A stretch of 64,000 nucleotides of DNA from Romanomermis culicivorax (taxonomy: Eukaryota > Nematoda > Enoplea > Mermithida > Mermithidae). Location of the stretch: the NCBI GenBank assembly GCA_963922205.1, contig CAWUHX010000351.1, forward strand, positions 232,428 to 296,427. Direction: 5' to 3'. Positions 1 to 64,000 of this stretch are shown here, in pieces. The notes beneath the pieces are model-generated. The model saw only the letters and a program-made list of their open reading frames with translations, was not told where the DNA came from and did not search any database. The number at the start of each line of letters is the position of its first letter. Position 1 is the stretch's first letter. The translations under genes and the position numbers were made by a program.

Positions 1-263
1 ATTAGTGACCACTTTCGATCTTGGATCCAGATGGGACTGGGGTGAGAGGGTCAAAGAGTTCTTGATGGGTGAGTTTAGGGCCAGAAATAGGAGCAGAAGA
101 AGAAATTGGATGGATTGTCATTTTGTGACAACAGCTGCCACAGCAACCATATGGATGCACAAAGGTTTTGAGAAAGGAGTAGCTTTGCTCAGCAAGGGTT
201 TCCCTGTAGGAAGAGAACATGGTGGAGGGGGAGCTGTCATAGGAGCAGTTACTTGAGTTGCCA
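1..263 (-). other. Short minus-strand ORF with Cys pairs, possible tail of the adjacent retroelement
   Basis: A minus-strand reading frame (220 down to 2) of about 72 residues runs off the window. It contains a Cys-rich stretch (YGCCGSCC) followed by a Ser/Pro-rich part. It has the same orientation as the decayed Ty3/gypsy remnant at 2.3-9.1 kb and may be its 3' end, cut off by the copy A repeat. A cluster of cysteines next to a basic tail would suit the cytoplasmic end of a membrane protein, but no membrane segment is visible. The function is not recognised. Confidence 0.2.
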
Positions 264-2095
264 TTAGAGATGTATTAGGGACCGGGACTGAGAATGAGAC
301 TCAAATTACCCAACCATGTTGTTGGAGTGAACCTGATGTTCTCAAAATTTTGGACCCTGGAGTGGACCAGAACCCGATATTCTTGAAATTTTGAACCTGT
401 ACCTGAAGAAATTGTCACAATTCTGATTTGGGTCTGATATACAACATAGTCATTCAGCTGAAAATAAAATACCCATGTTGAACACATCAATTAACTAATG
501 AAATATGAAAAGTAACAAATCAATACTTTATTGCTTAGATCATCTTGAGACTGACTTGGATATAAAGCCTACAGGACCCAATTTATATTTCACAGAATTT
601 TTTGGCTGTTTGCCCTGTAGTTGCCGTCTTTTCAATCTAGATTTTTTTATAATATTAATCCAAGGATTAAAAATTAAATTATAGAGATGCTTAGTCACTA
701 ATATTTCATGAGAGATTAGTAAATCGAATCGGTTTACTGTGTCTCACCAAACCATATAATTTCAATATGATGTTGTTTCTCTCACATCCATTTTAAGACA
801 TAGTTGTGAGAAGTTTGATCTTGAATATAATAAGTTGAAAATGAATCATTCCTGAGAATAGGGTATATTGCGTAGTTTCACTATCTTTTCTAATGTTGTA
901 CTTATGATGTTTTATGCTTTTCAAAGTGTCCAAAAGTAGGCCGAAAAATGTTGGAAAAATCATTTGGATCACTTTCCTGACACCTACCAATAGGATGCTG
1001 CAGAATGTTCTCATCATTTTTGTAGGGACTAATGTCCAACATCTTATCTTAAAATTTCAAAATGATTTGTGTGCTATTTTTGAGTTGTTGGGATTGGCAC
1101 ACACTGCACTGCCATTCGAATATATTTTTGAATCTGAATGAATCCCCAACCAATAAAGTTATGAGAGAACAGAATTTGCCATCACCTACATAATAAATAT
1201 GGCTTCAAAGTTAAATAATCTTTGATTTATTTAGCTTTGATGTCAGTTGAATGACATGCTTCAAATGAAAGGTCAAAAAATTAAAATTTTTTTTAATATG
1301 AGAAATCAAGCCATTCTGATGTTTCCTCACAGGAAAATGCAAGAATTACGGGTCGTTTATACATGCCTTTTTCGACAGAATGAATCATCAACAGCCTGAA
1401 AATGCACCTTTGTTTGGAAAGGATAACTGTAATTTTGCTGGCTGTAACCTCCACCTGAACCAAATGGATTGAAGATTTCTCTTCGGTTTGATTATGTTCC
1501 ATCAATTGCACTCCATTCCATTTTTCAGAAAAAGTCGTTATAAATGACCCTTTATTCCAATGAAAGTTTTTAATGTTTCCTGCATCTCATTAATGGTATA
1601 TTTAGTGGTATCACACAGCACTTTTTCATTAATTTGCAACATGTGCAGACATCTACAGCTCCTCAAATGGTACACAGACCTAATTTAAATTTTAATACAA
1701 TACAAGGGAAAATTCCGTGGCATCTTGTAGGAGAGTGCACAAAAAACTTTTAAAATGACTCTTTCGGGTTATTTTGACTTCATTTTTGACACTTGAGAGA
1801 GTTAGATGTCAGAAAATTTCTTTCATACCTTCTGTATATAATAAACATTTGAAGGTTTATATTTTGAAACACGCATAGAGACTGAAAAATGCCAAAAAAT
1901 GTAAAACTTCCAACTTTTGGAGTGCTGTAGGTATGAAAATTTTGACTTCTGTGCCAAATATATATGCTGTCACAATACTCAGCATATAAAACCACTCAAA
2001 ATATATCATTTTCAGATATTATCAATTTCCAGCTTATCATAGGTCAATGGAGCAGTAGGCTGAATCTCTCAGAAATCCTGTTTGAATGTTGTCAC
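264..2095 (+). repeat. Unclassified ~2 kb dispersed repeat, copy A
   Basis: This stretch aligns along most of its length, in the same orientation, with 39556-41582 inside WDR5 intron 8. Both copies begin with TTAGAGATGTATT, go on through phrases such as CATTCAGCTGAAAA and AAGTAACAAATCAA, and end near TCAGAAATC. No coding frame is conserved between them. A block resembling its first 170 bases (acidic-looking CCAGAACCAGA units with AAAATTTTG spacers) recurs in direct orientation at about 2125-2310. The element may therefore have direct terminal repeats. No superfamily can be assigned. Confidence 0.6.
1349..1551. mobile_element. Old copy of a ~0.2-kb palindromic MITE, inserted in copy A
   Basis: The left end GGGTCGTTTATACATGCC and right end AAAGTCGTTATAAATGACCC are inverted matches. 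They resemble the ends of the better preserved copies at 16059-16291 and 16988-17213. The interior also matches those copies (TGAAAATGCACC, GGAAAGGATAACTG). Copy B of the host repeat lacks this block, which is consistent with a later insertion into copy A. Confidence 0.55.
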
Positions 2096-2885
2096 ACAGA
2101 ATAGCAAAAAATATAACAGACCTGAACCCAAAATGAGACCCGAAGTTACCTCACTATTTTGCTGCAACCAAGCCTGGACCTGGACACAATATTCGCAAAA
2201 TTTTGAACCCAGAACCAGAACCAGACCCAGACTCAATATTCTCGAAATTTTGAACCTAAACTTAGACCCAGGCCTGATATTTTTAAAATTTTGGACCTGA
2301 TACATATCCAGTAACCATAGGTGGGGGCGGTGGATTTTGAGCCAAAATTGCATCATGGGCAGAACCATCAATGCCGACTGGTCGATTTATGAAAAAAGTT
2401 CGGTATAAGAAATTTGTTGCAGGGGGTAGTGCAAACAGTTCACATATGGTGGAGACATATGGCTGATTTGCCTCCTGCAGTATTGCACATATAATGCCAT
2501 AGGTGTCCCAAGGTAATTTGATAGTGGGCATTGAGGTCAGGGTGAGTTGGAGCCACTGAGGTAGTGGGTGGTGGTTGAGTTTATGCAGGAAGAGAAGAAG
2601 TAGGAAGATAAGAAGGGGAAGAGAAGGAGGAGGAAGAGGTGGATGCTGAGGAGCTACTACCTGTGTTTCAGCAGGTGGTTCTGAAGGAACTGTGGCAGGT
2701 TCCATAAACAGATGGAGTTGAGTCGTCCCACATTCAGTGGAAGGAACTTGAGCTTCACGGTCAGAGGCTGCATTTTAGTCTGAGCATACTCAGGTCTGAC
2801 AAAGTTAAGGGTGATATTATTCAGTTTAGCCTCCTCCTCAGTGAGGTTGCGAGATTGGATATTAGTTGTAGTAGATAGGGGCTGA

Positions 2886-3913
2886 GGGATCACGTCAATT
2901 TGGCGTATGACAATTTGGCGTAGGACAATTTGGCGAAGACAATTTGGCGTATGCCAATTTGGCGAATAAGTCAATTTGGCGTGTATGACACTTTGGCGTA
3001 TTGCTGTATTATCCAACCGAGTTGCATATAATGACACAAAACCTTATTTTTTGTATGCCAGTATTGGAATGTCCAGGTCAAGAGGTGAGCGTGAAAATGA
3101 TTAAATGCTGTCATCTGTCCGCCTAGGACACTGTTGAAACAGCGGCCGGCCAAAAGTAATAAAATTTTATGACCTTGTTTATGGGAATATTATAAAAAGA
3201 TGATGGTAGAGAAAGAAAAAATAATCAGACACCCAAAGGTAACTGGTCATTGCATATTTCTATGGTCTGTTGTCGATGGGAGTTAACACAAGGTTTAAAA
3301 AAAATCGTTTTAAGAGACATGAAAATTCGAATTTAATTTGCATAAATATCAAGAAATTTGAAGCTGTTGTTTCTTCTACCACCTACAAAATAAATTTATA
3401 ACATTTCAAATTTTTAAATTCGACTACTAATTAAAAAAAAAAAATTTATGACCTTGTTTATGAGAATATTATAAAAAGATGACGGTAGAGAAAGAAAAAA
3501 TAATCAGACACCCAAAGGTAACTGGCCATTGCATAGTTCTATGGTCTGTTGTCGATGGGAGTTGACACAAGGTTTAAAAAAAAATCGTTTTAAGAGACAT
3601 GAAAATTCGAATTTAATTTGCATAAATATCAAGAAATTTGAAGCTGTTGTTTCTTCTACCACCTACAAAATAAATTTATAACATTTCAAATTTTTAAAAG
3701 CGACTACTAATTTTTTAAAAATCTAATGTTTAATTTGAAACCGAATTTTCACATTTCAATTTTTCACTCAGCCAAACACGAAACGACTACGTACATACAC
3801 TAAATTGACACATTACGCCAAATTGACATATACGCCAAATTGACTTACACGCCAAATTGTCTTCGCCAAATTGTCATACGCCAAATTGGCATACGCCAAA
3901 TTGACGTAGACCC
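2886..3913. mobile_element. Mutator-like (MULE-type) non-autonomous element with iterated TIRs
   Basis: The element is flanked by an exact 9-bp duplication AGGGGCTGA (2877-2885 and 3914-3922), the hallmark of Mutator-like insertion. Its ends are inverted: GGG, three variable bases, then ACGTCAATTTGGCG. Each terminal ~100 bp is an array of AATTTGGCG units, about seven at the left end and six or seven in inverted orientation at the right. The interior is a near-perfect direct duplication of a 279-bp AT-rich unit (about 3161-3439 and 3440-3718). It encodes no transposase. It interrupts a minus-strand retroelement ORF; removing the element and one duplicate restores the neighbouring sequence. Confidence 0.85.
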
Positions 3914-4458
3914 AGGGGCTGATGTTGAGATTGAGAATCAGTGTCCAAGGGAATGACTATGATCTGAGGTTCTTCCGAGGCAAGTGCTAACTTGGTGTTG
4001 GCTTTAGCTACGGACAATAGCAGGTTGTGGTCTTCAGGTGTAGGGGAGGGAATATTGAAATTGAGAATGACTGAGGGAAGAGTAAGAATTGAATAGAATG
4101 GCAACGCATGAATGCACTTGGAGTTCCAAGAGGAATAGTAGTGGGGTTTGATGCATATGTTTTATTGCAGTGTAGCCAATTTCCTTCATCTACTTCTATC
4201 TGTAATGTGGAAATTATGATGGGTCATAGGAGGAAAGGATTGTTGATTTGGGAGGTAGGTTTTTGACCAAATTTATGCTCAATTCAGTCTAGGGTGGATT
4301 TGAATGCATCTAGGATGTCAGTAGAGTCACTGGTATCAAGCTACGTATTCAGCTTTCGTAAAGTAGTAAGATTAAGTTTGGTTAACAGGTTTGGTGGGAC
4401 ACATCCCTTGACTGTGACTTGGTAATTGGGAAAACATGAAATGATAGGTGGTCAACAC

Positions 4459-5039
4459 CTAATAACTCATAACTGGGGGTAGGATTTCCTTTGACAGTGT
4501 AGGGTTAATGAGGATGTTTTGACCTACAGGAAGTTGTGAATCTTCATCCAAACCCTTGTAGATAAGAGCTTTGGCCACATTGTTAATAATGTGGGGCTCA
4601 AAGGTATTGTGTCTAAACATATGGGAAGCCAAGAAAATCTTGTCCATAAACCATAGTGTCTAGAGGTGAGAAAGAACTTGGTGAGATAAAGCAGCTTTTT
4701 GTTGACCAATTCGTGGTCAGATGGGGTTGCAAAATAGGTGGGGGCTTGTAAAAAATCGTGGGTATGGTGGATGGTGTCCCATACCAACATGCAAGACATG
4801 TAGGCCTTTAGGATGTGATGTTCAGGCATAAAGCTAATTAGTCGGGCTTTTTTGAAGAGGGTGAGGTCCTTTTCGATTCGGGAAATAAGATGGAAGATGT
4901 CTACCACTGGTACTTTCAAGATAACCATGGCATCTTTCTTTTGTCCCATCATTCGATAGATGGATCCAATTAAGGAGTACAGGATATGCCAGTCATTGTG
5001 AGCATCAAAAGTAGTGACAAAGGTGTGGTTATTGTTCAA
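4459..5039 (-). pseudogene. ORF of unknown function at the 3' (env) position of the decayed retroelement
   Basis: A minus-strand frame of 171 residues (5039-4527) continues in an overlapping frame (4647-4459), which suggests a single frameshift near 4.64 kb. The protein is rich in His, Leu and aromatic residues and looks globular and helical. No signal peptide, membrane segment or known motif is evident. It lies 3' of the integrase remnant, where errantivirus-like elements carry env, but nothing in it is recognisably a glycoprotein. A separate short Cys-rich frame (5914-5708) lies between it and integrase. Confidence 0.3.
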
Positions 5040-6189
5040 ATGATTGATAGAGGCTAACCAATCGCTTTCTGTGGCAAATAAGGCTCTAAAAATGAGAGCT
5101 CATCCATCCGGGTGGGCACGTTGGATATAGAAGGGTAGGGTTTTTGTTTCTTTATTGAAGGGGAAAAATGTGGTAGTTTTGTATATATGGAGGTCGAACG
5201 TGGAAATCAACTTCATATCAAACCAGATCTCTTTCTCAAATGAGGTGCTTAGTATTCAACTTTGAAAAAAGTGAGATTGAGAATGAAAATTATGAAATAA
5301 TTTGGGGAAGAGATACTAAGAGTATGTGCTTGGAGAGTGGATCAAGAAATGGGATTTGAAAAGTTTTAATGCAAAGAATTATGAAAAATATTTTTGTAAA
5401 TGAGTAATTTTTATTTTGATTGGAAATTTTCAAAGAAAGTTGAAATTTCAATAATTTTGGGGGTGGATATTGTCTTGATTATGGACTTGAGCAGGACCTT
5501 CACTACCAAACTTAACAAAAGCTCACTTCAGAAGCAGTCTTCAGCCTCCGCATTGGATGTTGCAGGAGCTAGGCCAAGGCATTATGACTGATCAGATCAG
5601 CAGTGACTTACCACTGGAAGTCTTGTTGGCACAGGGGCAGTTGGAAGACAAGAATAGTGGGAAATCCAACCCAGAAAGATCAAGAAAAGAAACATACACA
5701 TAAAAGCTTATAAAAATGCATGCAACTCACAATCAGTGAAAAATATGACATCATTCTGACATCCCGAAGATGATGCCCAGACTATGTAACAATCCTGGGC
5801 ATTGATGCCAGCTGAAACAAAGTGGAGGCCACAGAAGTGAATCGCTGGGGGATTGACAGCAGAGGGGGCTGCCCAAAATCGAAGACAATAGCTGGTTGAG
5901 CCATCACAGAACAATTTTCTTAAAATTAATACAAAAAGAGATCGGATAAGAGTTGTTGAGCAGGGGACACTCAGTCAGGGAAAACTCAGGCTATGTTTGA
6001 GGAGATATTCCAAGTTGAAGAAATTTGGTACACTTTGGGGGAAGAATAAATATACATATGATAATAACTTTAGAATGGGGTGTGGAAATTTCTACTTTTA
6101 GAGCTTTTAGAAAATATGCAAAAAATAATTATGTACAGAAATATAGATAAAATGGGTAAAGTGTAAAACCTACTTATCCGTAGATGTGA

Positions 6190-6790
6190 AAGTAGAAGTG
6201 TAGGGGTTGGATTATAAGGAAAAACTAAATAGGGTAGGCATCATTCCCAATTGTCAGGGTCTTCCACAGTATACCCTTTCAACAGAGATTAATGTTTGAC
6301 TAAATCTCTCAACCATCTCATAACATCATGGGTGATAAGCAGTTTTTTGGACTTTCCAAATTTTTAGGAGCTCACAAACATCTTGCATAAATTTTAGGGT
6401 GAAACAACTACCTTGATCAGAAAGGTGAAATTAGGGGATTCCATGTTGGAGGACAAGATTGTGGACAGAATATTCCACAATAGTAGAGGCTTTCTGATCA
6501 GGGATCAGGTGAGCACCTACTACTTAGTGAAGTAGTCTTGGAAAATGATTAAAGAATGGTGATGGCTTACTGGGGAAATGTTTAAAATATCAGTCATGAC
6601 ATGGGTAGAGGACCAGTACAGGAGTAGGTAACTTAGTCCTGATAAGCTGACAAATTTTTCAAGCTTTTATCCAAGTTCACATGACATCTTCCATTCATGG
6701 CCACCAAAAATTGAGTTTTATGGCCTCAAGGGTGCAGTTGTGCCTCTGATGGTTCATAATTTTTGACAATTTTTGTGGGGGCTACCAGAT
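6190..6790 (-). pseudogene. Integrase core remnant, Ty3/gypsy type
   Basis: On the minus strand one frame shows LSDQGS followed by TAYHP and then MVERF. This is the order of the second catalytic Asp and the catalytic Glu of the retroviral integrase DD35E core. The Asp maps near 6415 and the Glu near 6310. Upstream (about 6650-6750) lies a degraded stretch that could be the zinc-binding N-terminal part. Stops interrupt the frame at several places, including inside the TAYHP motif region. The fragment is inactive and belongs to the decayed element covering 2.3-9.1 kb. Confidence 0.6.
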
Positions 6791-7263
6791 GTCACAGTTC
6801 CTTAGACTTGTGTTGTAGTATACCATCTTCAAGGAAAAAACAAGTGGGAATTTGGAGAGGGTCACCAATGTTAATGGCACTAATAATTTTAGCAGAGGTC
6901 GAATCATCATTTGGAAGTCGACTTATTTTAGCTGGTGAGGCAATAGAAGAAGATTCTACTGCCATCAACTGAAAGTCATCTTTTAACAAAGACTGAGGGT
7001 TGGGGAATTAGTTCCATTATTTTCAGAAATTTTGGCCATAGCACAGGTAACCACATATATGTGGAGATGGGTTTGGGAGTTTCTATCCCGATGTTTTCTG
7101 GCACTGTGAGAATTGTACAGATTTCATCTAAGGGAATTACAGGATTTTCAGTGAAGCAAAAATCTAAACGAAAAATTTCTTCAGCAAGTTTCTCAGTGAG
7201 AGGGATAGGGGCTCATCTTTGTGGGACAAAAAATCTGTACAAGCATTACTTCTTGCATTGACA

Positions 7264-7810
7264 TACTCTACCTTGTAATTATAGTCTTGCAAGCTTATTG
7301 CAAAGCATTTCAGTTTGGTATTTCAGTGTTTTTGATCATTCAATCATTGTAATGGTTTGTGGTTGGTGCATACAATGATATGCTGTCCATAAACATAGTG
7401 ACCGTATATCTGGAAACCATTTAGAATAGCTAGACATTCTTGCTCAGTTGTACTGTAGAGAGTTTTAGCATCAGTGAGGACTCTGTTATTATAAGTGATA
7501 ATCCACTTATCATCACCAGATTCTTAATATAGAATTGCACGAACTGCCATAGTGCTCATGTCAGTTCGGATGATGAATTGAGCTTTGCCATCATAAACAG
7601 AGTAGTGGAACAAAGGCATAGGAATTAGGGCAACTTCTATACCATCAAATGCTTTCCTCTGGGTACCAGTGATGGTGTAGGTTGCATTGTTATGGAGCAA
7701 AGTGTAAAGAGGTGCTGATAAGGTAGCAAGTTTGGGGATGAATCTCTTGCACCATTGTTCAAGGCCAAGGAAACTTTGCATTTGCTTTTTGGTACTCCTA
7801 AATGGGTAGT
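7264..7810 (-). pseudogene. RT thumb and RNase H remnant, Ty3/gypsy type
   Basis: The minus-strand frame starting near 7810 reads QSFLGLEQWCKRFIPKL. This is the conserved segment after the RT palm in Ty3/gypsy polyproteins. It is followed by FIIRTDMST (first RNase H Asp), then YSTTEQECLAIL and IIVCTNHKPLQWL, the Glu and Asp blocks of RNase H. The frame from 7781 to 7524 is open; the rest has stops. The catalytic YXDD region of RT is absent, because gag-like sequence lies just upstream at about 7.9-9.1 kb. An internal deletion of protease and RT palm is the simplest reading. Confidence 0.65.
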
Positions 7811-7984
7811 CAAGAGAAAATAGAGTGGAGTTTACTGAGGGATCAGATTCAGGGGTACTTTTTTACCATATTAGCTGAGGGTAGTTGGGAGACATTATCA
7901 GGAATGGTTATTGGCTCAGAGGTGCTACTAGAAGTGATTCCTGGAGATTGGAGAGTAGGTAAAGCAAAAGGTTGAGGGGGTTGT

Positions 7985-9082
7985 CTCTGTTAAACATGTA
8001 CTATTAATGGGAAAAGTTGATGAGGGATTGGTGGTTGCCGTACCATAGGGATAAGTGTGATATTCAATGGGGTAATTGGCTGGATTATATTAGAGGTTAG
8101 ATGTAACAGTGTTACAAATTTCAGCACCATGACCTGTACATGTGTTATAATACAAACTGTGACTGCCATGATAGTAAGAGTCTCTTCTATTATTATAGCT
8201 GCCTCTGTTGTTTCTCCTGTTGGGATTAATGTGAGTGTCATTTCCTAAATTGGGGTTGTAATGGTTCTGATATCTGTTACTCATATAGGGGACAAGTTGA
8301 CAGTCAGAATTTGATTAGGTTTGGGGATTAACTCACTTTAACCATTCACAGTAGTGTTGTGTGTGTTGCTTTTATGAGCTGCCCACCAATGACCACTGGA
8401 TTGAATAAACAAAGGTCAGTTTCAATTGCGATTTTGAGAGTGATTGTTTGGGGAGTGGAAATTAGAGTGATTATCAGAACATAAATGATTGTGGCTGCAG
8501 GAAGCTGAAAAATCACAGTTTGCAGAATAGTCTCAACTTTTATTAGTCTGAAATTGAGAGAGAGGGGTGATTGTCAGATGTGAAGAGCAGTTGGGTAACT
8601 TTTTGAACACCATCTACAAGTTGTTGCGGAAGGTTAGTTATTTGATCTATGGGGACAGTATTTTCACTAAAGAAAATGTGAGGTTTATCAGAGTGAGAAT
8701 TTTCAGAATTTCCATGGGGGGAATGGGAATTGGGTATGTGTCTTCTATTATAACATCTTTCACTTGGAGGAGTTGGAGGTGCTTGTTGAAAATCTGGGTC
8801 TGCTTGATTGACAAGAATAGGTCACTTTGCGGTACCAATCTTGGTATTTGTCACATCAAGCATTTTTCTTGCTTTTGAAACAACAGTAGAAAGTTGTTGG
8901 ACAGTGTAAAATTCTTGGGTATTGCTGTCATATTTGAAAAATTGAAATGGTCTTTGGTGCTCAGACTGATTTATTCCCTTCTTAATCCATTGGGTTGGAG
9001 AAAGAATGTATAATCGGTAGGAGTAGTTGTTGTGCAAGAGAGATAGCCGGGATTCAATCTTAAGGCCAGTGCTTCCCTGCAC
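7985..9082 (-). pseudogene. Gag-like remnant of the decayed Ty3/gypsy element
   Basis: Minus-strand frames 9082-8822, 8838-8560 and 8284-8090 look like parts of one protein broken by stops and shifts. The last contains an Asn/Arg-rich tract followed by YYNTCTGHGAEIC, which resembles the Cys/His finger at the Gag-protease border of some Ty3/gypsy elements, although one Cys is replaced. The N-terminal part is helical with no clear motif. The gag assignment rests mainly on its position upstream of RT and RNase H and on this finger-like motif. Confidence 0.4.
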
Positions 9083-9784
9083 CTGTCTTAAACTTTGGAA
9101 TGACTACTCAGCCTGGGGTGAGAAGTCCAGAGAAAGAATACTACTTACCCAAGAAAAGCCTGACTAAAACTAGCCAGGCTAGGTAACACACTTCAAATGG
9201 AAAATAAGACAATTTCCTACCAAACATTTATTTCTAAAACTTTCTCTTTAAATCGCCCCTTTCAAAAATATAATGTCCTTCATACACTAAAAACCAAATG
9301 CCAATGTACAACAAGGAATAATAATAAAATGGTAAAAATGCAGATGAAAGAATAATGAAAATTCACCAACTAAATCACAAAATCGGATTCTGCAGTAACT
9401 GTCAAGTTGGGCCAGGTGCAGCTACTTCGGACATTTTGTACTTGCAGGCATCTTCTCATTGATCCTTATATTTCATGCTAATTCCTTATACAACGTTAAA
9501 ATTACAGTCCAAATCATATGAAACTCGAATCATTACTCTTTATTTACAGCTGCTGTGGCAGCTTCGTCCATCTATAACAAAACTATGACATACTGAAAAA
9601 AGCAGATTTTTGTGTTTAAAGTTTAGTATGGATGATAGACAAAAGTTTCATGAAAGTTTTTGGGTGTGTGGCGAAGACGAAAAGGTGAAAAAACAGTTTT
9701 TAGTCACACACATTGTAAAATTGCAAGTAAAATGCAGATGACTGAAAGAACTTGCAAATTCGAGGAAACAGCATTCTTTTGTAT
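9083..9784. other. No gene seen
   Basis: AT-rich sequence without a supported ORF or recognisable repeat. Its last part (about 9690-9784) reads in the same frame as the transposase remnant that follows and may be that gene's degraded N-terminus. Confidence 0.4.
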
Positions 9785-11592
9785 TCTACATAACCAGCAA
9801 TGGTGAAAGATTGAAAGTTTGTAAAGAATTTTTTCTACACACATTGGACATTAGTCATTGGCGAATTTTTAAGGCATTTGAAAAAATGGACAAATGTAAT
9901 ACTGTTCCAATTCCTATGCAACAAGGAAAGCATGCATCAAAGCACAAGTTAAAGGCAACATACTGTCAAGCTGTCATTGGTCACATCAATTCATTCCAAA
10001 AAGTGTCATCCCATTATTGCCACCAATCTACACAATGGGATTATCTGGACAGTCAACTATCCATAGGGCAGATGCCTCAGATGTTTCAAGACTTAGACAA
10101 ACGTCTGTTGTCATGTGTTGAGTCATTAAAGCCCTATCATAAAATTTTTTCGACTGAATTCAATCTATTGTCTGTTTTTTTTGAAATGCTATTTTTCCGC
10201 GGAGAGATGAAAAAGAGTACAACCGTGTCTATAGGTAGAATTAAATACAAAATATTTATAAAATAACTAAAATTCAATGTTCATTCGTACCACTTTTTAG
10301 GTTTTCACACACCAAAAAAAGACCAATGCTCAACATGTGCTGCTCTCATCAACAAGGAGCAGGCAGGAAAGGCTACGGATGTCGACAAAAACGATCACGA
10401 ACAACACCTGTAATGCAAGAATGAATCTTGAGCTTGCTGCCCCAATTGCATTAAAATGGCTGCTGAATCCAAAAACGCCATTGTTGCAACCATGGATTTG
10501 CAATCAGTCTTGCTAATTCCACATTCAGCCAAAAGTCTATTCTACTACTGGAGCAAAATGTGCATTCACAACATGACATTTTTGTCCAATCTAGTCGTGA
10601 TGCCTATTGTTTTGTGTGGAGTGAGATTGACAGCAAGCATGGCTGTTGTGAAATTGGCACCACAATAAAAAAAAGTTTATCAAAGTCCAAGTTTTGAAAG
10701 GTTGATTAAAGTATAGAAAAACATTCCATTAGGACAAATTTTGTTTTCAAATTTAGGCAAGTCTACTATTAAAATCTGGTCAGACAATTGTGGTAGCCAG
10801 AACCAGAATAAGTATTTAATGGCTTTGTACCACACTCTGGTCGCTAACACTATTAATTTGGACATGATTAAACATAACTGCCTTGAGTCAGGTCACACTC
10901 AGATGAGTGTAGACGCAATGCAGAAGTTAATTCTTTTTATTTGTCCATTTTTAGGTGAGAGTTATCAATTATGATAAAAATATATGTTAATTGACTTGAA
11001 TGCCTAAAATATTCAAGCATTGGCAAATGGTGCAATGTTATGAAAATGGCTCGAACCAAACAACCGTTCAATGTTGTTCAATTGACCCACAAAGATTTTG
11101 TAGACATCAAAAGAGTGTTTGAATATCAAACAAATGCAATCGACAAAACGATTGATGGTGAAAAATTATGTGGCTCAAAATAAAATCAGTGTTGTTCACT
11201 AAAATGGGTGTTAGAAAAATGTTCATGAAATATGGATACAATGATGGATGTATTCTAAGTTTTATAATTCCTGATTAGGTATAAAATATTCATTTGTATC
11301 AAATTGCTTTTACCAAGGTTGTCGAAGTCAATCCAAAATGTGCATGTGGTCGACCGGCCCATCAACTCTATCCAACACTATATGATTCATAGTTGCCCAT
11401 CCTGAAGCCAAAAAGAAAGATTTAGTTACATTGTGTGATGCGCATCTGATACCCCATGAGCATCAATCTTGGTTTAGGTAAAATTAATTTGCATCAGACT
11501 TATCATTATTAATATAATTCAACAAATTTTACAGGAATTTGAAAGATGTCAATGTTACCAACAGTGATGATGAAGAAAGTGAATTTGAATAA
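9785..11592 (+). pseudogene. Decayed DDE-type transposase-like gene
   Basis: The frame from about 9785 to 10266 reads VCKEFFLHTLDIS, then GKHASKHK and HINSFQKVSSHYC. This matches the N-terminal signature of a family of eukaryotic transposon proteins common in insects, cnidarians and fish. Further pieces follow in other frames: ATMDLQSVLLIPH (near 10500), YYWSKMCIHNMTF (near 10550), WSDNCGSQNQNK (near 10780) and LESGHTQMSVDAM (near 10890). The last piece ends in an acidic tail with a stop near 11592. The Asp of WSDN is a likely catalytic residue of an RNase H-fold transposase. At least three frame changes and internal stops make it non-functional, unless some breaks are introns. The superfamily name is not certain. 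Confidence 0.6.
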
Positions 11593-13454
11593 AATGTTCA
11601 TTGTTCATTTTTAAAATTGATGACGTTAATAATTTTTTTTGATGCAATTCGTTTTCATCATACACCAACATGTTGTATCAGCGTCAATCATACAGTTTTT
11701 TCATTTTATTTTCATCAAAGGCTGATTTTCGTTGGTTGTATTATACTTCATTGGTCAAAATTATTTTCGACAGAATGTTCTATATCCACTTTTCATACTG
11801 TAGCTCCTATAAAATTGAGTTTCAATAATTCATGTTTCTCATAATTTATCCACTTCACATAAGTAACATTCCTGCAAATACTCATTATTTCTGTGAAAAT
11901 TTCTGATTTTTTATGCTTTATTAAAACTTTGGAATCGTTTTACTCAAAATTGTTAAAAGTGGATATAGAACATTTTGTCATAACAGCGACGGTATGGAAG
12001 TGTTTCAGGTTTTGATCAGTGCTTTATGCCTCGTGACCTTTTAAATTCAATTGTCAAGTTTGAACATACAGCCTCAATAACCTGTTATGCACTGAATGTC
12101 TCATTCTGCCTCGGAAAACTCTTACACAACTAACTCAATGAATTTTCGAAATAACAGTAGAGTTTCATGGTCACACTTGCCTGGCGATTTTTCCGGAGAA
12201 CTCTTTTTGAGGGCAGAAATGCCAATTAAACACCAATGTCTACAGAAGATGCTACTGTATTCCGATTCATGACTAGTTTCATTTGTCCAAGCTTGCATCT
12301 TATGCGTGTGAAGGTTCTGCTAAACTTATTGATCCTTGCATTCAGGGCTTCCAAACCTTACTCGCTCAGTAGTCCCACTGTACCATGGCAGTGTGCGAAT
12401 TCTAGGATATGTCACACCAATAAATGGATCTATATGAATAGGATGGACGGTATTTTTCAGTTTCTAGTGGTCGAAAGAAACAGAGTTGTATTTGCGAATA
12501 CTTCAATTTTCAAACATATTGATGTAATTTTTCAGAACAATTTTAATGCACGGCTGTTTATTTTCAAACGAAAGAACTCCATTCATTTTGAAATGATAGA
12601 TGGAGCAATCTCACGAAAGTAAGTTCAATACAAAAGAAAACTAGTAAAGTTGCTACTGTGATCAAGGAAAAAGTTTTTTCATCAGTAAGAGTTCAATAAT
12701 CTCAGTGGTCAAAATTTCTTGAATTGAACTCAGGTATGCACGAGTGAATAAGAATGATATTTTTTTCAATAATTTTGGGTTGTCTCATTCACAATTCAAT
12801 TTTTCAGTTTTCTCTTCATCTATCATTTTGAATTAAAGTTCCTTTGGATATAGAGAAATCACACAATCAGCCAGAGTGCTGCGCTACCTATCAAATATAA
12901 TTGGAATTCAGAATTGTAACATCAGTATTATTACTCGTTTTCATCATATTGAAGTTGTATTCAAGCATACTCACAAAATTGTGTGAAACCTCATGTACCA
13001 CTGTGCACCGTAAAAAGTGATTCAAAAACATGGACAGAATTTGAACTATTCTCGATCGATCATTTGACGTCCATAAGCAGTAATGCACAGAGCTTCAGTC
13101 AACTTAATTGGACCATCCCCAGACAACATTTTGTGAATTTGATTCCCTATGAATACCGTAACCTGCTTTACTGTAGAAACATATTAATTGAGTCACCCAA
13201 AATGAATGATCATTTTCTATAATTCTGAATTTTTTGTTTTCCTGCATAGAATTTTCATTGATGACCATCATTATATTGGCCCTAAGAAGCATCACAGAAA
13301 CATGCAAAAAAGCTTTCCTGCAGGAATACTCGGCCTCTCTCTGCAAATTTTTGCGAACTAATCAAACCACGGAATGGGGATCGGGGTCACGCTGTTCATC
13401 TCATTTAGCATGCAATAAGAAAAACAAGTTCGCCAAAATCTGCATGCAGCATTA
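11593..13454. other. No gene seen
   Basis: AT-rich sequence without a supported gene. A short imperfect inverted pair (GAATGTTCTATATCCACTTTT near 11771, its complement near 11952) forms a possible hairpin and may be the ends of a small degraded element. Open frames of 65-128 codons (for example 12236-12622) show no domain or codon signature. Confidence 0.4.
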
Positions 13455-13789
13455 GGGGCCAACTATACTTCGCCGTACGACACCGTACGGTGCCATATGG
13501 CGCCGTACAGTGCCGTACCGCACGTAAGTATAGCAGCTACTTATCATCATGCACCGCGCGGCGCCGCACTGCACCCTACGGCGCCGTACGGCACGTAAGT
13601 ATAGCAGCTACTTATCATTTTCATTTACTTATTATCATTTACCACCGTACGGCAGGAAGTATAACAGCCACTCATCAGGCGCTGTACGCCATCGCACGGC
13701 GCCGTACGGCGCTTGTGGCGAAGTGTAGCAGCAAAATGAGGTGCCGTACGGCACCGTACGCCGCCGTACGGCGAAGTATAGTTGGCCCC
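13455..13789. mobile_element. GC-rich hairpin MITE with TTA target duplication
   Basis: The left end GGGGCCAACTATACTTCGCC and right end GGCGAAGTATAGTTGGCCCC are perfect inverted repeats of at least 25 bp. The 3-bp duplication TTA flanks both sides (13452-13454 and 13790-13792), as in PIF/Harbinger-type insertions. The interior is a run of self-complementary GCCGTACGGC units and repeated GTAAGTATAGCAGC phrases, far more GC-rich than its surroundings. It has no coding capacity. Confidence 0.85.
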
Positions 13790-13859
13790 TTACTCACCAA
13801 TAAATTTACCCCTATGGTACGCAAGTTAATTTATCTCCAAGTCATCCAAGCTGCTTTCT

Positions 13860-15850
13860 AAAGCAAGAACTGTAGCTCCTTAACCGTATTTGATTAGACT
13901 TTCTTGTTCTTTCAATTGACGTATTAATTTTCGATATGACTTCTGATCTCTACCACAAGTTTCCTGAGTTTCGACAATTTTGTCATTCAGTTTCAAAATG
14001 ATGGCCCGAACACTGTCTATTTCACGCCTGCAAACCGGACATTTGCAATGAGACAAATAAGATGCATTCGTGACTTCTTCATGGGTGAAAAGTAGTAGAC
14101 ACGTGGCATGATACCACTTCTAGCATTCATTGCAATAAATCCGCAATAATCTGCTCACATTTTCCAATTTATCACCATAGCAAATTGCCGAACATTTTTC
14201 TTCATGATGATCGTCATCGTGGTCGTAACCTATGTTAGAATAGGCTGTTGGACGAATTTTAAGGCTTTCTTCAGAGCTTTGAGTGTGCGGCGTTCTAATG
14301 TACTAATATTTTCTTTTTCTGAACTTTTACTGAACGTTCTTGTAAATTTTCAACAGCATGCTTCCTCTTGTCCGTTTCTTCTATTCCTAACTTACGTAGA
14401 TCATAACTAAGACATTCATCATACATCATTGACCACAGACTGGCAGCAATTCTTAACTGGAGGTGCACTGGATCAGCGATATTGCTGATTAGGTAGCCAA
14501 TGTCATGTCACAATATTGTTGAACAACTGGGCTGCATTTTTTATGGTGATCGATGCTTCAGAAAATGATTTTGCATGAAATAGAATATCCGGTAGGCTCC
14601 CATATACTGTCTCCTGGTAAATGATCTTTTCAAAGGTTGTATTTCAAAGATGTTTCAGATTGATGTGACAAAATAAACAAGGCTTCGCTGAGAAGGAACC
14701 CTGGTGGCCCATGATGTGGCTCAAAAAATTGCTATCACCAAATGAGAAAAATTCGATTTTTCTATTTTCTTCTCTATCATCACTTGGATAAGACAATCAC
14801 ATATCTTCAATTTCTTCAAATTCTTCGAAATAGAGCTGAAAGCTTCATTCGTGTTGTGGTATGAATTATTTCCTAAGTAACATCCGAATAAATGCAAGTT
14901 TATAATCCTGTGTGTGTGGATTCTCTACATTCAACAAATACAAAACAAGCTTTGTACTTGAACCACCCTTGTCGCCACCGTTTGCTAACCAAATTGAGTT
15001 ATTGAATCCTGCATGATTCACCAATTTTTGAGATCAGCAAATTTTTTTCCATGATTCTATTATAAATTTTTTTAATAATTTTACTCGTACACATGACATG
15101 ATATGTTATATGTTATATGAGCACAAGTTTTTCTATCATGAAGGCAAACTTTGGAATTAAATTGTTAGATTCTTCTCAGTAGACACTAACAGAACAGAAC
15201 AATGTAAGACCTTTGGTCATTGCAAAACAATGCTTGATCATTTTCATTTGGTACAAAGACAAATTGACTAAACTCGTAAACTCTAAAGTTTCTGATGATG
15301 TCAAACAAAATTCGTGATTGAGTCAGGTCATGGACAATTCTCGTTTTACCCATTCTATAATCTTTATTTGATTCCAATAATGACATAACTTCGCGAATTT
15401 TTCATACCATACTGTAAAGTTCTTTCAGATGCGAGCACACTCTTAGATCATGGAATGTGCAGGTATGATTAATACTCAGTCCTAAAGGATGAGCACAGAT
15501 TGGCACAATCTTTAGCACTCACTTTCACACTGAAACCTTGTTGGTCTGTAATTAGATTTATTTGTCGTTCGAATTTGCTGACCTGATGACTTGCAACTTT
15601 AATTTTTCCAATTTGGCTTTCTTCTAATAATCTTCATGGTTCTTGGCCATTGATAAATAAAATCTGTTTGTAAGTGCACTGCTTCTTTTTCCAATTTTCT
15701 CTTTTTGATTCTAATGGTTTCATTACTTCTGGATCCCCAATTTCAAAAGAAATTTGATTGATTTCACTATTTGCTCCGGGTTGGAACATTTTCAGTTGCG
15801 ATTGACTGCATATATTCGATGAGGTAGAAATGTCCAATGGCTCCATAGAA
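13860..15850 (-). pseudogene. Decayed transposon gene with a PHD-like zinc finger
   Basis: On the minus strand an open stretch (15846-15634) leads into degraded frames. One near 15000 reads NGGDKGGSSTKL, then HIMGHQGSFSAKPCLFCHIN near 14700. Near the 3' end is a C4HC3-like finger: KCSAIC, IYCNEC, KWYHATC, CKCPVC (about 14180-13990). Its IYCNEC is followed by a TAG where a sense codon would be expected. The DKGG-STKL block and a downstream Cys/His finger occur together in several animal transposon-encoded proteins, so I read this as a dead transposon gene and not a host chromatin reader. Many stops and shifts are present. Confidence 0.5.
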
Positions 15851-16058
15851 AAGATTAGGCAGTTCGCCGTAGTGGGCTTACTACTGTGACCAATGAGGAA
15901 AACTTTCTTACCTACCCCGACAGAAAAGTTTTTCGAATAATCTAGTCAAATGCATTTATGGATCCACACATTTCTATCAAAATCAAAATTGGAAAAGCTT
16001 TATGATATTGTTCCTTCGATTTTGGTTCCCGAGCGATGATTCATATTTTTTCGTCATA
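15851..16058. other. Short spacer, no gene seen
   Basis: AT-rich sequence between the transposon remnant and the palindromic MITE. Nothing recognisable. Confidence 0.3.
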
Positions 16059-16291
16059 AGGGCCATTTATACTTGCCTTTTTCGACGCAATGGAATGGGA
16101 CGGATCGTCAACAGCTTTAAAGGTTCGGGCTGAAAATCCACTTTCGGTCGGAAAGGACAACTGCAATTTTTCGGAAAATGACCGATGCTAACGTCCAACC
16201 GAACCGAACGGAAACTCCCGTTCCCTTCGGTTACATTCCCACGATTGCATTCCATTCCGTTCCGTCGAAAAAGGCAAGTATAAATGGGCCT
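16059..16291. mobile_element. Palindromic MITE (reference copy of its family)
   Basis: The ends AGGGCCATTTATACTTGCC and GGCAAGTATAAATGGGCCT are inverted, and the match extends through CTTTTTCGACG on each side (about 29 bp, one mismatch). The trinucleotide ATA flanks both ends (16056-16058 and 16292-16294). The interior can also largely fold on itself. Relatives lie at 1349-1551, 16988-17213 and, truncated, at 43738-43890. Confidence 0.8.
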
Positions 16292-16987
16292 ATAGTTTTC
16301 CACTCTTCGAAAATTGTGCGTCAAATCGAGACAACTATTTTGTTGTCACCGCATTCCATTCTTAAATGTGCTTTTTGAAAAATTAAAATGATCAATGCAT
16401 TGTTATTATAGTCCGCTTGCTCTTCATAAAAGCATGAGCAGTTTGGCCTACAATTTTGTAAAAATTGCTTTGACCGCCTGAATAGAAAATTCAAAAAAGT
16501 ATTTTCCATATGATGGGATTAAAATCTGCCGTAGATTTGTACCAAACTGGATTATAACTTACCTCGCGCTTCGACCTGTTTCCATTCATTTTTTCATGCA
16601 AGATTTGATATCCATTATGTAAGATTATTTACCGTAATATACTAAAAGTATTGTAAGGATAAAACGATGAATACGTTTTGAGAATTCAATGCAGTTTCAG
16701 AATGCTCGGTGATCAAATACAATTATTGTTAAACATGATGCACGACGTAGATTCATCAGCAGACAGTAAAACTCGTTGCAATGTTGCCAGTAGGAAATGA
16801 AAAATATTTCGTATAGTTACATTTATCTCACCTAAGAGCAACCAATTTCAGAATACAATAGTAAATTTTGCAATTTATCTATTGTGTTGCGATATTTGAA
16901 TATCAGTTGCAAACAATAATTCCTAGAATAAACGAAAGAGCGTCCGAAAGAGAGTTAAATTTGGAAAAACTCGCCATCGCCACAGTG

Positions 16988-17213
16988 AAGGGTCATTCAT
17001 ACGTGCCTTTTTCGACGAACGGAACGGATAGCCAAGAGCTTGAAACGTTCAGCCTGAAAATCCACTTTCGATCGGAAAGGATAACTGCACAATTTTCTGG
17101 AAAATAGTAACCTTCAACCGATCCGAATGGAACGAAAATTTCTGTTTCGTTCGATAACGTTGTCGATTGCATTCCGTTCCGTCGGAAAAGGCAAGTATAA
17201 ATAGCTCTTAAGC
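16988..17213. mobile_element. Second copy of the palindromic MITE
   Basis: It starts AAGGGTCATTCATACGTGCC and ends GGCAAGTATAAATAGCTCTT, with matching CTTTTTCGACG/GTCGGAAAAGG inner arms. It is about 0.7 kb downstream of the copy at 16059 and more diverged. The interior shares AAATCCACTTTCG and GGAAAGGA with that copy. Confidence 0.65.
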
Positions 17214-17479
17214 ATCTGTTACAGCTCTCAAACTGTGGGCAGATCAAAACATATGACTTTCTATATCTTTCTATATATGACTTGTACGATTAACTTACGT
17301 TCAAAATGTTAAAAACGTTACACCAAGTGCATTTTACACTACGATGCCACATTTGAATCGCCTATTTCTTTTCGTGACTTATCAGGAGCGATTAATAAGT
17401 ACAAAACGTTGTTTGAGCAGATAGGATCGAGAATTTATCACTGTATGCCGACTAATTCCCCTGCAGTGCACTGTTCTTT

Positions 17480-19370
17480 TTCCACATTTGCAACAACCTT
17501 TTTTTTGTGCACGGCACCGTTTTTTTCCTCGAAGATTTTTTTCACATGACAACCGGACCCAAAATTTTTTTCCTCATTTTCCAAAAATTTTCCACATTTT
17601 TAAAAACGCTTATAATGTGGCTACGGACGGATGCTTTTTTATGCATTTTAGGAGCATTACCCAAGCATTTTGTTGTATTTGTAGTCAGAAACCTGCAAAG
17701 ATGAGGAAAAAAATTGAGAAAATTCTGGCTATGTTAGTCAAAATGAGCTCATGAAGAATATATTGGTGTTCTATAGGAGCGGATAAAGTAAATTAACGAT
17801 AGAGTTCTCATGAATTTATCCGCTATCAACATTTCTGTGATTCCGATTAGAATCATCTATAACTTTATTTAGTTTTTGGTCCGGCGCGGAGCGCCGGAAA
17901 AATTTCCGGATTTTCACTTTCTAAAACGCTGGAAAATGAACCTTCATAACGTTGGCAAATAAATTAAAATCAGACTGATGAAGTGTAACTTGCTCTCCAT
18001 TCCGGCGCCAAGCGCCGGAAAAATTTTCGGGTTTTTATATTCTAAAACGCTGAAGTGAAAAATAAATCTCTCCAACAGATAATTCGTGAACAAAAGTTTT
18101 AAAATCGCAGTCTAGAATGATGTCTTCAATTTCCACCTTCAATAAACGCAAAAGTTCAGATTGCAAACGTTTAAAAAATTCCAATCATCGAGAGAAAAAA
18201 TTGAGAGAATTGATGAAAAATCTCTATTTTCGGCGACATAATTGACTGTGAACGATTAGAAAATGAAACGAGCTAACTTGATTGATAGAAACTGTTGAGC
18301 ATTAATTAGTAAGTCGAAGTAGATATGCTAACGGCTGCGCCTGATAGAATATAGTTATCACTATACCCATGACCGGCGCGAAGCGCCGGAAAATTTTGAG
18401 ATTTTGACCTTCTAAAGTCCACCAAAACGCATCTTTTCGGTTTGGAGTTCCCCTAAATTTTTTCCACAATGAGAACCATACCCAAAATTTTTTTCCTCAT
18501 TTCGAATTTTTTTTACTCAAAAGACCCTATTTGAGGAAAAAAACGGTAGCACGGACATTTGTGCCAATTGGCGCAAGAGGCTGAAAAAATTTGTGCCAAT
18601 GGCACAAAAAATTTTTTTCTACCAGAAACATACTGAAAACTGCAGAACAGTTCTGTGCCAAAAAAGTTTGATGGAAAGTTAACGTTTAAAACGCATTAAT
18701 TTTTTGTAAAAATCGCGCTCAACCTATTTTTCAGCTAAACCACGTCAGTCAGATAAGGAAAACAGTGCAAGAAAGTGCTTTACGACCACTCTAAAAGAAA
18801 TGGAATGCTGACTAAATTCTAAAAAGTCTAGAATTGTTCAGGAAGTTCAAATTGATTCATTTTTCGAATTCGACTATGAATATGAATTATCTATATATAT
18901 ATATTTAACAACAACGTAAAGACTAGGGAAAATAAAGTCGAAAATTGTGTAAATTTTCGGTCGAAATATTGTACAATTACCAACGGTATCGATTTTTCTA
19001 TCTGAATCAATCAAACACAAAAAGTAAGAATTTCAGTTTTGAATCCAAATTTGACTGAATTAACAGATAATATTCAAAATTTCTTCTCATTCATCAGTCA
19101 TTGACAGCCTATAAAATTTGCTGCAACGATACTAATTTGCTGCAACGATACCACTGTTGGAAGAGAAATCGTTCGCTTTCGGGTCAAATATAGGGATAGG
19201 AATATTATATTCATGAAAGTTTCTGCGTTTTCACCCCTAAAACGTCTAAAAATCAAGGAAATTTAATATTTGACCAGCCAATAATTTTGTGCCAATTGAC
19301 ACAAGCGCTCAAAATTTTTTGTGCCATTCCAAATTTTTTTGTGCCAAAAACCATGTTTTGGCACAAAAAA
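17480..19370. repeat. Mosaic of AT-rich repeats with palindromic GGCGC cores
   Basis: No gene. CCGGCGC-(3 nt)-GCGCCGG palindromes occur near 17881, 18001 and 18371, always next to AAAATTTT-type and TTTTGA(C/T)CTTCTAAA phrases. The block at about 17504-18420 recurs in direct orientation at 28660-29350 with an internal deletion. A second self-complementary phrase, GTGCCAATTGGCRC, occurs near 18570, 19290 and 24110. About 18960-19130 has relatives at 27110-27280 (direct) and 32150-32330 (inverted). Confidence 0.6.
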
Positions 19371-20270
19371 ACACTGTTTGCACTATAATGTGGAAACAAA
19401 ATCTGGAATGTGGAAAAAATTTTTGAGGTCTTTTCACAAATGTGGAAAAAACATTTTGGGTTTTCATATTGAAAAGATGCCTTTTGGTGCATTTTAGGAG
19501 GTCCAAATCTCAAAATTTTCCGGCGCTTGGCGCCGGTAATAACTTTAATAATCATTATTATTATTTATTACCAAGCTCAGGCGCGGCTTTTAGCATGTCT
19601 ACCTTCACTTACCATTTTATCTTCAATAGTTTTCATCATCTTAAACGTATTATTTAATGTTTAATGAGCGATCTTGCATATTATATCTCTATATTTAATG
19701 AAGATCTGCATTTTTTCCTTCATAGATTTTTTTGGGAAAGATCAACACGTCAACTTTCTCAACTTTTTGAGGCGTTTGTTCTTTTCTTAACGTAAATTCA
19801 ATTCAAAAGCTTCATGGAAGAATTTTCGGAAAATTTCTACACTTCTGACTCATTGATTTTCGGCTTGATTTATGAAAGGTTACGAACAAATTAATGGTTT
19901 TAAAATTTTTCGAATGATAAATTTCTAGAAATTTCATTTGTGGAAAGAAGTTCGTGGAAAAAAACAGTGGTTCCATGTTTTTTTTTCCACCGTACTTTTT
20001 TCCACATATGTGGAAGGAGGTCAAATTTTTTTCCTACATGTGTAAAAATTTTTTCTTGGTCTTAAAATCCTCGTTTTTTCGCTTGAAAATGCTCATAAAC
20101 GCTTTATTTAAGTGTTTTTTAGCTTTTTAAACGATTCTCATAATCATTCTGATCATATATCTAGAAAAAAGATTTAAATTTTGTGTTCAAAAATCGTAAT
20201 TTCTAGAAATTTATCATTCGAAAAATTTTAAAACCATGAAATGAAAAATATTTTGCTATTTGTTCGTAAC

Positions 20271-23023
20271 CAGGGTTGGAAAAAAACCTATTTTCAAAAC
20301 TTCAAATTTTGGTTTTTATGGGTTTAATCAGGGTTTTTTTTAATTTCAGAATTGTGGATACGAATTAAGTACAAAACGGAAGCAAATGTAATGTCTCTTA
20401 AGTTTCATTCTCCATAAAGCAAAACATTTTCAGATCATTTTTCCTGATTTTAAGCAAAAATACACGGATTCGCAGTTTTTTTCCTCAATCGACTATTTTT
20501 GAGGAACTTTTTTTGAAATTAAGGAAAATTTTTTTGTTCTTTGGCACCAATTTGAGGAAATTTTTTTTGACTGTTTCCTGTTCGGAGGTGCATTTTACGC
20601 GTTATTAAATTGAAAATTGTTGAAATTTTCCGGCGCTTCGCGCCGGCTTATAATTATTCAATAATTTTTCTAATTCCAATGCGCGGTTAGAAAATGTCAT
20701 TCTAGCTAATGCTTGTAGCTTTTAATTATCAAGATATTATGAACAAATGTTCGATCCTGTGGTTTTTTTTGAAAATTTGACGGAAAGAAAGATTTTTCTC
20801 GGTTATTTTCCTAAAGTCTTTTTGCGGTCTTTAAGAAGATTTTGACATTTGTGTGAGTGATTAAAACAATTTGAGTTCAAGTGGAATTTCTTGCTCGTTG
20901 AAGAATCAAAGTTCTCAGTTGCTTTCCTAGTTTTGAATTGTAGTCTGCTTGACTGAAAATTCATTGAATTCACTAAAAAATTAAATCTTCTGTCTAGGAA
21001 ATAAAAAATGAAAAGGTTCATTTTCCAGTGTTCTAGAATATCAAAATCCCAGAAAAATTTTCGGCGCTAGGCGCCGAACAAGTCACCCATACCAATCTTT
21101 TCATTTTCTCTTCAAAACTCAGAAAATTTGGTTTTAAAAGCCTTAAACCGACGCGAATCAAATGAAATAGAAGAAAACTAGCTTTTGGTGGTTTTCCAAT
21201 AAAATTAAATTGAGCTAATTTATTGGTTTTAAGGTGAACAACTAAAAATTTATCTGTGCAACCAAAATTTTCCCCCAAGTTGCACATTGGAACCTGGCCT
21301 TCGCAGAAAAAAAGCTCTGTGGTCAAGTTCATACCTTTATGTCCGATTGTCAGCTGTTCAGAATCAGTTTTAAAATTTTACTTTTCATATTGATACGTGG
21401 AATATGTTACCTAGTCATGTTACAATAGCTGTTAATGTTCATGTATTTAAAAAACGATGCATTGCGTTTTTGAGCTTATATACGCGCGATACTAATCGCC
21501 TCTAAGTTCGTGATAATATTATTTTCTTTATTTTTTTCTGAATTTATTTTTTCTAATGACGAAAAAAATTGTTATCTTTTTATCAAACTTTACTGTTTGA
21601 TTTATTTGTTCTGTCAAAATTAGTAGTTGTTTTATGTCGTCAAAGAAATATAAGAAATAAAGGTTATGCCGTTGAATTATTCTCTTGCTTGGGTCATGTA
21701 AACTCACTTAAATGTTTATTTACAAGCAGTTCGTATAGTTCGAAACTTTTTGTAGAAAAAATGTCGGTTTTTTGGCGGAATAAGATGCAAGTTAATGAGA
21801 CACGTTTAAAAAACACATCAGAAATGATTTTGAGCGATTTTTAAGCAAGGGAACTAAAAAAATGATTTTTTCTCGTGAGGAAAAAATTTTTGGGGTTTTT
21901 CCTCAAATGGAGCAAAAAGTTTTGATCAAAAAAAAAAACACTGCACAGATTTCTATCATAAAAATAAAATCATATACTAATGCACCGTCAAAAAAATTTT
22001 TGGCATTAAGTTTTATGAAGATTAGTTTTTTGACTGACGCAGATGACAATCGATTATGCAACTTGGTGTTAACAAAGCCAAATGTTGAAAAATTACGCTC
22101 TAATGACGCAGTAGACACCAAAATAGACAACACCTGATTATAACATGACAAAAAGATTTCGCTTGCTTAGTCTTAAAAAACGTACTCTCAAGGCAATTTT
22201 TTCGAACGAAGATCACGTTTTGCCTTCTGTCAACCAATATTGCATAGCAGATTTTTGGTCACTCTCTAGCATTTTGTAACGAAACGTATTTTTTCTTCGT
22301 CTTCAATTGCCGAGATCTTTAACTCATTGAGTTGCTTGTAAATTGTGACTTTGAATGGTGGAAAAAGTTTGATGTTTCTTTCTTCAACATTCATACTGCT
22401 TACAGCCATTCAACCCGCATACTTGGCGGTTCATTTTCAGCCCATTTTTCGACCCAAAAAGCCGTCAGCTGCCTCTTTTTCCAGTGGGTCTGCTGTTCAA
22501 GTCAGCTTACGAAATGCTAATGGCTGTGAGCAGTAGGTATAGCAAAAACTTTAGCAGCACTAGCACTGCTCATAAGTGCTCAGGACACATGAGCACTAAA
22601 ATCTGCCTAATATTCAGATAAACTACCGAATCAAATCAACTTCAGCCAAAATACAATTCAAACATAAGTTAAATTTATTGAATATGAATCTCAAGCTTTT
22701 CGATTAGAATAACTCAACTCAAAAGAACAGTCATAGGAACCGAATCGAATAGCACTAAAAAGTCTCCTGAATTGAAAATTTGCGATAGCATTTGATTTGT
22801 TTGTTGTGTTGTGTGATCTCATCTCAAATCTATTGTCATGTCAGTGCTGAAAAGACTGCGTTGCAGTAACCAAAGTTAGCTCAACTCTCAAATTGATTGT
22901 TAAATCAGGAAGAAATTTGTATTCCTGAGAACATTATGAAAAAACGAATTTTTTTCTCAAGAAACCCTAAAACCCAGAAATGTCTAATTTTTCAACTCAA
23001 AAACCCAATGTCCGCCAACCCTG
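20271..23023. mobile_element. hAT-type element, no intact transposase
   Basis: An exact 8-bp duplication TTCGTAAC flanks it (20263-20270 and 23024-23031), and the ends CAGGGTTGG and CCAACCCTG are perfectly inverted. Both fit the hAT superfamily. The interior is AT-rich without a recognisable transposase and contains two GGCGC palindromes (near 20632 and 21062). A short frame at about 21385-21505 (IDTWNMLPSHV, then FKKRCIAF) resembles the C-terminal end of non-LTR retrotransposon RT domains. Confidence 0.8.
21385..21505 (+). pseudogene. Possible fragment of a non-LTR retrotransposon RT C-terminus
   Basis: The plus-strand frame reads TWNMLPSHV, followed about ten residues later by VFKKR. This resembles the W-N-x-LP...FK-x-R motif common at the end of LINE RT domains. 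It is only about 40 codons long and lies inside the hAT element. The match is weak and could be chance. Confidence 0.25.
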
Positions 23024-23525
23024 TTCGTAACCTTTCATAAATTTGGCCGAAAACCTGTGAGTCAGAAGCGTAGAAATTTTCCAAAAATACTTTTGAATTT
23101 CTTTTGAATTGAATTTATGTTAAGAAAAGAACAAACGCTTCAAAAAGTTGAGAAAGTTGACGTGTTGATCTTTTTCAAAAAATCTATGAAGGAAAAAATG
23201 CGGATCTTCGTTGAATATAAAGATATAATATGCAAGGTTGCCAATTAAACATGAAATAATACGTTTAAGATGATGAAAACTATTCAAGATTAAATCGTAA
23301 GTGAAGGTAGACATGCTAAAAGCCGTGCCTGAGCTTGGTAATAAATAATAATGATTATTGAAGTTGAAATTTTGAGATTTGGACCTCCTAAAATGCACCA
23401 AAATGCATCTTTTCAATATGAAAAACCCAAATTTTTCTTCCATATTTGTGAAAAGACCTCAAAAATTTTTTCCACATTCCAGATTTTTTTTCACATTATA
23501 GTGCAAATGTGTAAAAAACAGTGGT

Positions 23526-24729
23526 TCCACTCAGTTTTTTTTCTTTGATCGACCACGACCATTTCTGAAGAACTGTTTTGAAATTGAGGAGAATTTTTTT
23601 GTGCTTATTCATCACTTTGAAGAAAAGCTTATTGATTGCAGAAAATTTTAAATGTAAAAAAATTTAGGGGGGAGTTCCCTCCCTTCTCCCTCTAAATACT
23701 AAATAAAGCCTTTGTGCCTAAGTATGTATGTCTTTTTTACTAACCCATTATTTATATTCCCAGTTATCATTTATTTTTGCAATAATTTATTTGTTGTTTT
23801 TTCATCGACATACTCAAATAAAACATTATTATTATATTATTATCATTTATAAGCAGGTCATAGCTCGAAACTTTGTGCAAAAAAGTCGGTTTTGTGATGG
23901 AATAAGATGTAAGTTAATGAGAAATAATCAAAAAACTCATCAGAAATGAAAAACTCATCAGAAATGATTTTTAAGCAAAGAAACTAAAAAAATTAAGTTT
24001 TCCTCATGAGAAAAAAATTGGGGGTTTTTCTTTAAATAGGGCAAAAAGTTTTTGGCAAAAAACAATGGTTTCATCTCTAAAATAGTGTTTTTGTGCAGGG
24101 ACATTTGTGCCAATTGGCACAAGAGGTCAAAAAAAAATTTGCCAATGGCACAAAAAAGATTTTCTGCTAGAAATCAGACTGCCCCATGGGGAGGGATATG
24201 AAGGGGGTGTCACCCCTACCGAAAGTCCTACAAATTAATCACTGGTTGCCTGATTTTGAGACAAATAAAGTGTTTAGTGGACGTTTAGCTTACACTACCC
24301 CCGCAAATTCAACTTTACTCTTACCTGAAAATCTGACCTTGGGAACCTCTGCTGGAAATGTATTGAAAACTGCAAAAACGTTTCAGACCGAAAGTTTGAT
24401 GAAAATTTACTGAATTTGAGCTAACGTTAGGTTTAACACAGCAATTATGGAAAGATCGTGCCCAACCTGATTTTCAACTGACCACGTCAGTGAGATGAGA
24501 AAAAAACTTGGCAAGAAAACGGTTTATGACTGAAAAAGAAATGGGGTGGTGCGAAAATTTGAATAAGTCGTTCATGAAGTTCGTGTTTCAATTTAATTTT
24601 CGGCTACGTATGAGTATCTTTCTAAAAACGATGTAAAAACTGCGGAGATAATCAAATCGAAAATTGTGTAATTTTGTTGCAAGACGAGTGTTACGATAAT
24701 ATTATAATAATACAAAGTTCTGATGGTGG
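23526..24729. repeat. AT-rich repeat tract; no gene
   Basis: No supported ORF. The segment 24181-24360 (starting GCCCCATGGGGAGGG) recurs in direct orientation at about 32618-32810. GTGCCAATTGGCAC occurs near 24110. The stretch 23860-24060 resembles 21730-21900. Confidence 0.5.
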
Positions 24730-24737
24730 ATAGTTCG

Positions 24738-26613
24738 CAGGGCCGTTCTTGTGGTTTTAGCGGCCCTATGCGAACTCGGGTTTAACGGCCCTAAATTTTT
24801 TCAGTAATTATTAGACACCACGCAATTTTTAGGTATGTAATAGATGATTCACTACTTTACATACTTTAGAATATCTAAAAACGACACATAATTCCATTAT
24901 TACAAGATTTTATTCATTAAAAATAACACGTTTATGAACCGGTTGAATGACAACAATTCTGTATATGCTCAATGCATATTAGACGACATTACACAGTATA
25001 TAACTTATGTAATGCAATATTACCACATAACTCCTTAATAAAACGCCTGAAACAAGGAGTCTAGAGGTTTTTCCAAATGAAATTCTGACTTTTCGAGGTT
25101 TTCCAGGTCTTTTTTCTAGAATTTCCTGTTTTTTCGGAGCGAAATTCAATTGCTACATGATATGGTAAAAGTGTGTGTTCGATACATAGACCTGAGCAAT
25201 TTTCTATCAGCTAGATAATGCCGTCAGCAAACTACAAAACCAAAAACACCGACTAAAAATCAACCTTTTTTTGCAATCGTTGGCACAAAAAAGTGCAGTG
25301 TAGAAAAAACAGACACTTTACACAATAATGAAATGCGTGTGCTCGGATGCGCATTTCATAATTGTGTAAACTGTAAAGCACCCAAATTTTTCCCTTAATA
25401 GGAAAGATATTTTTAATACACATTTCTGCGCAAAGAAGCTTACTGCTGTTTGCGTACAAGTTAGACTGATTGATACCTATTAGTGACTAGGGATGGGACG
25501 GGTATCCGAGTCCGAGACCCCGGTTATCCAAGCATTTTTCCAAGTCCGAGTCCGACCTGCCAAGAATTTTAAGTCCGAGTCCGACCTGTCAAAAATTTCA
25601 AGTCCGAGTAACACCACCCATGTACACCTATAGTAGGGATGGGACGGGTATCCGAGTCCGAGAGCTCGGGTATCCGAGCATTTTTTCAAGTCCGAGTCCG
25701 ACCTGTCAAAAATTTCAAGTCCAAGTCCGATTGCACGAAAAATCCGGGTCCGTCCCATGCCTATTAGTGACATTAGCGTTTTGAGTAGTGTACTCATATG
25801 CATCTCAAGAGAGGTTTTAGTACCTGTTCTATCTCTACCCTACATACATTTTATGCGTCTAAAATGTAATATCTGAATCTCGTGATTAAATGGTCATCAA
25901 AACTTCAACTAAGTCTATGATAAACTAACGGTTGACGAAGTACAAAAATATTTCTCAGAGCATGTCATAGATTTTCCAGATTATTGTTATACTGAGAGAA
26001 TCGTTATTCTGAAACTATATCGTCATCATGCAGTCGACCACCAGATCAGGAAACAACTTGAAACTACAAGTGATGCTGAAAAATTTTCTTTTATATGCAG
26101 AAAAGTCAACATTTGAAACAAACCCTCACATCTTTTCGTCAGTAACTATCGGGTATTTAAAGCTTACAAAAAATTGATTTCGGACCTTAGCTTTTTTGCC
26201 TTTTTGACTATGCACAGCAAAATATAAAATTCTGATACGAAATGTATAGTATATGATTTAGTTGTAAACTGCCCACTATTGGCTTTTTTCATTCATTTTT
26301 CTAATGTTCTTTATTCCCTTTTGTAATGCTGCTATAATAACAATATTATGATTCTTATTTTAAACACATTTTTTCAATGCTCTGTAATTAACATGGAAAA
26401 TTCTTAAAACCAAAGAACATAGAATTTTCTGAAATTTATTTTAATTTCATCATGTGCAAAGAATGTTTGCATCAATTTTGTAATGTTTGCATACAAAAAT
26501 TAACAATTTTATTAAAGGTCAATAAAAAGGCATTCTTCAAGCATACACTAGAAAATTTTTAGTGGTACTGGGTGGGCGCCCATTCCGCCCCCCCCCCGCC
26601 AAGAATGGCCCTG
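24738..26613. mobile_element. hAT-type element, no intact transposase
   Basis: An exact 8-bp duplication ATAGTTCG (24730-24737 and 26614-26621) flanks ends CAGGGCCGTTCTTG and AAGAATGGCCCTG, which are inverted with two mismatches. The size is 1876 bp including a nested MITE (25488-25763). No transposase motif was recognised. The right end carries a C-rich run like those in the other short GC-ended elements of this window. Confidence 0.85.
25488..25763. mobile_element. hAT-type MITE nested in the previous element
   Basis: The 8-bp duplication TTAGTGAC (25480-25487 and 25764-25771) flanks ends TAGGGATGGGACGG and CCGTCCCATGCCTA. The interior is a simple array of CCGAGTCCGACC and TCAAAAATTTCAAG units. 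A second TAGGGATGGGACGGG start lies near 25632, so the element contains a partial tandem duplication of itself. Confidence 0.8.
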
Positions 26614-26621
26614 ATAGTTCG

Positions 26622-28234
26622 TACAACAGTCCTCGACACCACCTATACAACTTTAGTTTCTCCTTAGCAGCCGAAATACCACTATAGAAGAAACTACCGA
26701 ACAAAGAATCCACAAGTGATTCAAGAGCAAGTTTAGTTGAGTTTCATGGTAGGTATTGGTAGAGACTAATTAATATACTTGAACAGTATATATTAACTGG
26801 TAAACAGCTCAACTAAAGATGAGCAAGCAAATTATTATTGAATAATACGCAGGCAAAAGACCTTTGGCTTTTCAATATTTTATTATAAAAGTGACACTTG
26901 TAGTAGCATACAAAACCAAAGACACGAGTGTACTGCTAACCTAATACTGACGTCAATGGCACATCATCAGATGATGAGTCACGTCACTGTGTCCAACGTG
27001 ACTTGGTTGTAATGTAACAACAGTACACTTTTTGATAAAGACGTGATGTACTATAGTTACATCGACACCAATGCAACCAAAGATTATAAAGATATCCCTC
27101 AACAAATTTTTGGTCTAAATATTATACGAACAATATCGACTTTTCTATTTGAATCAATTAAATACAAAAAACAAGGATTTCAGTTTCAAATCATAATCTG
27201 ACTGAATGAATGGATAAATTTCAGAATTTCTATCAATTTATCAGTCATTGACAATCCATAAAGTTTGCTGCGATAAAACAAATACACTATTTGGAGAAAA
27301 TTCGTTCACGTTCGGGCAAATGCAAGTAAGAAATATTATATTCAATGACTTGGGGGAAGTACCGACAAAATTTTGCGTTTTCAGCCTTCAAAATGTCTCG
27401 AAATCAAGCAAATTTAATGTTGAACCAGTGAAAAATTCTGTGCCAAGTGGCAGTAACACCCAAAAATTTTTGTGCCATTCCAAATTTTTTGTGTGCCAAA
27501 AACCATGTTTTGACATAAAAAATAACACTGTTTTAAACACTGCTTTTTCCCGTTGACTTTAGTGAATCGATGAATTCGCATTCTGTTTGGATAAAAGTTC
27601 ACATGTTTTCATTGCATCTGAAACTGCGCTTCAACTTCAATACAGGTTCTAGATTGAGTTTTTCAGAAAACGTTCAATTATATTTGCTAATCACTATTAC
27701 TGATTTGCCTAAACTTCAGCATTATGTCAAAACATCTGTTTTCAAATTACCTAAGTAGTGTCCAAGAGGTTAGAGCCGAAGCGAATTCCAATTCGAGCCA
27801 CAGTCATTCACTATGCAAAAGTGACAAACAGAATAAGGACATTGATGAAGTTGTTATTTGTGAAAACGGCGATTCTTGATTTTTCACAACAATTTTGTGC
27901 TTCTTTCTTTACTTTCTTTCTCCTCGAACTTTTTTCAGAAATTTTCCCAAAAAGCCCAAAAATTTGGTTGGTTGTCGAATCGTTTCGGTGGGTTTCAAGC
28001 CAAACAGGAGTCAGGAACCAGATGTATAGTACATTTATCTTGTACAAAATAGACAGAATGCAGTCAAAGTTGATTTTCAACCTTATTTCAGAGTCTACAC
28101 ACGTTTAGGACGTGCCAGTGTATCTGGCAAACCTGGAAGGTCAGAGAAAAAATATGCCTGGAACCACGGAAAGTCAGACAGTTTAAAAAAGTGCATTTTG
28201 GTGCGATATAGATGGTTTAAATCTCAAAATCTTC
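26622..28234. other. No gene seen; contains a relative of other local repeats
   Basis: AT-rich sequence without a supported gene. About 27110-27290 (including ATCAGTCATTGAC) is a direct relative of 18960-19130 and an inverted relative of 32150-32330. The block 27420-27520 shares TGTGCCATTCCAAATTTTT with 19310-19350. Plus-strand frames such as 27758-28108 show no domain. Confidence 0.4.
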
Positions 28235-28362
28235 TAGTGCATCGCGTTCATTGATTCTCTGATTGGTTGGTTGATTTCACGGTTGGTTTGTTCATTGATT
28301 CCCTGATTTGTTTGTTCCAGATCAGTTGATTTCCTGATTTGGTGCCTTAATTCATTCAATAA
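28235..28362 (+). repeat. Degenerate minisatellite, left part
   Basis: Imperfect units of the type TTGATTCCCTGATTGGTTGG. The array continues at 31340-31640 on the other side of the 28365-31337 element and was evidently split by that insertion. Confidence 0.65.
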
Positions 28363-28556
28363 TACAGTACGGGACAAATTCGTTGCAGCACCAGTAATCT
28401 TTTGGTGAATGTCTTGGCGATATACTGGGTCTTTACTGGCAGAAATTTCGAGATGAAATAGTGGATTACTGGTGCTTCACTAGTTGATAAATTTGGCGGC
28501 CATGACGCATTACTGGTGGATTACTGGTAACATACTTCAATAAAATATGTAGTAGG

Positions 28557-29420
28557 CAGGGCCGTGCGCAGGATTTTTTCATGGGAGGGCGGACTAGATT
28601 TTTTCACTGAATAGCCCCAGAAAATGTTGATCTTACGCGGATATACTGTGTGCGTCACCGTTTTTTTCCTCTAAGATTTTTTCCACATGAGAACCGGACC
28701 CAAAATTTTTTTTCTCATTTTCCAAAAATTTTCCACATTTTTAAAAACGCTTATAATGTGGCTACGGATCCTTTTTTATGCATTTTAGGAGCATACCCAA
28801 GCATTTTGTTGTATTTGTAGTCAGAAACCTGCAAAAATGAGGAAAAAAATTGAAAAAATTCTGGTTATGTTAGTCAAAATGAGCTCATGAAGAATATATT
28901 AAAATCAGACTGATGAAGCGTAATTTGCACGCGCCGGAAAAATTTTCGGGTTTTTGTATTCTAAAACGTTGAAAAATAAATCTCTCCATCAGATAATTCG
29001 TGAACAAATGTTTTGAAATCGCCTTCTAGAGTAATGTCTTCAATTTCCACCTTCAATAAACACAAAAGTTCAGATTGCAAACGTTAAAAAAATCCCAATC
29101 ATCGAGAGAAAAAATTGAGAGACTTGATGAAAAATCTCTATTTTCGGCGACATAATTGACTGTAAACGATTAGAAAATGAAACGAGCTAACTTGATTGAT
29201 AGAAACTGTTGATCATTAATTAGTAAGTCGAAGTAGATATGCTAACGGCCGCGCCTGATAGAATATAGTTATAATTATACCCATGACCGGCGCGAAGCGC
29301 CGGAAAATTTTGAGATTTTGACCTTTTAAAGTCCACCAAAACGCATGTTTTCGGCTTAGAGTTACTGCCTCAATGGGGGGGGGGCGGCTGCCCCCCCGCC
29401 CCCCCTTGCGCAAGGCCATG
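28557..29420. mobile_element. hAT-type non-autonomous element nested in the inverted repeat
   Basis: The exact 8-bp duplication GTAGTAGG (28549-28556 and 29421-29428) flanks ends CAGGGCCGTGCGCA and TGCGCAAGGCCATG, which are inverted with a few mismatches. Most of its interior (28660-29350) is a deleted direct copy of 17504-18420, including a GGCGC palindrome near 29287. It splits the left arm of the Tc1/mariner-type element. Confidence 0.85.
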
Positions 29421-29630
29421 GTAGTAGGCATACTATTTATATGCAAGTAATCAATACAATGTCTGTAATTTTAGCCTTCTATCTGTTTTGCGTTTTTCTC
29501 CTCCACAAAAATACAGGCGTCCGCCATCTTCGTGAATATAAATGAAGCAAAAAGGAGAAATCGCGTTTTATTGTGGGCGTTCTGCCACTTAGCATTAAAG
29601 CTACTGTACAATTTTAGTGAAATTAGACTG

Positions 29631-29708
29631 ACACTGCATGGATCAATGTAGTGACACTGCATGGATCAATGTAGTGCATGGATCAATGTAGTATGGATCA
29701 ATGTAGTC
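29631..29708 (+). repeat. Short minisatellite
   Basis: Four copies of a unit ending GCATGGATCAATGTAGT with variable 5' parts, directly adjacent. Confidence 0.75.
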
Positions 29709-30119
29709 ATATATGTCTTGATTTATCCACCACTCATTTATTTGTATTTATCCGTTTTTATTTTGAATTGATAATTTTTCCAAAAGCAATCAAAATGTAC
29801 ATTTTTAATTCTACTATTACCGTATTACTTGAACTGATTTGTTTACACTTTACATGAAAAATAATAACTAAAATAGTATTGGTGCCTGAATTTACAGAAA
29901 ACTTCCATAAAGAAAGACTGTATCAGTCTCAGTTGATGAAATGTGCTTCTGGCCAAATCGAGACACATCAGAAATTAAATACCCGCTATTGTTTATACAC
30001 ATGAACATGATAGAACATCAACCTTTAAGTATATTTATTTGGAAAATTCGGGTTGAAAACTAGAAAGAATTATGATTTTTCTACATTTAAGAATAGATCA
30101 CATCTCAGTCATACATGTA

Positions 30120-30538
30120 ATTGGGGAGGGGAAGTGCTATGGGAACCCCCCCCCCCAGAAATCGTCGACCATATGGCTAGCCATTGGGCGACCGCTCCCC
30201 AGGATTTTCCAATCCAATGGCTAGCCATATGGTAGCCGTAGGGACCCCATACATTTGGTTGGAAAAATACTGAAAAATGTCAATTTTTTGACAAAAAACG
30301 TCAATTTTTGAACGAAAAAAGATAAAAATTTGAATTTTCTTGGGGCTTCGCGCCATGGATACATTTTTCGGACTTTTTAGGGAAAAATTACTATTTTTTG
30401 AACTATTTTTCGGACTTTTTCGTGAAAAAATCAAATTTTTTTTCTTGAGAGACCCCTCCCCCCAAAATTTTGGAATTACTGACCCCCGGCCAAAAAAAAG
30501 TCGCCCAACCCCCCCCCCCCCAGACCTCGGGGCTCCGT
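30120..30538. mobile_element. C-rich non-autonomous element at a TACATGTA target
   Basis: TACATGTA flanks both ends exactly (30112-30119 and 30539-30546). The right end, read outward-in on the other strand, is ACGGAGCCCCGAGG. This matches the left end of the WDR5 intron 2 element (ATGGAGCTCCGAGC). C runs of 11-14 bases lie near both ends. The interior has a GCTAGCCAT inverted pair and no ORF of note. Confidence 0.65.
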
Positions 30539-31339
30539 TACATGTATGATCTCAGTATGCTCCAAACTTTAATGCACACCTATAATCGTCTTTTTGATGA
30601 AAGCTAAAAATAGCTTTCGCTATGGTTCTCAAAAGGAACCATAAGCATAACGAACTAAAGATATTTTGTCAAAAAAACTCTTCGCATGGACTGTCATTTG
30701 CCTGAACACAGCCTGCTCAATGTTCACCTTTCCCAAATAGGAACCCGAAAAGAATTTAAAAAGAAAACAAAAGTCACACAAAAACTGCACAAATTCCTTC
30801 TATCTGAAAATTGATGGTCATACTCTTTCCGATTTGTTGACATTATAGTATGCATCTTGAAACTCGTCTAAACTAAAACCTACAAAGCAAGTATCAGTTC
30901 ATATTTAACTAGAAGTATTCAGTAGCTGAAATGCTCAGTGGCTGAAATGGTCACAATAAAAGCCCATTCCTCCTTTCTGGTCTTTTTTTGTTACACAACT
31001 TTTAGGCGAGAAAACAACTAAATGCTTTTCGATTCATTAATATTCATGAGGATGGCGGACGTCCGTATTTTTGTTAAGGAGAAAAACGCAAAGCAGAATG
31101 AAGGCCAAAACTACGGACATTGTATTGATTACTTGCGTATCAATAGTATGCGTGTATTTTATTGAAGTATGTTACCAGTAATCCACCAGTAATGCGTCAT
31201 GGCCGCCAAACTTGTCAACTAGTAAAGCACCAGTAATCCACTATTTCATCTCGAAATTTCTACCAGTAAAGACCCAGTATATCGCCAAGACATTCACCAA
31301 AAGATTACTGGTGCTGCAACGAATTTGTCCCGTACTGTA

Positions 31340-31640
31340 TGTTCGTTGATTCCCTAGTTGATTGATTATCGATTCCCTGATTAGTTGTTTGATTTCCTGG
31401 TTGGTTGGCTTGCTAATTCCCTGATTGGTCGGTTGATTTCCTGATTGATTTGTTTTCCCAGTCTGGTTAGTTGATTACCTGATAAGTGGTTGGTCGGTTA
31501 ATTCCGTGGCTGATTGGTTCATTGATTTTGGTTTTTGTTGGCTGATATCCTAATTGCTTTTTTGATTGACGAATTGTCCCCAGATAAGTTGGTTGGTTGG
31601 TTTATTTCCTTGTTGGTTGATTATCTAGTGGTCGATGGTC
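31340..31640 (+). repeat. Degenerate minisatellite, right part
   Basis: This continues the GATTCCCTGATTGGTTG-type array of 28235-28362 beyond the inserted element. Units are about 16-20 bp and poorly conserved. Confidence 0.6.
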
Positions 31641-43164
<11,524 letters not shown>

Positions 43165-43444
43165 TGATTGCTGTTTTTGATTTTAAAATTTTTGTGTATA
43201 TTTTGTTATTTAGTAAATTCTTCCAAACTAAAAATGATATGAATGGCGTGGTGCCCATGCATAGCTCAGCACTGAGCTCCGTTCATTTTGAAATGATCGT
43301 CAGTAGGCAGCGAACAGAACTGGCTAAGAATTTCAACATGCCAAAATTTCTCGAGTTGCATTCAGGTATCGAGGTAGTTCTAGTATGATGTTTTCTATAT
43401 TGATTTTGGTCGTTTTCATTGAGGAACTTTGCCTTTTCCTAAAG

Positions 43445-43450
43445 AATAAA
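43445..43450 (+). terminator. Candidate WDR5 polyadenylation signal
   Basis: AATAAA about 280 bases after the WDR5 stop codon and before the next mobile element. A T-rich stretch follows. This is the only canonical hexamer I saw between the stop and 43.7 kb. Confidence 0.4.
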
Positions 43451-43737
43451 GTTTCCACTGAACAAAAATCTCCCATTCTATCTTTTTCATAGGAATATCC
43501 CTCATAGTTTCGCTGTGCCTTCCATTTTAGATTAGATGAGCTAAGTAATAAAATGATGAAAAATAGAAACATCTTTCGAAAAAAACTAGGCAATGTTGAA
43601 TTTTCTAAGTTACAGAGTTCGAATCAAAGCAGAAAAGTATTCAAGGCTTCCAACTTTTGAATCTCAAGCTAGATTTGCAAGATGACAGTGTGGCCCGGAA
43701 TAAGGCAATTTTTTTATAGTTTATTCTTCAAAAATGT

Positions 43738-43890
43738 AAGGGCCATTTATACTTGCCTTTTTCGACGGAATGCAATCGAGGGAACGCAAAGCGTCGGTCA
43801 TTTTCCTCAAAATTGAAGTTGTCCTTTCCATGCATGCACATGGGGGGTTTGACCTCATCAGATTCTTTCTGACCACAGCAATGATTGTGG
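43738..43890. mobile_element. Truncated copy of the palindromic MITE
   Basis: It starts GGGCCATTTATACTTGCC then TTTTTCGACGGAATGC, like the copy at 16059, but the opposite inverted end is missing. The LTR element at 43908 begins shortly after its broken end. Confidence 0.55.
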
Positions 43891-43907
43891 AGGTGAAGGA
43901 ATATGGG

Positions 43908-44409
43908 TGTAACGACCAGATTTTGTGAAGCACTTTACTTTAACCAATTGGACGTTACGGCGGAAACGGCTATAACGGAGCGAGGGGAATGGAATATGGG
44001 GGGTACACAGATAATACTAATCCACGGCTGCTTTGAGACGTCGACAACAATAAACGGGAAACGCAGCGAGCTACAACAATGGCTTGACTGCTTCCAAAAA
44101 AAGGGATGCTCGCTCACGATGTAAAAACGCTTGCAAATAAACGGGGCGCGGGAATCGAAAATCGAGAATTACACTACCAGGCGAAACTAACCCTCAAAAA
44201 TTCGCGTCCGGGACGCGTCCTGGACGCGAATTTTTGTAATAAAATAAAAAATAAAATAAAGTACTTCATGTAATTTTATAGGAATGTTTGGGTGTGAATC
44301 CCAGACACCCTTGAGACGATAAAATGTGAAAATGAAATAATATTTAATAAATGTCTATCACATACAGTATGCTACATATTTACAGTATTGCTTTAGCAGG
44401 TACGTTACA
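43908..44409 (-). repeat. 3' LTR of the old minus-strand element
   Basis: 502 bp, with perfect TGTAACG...CGTTACA termini. It contains AATAAA-type hexamers and a strong palindrome at about 44198-44237 (AAATTCGCGTCC...GGACGCGAATTT) that the other LTR lacks. In its place the 5' LTR has about 430 bp of different sequence. Confidence 0.85.
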
Positions 44410-44424
44410 TTTCTCTCCTTCCGG
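44410..44424 (-). other. Polypurine tract of the old element
   Basis: Read on the minus strand, CCGGAAGGAGAGAAA directly abuts the TGTAACG start of the 3' LTR. This is the expected plus-strand primer site. It lies only 16 bases after the stop codon of the integrase tail. Confidence 0.8.
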
Positions 44425-44440
44425 AGTTGAACGTCCTCGT

Positions 44441-45667
44441 TCAAGGCTTCCGAGGGTAGAACGGGGTTGTCTTGTTTACATGTACCGTAAATGTGATATT
44501 CTTAGTGGGGTGTTTGAGTGTAACGTTGGGGTACATGAAATTTGTAACTGTATAGGGCCCGTTTTGGCGAGGGAGGAATTTGGGAGTCAGCCCTTGTTTA
44601 TACGAATGATTTTTGTAGAGAATAAGATCACCTGCCTTGTAATGGATGTTCTGTACATGCTTGTTATACTGAAGGATATAGTGATCTTGGGCTTTTTGTA
44701 AATTTTGCCATACTAGATCAAGGTGACGCTGTGCCTGTCTGCATAATTCACCATATACGTTTTTGAAATTTTGGATTTCAAATTCCTGGATTTTGTCTGC
44801 TAGATAGATTAGTTTTGCATTAATGGGTTCAAAATCGTAGAGTGTAGTATGGGTTTCGTTGATTTTTGGGGTTAGAAATGCGTCATGGTGTGGTGTGCTT
44901 TTATCTAACTGTACAACAATGCCCTGTTCAGTTAGGGCACTGTCTTGGATTTCTGGGCAGTTGGGGTTCGAAAAGAGTGTGTTTTTGACGGAGAATGCAC
45001 CTTGTAGCTCTTCTATTATCATGTGGGTTTGCGTCAGTCTAATGGGATGTGTATTTTTGTATTCGAAAGGGCATAAGTTTTCGAATGCTGTTTCGTTCCA
45101 GATAATAGATCCGTCGGTTGTGACACAATGGCCTGATGTTGGTTTGCATGACCCTAGGTCACGTAGTGTACCTGTCATAGATTTTCCATTCCAAGATGCT
45201 ATTTGTCCTATTTCTATGATGACGTTAGTGACCGACGTACAGTGGTCTGTACAACATTATGTGTATTCTACGCTTAGGGAGTTGTTTGTTGACCAAAACC
45301 CTGGTTGAGTTTCGTATAATTTTTGACCCTTTTGTTCTTTGGCTATATCGATTGCCTTACAAACATGCGGGGTTAGATTCTGCATTTCGGTTTGGTCGAA
45401 GACAATGCCTGTTGTGCCAAAAAATCCTGTATTAGTACAAATTTTGCGTTTGCGAACACTGCATTTGTATGCATCTGTAATGTGAGGTTTAGTGGAGGGG
45501 ATATAGATTTTTCCGAATGTCTGTACTGGTTTGTCTACTGTAGAAGAGGGCATGCATGATACAAGTTTTGGTATGCTGACTGAGTGACCGCTCAATGAAG
45601 TTCCACACATCTGAAATTGGGCACTACACGATGTGGGGATTATTATACAAAGAAATATACAAAACAT
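44441..45667 (-). pseudogene. Envelope-like glycoprotein fused by deletion to an integrase C-terminus
   Basis: The single minus-strand frame of 409 codons starts with ATG at 45667. A hydrophobic signal peptide (about residues 1-17) is followed by a Cys-rich ectodomain with KICTNTGFFG. The frame is interrupted by one TAA at 45257-45259, just before a CC pair. It continues through SCKPTSGHC and Asn-glycosylation sites to about 44715. From there the sequence is integrase C-terminal: HYKAGDLILY, GLTPKFLP and NGPYTVTN (GPY module), ending at 44441. The fusion, relative to the 49203 element, removes the env transmembrane part, both proteases, RT, RNase H and the integrase core. The ectodomain is homologous to the env-like segment at about 56.9-57.9 kb. 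Confidence 0.75.
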
Positions 45668-47415
45668 CGGCCAATACGATGGTTTAGTGGAGGGGGCGGG
45701 GCACTGTATATTTTCGTTCTGGCTGGTTTGGCGTGGCTGTTGTTGGTGTTTTTCGGTTTTGGGCTGGGGGGTGGCCCGTTTGCAATCTGAATGGTCTGTA
45801 AAGTTTTAGAAGTTGAGTCATGGGATGGGGTTTGGATTTGCTTACTTGTGGGGGTTGGTAATAGTGCTTGGCGGGGGCGGAATTGGTAGGGTTCGGGGGT
45901 CAGGCCTTGGAGAAGGGACAACTAGTTATGGCCTGTTTTCGAAGGAGTTTCGGGGGCGGTGGGTGACTTGGTGTCTTGTTTTCGGAGGATCTTGTAGTCT
46001 GCCAGTATGGTATGTGGCAATTTTTCGATTTTGGCAGCTTCGGGGGTGGGGGGTGGTGACATGGCGCACCAATCAGGTACATCCAGGTCGAGGTCGTACT
46101 CCACCTGACTACGTCGGTGGGTAGTGGGCATAATGGTTCCTAAAGTAGTCTGAGGGCCGTTAGTTATGGCGGGTAAAGTTGAGTAGAATGCAGGGTCATC
46201 AATGTCCATGAGGGGTTGGGGTTGCATGTACTCAATGCAATTTTGAATATTACGACTTTGTTGATTTGGACAGTATCTGCATGTATGACCTCTCTGCTTG
46301 CATAGAAAACATTGAAAATTTGAGTAGGGTTTTGAAATGCAGTTATCAGATCTATGTCCTGTCTGGTAGAAGTCGATGCATCGACTTTTACAATCACGGG
46401 TACTGTCATTACGAAAACAAATTTCACATGATTTTCAGGGGGCTACTGATTTACAATTACGAGCTACGTGTCCGAGTTGTCCACACTGAAAGCATGTGGG
46501 TTGCCTAGGAGTAGTATTGTTCCTATAAGCATTATTCCTGCTGAAAGTATTGTTACTGAAACTGTTGTAGTTACTCTGTTGTGAGGGTTGAGGTTTTTGT
46601 TTGATCTGCAACTGTAAATCTTTCACTTCTTGTTCTAATTGATGCTAAAGGTCCTGTTGGCCTGTATTTTTGGTTAGGGAAAAGATGGGTTTGGGTTTTG
46701 GGGGTATAAATGGAAGGGCGTTGGACTTTAACTCATTTCTAAGGATTTGCTGTTCAATGTAAGCTGCTTCCTCTGACATTTCTTTTAGGGTCGCAAACCG
46801 TCTATACTTAATTGCTTCCCTGATTTCGTTTTGCATGCCTTCTACAAAGAGGGGTTTTATGATCATTTCTTGTGCGTCTGTGTTAAAGTTAGGGTAGGCG
46901 AGGGTTGCGAGGTGTTCTAGATCAAAGAAAAATTCAGTTGCTGTTTCTGATCATTTTTGTTTTCTTTTGCGTAAAAATTGTTGATGTAGCTCATTATCTC
47001 CATTGTTTGGGAAAAAAGCCTGTAATGCTACTTTATACTGCTCCTATGCGTGGAGAGGGTTTTCGGAATTGGCTAGACTTTTGAATTTTGCTAACGCGGC
47101 TCCTCCTAAATGAATCTCTAAACATGCCAACTTTAACTGTGTGTCTGTATCTTTCATGCCTTGGAGTGCCATGAAATGTTCTAAACGCTTATTCCATTCA
47201 CCAAAATGTTGGGTCAGGCCGCCTGTAAATACTGTAGGTTTCGCTTAAAAATTATTTGTCATGTTATTACGAATGTTTGCTGTTCTTAGATCGTCAATCA
47301 GGGTAGGGTTTACTGTATTCTGATTCAATTGTGTGCGCACGGTACAAAAATGTTCAGAAAATAAATCGTTTATCTGTTCTGTAATGATTTCTCCTAAATG
47401 ATCTTGGTGGGTCAT
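45643..47415 (-). pseudogene. Gag and linker frame with three Cys/His knuckles and six nonsense codons
   Basis: One unbroken register of 591 codons runs from ATG at 47415 to 45643. Its N-terminal half matches the Gag at 54339 (helical start, LEHLATLAYP, FVEGMQNEIREAIKYR). Then come three zinc-knuckle motifs: CFQCGQLGHVARNC, a central degenerate one, and CFLCKQRGHTCRYC. A Pro-rich linker follows (LDVPDWCAMSPPP). There are six in-frame stops (TAA, TAG, TGA, TAG, TGA, TAG) but no frameshift. The frame overlaps the env start by about 25 bases in another register. Gag would package the RNA; here it cannot be made whole. Confidence 0.75.
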
Positions 47416-47640
47416 TCTTGGTTTATGCTGGGATTTCTGCTTAAATGCTCCAATTTTTGCTTGACGCTGTATTCGTACAAATGTATCGCTTAATGTTTCC
47501 TTGGAGGGGATTTCCAGTTTCCTTTCTACGAATATCTGTCTTACTGTAGAAATAATTACTACTGTATTATCTAATGCTTTGGGATGCCCGGATAAGAGTA
47601 CACCTATTTGGGGGCAGGGAGTTCCAGTGGTTAATGGTAT

Positions 47641-47658
47641 GGTACGGTCACCAAAATA
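47641..47658 (-). other. Candidate primer-binding site of the old element
   Basis: On the minus strand the sequence just inside the 5' LTR reads TATTT then TGGTGACCGTACC. TGGTGACC fits the complement of a tRNA 3' end (a Trp-type end is possible). The 5-base gap after the LTR is common in Ty3/gypsy elements. The tRNA is not assigned. Confidence 0.4.
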
Positions 47659-48461
47659 TGTAACGACCAGATTTTGTGAAGCACTTTACTTTAACCAATT
47701 GGAGGTTACGGCCGAAATGGCTATAACAGAGTGGGGGGAATGGAATACAGGCGGTACACGGATAATACTAATCAACGGCGGCTTTGAGACGTCGACAACA
47801 ATAAAGGGGAAACACAGTGAGCTACAACAATGGCTTAACTGCTTCCAAAAAAAGGGACGCTCACTCACGATATAAAAAAAATCACGCTTTGCTTCTCTTT
47901 AAATATGACGTTTTTGGCCACACCCTGGGCGTTGCCGGAGGTCATGCTTCTGTCCATCTTCTTCAGCCAATCGTCGCTTCCTGCTTTACTATTCATGCTT
48001 ATTTAGTCACGCCCTTCTAAGGCTTTCCTAGTACTGTATGCTTTTCGTGTCTTGCTTGCTTCCTACGGTGGGCTTAGCCACACCTCTGTGCTTCTGTGCA
48101 TGCTTCCTGTATATGTTTCTTTGAATACACATGTTTTGTGGGGCCGTCGCTACCATTGCACTTGAGACTACTGTCTGGTGGGGCTTTTACTTATTTTACT
48201 GTGTGCAGATGTTGTTTACGATTTTTAGGGGGGATTACGGTAGCCGTGGAATGTGTAGTTTAGTGTAGGTTCTAGGGGACCAGCTGCCGTTTGTGCAAAT
48301 TAATTGGGGCATCTTAATTGGGCTACCGGGGTGTGAATGGATCAAAATAAAGTACTTCATGTTGAGACAATAAAATGTTAAAATGAAATAATATTTAATA
48401 AATGTCTATCACATACAGTATTGCTACATATTTACAGTATTGCTTTAGCAGGTACATTACA
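47659..48461 (-). repeat. 5' LTR of the old minus-strand element
   Basis: 803 bp, TGTAACG...CATTACA, so one terminal base differs from the other LTR. Its two ends align with the 3' LTR; the middle (about 47880-48330) is unique to this copy. Confidence 0.85.
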
Positions 48462-48465
48462 TGGG

Positions 48466-49202
48466 CAAGAGAGAAGAGAAAGTTATAAAGATGGAAATGA
48501 TGCTGTAGTTTAACAATTTTCTAAACAAAGTATACTTGATTCCAAAAAAGTAACATGAAAACTTTAAAAAGTGCTGTCTAAACAAATTATTTTCATGTCT
48601 GGCAAATTTAGGTTGAAGAATACGCGTTTTGGATGTTAGAAAACCTTTTTAAGGGCGGTAATTTTGTTGGCCGATTAAGTTCGTCAGCCGACTAAAGGAC
48701 GATTGCGTAATCGCCAATTAAAAGTGTAATTGCGCGCCCATTAAAATCATATAATCCAGGATTAAAAGTATAATCGCTACGAAAACTGTACAACGTATAC
48801 TGTCTATAGTGTAGGTGTACAGCTTTTCCTTCTGTACGTCGCCTTTCATCATGAATTTAACGTTATCAATTTTTCTCGTGATATCCACTTCAAAATCCAC
48901 GTGTCCCTAGAAAACCACTAATTTTTATTCTGAAGAAATTGAATTATTTAGTAGAAAATTAAATAAAATCATTTACTGTAGGGCTTAAATTTTCTATAAA
49001 AAAATTTTTATAGAATTTTTATTTAAAAAATTTCGTTTTTAAATAAATTTTCTTGTTTATTTTCTATTTTTATTATTTTTTAATCCAATTAGCTCTCTTG
49101 CACTGTCCTTACATATTCCAAAAAATCAACAACAGTTATTTTTTACCTATTAAACCGACTATGCAATCGCAAGAACAGATATAATCGGCCTTTTAAACCT
49201 GG
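48466..49202. other. Spacer between the two LTR elements, no gene
   Basis: AT-rich. A loosely inverted pair, GGCCGATTAAG near 48669 and TAATCGGCC near 49185, may mark the ends of a degraded small element. No supported ORF. Confidence 0.35.
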
Positions 49203-50653
49203 TGTCACGTGCCGCTCAATTCTCCAACGTCACGTGATTCCGATCATGCCGACATTTTGTTATTTTTCATGTTCCGTTTATTACTCGATCATGCTTTTGT
49301 TTATTTCATTTTTACACATGCATTTTGTGTTCGTTTTTTATATTTTTATGCATTTCTATGTTTCGTTTTGTTGTATTTTTATTTCTTTACAAACGCGGGC
49401 TACAGTAGGCCCCTTTAGCTAAAAACTTCCGCCAGTCGTGCTCCACGAGCACATGGCTATTTTTGGTGCGCTCACGCACCTCTTATCATCAAAAATTAGC
49501 GTCGTTTTTGTTACGCAAAACGACTAGCTAAGAAGTTTTAGCTAAAGACGTTCATATGCTTAGCATAGGCACTGCAGCCGGCCTCAGTGCTAAACGCATG
49601 TGAATGAAAAAATGTCTATGTGCTCATAGGCATCTTCTGCATCGCGTCTAGCTGCAGAAGTTAGCTTGAGCGCCGAGAAACTCCGCCCAAGCTGCAGCTG
49701 TAGCCAAACATGTCATGTTTCATGTTTCATCAGGACATGTTTCTTTAGTTTTTCGCTCATTCTTGGGTTCACCAAGCTTTCGTCCGGTTGTCACTTCGCG
49801 TCCGTCGCCCTTCTCGATTTGCATATTTTTATATACTCGATTGCGTCCGCCGCCTATTATTTTAAATAAATTTGCATACCCTTGCATCTCTTACTGCGTC
49901 CGCCGCTCACCGCCTACAGTACCCCGCTGCCCATCAGTGCCAGGTGTCCGACCGCCCCGGTTCGTGGATTAAACGTTGGAGTTTCGCCTCCCGCTCGCTC
50001 CCGCTCCCTCCCGCTTGCCGCCGCTCGCCGCCGCTCGCCGCCTAGGACGTTTGAGGATCGCATCCCCCGCTCCCAGTGCCAGAAGACCGAAAGCATCCAG
50101 GGACTTGCCGCCCGTTGCGTCGTAATCGCTTGAGAAACAGGACTAGGTGAGTCTTCTCAGGGGATTATTGTTATTTGTGGGTTATTTGTTGGGAAATCCT
50201 TCCTAAGTCGGTTTCCCAAGGTTTCCACAGATAAGTAGGGCCTCCACCTCTCAGGTTTGGGCTAAAAGGGGCTGTCTGGTTCATAATCGGGTCCCATAAT
50301 TTAGGTCATTTTACGGGTGACCCTGTCCCCACTCTCACTGAGTAGGACTCGGGGATTGTCGCACCTAGCCTGGCAGCGTTGTCCATTACCCTACAGCAAG
50401 ACCCCAAGGACAACACAAGAGAACCAACTATAGACCTCTCTATAGCCACCATTTGCCAGGTTAGGCCCCAACGCCAACTTGGGAAGCCTGGGGAAAATGC
50501 CAGTATCCATCAGGAGTCACAGCCTATTACTCACTGTAATAGGATCAATCTGATATGGTTCACCATCAATGTGACGTCTAAAACACGGTATTACCTGATG
50601 AGATACCCAAACCTCTCCAGCTCTCCCAAGATAAACCTGTCATACACGTGACA
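49203..50653 (+). repeat. 5' LTR of the young element
   Basis: The start TGTCACGTG is mirrored exactly by CACGTGACA at 50645-50653, giving a 1451-bp LTR. A second TGACA at 50666-50670 is an alternative end. A TATA-like ATTTTTATATACTC lies near 49824, AATAAA near 49866, and a run of CGCC/GCTC microrepeats at about 49990-50042. The 3' end cannot be checked because the other LTR is cut by the window edge. Confidence 0.75.
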
Positions 50654-50690
50654 TGGCGTAAAATGTGACATGGCGAGGCTGGAAAATCGA
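50654..50690 (+). other. Candidate primer-binding site region
   Basis: TGGCGTAAAATG follows the preferred LTR end and TGGCGAGGCTGG follows the alternative end at 50671. Both begin with the TGG expected opposite a tRNA CCA end. I could not match either to a particular tRNA. Confidence 0.3.
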
Positions 50691-51190
50691 CCTTAAGTCT
50701 GGCACTCGCCCTTAAGTGCAACAAAAATCTTCACCCTTGGGTCGGAACTACCCCCAGGTCGGGTCAACTCCCATTTTAAGTCGGACAAGCCCCCTTAAAA
50801 TTGGGCACTAGCCATCCAATAAGTCGGAGACCCCCCAAATTCGGGTTTACTGCCTAATGGGTTGGGAATGTCCCTTATTTCGGATTACCGCTACTGTAGG
50901 TCGGATACCCCCACCTCACGTCGCGTATTATTACTGTAAGTCGGAAATTTTTCCCGTGCCACCGAGAGTTATTACTGTAAATCGGGAATTTATCCCTAAA
51001 CATCAAATTTAATTACTGTAAGACGGGATTTGCCCTTACGAGTGATCCAAATGTGATCTATATGTGTAATAATTATCTCATGCGTGTGTATTATCCCCTA
51101 TGAGTAATAAATTTCCCCTGAGTCGAGTTATTTATCCTCAGAGTCGAGTTATCTGTCCCAGAGTTGAGTCATATATCGAGTATTCTGTAT
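50690..51190 (+). repeat. Degenerate AAGTCGG leader repeat
   Basis: Short imperfect units combine (T)AAGTCGG with a pyrimidine tract and often TTACTGTAAG. They recur about every 35-60 bases and grade into GAGTCGAGTTAT units near 51120-51180. They are confined to the leader and non-coding. Confidence 0.5.
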
Positions 51191-51829
51191 TTCTCCTCTG
51201 AGTTATTCTGTACATTCCGCATACTTAATCTGTGTTGTAAACTACCTTATCTGTTTCTTTTCCCTTATCCCCCCCTTTCTCTAATCCTGGGTGGTATACT
51301 GTAGCCCTCCGGGTGGGTGCCATTACAGTACGCCTGTGCCCATTCCCGTACGGTAACTACAGTATACCCATACGCGGGTACTGGTATCACAGCTGTAGGG
51401 GTTTACGGCCTCTCCTGACTGTTGGTGGTCCGTGACCCCATGATACCGTACACCCTCCACGTATGATTCTGGACGTCATACGTGGCTGCGATTTGTTAAT
51501 TGTGTACAGTATTTTTGTATGTCGGCGGAAACTGTCGGAATTGCTCACTTTTCCGGCCCCAAAATTTTACACCCACTGTTTACACATTTAACACGCGTAT
51601 GTCCAACTCTCGTGTTCCCCGTCTTCGGTTATTTCCTTTCCCTTTTTCTTTCTCGGTCATCTGAGCGGTGCAAAAAAAAAAAAAAAAAAAAAAAAAATTT
51701 TTTTCTGTTTTCCGGATGCCACCGCTACAGTATGACACCCTTGCGTAAGTTCGCCTATCCTCTTCATTTCTACTTACTGTAAGGTCTGCTTCTTCTACTT
51801 TCTGGTTGTTGCATCTTGAACATAGACTT
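51191..51829 (+). other. Leader segment without a gene
   Basis: Non-coding leader containing TACGGTAACTACAGTA-like phrases and a homopolymer of 26 A followed by T8 (about 51672-51705). No ORF with recognisable content. Confidence 0.4.
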
Positions 51830-52460
51830 TACGGGTCATGCTCTTTGACGTCAGCAACAACAACATTACGGGTTGTTGTTGTGTGGTTCAACCCCACGGA
51901 TGCAACCACTGACGTCTGCAACAGCCGCTTCACTTGCTGTTGCTTTAAGGGGTGGGTAGCCCTCCGGGTTCTACTCCTGACGTCAGCAACCGACATTACG
52001 TGTTGTTGTTTAAGTTAACACTCCAGCAGTAATGACTTCTGACATCTGCAACAGGTGAAGCCAATGTTGTTGTAACAGGTTCGGCTGGTTCTCTGCACCC
52101 CATCTGTGACGTCAGCAATGGTGACACACCGTGTCACTATTCGAAGATGTGCAGGTCTTACGGGTGCCACATCTGACGTCTGCAACAACTGCATCTCATG
52201 TCATTGACTCAAGGTATCAGACCCTCGGTTCCACCTTCTGACGTCAGCAACGGCACCATCACGTGTTGCTGTATACCGATAGCTGGCTTCAGGGCCCTAT
52301 TGCTGACGTCAGCAATGACAATGTATCATGTTTTCGCAGCAGGAATTGAGGTTACATGATCCTATTTCTGACGTCTGCAACGGTAACATTACGTGCTACT
52401 GCAGGGGTTTGCTGGCCTTAGGCACTTCCCCCTGGCGTCTGCAACTGCGATATGATACTT
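51830..52460 (+). repeat. Array of ~65-bp units with CRE-like TGACGTC(A/T)GCAAC cores
   Basis: Cores start near 51846, 51910, 51978, 52040, 52107, 52174, 52239, 52303, 52369 and 52433 (spacing 62-68 bp). Most keep TGACGTC followed by AGCAA or TGCAA, which alternate for the first seven units. Many cores are followed by a sequence complementary to the GCAAC part, for example GCAACAGC...GCTGTTGC (51917-51942), so each unit can fold into a hairpin. Degenerate cores continue to about 52870. TGACGTCA is the palindromic CREB/ATF site. Confidence 0.75.
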
Positions 52461-54338
52461 GAATACTCTTATCCCAGGCACCTGCAGTCAGCACCAGGGT
52501 CATGTGTTGGTTCATACCCCTACCATTTGACGTCCGCACCAGGTTACTGTCGGCTCTATGAGTATTCCACTTGAGTTGTAGGTGGTCGCTGGCGCATGGT
52601 CCTATCACCTACCTCTCTTGTCCAAGGGTTTTGTGTGTGTCTGGGGGCTGATGCCTGGGAAACATCAGTCCACATACATACACCACCCGAGATGCTCACT
52701 AGCCTGCGTGCTGATCAGGTTGTCCGCCCGGGTAGCGGCACTGTTGATCAGCACGTGGCTGTTTTTCAAGCTTTAACTGCAGGTTTGAACGAGTTACACT
52801 CGGCCTCAGCTGGGTTGGTTGCTTGACTCGTGTAGACGGCAGGCATTTGCAGTCAGTACTGCCTGTGTCTGACGTCTACAAGGGTTCGGCAATCTTCTTG
52901 TAAATTTCTTATCTAAATTCACTCATTCTCTTTCATCTCATCGAGCTGTCATACATAGATCTTCTTTAGTGTCCCCGCCGTAGTGGTTCCCAAGGGACCG
53001 CGGCACAGCCTCCGGTTGGGCCTAGAGTGTATAGGACCCCCTGTCATATTCAACTCACTCGAACGCCTTCGTTAACTGGCTTAACGATGCCCGCGCTAGA
53101 GTCGCCACTGACCCAGAGTCCGCCTCCGCGGTCCACCCCCTGTTAGTCATGTAAATAATAGGCACCGTTGAGTCCGCCTCAGCGAGGGTATTGAGTGCGC
53201 CTCGATACATAACTGCGTCCGCCCCAGTTACTTTACACTCATATTCAACCAGGGACACCTTGTACCCGTGATCCCTTAGATGTTTTCGGGTGCGCCCTCA
53301 AAACATCCAGAGTATTTCATTTTAACTGACTGAGTGTGTCAGAATAGCACCCTTGGTACCCGTGCTCCTTCCCTCTTCTACTGTGTGACCTGCGAACCTC
53401 ACTTCATCTCAGTGATCGGCAAACCCGGCCACCAGCTGTATATAATACTCCTGGAGAGTGTCCGTTCTGTTCGGAATGCGGGCTCCCGTTTCGGACACGG
53501 CTGTAAGTTACTTGCGAACGTCGTCCAACACGGAACCTCCTGTATAGTCCGTCTCACTATGCAGAGATCGCAATCGCTCCTGGCGAGTGAGGCCCGTTGC
53601 GTAACTGCGCGACCCCTTTGCGTAACTAGGTTTGTAAATTAGTTTTGTCCCTATTTATTGCTCCCTCTTAAGTTCATTTTCAGTTGACCCCATCCTTTTC
53701 ACATTGTGCCACTTTATGCGCTACTCCTGGTGAGTAGGATCTTGCCGGCTACGAGTCCGCCTCGCCCCAAGGTTTGTAAACTAGTACAGCGGTCGAACCT
53801 CCAGGAAAAATCCCTCCTGAGCGGGTTTATCCGTCATCTTATTTCTCCGCAGGAAAACCGCCTCTTCTCTCCTTTTATACCTGATCCTCTGTCCTCTTCA
53901 TCTATTCTAATTGCCGGGTCCAGGCCCCAATTCTACATTTTGGTCGGGATCGATTCCCCCATATCTCAGGCCATGCCTCTGTCCATCACGGGCGACCAGA
54001 TAAATTCCCTTCTGCGTCACCCTGATGTACTCTGATCTTACATCTTATAACCCTATTCCATTCTAGCTCCCTTTTCGTGGTCGCTAGTCTTAAGCTAAAT
54101 CAAGTTTACGTCACAAACGCCGTCGCGCACGCGTTTCCCGAATTCACGGGCTCTTACGCCGCGAATTCAAAAGTAGTACTCACTTTCATTTCACACAATA
54201 GAGACACCCCGTCGTTCCTGCCGTCTCAGTACCCAGCCTGTACAGACCAGTGAGCCGCTCTCTATTCAATTTGACTTAATTGCTTCACGGGCAAGGACGT
54301 CTGTTCTAACCACCTTACGGGAAAACGAACCCTCGGAC
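52461..54338 (+). other. Distal leader before gag, no supported gene
   Basis: Non-coding by inspection. Two or three more degenerate TGACGTC cores occur near 52528 and 52868. Open frames of 60-110 codons (for example 53706-54035) show no motif or homology I recognise and begin with no special context. Confidence 0.45.
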
Positions 54339-55463
54339 ATGAAGTCGGAAGCTGATCTCCCTTCACAGATCGAGAACAAAGTCCAGGCAGCATTTGAGAA
54401 TGCTCTTGGACCCCTCAACCAAAAGTTAGAGGCCATGAATGGTCGGAGGCACCCTCCCGTGTCCAGCTTTATGGCCCCTCCCACCTTCTCCGGTGCTTTT
54501 GGTGAGTCTATCACCGATTTTATGTCGCATCTTACTCGTTTCTTTACACTCCAGGGTGTAAGCGAAACGGATCATGCGTATAAAATCGCCTTTCTGGAGT
54601 CATGCCTCACGGGTCCTGCTCTCGCCTCCTACCGGGACTTTAGCAGCAGCACTCCAATACCTACCCGCTACGAAGAGTTTACGGCTTTTCTACGGAGAGA
54701 TTTTCCGGTAGGGCGCGACTCTGATCTGCATCAGCAGCTGATCCAAGATCGACTGCAGAAGCCGACAGAGTCCGCGATAGTCTACCTTGAGCACCTCAAG
54801 AGACTATCCAGGGTAGCGTATCCAGATCTCGCGACGGATGTCCGAGATTCTATCATCAACCCTTTCTTTCTGCGGGGACTGAAGCCGGTCCTCCGAGATA
54901 GTATCAAGTTTAGGGAGTTCACGACTCTTGAAGAGACACTCAAGGCAGCCTGTTACGCAGAATCCCAAATCTTTCGGGACGAGATCCGGTACACTGCTCC
55001 ATCTAACGCCATTTTCTCTTCAGAACCTAAACACGCCGGATATAATCCCGATATGCCTAACAGAAGCGCAAACGGTCGTCAGAGCAACGCTCCAACGTCG
55101 TCATCCTCCGCCGATGAGGTTCGCCGCTTGAAACAGGAAATGGCCAGGCTCACAGCCCACGTAGCGAAGCTCACGGCCCAGCAACGTGCACCCGCGCCAA
55201 TCCAACAGACGCCACCTTCACAGCCGTCGACACCAAATCAGTCCACCGGGCGACGCTCGTCGGGAGCACACCTTCAAACGTGCTCCTTCCACGGACTGTG
55301 TACACATAGCGACGCCGACTGCCGGGCCCAGCGTCCCACCGGTGCCGCTCCCGGTAACAACGCCGCTAACGGTGGTCGCTGTTATTTTTGCCGTACACGT
55401 GCCCACCCCACGGACCGATGTGATAGGCCATGCCCTCATTGTCGTCAAGTGCGAGTGCACTGA
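54339..55463 (+). CDS. gag: Gag (retrotransposon Gag domain plus Cys/His knuckles), ends at an in-frame TGA
   Basis: 374 codons from ATG. A helical N-terminus is followed by a retrotransposon-Gag-type core (about residues 45-215: PTFSGAFGESITDFMSHL, AFLESCLTGPALASY, FVGRDSDLHQQ-like and AYPDLATDVRD blocks). A coiled-coil stretch comes next (about 250-285). It ends with Cys/His fingers: CSFHGLCTHSDADC, then CYFCRTRAHPTDRC (CX2CX4HX4C). The TGA at 55461 falls inside a further knuckle (CPHC...VH-stop-STAC). The frame stays open for about 200 codons after it. The aligned position in the 43.9-48.5 kb element is Arg, so a CGA-to-TGA change is likely; readthrough is the alternative. Gag forms the particle and binds RNA. 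Confidence 0.85.
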   Translation: MKSEADLPSQIENKVQAAFENALGPLNQKLEAMNGRRHPPVSSFMAPPTFSGAFGESITDFMSHLTRFFTLQGVSETDHAYKIAFLESCLTGPALASYRDFSSSTPIPTRYEEFTAFLRRDFPVGRDSDLHQQLIQDRLQKPTESAIVYLEHLKRLSRVAYPDLATDVRDSIINPFFLRGLKPVLRDSIKFREFTTLEETLKAACYAESQIFRDEIRYTAPSNAIFSSEPKHAGYNPDMPNRSANGRQSNAPTSSSSADEVRRLKQEMARLTAHVAKLTAQQRAPAPIQQTPPSQPSTPNQSTGRRSSGAHLQTCSFHGLCTHSDADCRAQRPTGAAPGNNAANGGRCYFCRTRAHPTDRCDRPCPHCRQVRVH

Positions 55464-56881
55464 TCAACTGCCTGTCCGCAGCGCAATCCAGCAAACAAGG
55501 GTGAGAATGTCTACCAAGATACTGGTTATTCTTCCCAGGGGACAAATGTGTATCATCAAAGAAATGGTTATCACCCTCCCAACGGGATAGGAAACCAATA
55601 TCGGCAGCCCATACGCCGCAACAACGCCGTTGGGGCTACCGATGGCCCTCCTCATCCAGATCCTCTTGACCTGGATGATGAGGCACTTGCTGAACACCTG
55701 ACAGATTCTTCACAACAGTGTTATCCTGTCTGCGTAATCAGTATTGGATTTTCAGTGGTCCAAGCAGCCCAGGTACCCGTACCGATAAACGTATTGGACA
55801 TACCGCTGCCACCACCACCACCAAAGTATGCGATGCCGGTCACTCTGGACCCCTCGACGACACCGCAGTTTGTTGGCCACGCTAACATCCTCGCATCATA
55901 TCGCATTCCTAAAATTAAGACTGCCGAGCCAGCTCCAGCCGCGAATACGACGTCTTCGGCGCCACCGGCCCGCATCGTCCCTCCAGGACCACCCCCTTCG
56001 ATCCCCATGGATTCGGCTACGGAAGTCCTCGACCAGGTCGAGCCCATGAATTTGTCAGGTATACTACCTTCTTCTTCAGGTGATCCTAGAGTAGGAACCA
56101 GGAATCTATCTCAGTCCACGACTCTATCGATTTCTTGTTCACAGCGCCATCGCCCGTCCAAGACGCGATGTTGGCCATCTGGTCAGTCGACCTGGCCAAG
56201 AAATACCCGCATTTGCTGTGGACTCTGCTCAACGAGCCATCGCATGTCGAAGCGCTCACGGCGGCCGACATCGTGCTTGCAGCACCCGTCTCAATGCGCC
56301 TCTTACGACCCGACGTCGCCCGACGGGCACTCGAGTTCATTGCCAATGGGACTATCACCATCTCGCCCGTCGAGAAGTTTTTATTGGACGGGGAGCCATC
56401 CTCGCCTTCAGTCGATGCCGTCCGCCGAGCAGTCGAACAGGCCAGTCCGATCCTCCTGCCTGCTGCCGCCGCTACATCACCGGCAGCAGCGCCACCTGTT
56501 GCCGTGACATCGCCAACGAAAATGGACATTACTGCTTCCTCGCCCCCGGCCAAGGAACCCGCAAATGATCCTACACCGCCGGCAACAGCCCAACATACAT
56601 CGTCGGCAACAGCCCAGGTTAAATCGCCGGCACCAGCCCAAACGACATCTCCGACCGCTGCGACCAAGTCGCCCGTCGTCAAACACATGGCCGTCGACGA
56701 GACCTTACGTCCGGTTAACGAAGATGTCAGCATCGTTGAGGAATCCCCGTTCCCAACGGCAGTCGCCCCACGGTCGCCGAAAATCAGTATCCTCCGGGAA
56801 ATCCACCCGTGCGGTGGATTGGTCCTCGATTTCCCCGGCCAGGAACCAATCTCGTCCGACAGCGACGAAGAAGAAATCTGA
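55464..56881 (+). CDS. Gag extension / Pro-Ala-rich linker ORF, with a possible 86-bp intron
   Basis: After the TGA the gag frame continues to 56058 with a Pro-rich part ([26 protein letters not shown]) homologous to the linker of the 43.9-48.5 kb element. Coding sense then moves to another frame, from 56145 to a stop at 56881. That part is a predicted helical domain ([19 protein letters not shown]) followed by Ala/Pro/Thr-rich low complexity and an acidic end [12 protein letters not shown] at 56059 and an AG at 56144 (after TTTCTTGTTCAC) would join the two frames exactly in phase, so an intron is plausible; a one-base frameshift is the alternative. Function unknown; by position it may be a capsid or matrix extension. 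Confidence 0.55.
56059..56144 (+). other. Candidate intron inside the linker ORF
   Basis: It has donor CAG/GTATAC and acceptor TTTCTTGTTCACAG/C. The length of 86 bases is not a multiple of three and precisely corrects the reading frame between the two halves of the linker. The unspliced frame stays open into an unrelated-looking sequence until 56507. The donor resembles that of WDR5 exon 1 (GTATAT). Confidence 0.4.
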
Positions 56882-57544
56882 CACTGCCCCTCAGGCCAGA
56901 TTTGTGAAATTGAGTGAACACTTACAAATTACGTTTGTACAGTTGTTTTTGACAATAAAATTGACCTTGGTAGCATCACTGTTTCTAGGGGTGAGTTTGT
57001 CAGCACCGGCGGCTCAGTATCAATTTTGCGGTCTCTCAAGAAGCGGACATCTACTTGAGTTACCACAGCGTGTAGAGTGTAAACCACCGCAATCTTCATG
57101 GAGCCCGCGGCGCATGAATGTTACGGTGTATGTCCCTAGTTCAGACCCGATTACAGCCACAGCGTGGAAATGCACATTGCGCTCCCACAAAGTCTGCACC
57201 AACACTGGTTTCTGCGGCATGCACGCTAGCACATCGCACTAAGATGTTTGGTTCACAAAAACTTGTCGGCGTTCGCCCTGGCTTTTATAGCACAAACCAA
57301 ACATTGGAAGTGATGTACGAATGGTGCTGCAGCGACGTCTGCAAGACAGTGACTAACCTCTTCATCGAGGAGGGACAAGTCGCTTCGTGGGACGGCACTA
57401 CGGCCCTAAGCACCTTAGGCGACGTAGGTGGATGCAGCCCCACTGCAGGCCAGTGCACTACTCTAGACGGGGTCATTTGTCTGGCCTGCACAGAACTTCA
57501 CGGCGCGGTGTCATTATCACCCCAAGGGAAATTACACTGCGTCC
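56882..57544 (+). pseudogene. env: Envelope-like glycoprotein, N-terminal part (split over three frames)
   Basis: The first part (to 57242) has a hydrophobic signal peptide (TLVASLFLGVSLSAPAA, about 56965-57015) and then a Cys-rich ectodomain with KVCTNTGFCG. The second (about 57243-57468) lies in the next frame: VRPGFYSTNQ, YEWCCSDVCKTVTN, GCSPTAGQC. The third resumes in the pol frame from about 57470. Every block has a counterpart, in one frame, in the glycoprotein at 44.7-45.7 kb. The last shift falls in a GGGG run, so a one-base insertion is the simplest cause. Near 57240 about 20 codons present in the relative are absent. No ATG precedes the signal peptide in this frame, so expression would need splicing or fusion to the linker. 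The fusion-protein class is not assigned. Confidence 0.65.
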
Positions 57545-60500
57545 ATGTCAGGGAACCACGTCATCATCGATGATCTGCAGGTTGCCCTTAAGATCCCGGG
57601 AAACTCCCGCGTCTTCCAACTGCGCCCAGAACTACGTTCCACCACAGTCGGGACGGATCAGGGTCTTCTCCTTCGCATCCACGGGAGATACAATTTGACC
57701 CAAAACTTGTTCAGAGTGGCAACAGACAGCCGTCCCGATCCTGTCAATGCCAAACTGAACTATCTGGCTCAGCAGATCAAGGAGTCGGAAATTAACGGTT
57801 TCTGGTTCACGTGGCTTGAGCTCTGCTCTCACGCTCAACGCTATCTTGATCTGACTTGGCAGTTGCTTCGCTTCGACCCTACCCTGGGTGCCCGGGCATT
57901 CCTCCAGAGGAATGACCTGACGGCGGAATTCACAGGCGATGCGCTGACAATATGGCCGTGTCAGAAGGTCAACGCCACCTACGTTTACCACTCGTACCGA
58001 GTGGGGAACGTTTGCTACAAGTACTTACCTGTACAGGTTGGCGGCACCATCTACTTCGCCACCCCCGGTGGTCCGGATCTCATTAAATCTAGCCCAATTG
58101 TGCCGTGTCATCACCACTTTACAGGGATTTTCCGAAATCGCTCGGGCTGGTTTACTGAGTCTGGCGCGGTCCATGTGAGCCACATCCCACTGGAACTCTT
58201 CTGGAAGCAGCGCTTCAACATCACTCACTTTGAGGCACCGGCGCTCTTCCATGACCAGTTGGCGATGACCCCTTCAAACTTTGCCTCCTTTAAACAGTAC
58301 GTTTACAAGACTGAGCAAATTGAAGCGGTACTCAACCGGCTGGTAAACTTTACGGCTGGCCTATCCCTGCAACCCGACGCCATTTACCAGGCCTTTGCAG
58401 GGGTAGGAACCGACATCAAGGCCTCTCTGGAAGGTGTCGGTTTGGCAGCAAACCATGTTATTACGGGTCAACAACACACCCTCGCCCAGGGCTTGCATGC
58501 TGTCCTGAGCGGGCCGGTCCAGTTGATCTTTAACATCCTAATTACCCTGACAGTGCTGATCGGTGCCGGATACCTTGCCTATCTTGGTGTATCCTATTAT
58601 CTCAGCTACCGTCTGCGGAGCAAACAGGTCAGGTTTGTTAGCCATTTCTCCCCGTTGGGTCTTTACTGCAAAGTCCAACGCTGGATCGGTTTTCACTACG
58701 TGCAAAACGATGTGCCCTCCCAGCTTGACCGAATCACACCGTGTTTCGTCGTGCTGCTGGACACCAAGGAAACTCCTGCTTTCCTTGACACGGGTTGCCC
58801 ACGCACTATCATTAGCCAACGTCTTCATAAGGCCTTGGCTAAAGAAAGTCCGAAGGCGGTCATGGCGTTCCAGCAACATCACGACTTTAACCCATTGATG
58901 AGCATCAATGGTAAAGCCGTTCATACCATCCTTTCGGGACCATATGAAATCATGTTGCCCGGAAACCGCCAGCCGAACACACGGATCGATGTACATCTCC
59001 ATGTGTGCAAGACTACGTCTCCCTTCTGGGCACCTGTTGACCTCATACTCGGACTGGACTTCTTAGAACAGTTCAAGAACATTATGTTTGACTACCAACG
59101 TAATGTTTGTCGGCTGGACGTGGTAGAATTACCCCTCCTGCTGACCACGCCGGAGATTGACCAGATCGACCCCTGGTGGGAGAACACCCGTGCTCTCTCG
59201 CGAAACTCACACAGGTCGGGATCACGATCGCGGTCCAGGGCTTCGTCCATCTCTCGGCCACACTCACGGGCCTCCTCGGTTGCCTCATCACGTGGGTCAA
59301 CTAGGGGATCCCGGGCCTCTTCTAGACGGGCAAGTCGTCATCTGTCGACCTTGCACGGGTCAGGTTGCCCTCGACCTCCGCCTGGAACCTCTCCAGTTAC
59401 GCTAGAGAAGGGCCGATACCGTGAGCCAAGTGATTCAGATGCCCCGACATCACCCGTGCCAAACGCGCCTCCGCTATCGGACACCGAGGTTGAATCACTA
59501 GGAGCTACTCAGAGTCCGAAGGATCACTCAGACCACGTAGTAATGGTGCAGGATGAGTCCACCCTTCTGAATGACCCGGAACCTTCCGTCGGATATGCTC
59601 TAGTAGGTCTTCTACGTCGTACGGGACTGCCGATTCCAAAGTGGTCCGGTAAGCCCAAACACGCTAGTGGTGCCACCACACCTGATTCCGGTCATGTGGT
59701 CACTGCTTTTTACCCAAATGATATTCGGACACCCCATATCAAAGTTCTCCTCAACAACTGGGTAGAAGCGAAGGCACTGGTCGACACAGGAGCTGTTTTC
59801 TCACTCCTGGACCACAAGTTAGCGGCCCAGCTGCCCAACTTGTTACTATCACCAACCAGGGCACGCCCTATCGCAGCCAATGGGTCCCCGATCCCACTGC
59901 TAGGAGCAGCCTACATCACGGTTACAGTGGCTGATGTCTCTGAACGGATTCAGGTCCAAATACAGGAGAACTGTTCAGCCGAACTGGTCCTTGGAACCAA
60001 CTTCCTTGGCCGGTTCAATTGTGTCAGCTTGAACTGGGAGAAATCCTTCCTCCAGTTCAAAGAAAGTAGAATCCCCTGTGACGGTCTCATCCACAGCCCA
60101 CCTTCCGCCCGCGGCGCCTTGCCCCTGAAGGACTTGGTAATTCTGGAGCCTCGCTCCCTGACACGATTCACTGTCCCTGTTCCACCAATCTATACAAACG
60201 TGCCTGAGGTGGCCTTCTTTCCGAAGCACCTCACCGGATCTCAAAGACACGTATATTTTGCTGGAAGCGTGAGTACCGTGACCAACGGTCACATACCACT
60301 TCAGGTAGTTAACCCGAGTACTCATTCCGTGGTTCTCTACCCGCACACGACCATCGGTCATGTGCAGATGCATAGTGAGCCCTCACGGGAATCACTGGTC
60401 GACTCAGACATCGTCCTCGATTGTCAGTGGGTCGAGGCCAACGCTGTAATCTCACCGGACATCTCCCCTCGGGACCGGGCAGCCTTACTCGATCTGCTGG

Positions 60501-62494
60501 TTGCATACACCGACCTCTATGCTCTTGATGAAAAGGACACAGGTTCCACTGATCTCGTCCAGCACGAAATCAGCACGGGCGATGCCCGCCCAGTCCGCCG
60601 TTTCCCTTACCGGTCCTCACCTAAGGAAAAGGATCTCATCATGCAAGAGGTCAAGGTGCTCCAGGAGAAAGGTATTATTCGGCCGAGCACGTCCCCGTGG
60701 GCTACTAATACTGTCCTGGTGCGCAAGAAAAACGGTTCTCACCGTATGTGTGTTGACTTTCGTGGTCTTAACGAGGTCACGAAAAAGGATGTCTACCCTC
60801 TCCCGCGGATAGATGACATTCTCGACACACTCAAGGGTATGAAATATTTCACTACCCTTGACCAGGCTAACGCTTATTGGTCAATCCCGATTGCCGAGGC
60901 CGATAAGGAAAAGACGGCTTTTAATACGCCTATTGGACTTTACGAATTCAATTACTTGCCTTTCGGTTTATGCAACGCGCCAGGGACATTTCAACGCCTT
61001 ATGGACCTCCTCCTTACTGGAATCCAATGGCGCACAGTTCTGACTTATCTCGACGACATTTTGGTGTTCGGGAACTCTCACACCCAAATGCTTGAGCGCC
61101 TGGCAGATGTGTTCGCCCGTCTTCGCCGGGGTGGAATGAAGCTCAGACTGAGCAAGTGCAAATTCTCGCACTCAGAGGTAGAATACCTAGGCTATCGCAT
61201 CTCACAGAGCGGCCTAGAGCCTGACCAAGCCAAGCTGGCCGCCGTCCAAAACCTACCCATTCCACAAAACGCCAAAGACATCAAGTCCTTCCTAGGCCTC
61301 GTGTCTTACTACAGGCGTTTCATCCCTGGTTGTGCCCGGCTCAGCGAGCCACTCACCAAGCTCTTACGGAAGGAAACTACTTTCCAGTGGTCAAAACCTC
61401 AGCAGGAGGCGTTCGATGAACTCCGCCGCCTGCTGACCAACCCTCCTATCCTGCGCCATCCGGACTTTTTGAAATCCTTTATCCTTCAAACTGATGCAAG
61501 TATTTCGGGGATAGGAGCGGTTCTTAGCCAGTTAGACGAAAATGGATACGACCATCCTGTCGCGTACGCCAGCCGAGGGTTAACAGCGGCCGAGAAAAAC
61601 TACTCCATTACAGAACTGGAGACTCTCGCTGTTGTCCATTTCGTCAAGCACTTTCGACCATACCTCTTCCAGCACGAGGTGGTCGTTCAGACTGACCATA
61701 CCGCGGTCAAAGCAGTGTTGGAGAAGCCTAACCCCTCTGCTCGGATCGCTCGGTGGGGACTCGCGCTCGCCGAATTCAAACTGACAATTCGGCCGCGAAA
61801 AGGTCAGTCTAATGGTAATGCTGACGCATTATCACGCCTGCCGGATCCTAACTCCCTCACCGGTCAGAGTATTGATGATACTTCCCCCTACAGACCTGAG
61901 GGGTACGTTATGATGATCACCGATGGTGCGCAGCACCTGGCGCGATCCAGGACCTTGACCGATGGTGTGCAGCACCTGGCGCGTTCAAGTAATTCAGCAC
62001 CGATCACTGTTGGCGCGGAGCGCCCGGTACGATCAGAGTCTTATGCCGAGATATCCGTCGGTGCGCAGCACCCCGACCTTTTCGCTGCTCAGCTGGAGGA
62101 TCCGGAGTTAGCCGACATCATTCGCTCTCTTAAGCCTCTGGGCGACCAGAATGATGTGCGAGGCTACCATCTGTTGGATAACGTTCTTCAGAAATGGACA
62201 GGCGAGTCCAATAAGATCGTCATACCCAGATCCATGGTTACTACCATTATCCGGGCTCATCACGATGACATCTTAGCTGGACACTTCGGTGCTAAACGTA
62301 CTGCGCGGCTCATTGCTCGCAGATACCACTGGCCCTCCCTCAGTCGGGATGTCAAGTCCTTCTGTCAGCGGTGTGATCTTTGCCAACGGAATAAGCCCCG
62401 CTCGACAGAAAACCACTGCAACCCTGAAACCTATCACCATCACGGGACCGTTTCACCGGGTAGGTGTCGACTGCATGGGACCAATGACCACTAG
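57545..62494 (+). CDS. pol: Env C-terminal half fused to Pol: two retropepsins, RT, RNase H, integrase N-terminus
   Basis: A 1649-codon frame. The start is the first ATG but coding continues upstream from env. Residues 1 to about 320 are the env ectodomain with Cys and Asn-glycosylation sites. About 326-354 form a transmembrane helix. Retropepsin-like domain 1 has DTG at 415-417 and LILG near 498. An Arg/Ser-rich linker occupies about 550-602. Retropepsin-like domain 2 has DTG at 747-749 and LVLG near 813. RT starts near 1016 with YLDD at 1168-1171. RNase H has Asp at 1317, 1384 and 1427 with Glu near 1357. A repeated linker lies at about 1459-1512. The integrase zinc domain (H-H, CQRCDLC) is near 1570-1612. 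After that a CCCC run shifts the frame and the last codons are out of register. The precursor would be membrane-anchored with Pol on the cytoplasmic side. Confidence 0.85.
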   Translation: MSGNHVIIDDLQVALKIPGNSRVFQLRPELRSTTVGTDQGLLLRIHGRYNLTQNLFRVATDSRPDPVNAKLNYLAQQIKESEINGFWFTWLELCSHAQRYLDLTWQLLRFDPTLGARAFLQRNDLTAEFTGDALTIWPCQKVNATYVYHSYRVGNVCYKYLPVQVGGTIYFATPGGPDLIKSSPIVPCHHHFTGIFRNRSGWFTESGAVHVSHIPLELFWKQRFNITHFEAPALFHDQLAMTPSNFASFKQYVYKTEQIEAVLNRLVNFTAGLSLQPDAIYQAFAGVGTDIKASLEGVGLAANHVITGQQHTLAQGLHAVLSGPVQLIFNILITLTVLIGAGYLAYLGVSYYLSYRLRSKQVRFVSHFSPLGLYCKVQRWIGFHYVQNDVPSQLDRITPCFVVLLDTKETPAFLDTGCPRTIISQRLHKALAKESPKAVMAFQQHHDFNPLMSINGKAVHTILSGPYEIMLPGNRQPNTRIDVHLHVCKTTSPFWAPVDLILGLDFLEQFKNIMFDYQRNVCRLDVVELPLLLTTPEIDQIDPWWENTRALSRNSHRSGSRSRSRASSISRPHSRASSVASSRGSTRGSRASSRRASRHLSTLHGSGCPRPPPGTSPVTLEKGRYREPSDSDAPTSPVPNAPPLSDTEVESLGATQSPKDHSDHVVMVQDESTLLNDPEPSVGYALVGLLRRTGLPIPKWSGKPKHASGATTPDSGHVVTAFYPNDIRTPHIKVLLNNWVEAKALVDTGAVFSLLDHKLAAQLPNLLLSPTRARPIAANGSPIPLLGAAYITVTVADVSERIQVQIQENCSAELVLGTNFLGRFNCVSLNWEKSFLQFKESRIPCDGLIHSPPSARGALPLKDLVILEPRSLTRFTVPVPPIYTNVPEVAFFPKHLTGSQRHVYFAGSVSTVTNGHIPLQVVNPSTHSVVLYPHTTIGHVQMHSEPSRESLVDSDIVLDCQWVEANAVISPDISPRDRAALLDLLVAYTDLYALDEKDTGSTDLVQHEISTGDARPVRRFPYRSSPKEKDLIMQEVKVLQEKGIIRPSTSPWATNTVLVRKKNGSHRMCVDFRGLNEVTKKDVYPLPRIDDILDTLKGMKYFTTLDQANAYWSIPIAEADKEKTAFNTPIGLYEFNYLPFGLCNAPGTFQRLMDLLLTGIQWRTVLTYLDDILVFGNSHTQMLERLADVFARLRRGGMKLRLSKCKFSHSEVEYLGYRISQSGLEPDQAKLAAVQNLPIPQNAKDIKSFLGLVSYYRRFIPGCARLSEPLTKLLRKETTFQWSKPQQEAFDELRRLLTNPPILRHPDFLKSFILQTDASISGIGAVLSQLDENGYDHPVAYASRGLTAAEKNYSITELETLAVVHFVKHFRPYLFQHEVVVQTDHTAVKAVLEKPNPSARIARWGLALAEFKLTIRPRKGQSNGNADALSRLPDPNSLTGQSIDDTSPYRPEGYVMMITDGAQHLARSRTLTDGVQHLARSSNSAPITVGAERPVRSESYAEISVGAQHPDLFAAQLEDPELADIIRSLKPLGDQNDVRGYHLLDNVLQKWTGESNKIVIPRSMVTTIIRAHHDDILAGHFGAKRTARLIARRYHWPSLSRDVKSFCQRCDLCQRNKPRSTENHCNPETYHHHGTVSPGRCRLHGTNDH

Positions 62495-62828
62495 CGAAGC
62501 CGGCAACCGTTTCATCGTAGTCTTTATCGACTACTTCACAAAATGGGTCGAGGCTTTTGCTACTCCGGATATCACTGCGCACACCATAGCCCGGCTGTTT
62601 GTAACGCAAATTGTCTGCCGGCACGGGGCACCGCAGATTCTTCAATCAGATCGTGGCACTGATTTCACATCAAAACTGATGACTGAGATCACTGCGATCT
62701 GCGCCACGAAGAAAATCCACTCTACCGCCTATCACCCGATGACCAACGGCGAAGTGGAAAGAGCTAATCAGACGCTAGCCACACGGCTACGTATGTATGT
62801 TCACCAAGGGACATACCGATTGGGATGA
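62403..62828 (+). CDS. Integrase catalytic core (shifted frame)
   Basis: This continues pol one frame over. The DD35E residues are visible: Asp at 62469 (VGVDCMGP), Asp at 62649 (QSDRGTDF) and Glu at 62757 (NGEVERAN), with 35 residues between the last two. The frame enters from the previous ORF at a CCCC run near 62397 and leaves near 62803 at a CC, again by one extra base. The enzyme inserts the cDNA into host DNA. With both shifts present, this copy cannot make it by ordinary translation. Confidence 0.8.
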   Translation, partial: RQKTTATLKPITITGPFHRVGVDCMGPMTTSEAGNRFIVVFIDYFTKWVEAFATPDITAHTIARLFVTQIVCRHGAPQILQSDRGTDFTSKLMTEITAICATKKIHSTAYHPMTNGEVERANQTLATRLRMYVHQGTYRLG

Positions 62829-63429
62829 ACACCTACCATACGCTGTGTTTGCCGTCAATATCAGCATGAATGAGTCAACAGGGTACTCGCCCTTTGAACT
62901 CATGTACGGTCGCACACCCATGCTCCCTGTTGATGCCGCACTCTCATTCAACCCTCCGGCCCATATCATTAATGTTTCCTCATATGATATGGAGGTCAAA
63001 CGTCATTTCACGAATGCGTTAACCTTAATCCAGAGTCGGATTGAGAAAGCACAGGAAGCCTATGCACGGTCGTACGACCGGAAGGCACATGATGTCTCAT
63101 ACAAAGTAGGGGATCAGGTGCTCAAACTGCGCACCTCCAGCAAACGTGGACTCACTCCTAAATTGCTGCCCATCTACAATGGACCCTACCTTGTAACAAG
63201 TGTGGCATATCCCAATGTCACACTTCGTCTAGAGATGGATCAGGAAGACACTGTACATGTCAACCAGCTTCGACTTTACGTGTCCCCTGAACAACTAAGT
63301 GAAGCAGAGGATACACCTCCCACTTCACAGGCAACAGGTTCGGCACCCTTATTGTATCCCTCAATAAGCCGGGACTTTACACCAAATCTGATTGACCCAC
63401 ATCTTGATGCAGAGGTCCCCGACCCGTAA
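62797..63429 (+). CDS. Integrase C-terminus with GPY module
   Basis: The last frame segment of pol begins with HLPYAVFAVN and NESTGYSPFELMYGR, typical of sequence after the integrase core. Next come the basic KVGDQVLKL, then GLTPKLLPIYNGPYLV (GPY/F module), VHVNQLRLYVS and a Pro/Ser-rich tail to the stop at 63427. It closely matches the integrase tail at 44.44-44.71 kb in the older element. No chromodomain is seen. The ATG at 62797 is probably not a true start; the segment belongs to the Pol polyprotein. Confidence 0.8.
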   Translation: MFTKGHTDWDEHLPYAVFAVNISMNESTGYSPFELMYGRTPMLPVDAALSFNPPAHIINVSSYDMEVKRHFTNALTLIQSRIEKAQEAYARSYDRKAHDVSYKVGDQVLKLRTSSKRGLTPKLLPIYNGPYLVTSVAYPNVTLRLEMDQEDTVHVNQLRLYVSPEQLSEAEDTPPTSQATGSAPLLYPSISRDFTPNLIDPHLDAEVPDP

Positions 63430-63949
63430 CTCAGGATGCATTCTCTTCATCGTCCCCGCTTACGGACGAGGACGTCCTTTTTCGAAGGACCGCCGTGCCC
63501 CTCACGAAGTATCCACTCTTGTCCATGCTGGATTTTAGCGGATAGAAGAGAGCGTTCAGCAACCTAAGGGTCACGCCTTAGGCGCATCCTCACGCGATAG
63601 CCTACACTTCACTGGGTGCATCCTCTGCGATAGCCCGACAATCTGTACCTCACTGGGCGCATCCTCGGCGATAGCCTACATCTTGCCCTGAAAATTTTTT
63701 CTTTTCTGTGTTCTAGACCTTCGCACAGGATATTCAATGTCGGCAACTTCACGCATCAACAACCTCCGGTCACCATACCACTGAACGAATCACGATCAAA
63801 GAAGGCTTCATCCGCCAACAACCCAATGGACCTATTCGACCACTCTCGCCGTCACACCTTGGAATGACCTACGACCACGGACACGCCGCACAAAACCTCA
63901 CTACTGACCACCGCAAGGACGAGGACGCCCTTTTTCGAAGGACCGCCGT
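63430..63949 (+). repeat. 3' non-coding region with short tandem and duplicated motifs
   Basis: Three imperfect ~40-bp units built on GCATCCTC...GCGATAGCC...CACTGGG lie at about 63577-63690. A ~32-bp block (GACGAGGACG, then CCTTTTTCGAAGGACCGCCG) occurs at about 63466-63497 and again at 63918-63949, directly before the 3' LTR. It contains a CCTTTTTCGAAGG inverted pair. No classical polypurine tract abuts the LTR; AAGGACGAGGACG within the second block is the nearest purine-rich stretch. Confidence 0.6.
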
Positions 63950-64000
63950 GTCACGTGCCGCTCAATTCTCCAACGTCACGTGATTCCGATCATGCCGACA
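63950..64000 (+). repeat. 3' LTR, first 51 bases
   Basis: Identical over all 51 bases to the start of the 5' LTR at 49203-49253. The window ends here. Confidence 0.9.

What the first reader, a model, noticed from the sequence alone, without database searches (positions are those of the whole stretch)
56882..63429. Envelope-like glycoprotein lies between Gag and Pol, and its membrane half is in frame with Pol
Known LTR retroelements with an env gene carry it after pol. Here a signal-peptide, Cys-rich, glycosylation-site-bearing segment follows gag. Its transmembrane helix (about 58520-58605) runs without a stop into protease, RT, RNase H and integrase. Translation would give a type I membrane protein with Pol as its cytoplasmic tail. 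The gag-env-pol order, and the possibility of a membrane-anchored Pol precursor, look undescribed.
Basis: partly seen in the sequence, partly recalled or inferred. Interest (0 to 1): 0.88.

Follow-up and report, generated by a model that had tools for sequence, protein, structure and literature searches.

The report
Retroelement with envelope fused before polymerase
A virus-like jumping element in a nematode genome carries its envelope gene between the shell gene and the enzyme genes, joined to the enzymes in one reading frame, and unnamed database relatives share this arrangement, which the description of its virus family does not foresee.

Summary
The window copy is a decayed member of a recently active Ty3/Gypsy-type LTR family in a nematode genome. 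The segment between Gag and protease is a viral-type glycoprotein: Pfam Monjiviricetes_fusion (E 5e-13), and the family profile matches herpesvirus gB in the PDB (best E 4e-4). In the window the Env ectodomain is split over three frames; among 104 scored copies (window included) 66 lie in one open frame of at least 2,990 codons. In 5 copies picked for long frames, Gag, Env and Pol pieces share one frame. Eleven proteins from unnamed sources have Env ahead of Pol in one ORF (one of them by eye); seven run Gag-Env-PR-RT-RNaseH-IN. A second family in the same genome has Env and integrase in one ORF in 19 paired copies. Env and RT divergence correlate (r 0.80). Env variation is mainly synonymous. 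A constrained overlapping ORF sits between Gag and Env. Best reading: Env is anchored by one helix with Pol as its cytoplasmic domain. Whether Gag is in the same chain, or Env-Pol comes from a spliced RNA, is open. The ICTV profile places Env downstream of integrase; no description of this order was found in the searches made.

The parts
49202..50670 (+). 5' LTR (about 1.47 kb; sibling LTRs begin TGTCAC and end GTGACA)
   Evidence: 96.9% alignment to the 3' LTR of a sibling copy; ends and 4-bp target-site duplications in siblings
50671..54176 (+). about 3.5 kb leader; a primer-binding-site-like sequence follows the LTR in 9 of 9 sibling copies inspected; short frames recur in siblings without sign of constraint
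   Evidence: stop-to-stop frames of 105-135 aa in 8 of 8 and 102 aa in 7 of 8 sibling leaders, variants near neutral expectation
54177..55463 (+). Gag: Ty3-type capsid and zinc knuckles (knuckles read by eye); frame continues to 56507 after a stop in this copy
   Evidence: Pfam Ty3_capsid E 4.2e-8; 5 siblings open here
56090..56881 (+). ORF2: overlapping ORF (263 aa) in the -1 frame relative to Gag/Env, acidic tail, stop just before Env; the frame with amino-acid constraint in this stretch
   Evidence: dN/dS-like ratio 0.40 in this frame against 1.30 in the Gag-Env-Pol frame; third-position excess; no Pfam match
56508..57242 (+). end of Gag-Env linker, signal-peptide-like hydrophobic segment (about 56.94-57.02 kb) and N-terminus of Env, in the Gag frame
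   Evidence: ORF; hydropathy of the sibling translation; alignment with the family Envs
57118..57573 (+). middle of the Env ectodomain, displaced into another frame in this copy
   Evidence: ORF; corresponding residues lie in one frame in sibling P0008
57467..58660 (+). C-terminal part of Env ectodomain and transmembrane helix (about 58.52-58.61 kb); Monjiviricetes_fusion match at 57743-58180
   Evidence: Pfam PF24664 E 5.4e-13; PDB profile match to gB
58661..59731 (+). cytoplasmic stretch, a possible extra aspartic-protease-like domain (about 58.74-59.1 kb, DTG motif by eye) and an Arg/Ser-rich linker
   Evidence: frame; sibling Peptidase_A3B E 0.043 only, so uncertain
59732..60013 (+). aspartic protease domain, in frame with Env
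   Evidence: Pfam PF13975 E 8.1e-10
60719..61777 (+). reverse transcriptase and RNase H
   Evidence: Pfam PF00078 E 5e-35, PF17917/PF17919
62222..63429 (+). integrase: H2C2 zinc domain in the Env-Pol ORF, core in 62277-62828, C-terminus in 62779-63429 (frame broken in this copy)
   Evidence: Pfam PF17921, PF00665; open to one stop in 5 of 5 siblings read
63949..64000 (+). first bases of the 3' LTR, cut by the end of the contig
44441..47685 (-). decayed copy of a second, diverged family: Gag stretch (46950-46645 matched; 47685-47245 and zinc knuckles near 46434-45922 by position and eye only), signal peptide plus Env (45805-44441), then an internal deletion into the integrase C-terminus
   Evidence: ORFs; Env pieces 42% and 35% identical to sibling P0008, Gag piece 40% over 78 aa, integrase piece 40% over 103 aa; 150 scored places in the genome, window's included; Env and integrase in one open frame in 19 places

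Best explanation
It is a Ty3/Gypsy-type LTR retroelement with a monjiviricete-type (gB-like, class III) envelope glycoprotein built in between Gag and protease and fused in frame to Pol. The inferred product has a signal peptide, an Env ectodomain in the ER lumen, one transmembrane helix, and PR-RT-RNaseH-IN as the cytoplasmic domain. Env would thus carry Pol to the membrane where Gag particles bud, and protease would later free the enzymes. In 7 of the 8 relatives that reach integrase Gag is in the same ORF, so a Gag-signal-Env-TM-Pol chain spanning the membrane twice is possible. Shown: order, frame, signal and TM segments, conservation, synonymous-biased variation, recent insertions. Inferred: topology in a cell, membrane anchoring of Pol, proteolysis, particle budding, infectivity. 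The first two rivals below are sub-variants of this reading that differ on Gag.
For: Window ORF joins Env, TM, PR, RT, RH, IN zinc domain. 66 of 104 scored copies lie in an open frame of at least 2,990 aa, 40 of exactly 3,092; Gag and Pol pieces of 5 of 5 copies, chosen for long frames, are in the Env frame without stops. Eleven relatives have Env ahead of Pol sequence in the same ORF (10 by Pfam, P0005 by eye), Gag upstream in 8 of 11, Gag through IN in 7. Second family: in 19 places Env and the integrase end lie on one strand, 4,762 bases apart, in open frames of equal length. Signal-like and TM segments flank Env. 16 cysteine columns invariant in 12 of 12 Envs. Env and RT identities correlate, r 0.80, p 0.0001, 10 taxa, and supported clades agree. 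Env dN/dS-like ratio 0.18. LTR pairs with 0 mismatches in 3 of 9 copies.
Against: No RNA or protein data. In the first family about 255 codons between Gag and Env are constrained in another frame (ORF2), and the Gag-Env-Pol frame there looks unconstrained (ratio 1.30; the last 120 bases before it 1.04), which speaks against a selected Gag-Env-Pol chain in this family. Relatives P0002 and P0005 begin at Env without Gag, P0013 has a helicase in place of Gag. Sibling loci used for dN/dS were the top hits of an Env-piece search, which biases its C-half (0.07), and so the 0.18 for all of Env, low; the half outside the query gave 0.51. The signal segment of P0004 and P0014 fell under the hydropathy threshold. 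Structure prediction could not be run.
Confidence: 0.72

Rival explanations
1. Env-Pol is one protein, but made apart from Gag, from a spliced or trans-spliced RNA; ORF2 is a separate accessory product. The in-frame link to Gag is then a by-product.
For: ORF2 is the constrained frame between Gag and Env and stops just before Env. P0005 begins with its own Met and signal peptide at Env; P0002 begins at Env. Acceptor-like AG sites precede the signal segment, though such sites are frequent throughout the stretch.
Against: The Gag-Env-Pol frame stays open through ORF2: 0 stops in 5 of 5 copies tested against means of 2.1-2.9 in synonymous shuffles (fractions 0.011-0.043; copies not independent; the control frame was also low in 2 of 5, fractions 0.046 and 0.026), and 1 stop-creating variant against 5.8 expected. 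Gag is in one ORF with Env in 8 of 11 relatives. No ATG lies directly at the signal segment in the sibling read. No exact SL1 leader was found.
Confidence: 0.45
2. One unbroken Gag-signal-Env-TM-Pol polyprotein is made from genomic RNA and cut by signal peptidase and the element's protease, like the capsid-envelope polyproteins of flavi- and alphaviruses (comparison recalled).
For: Single ORFs of 2,293-2,847 aa from Gag to integrase in 7 relatives; frames of exactly 3,092 or 3,100 aa in 55 of 104 scored copies; in the second family frames of 2,478-2,572 aa leave about 1.9-2.2 kb of ORF outside the Env-to-integrase span, room for Gag (Gag itself not checked there).
Against: Dual coding in the first family with an unconstrained linker in the continuous frame; P0002, P0005, P0013 lack Gag in the ORF; equal amounts of Gag, Env and Pol would be unusual (recalled).
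Confidence: 0.4
3. The glycoprotein is a passive endogenous viral fragment that happened to land in a retroelement.
For: Captured negative-strand-virus glycoproteins are often found near LTR elements (PMC10084718: abstract, Results section and passages).
Against: Same place and frame in relatives down to about 31-40% Env identity, agreeing Env and RT clades, 16 invariant cysteine columns, synonymous-biased variation.
Confidence: 0.02
4. Assembly chimera or chance joining of pieces.
For: The window ends at a contig end and the copy is broken.
Against: 104 scored copies on many contigs, LTR pairs with target-site duplications, and independent relatives.
Confidence: 0.01

Closest known systems
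Metaviridae (Ty3/Gypsy), including Errantivirus
   Same: LTRs with TG..CA ends and 4-bp duplications, Ty3-type capsid, order PR-RT-RNaseH-IN, an Env in some members
   Different: ICTV profile PMC7879559 (passages): Env, where present, is encoded downstream of integrase; insect errantivirus-type Env is baculovirus F-type (PMC12992720 passages). Here Env is upstream of protease, fused to Pol, and of Monjiviricetes_fusion type
Anakin (BEL/Pao with chuvirus glycoprotein, mosquitoes; PMC7642597 passages and section 16) and the BEL-type hit P0007
   Same: captured glycoprotein of the same broad family; 14 of 16 cysteine columns shared with P0007
   Different: BEL/Pao, not Ty3/Gypsy; in P0007 Env follows integrase; a passage of the Anakin paper places the Env-like proteins of Roo, Tas and Cer-7 downstream of the polyprotein
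TelKA elements of bdelloid rotifers; lokiretroviruses
   Same: Env taken from, or similar to, fusion proteins of negative-strand RNA viruses (PMC5408684 passages; PMC9040795 passages)
   Different: TelKA Env is an ORF3, paramyxovirus F-like; the passages seen report no Env upstream of pol
MDG1-group sORF2 fusogens (PMC11952523 passages)
   Same: a membrane fusogen coded ahead of pol
   Different: a small FAST-like protein upstream of gag, not a viral glycoprotein fused to Pol

Membership tests
Metaviridae (Ty3/Gypsy) | PR-RT-RNaseH-IN order with integrase last | tested here: met
   relatives
Metaviridae (Ty3/Gypsy) | Ty3-type capsid in Gag | tested here: met
   Ty3_capsid E 4.2e-8
Metaviridae (Ty3/Gypsy) | LTRs with TG..CA ends and 4-6 bp target-site duplication | tested here: met
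   TGTCAC..GTGACA; 4-bp duplication in 7 of 9 copies with LTR pairs as read (6 of 9 by the script, which misplaced one end); 1 of 10 copies fetched gave no LTR pair
Metaviridae (Ty3/Gypsy) | PBS and polypurine tract | tested here: inconclusive
   TGG-starting sequence after the LTR; no clear polypurine run before the 3' LTR, by eye; tRNA match not tested
Metaviridae (Ty3/Gypsy) | Env, where present, downstream of integrase | tested here: not met
   Env upstream of protease
Metaviridae (Ty3/Gypsy) | RT placed inside the family by a tree with named references | not tested
   only relatives of the finding were in the tree
Monjiviricetes-type fusion glycoprotein | match to the family profile above curated cut-off | tested here: met
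   48.2 bits against 27; 6 of 6 Envs of alignment A3 match at E up to 1, best 2e-19
Class III fusion protein (gB-like) | fold of gB | tested here: inconclusive
   sequence-profile match only, gB in 8 of 13 rows up to E 10, best E 4.1e-4; structure prediction off
Errantivirus | baculovirus F-type Env after pol | tested here: not met
   Env type and position differ
Belpaoviridae (Anakin) | Pao peptidase A17 and Env after integrase | tested here: not met
   no Peptidase_A17 in the window ORF

The most novel reading that the evidence does not exclude
A broad lineage of LTR retroelements makes Gag, Env and Pol as one membrane-spanning polyprotein: Gag cytosolic, an internal signal peptide, Env in the lumen, one helix, Pol cytosolic. 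Pol would be packaged as the tail of its own envelope protein, a particle-assembly route that I know of in no reverse-transcribing virus.
Probability: 0.4. Interest if true: 0.93.

Novelty: new variant of a known kind. Interest (0 to 1): 0.86.

Why it matters
Every retroelement must get Pol into its particle, and Gag-Pol fusion is the usual answer (general knowledge, recalled). An Env-Pol fusion would be a different one and would tie Pol packaging to envelope assembly. The lineage also shows that an env can sit upstream of pol and stay there through deep divergence, so a search that looks for env only after integrase would miss it. Copies with identical LTRs suggest recent activity, so expression and processing could be tested in the living worm.

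Tried and rejected
Chance or chimera: rejected, 104 scored copies and independent relatives. Mollusc haemocyanin domain: 0 matches, but nothing rang in the controls either, so uninformative. Exact nematode SL1 22-mer: 0 matches, so a trans-splicing route for Env-Pol rests on no leader found here. Trematode eggshell family: not completed. Viral contigs: 38 pattern stretches and 0 relatives for the alignment query; 0 stretches for P0006. tblastn of the Env piece against phage records: none. Rfam on the window at gathering scores: 0. Homology of ORF2 to relatives: nothing better than E 0.26. Constraint on recurring short frames of the leader: none visible. Structure prediction: not available, so no fold search.

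Paper searches for the arrangement. (phrases for the order) returned 0 papers. (33 papers hold 'retrotransposon', 'env' and 'between gag and pol'; 20 listed): I looked at passages of three, PMC10309623, PMC8556966 and PMC2577118, and none describes an env there; the other 30 were not opened for this. The library lacks most subscription journals and bioRxiv, so absence is limited to it.
Full report
What is in the window. From about 49.2 kb to the end of the contig lies one LTR retroelement on the + strand (2-kb windows from 50 kb on have 48-55% GC; those before 50 kb 30-42%). Its 5' LTR is about 49202-50670 and its 3' LTR begins about 63949, where the contig stops. [quoted passage not shown] the integrase core follows in a second frame. 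Order on the DNA: Gag, Env, PR, RT, RNaseH, IN. This copy is broken: stops lie between Gag and Env, the Env ectodomain is split over three frames and integrase is broken.

Siblings. A search of the window's own genome (359 Mb, 595 contigs) with the Env piece scored 104 of 3,511 first-look candidates, the window's own copy among them, at 97-100% identity; 66 of 104 lie in an open frame of at least 2,990 aa, 40 of exactly 3,092 and 15 of exactly 3,100. Of 29 sibling loci read over 1,398-1,399 codons (linker, Env, protease), 24 have no stop. For 5 copies, chosen among those with long frames, the Gag and Pol pieces were fetched apart: in 5 of 5 both are in the Env frame, with no stop from before Gag to the end of integrase. 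Of 10 copies whose ends were fetched, 9 gave an LTR pair; mismatches are 0, 0, 0, 1, 2, 2, 6, 24 and 34 over 1,419-1,473 aligned bases, with 0-32 gap columns. A 4-bp target-site duplication is readable in 7 of 9 (the script gave 6 because it misplaced one LTR end). The family has thus been active recently and keeps many unbroken copies.

Relatives elsewhere. Three protein searches over 5.77 billion sequences gave 13 further proteins (7 of 4,156 candidates; 1 of 7,199; 7 of 3,571, of which 5 new). One, P0007, is a BEL/Pao polyprotein with Env after integrase. P0009 ends inside Env. In the other 11 Env precedes Pol sequence in the same ORF. Pfam recognises the protease after Env in 9 of 11, and in P0010 RT, RNase H and integrase; in P0005 I read a DSG motif and the start of RT by eye. 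Gag is upstream in the same ORF in 8 of 11; P0002 and P0005 start at Env, P0013 starts with an SF1 helicase. Seven run from Gag through integrase in one ORF: P0001, P0004, P0006, P0010, P0011, P0012, P0014 (Gag similarity by BLAST against these few proteins, for P0004 by Pfam Ty3_capsid E 0.0011). The length filter of these searches favours long proteins, but Env-Pol ORFs without Gag also fit it. Host species of these proteins are unknown.

What the glycoprotein is. All 6 members of an Env alignment match Monjiviricetes_fusion, 4 the bornavirus G model and 3 weakly herpesvirus gB. The profile matches gB chains of the PDB best (5cxf E 4.1e-4; 8 of 13 rows listed up to E 10 are gB). Sixteen cysteine columns are invariant in 12 of 12 family Envs, 14 of them shared with P0007. 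N-glycosylation motifs number 3-9 per Env; an RX[KR]R site lies in the ectodomain of P0004 and P0006 and of the BEL-type P0007. A class III fold is likely but untested.

Topology. A hydropathy scan puts a signal-like segment just before and a transmembrane segment at the end of Env; the first falls under the threshold in P0004 and P0014 and is absent in P0002, which begins at Env. Five other segments over threshold in P0003, P0005, P0006 and P0013 lie in protease, RT, helicase or terminal stretches. Own Gag and Pol pieces have none.

Co-inheritance. Env and RT-RNaseH identities over 10 taxa correlate (Mantel r 0.80, p 0.0001). Groups in one tree recur in the other: own with P0001 and P0002 (88/98 in the Env tree, 100/99 in the RT tree), P0011 with P0012, P0006 with P0010 (with P0005 in the Env tree); the deeper Env forks are unresolved. 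One old capture followed by descent is the simplest reading; env-less relatives were not in the tree, so losses or repeated captures are not excluded.

Selection. Variants of 28 siblings against one natural copy: over Env 105 synonymous and 41 non-synonymous against 43.9 and 97.2 expected, ratio 0.18; the C-half 0.07, the N-half 0.51; protease regions 0.24 and 0.19; the last 120 bases of the Gag-frame stretch before ORF2 1.04. The loci were top hits of a C-half query, so 0.07, and with it 0.18, is biased low; the N-half and protease values lie outside the query. Between Gag and Env the picture reverses: the Gag-Env-Pol frame gives 1.30, the -1 frame, an ORF of 245-263 aa ending in an acidic tail just before Env, gives 0.40. 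Third positions of that frame take 23 of 33, 26 of 37, 22 of 38, 24 of 47, 22 of 49 and 13 of 36 variants in overlapping 240-base windows, so the signal fades towards Env. So this stretch codes ORF2, at least in its first two thirds. Yet the continuous frame stays open: 0 stops in 5 of 5 copies in which ORF2 could be located (of 6 tried) against means of 2.1-2.9 in synonymous shuffles (fractions 0.011-0.043). The third frame, a control, had 3-7 stops, but was also low in 2 of 5 (0.046, 0.026), so this test is weak. Both frames may be used, for example by frameshifting or splicing at the Gag/ORF2 border. I do not know which.

Second family. On the minus strand at 47685-44441 the window holds another, diverged element: a Gag stretch, zinc knuckles (by eye), signal peptide and Env, then a deletion into the integrase end. 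Its Env N-part scored 150 of 2,795 candidates (84-90% identity apart from itself); most lie in short frames, but frames of 2,484 aa recur 8 times, 2,518 4 times and 2,544 twice. A search with its integrase end scored 150 of 2,640 candidates. Pairing the two lists (42 Env rows with frames of at least 1,800 aa) gives 21 neighbours on one strand; in 19 the Env and integrase matches lie 4,762 bases apart in open frames of equal length, Env first; in 2 the frame is broken. In copies with frames of 2,478-2,572 aa about 1.9-2.2 kb of the ORF lies outside this span, enough for Gag; Gag there was not checked.

Host. Fifty cuticle-collagen N-domains (Col_cuticle_N) mark a nematode. The exact SL1 22-mer is absent.

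How it probably works. Inference: Env is targeted by its signal peptide, anchored by one helix, and Pol forms the cytoplasmic domain, so Env brings Pol to the budding site; protease next to the membrane frees it. The Gag link is less sure, given ORF2. The analogy to flavi- and alphavirus polyproteins is recalled, not tested.

Known or new. The ICTV Metaviridae profile says Env, where present, is encoded downstream of integrase (passage). Dezordi 2023 found no clear capture of such glycoproteins by Gypsy elements (passage); Anakin is BEL/Pao. Kojima 2025 names Errantivirus and Anakin as examples of captured envelopes (passage). Phrase searches for the order gave 0 papers. I rate it a new variant of a known kind: the core is a Ty3/Gypsy-type element, the gene order and Env-Pol fusion are new as far as searched.

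Noticed in passing
window 44441-47685 (-): A second, diverged Gag-Env family, decayed, with an internal deletion from Env into the integrase C-terminus; 150 scored places genome-wide, 19 with Env and integrase in one open frame.
   Followed up: partly
G000 contigs C26, C180, C90, C81, C122: Second-family Env copies recur at about 8.37-8.41 kb spacing, as if elements stand head to tail sharing LTRs.
   Followed up: no
window 56090-56881 (+): Overlapping ORF2 between Gag and Env, constrained in the -1 frame; no known domain; the continuous frame there encodes a strongly basic Arg/Ser/Pro-rich stretch (net +45).
   Followed up: partly
window 58740-59100 (+): A possible second aspartic-protease-like domain with a DTG motif directly after the transmembrane helix, ahead of the recognised protease; P0013 also has two protease matches, with DCG motifs (read by eye).
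   Followed up: partly
P0013: A 3,263-aa relative with an SF1-type helicase upstream of Env in the same ORF.
   Followed up: no
P0010, P0014: dUTPase between Gag and Env in P0010; an RRM domain between Gag and Env in P0014.
   Followed up: no
P0004, P0005, P0006, P0010: A similar basic motif (WYQRF plus Arg/Lys) in the cytoplasmic stretch after the transmembrane helix, read by eye.
   Followed up: no
L001-L008: A very abundant other Ty3/Gypsy-type family (scored integrase hits often in a 2,305-aa frame), about 33% identical in the integrase region; whether it has an Env is unknown.
   Followed up: partly
window 50671-54176 (+): Long leader of about 3.5 kb; in siblings, frames of 105-135 aa recur in 8 of 8 and of 102 aa in 7 of 8 without visible constraint; no clear polypurine run before the 3' LTR.
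   Followed up: partly
window 35777-39689 (+): Stretches of a WDR5-like WD40 protein gene (39072-39689 tested; the others read by eye).
   Followed up: no
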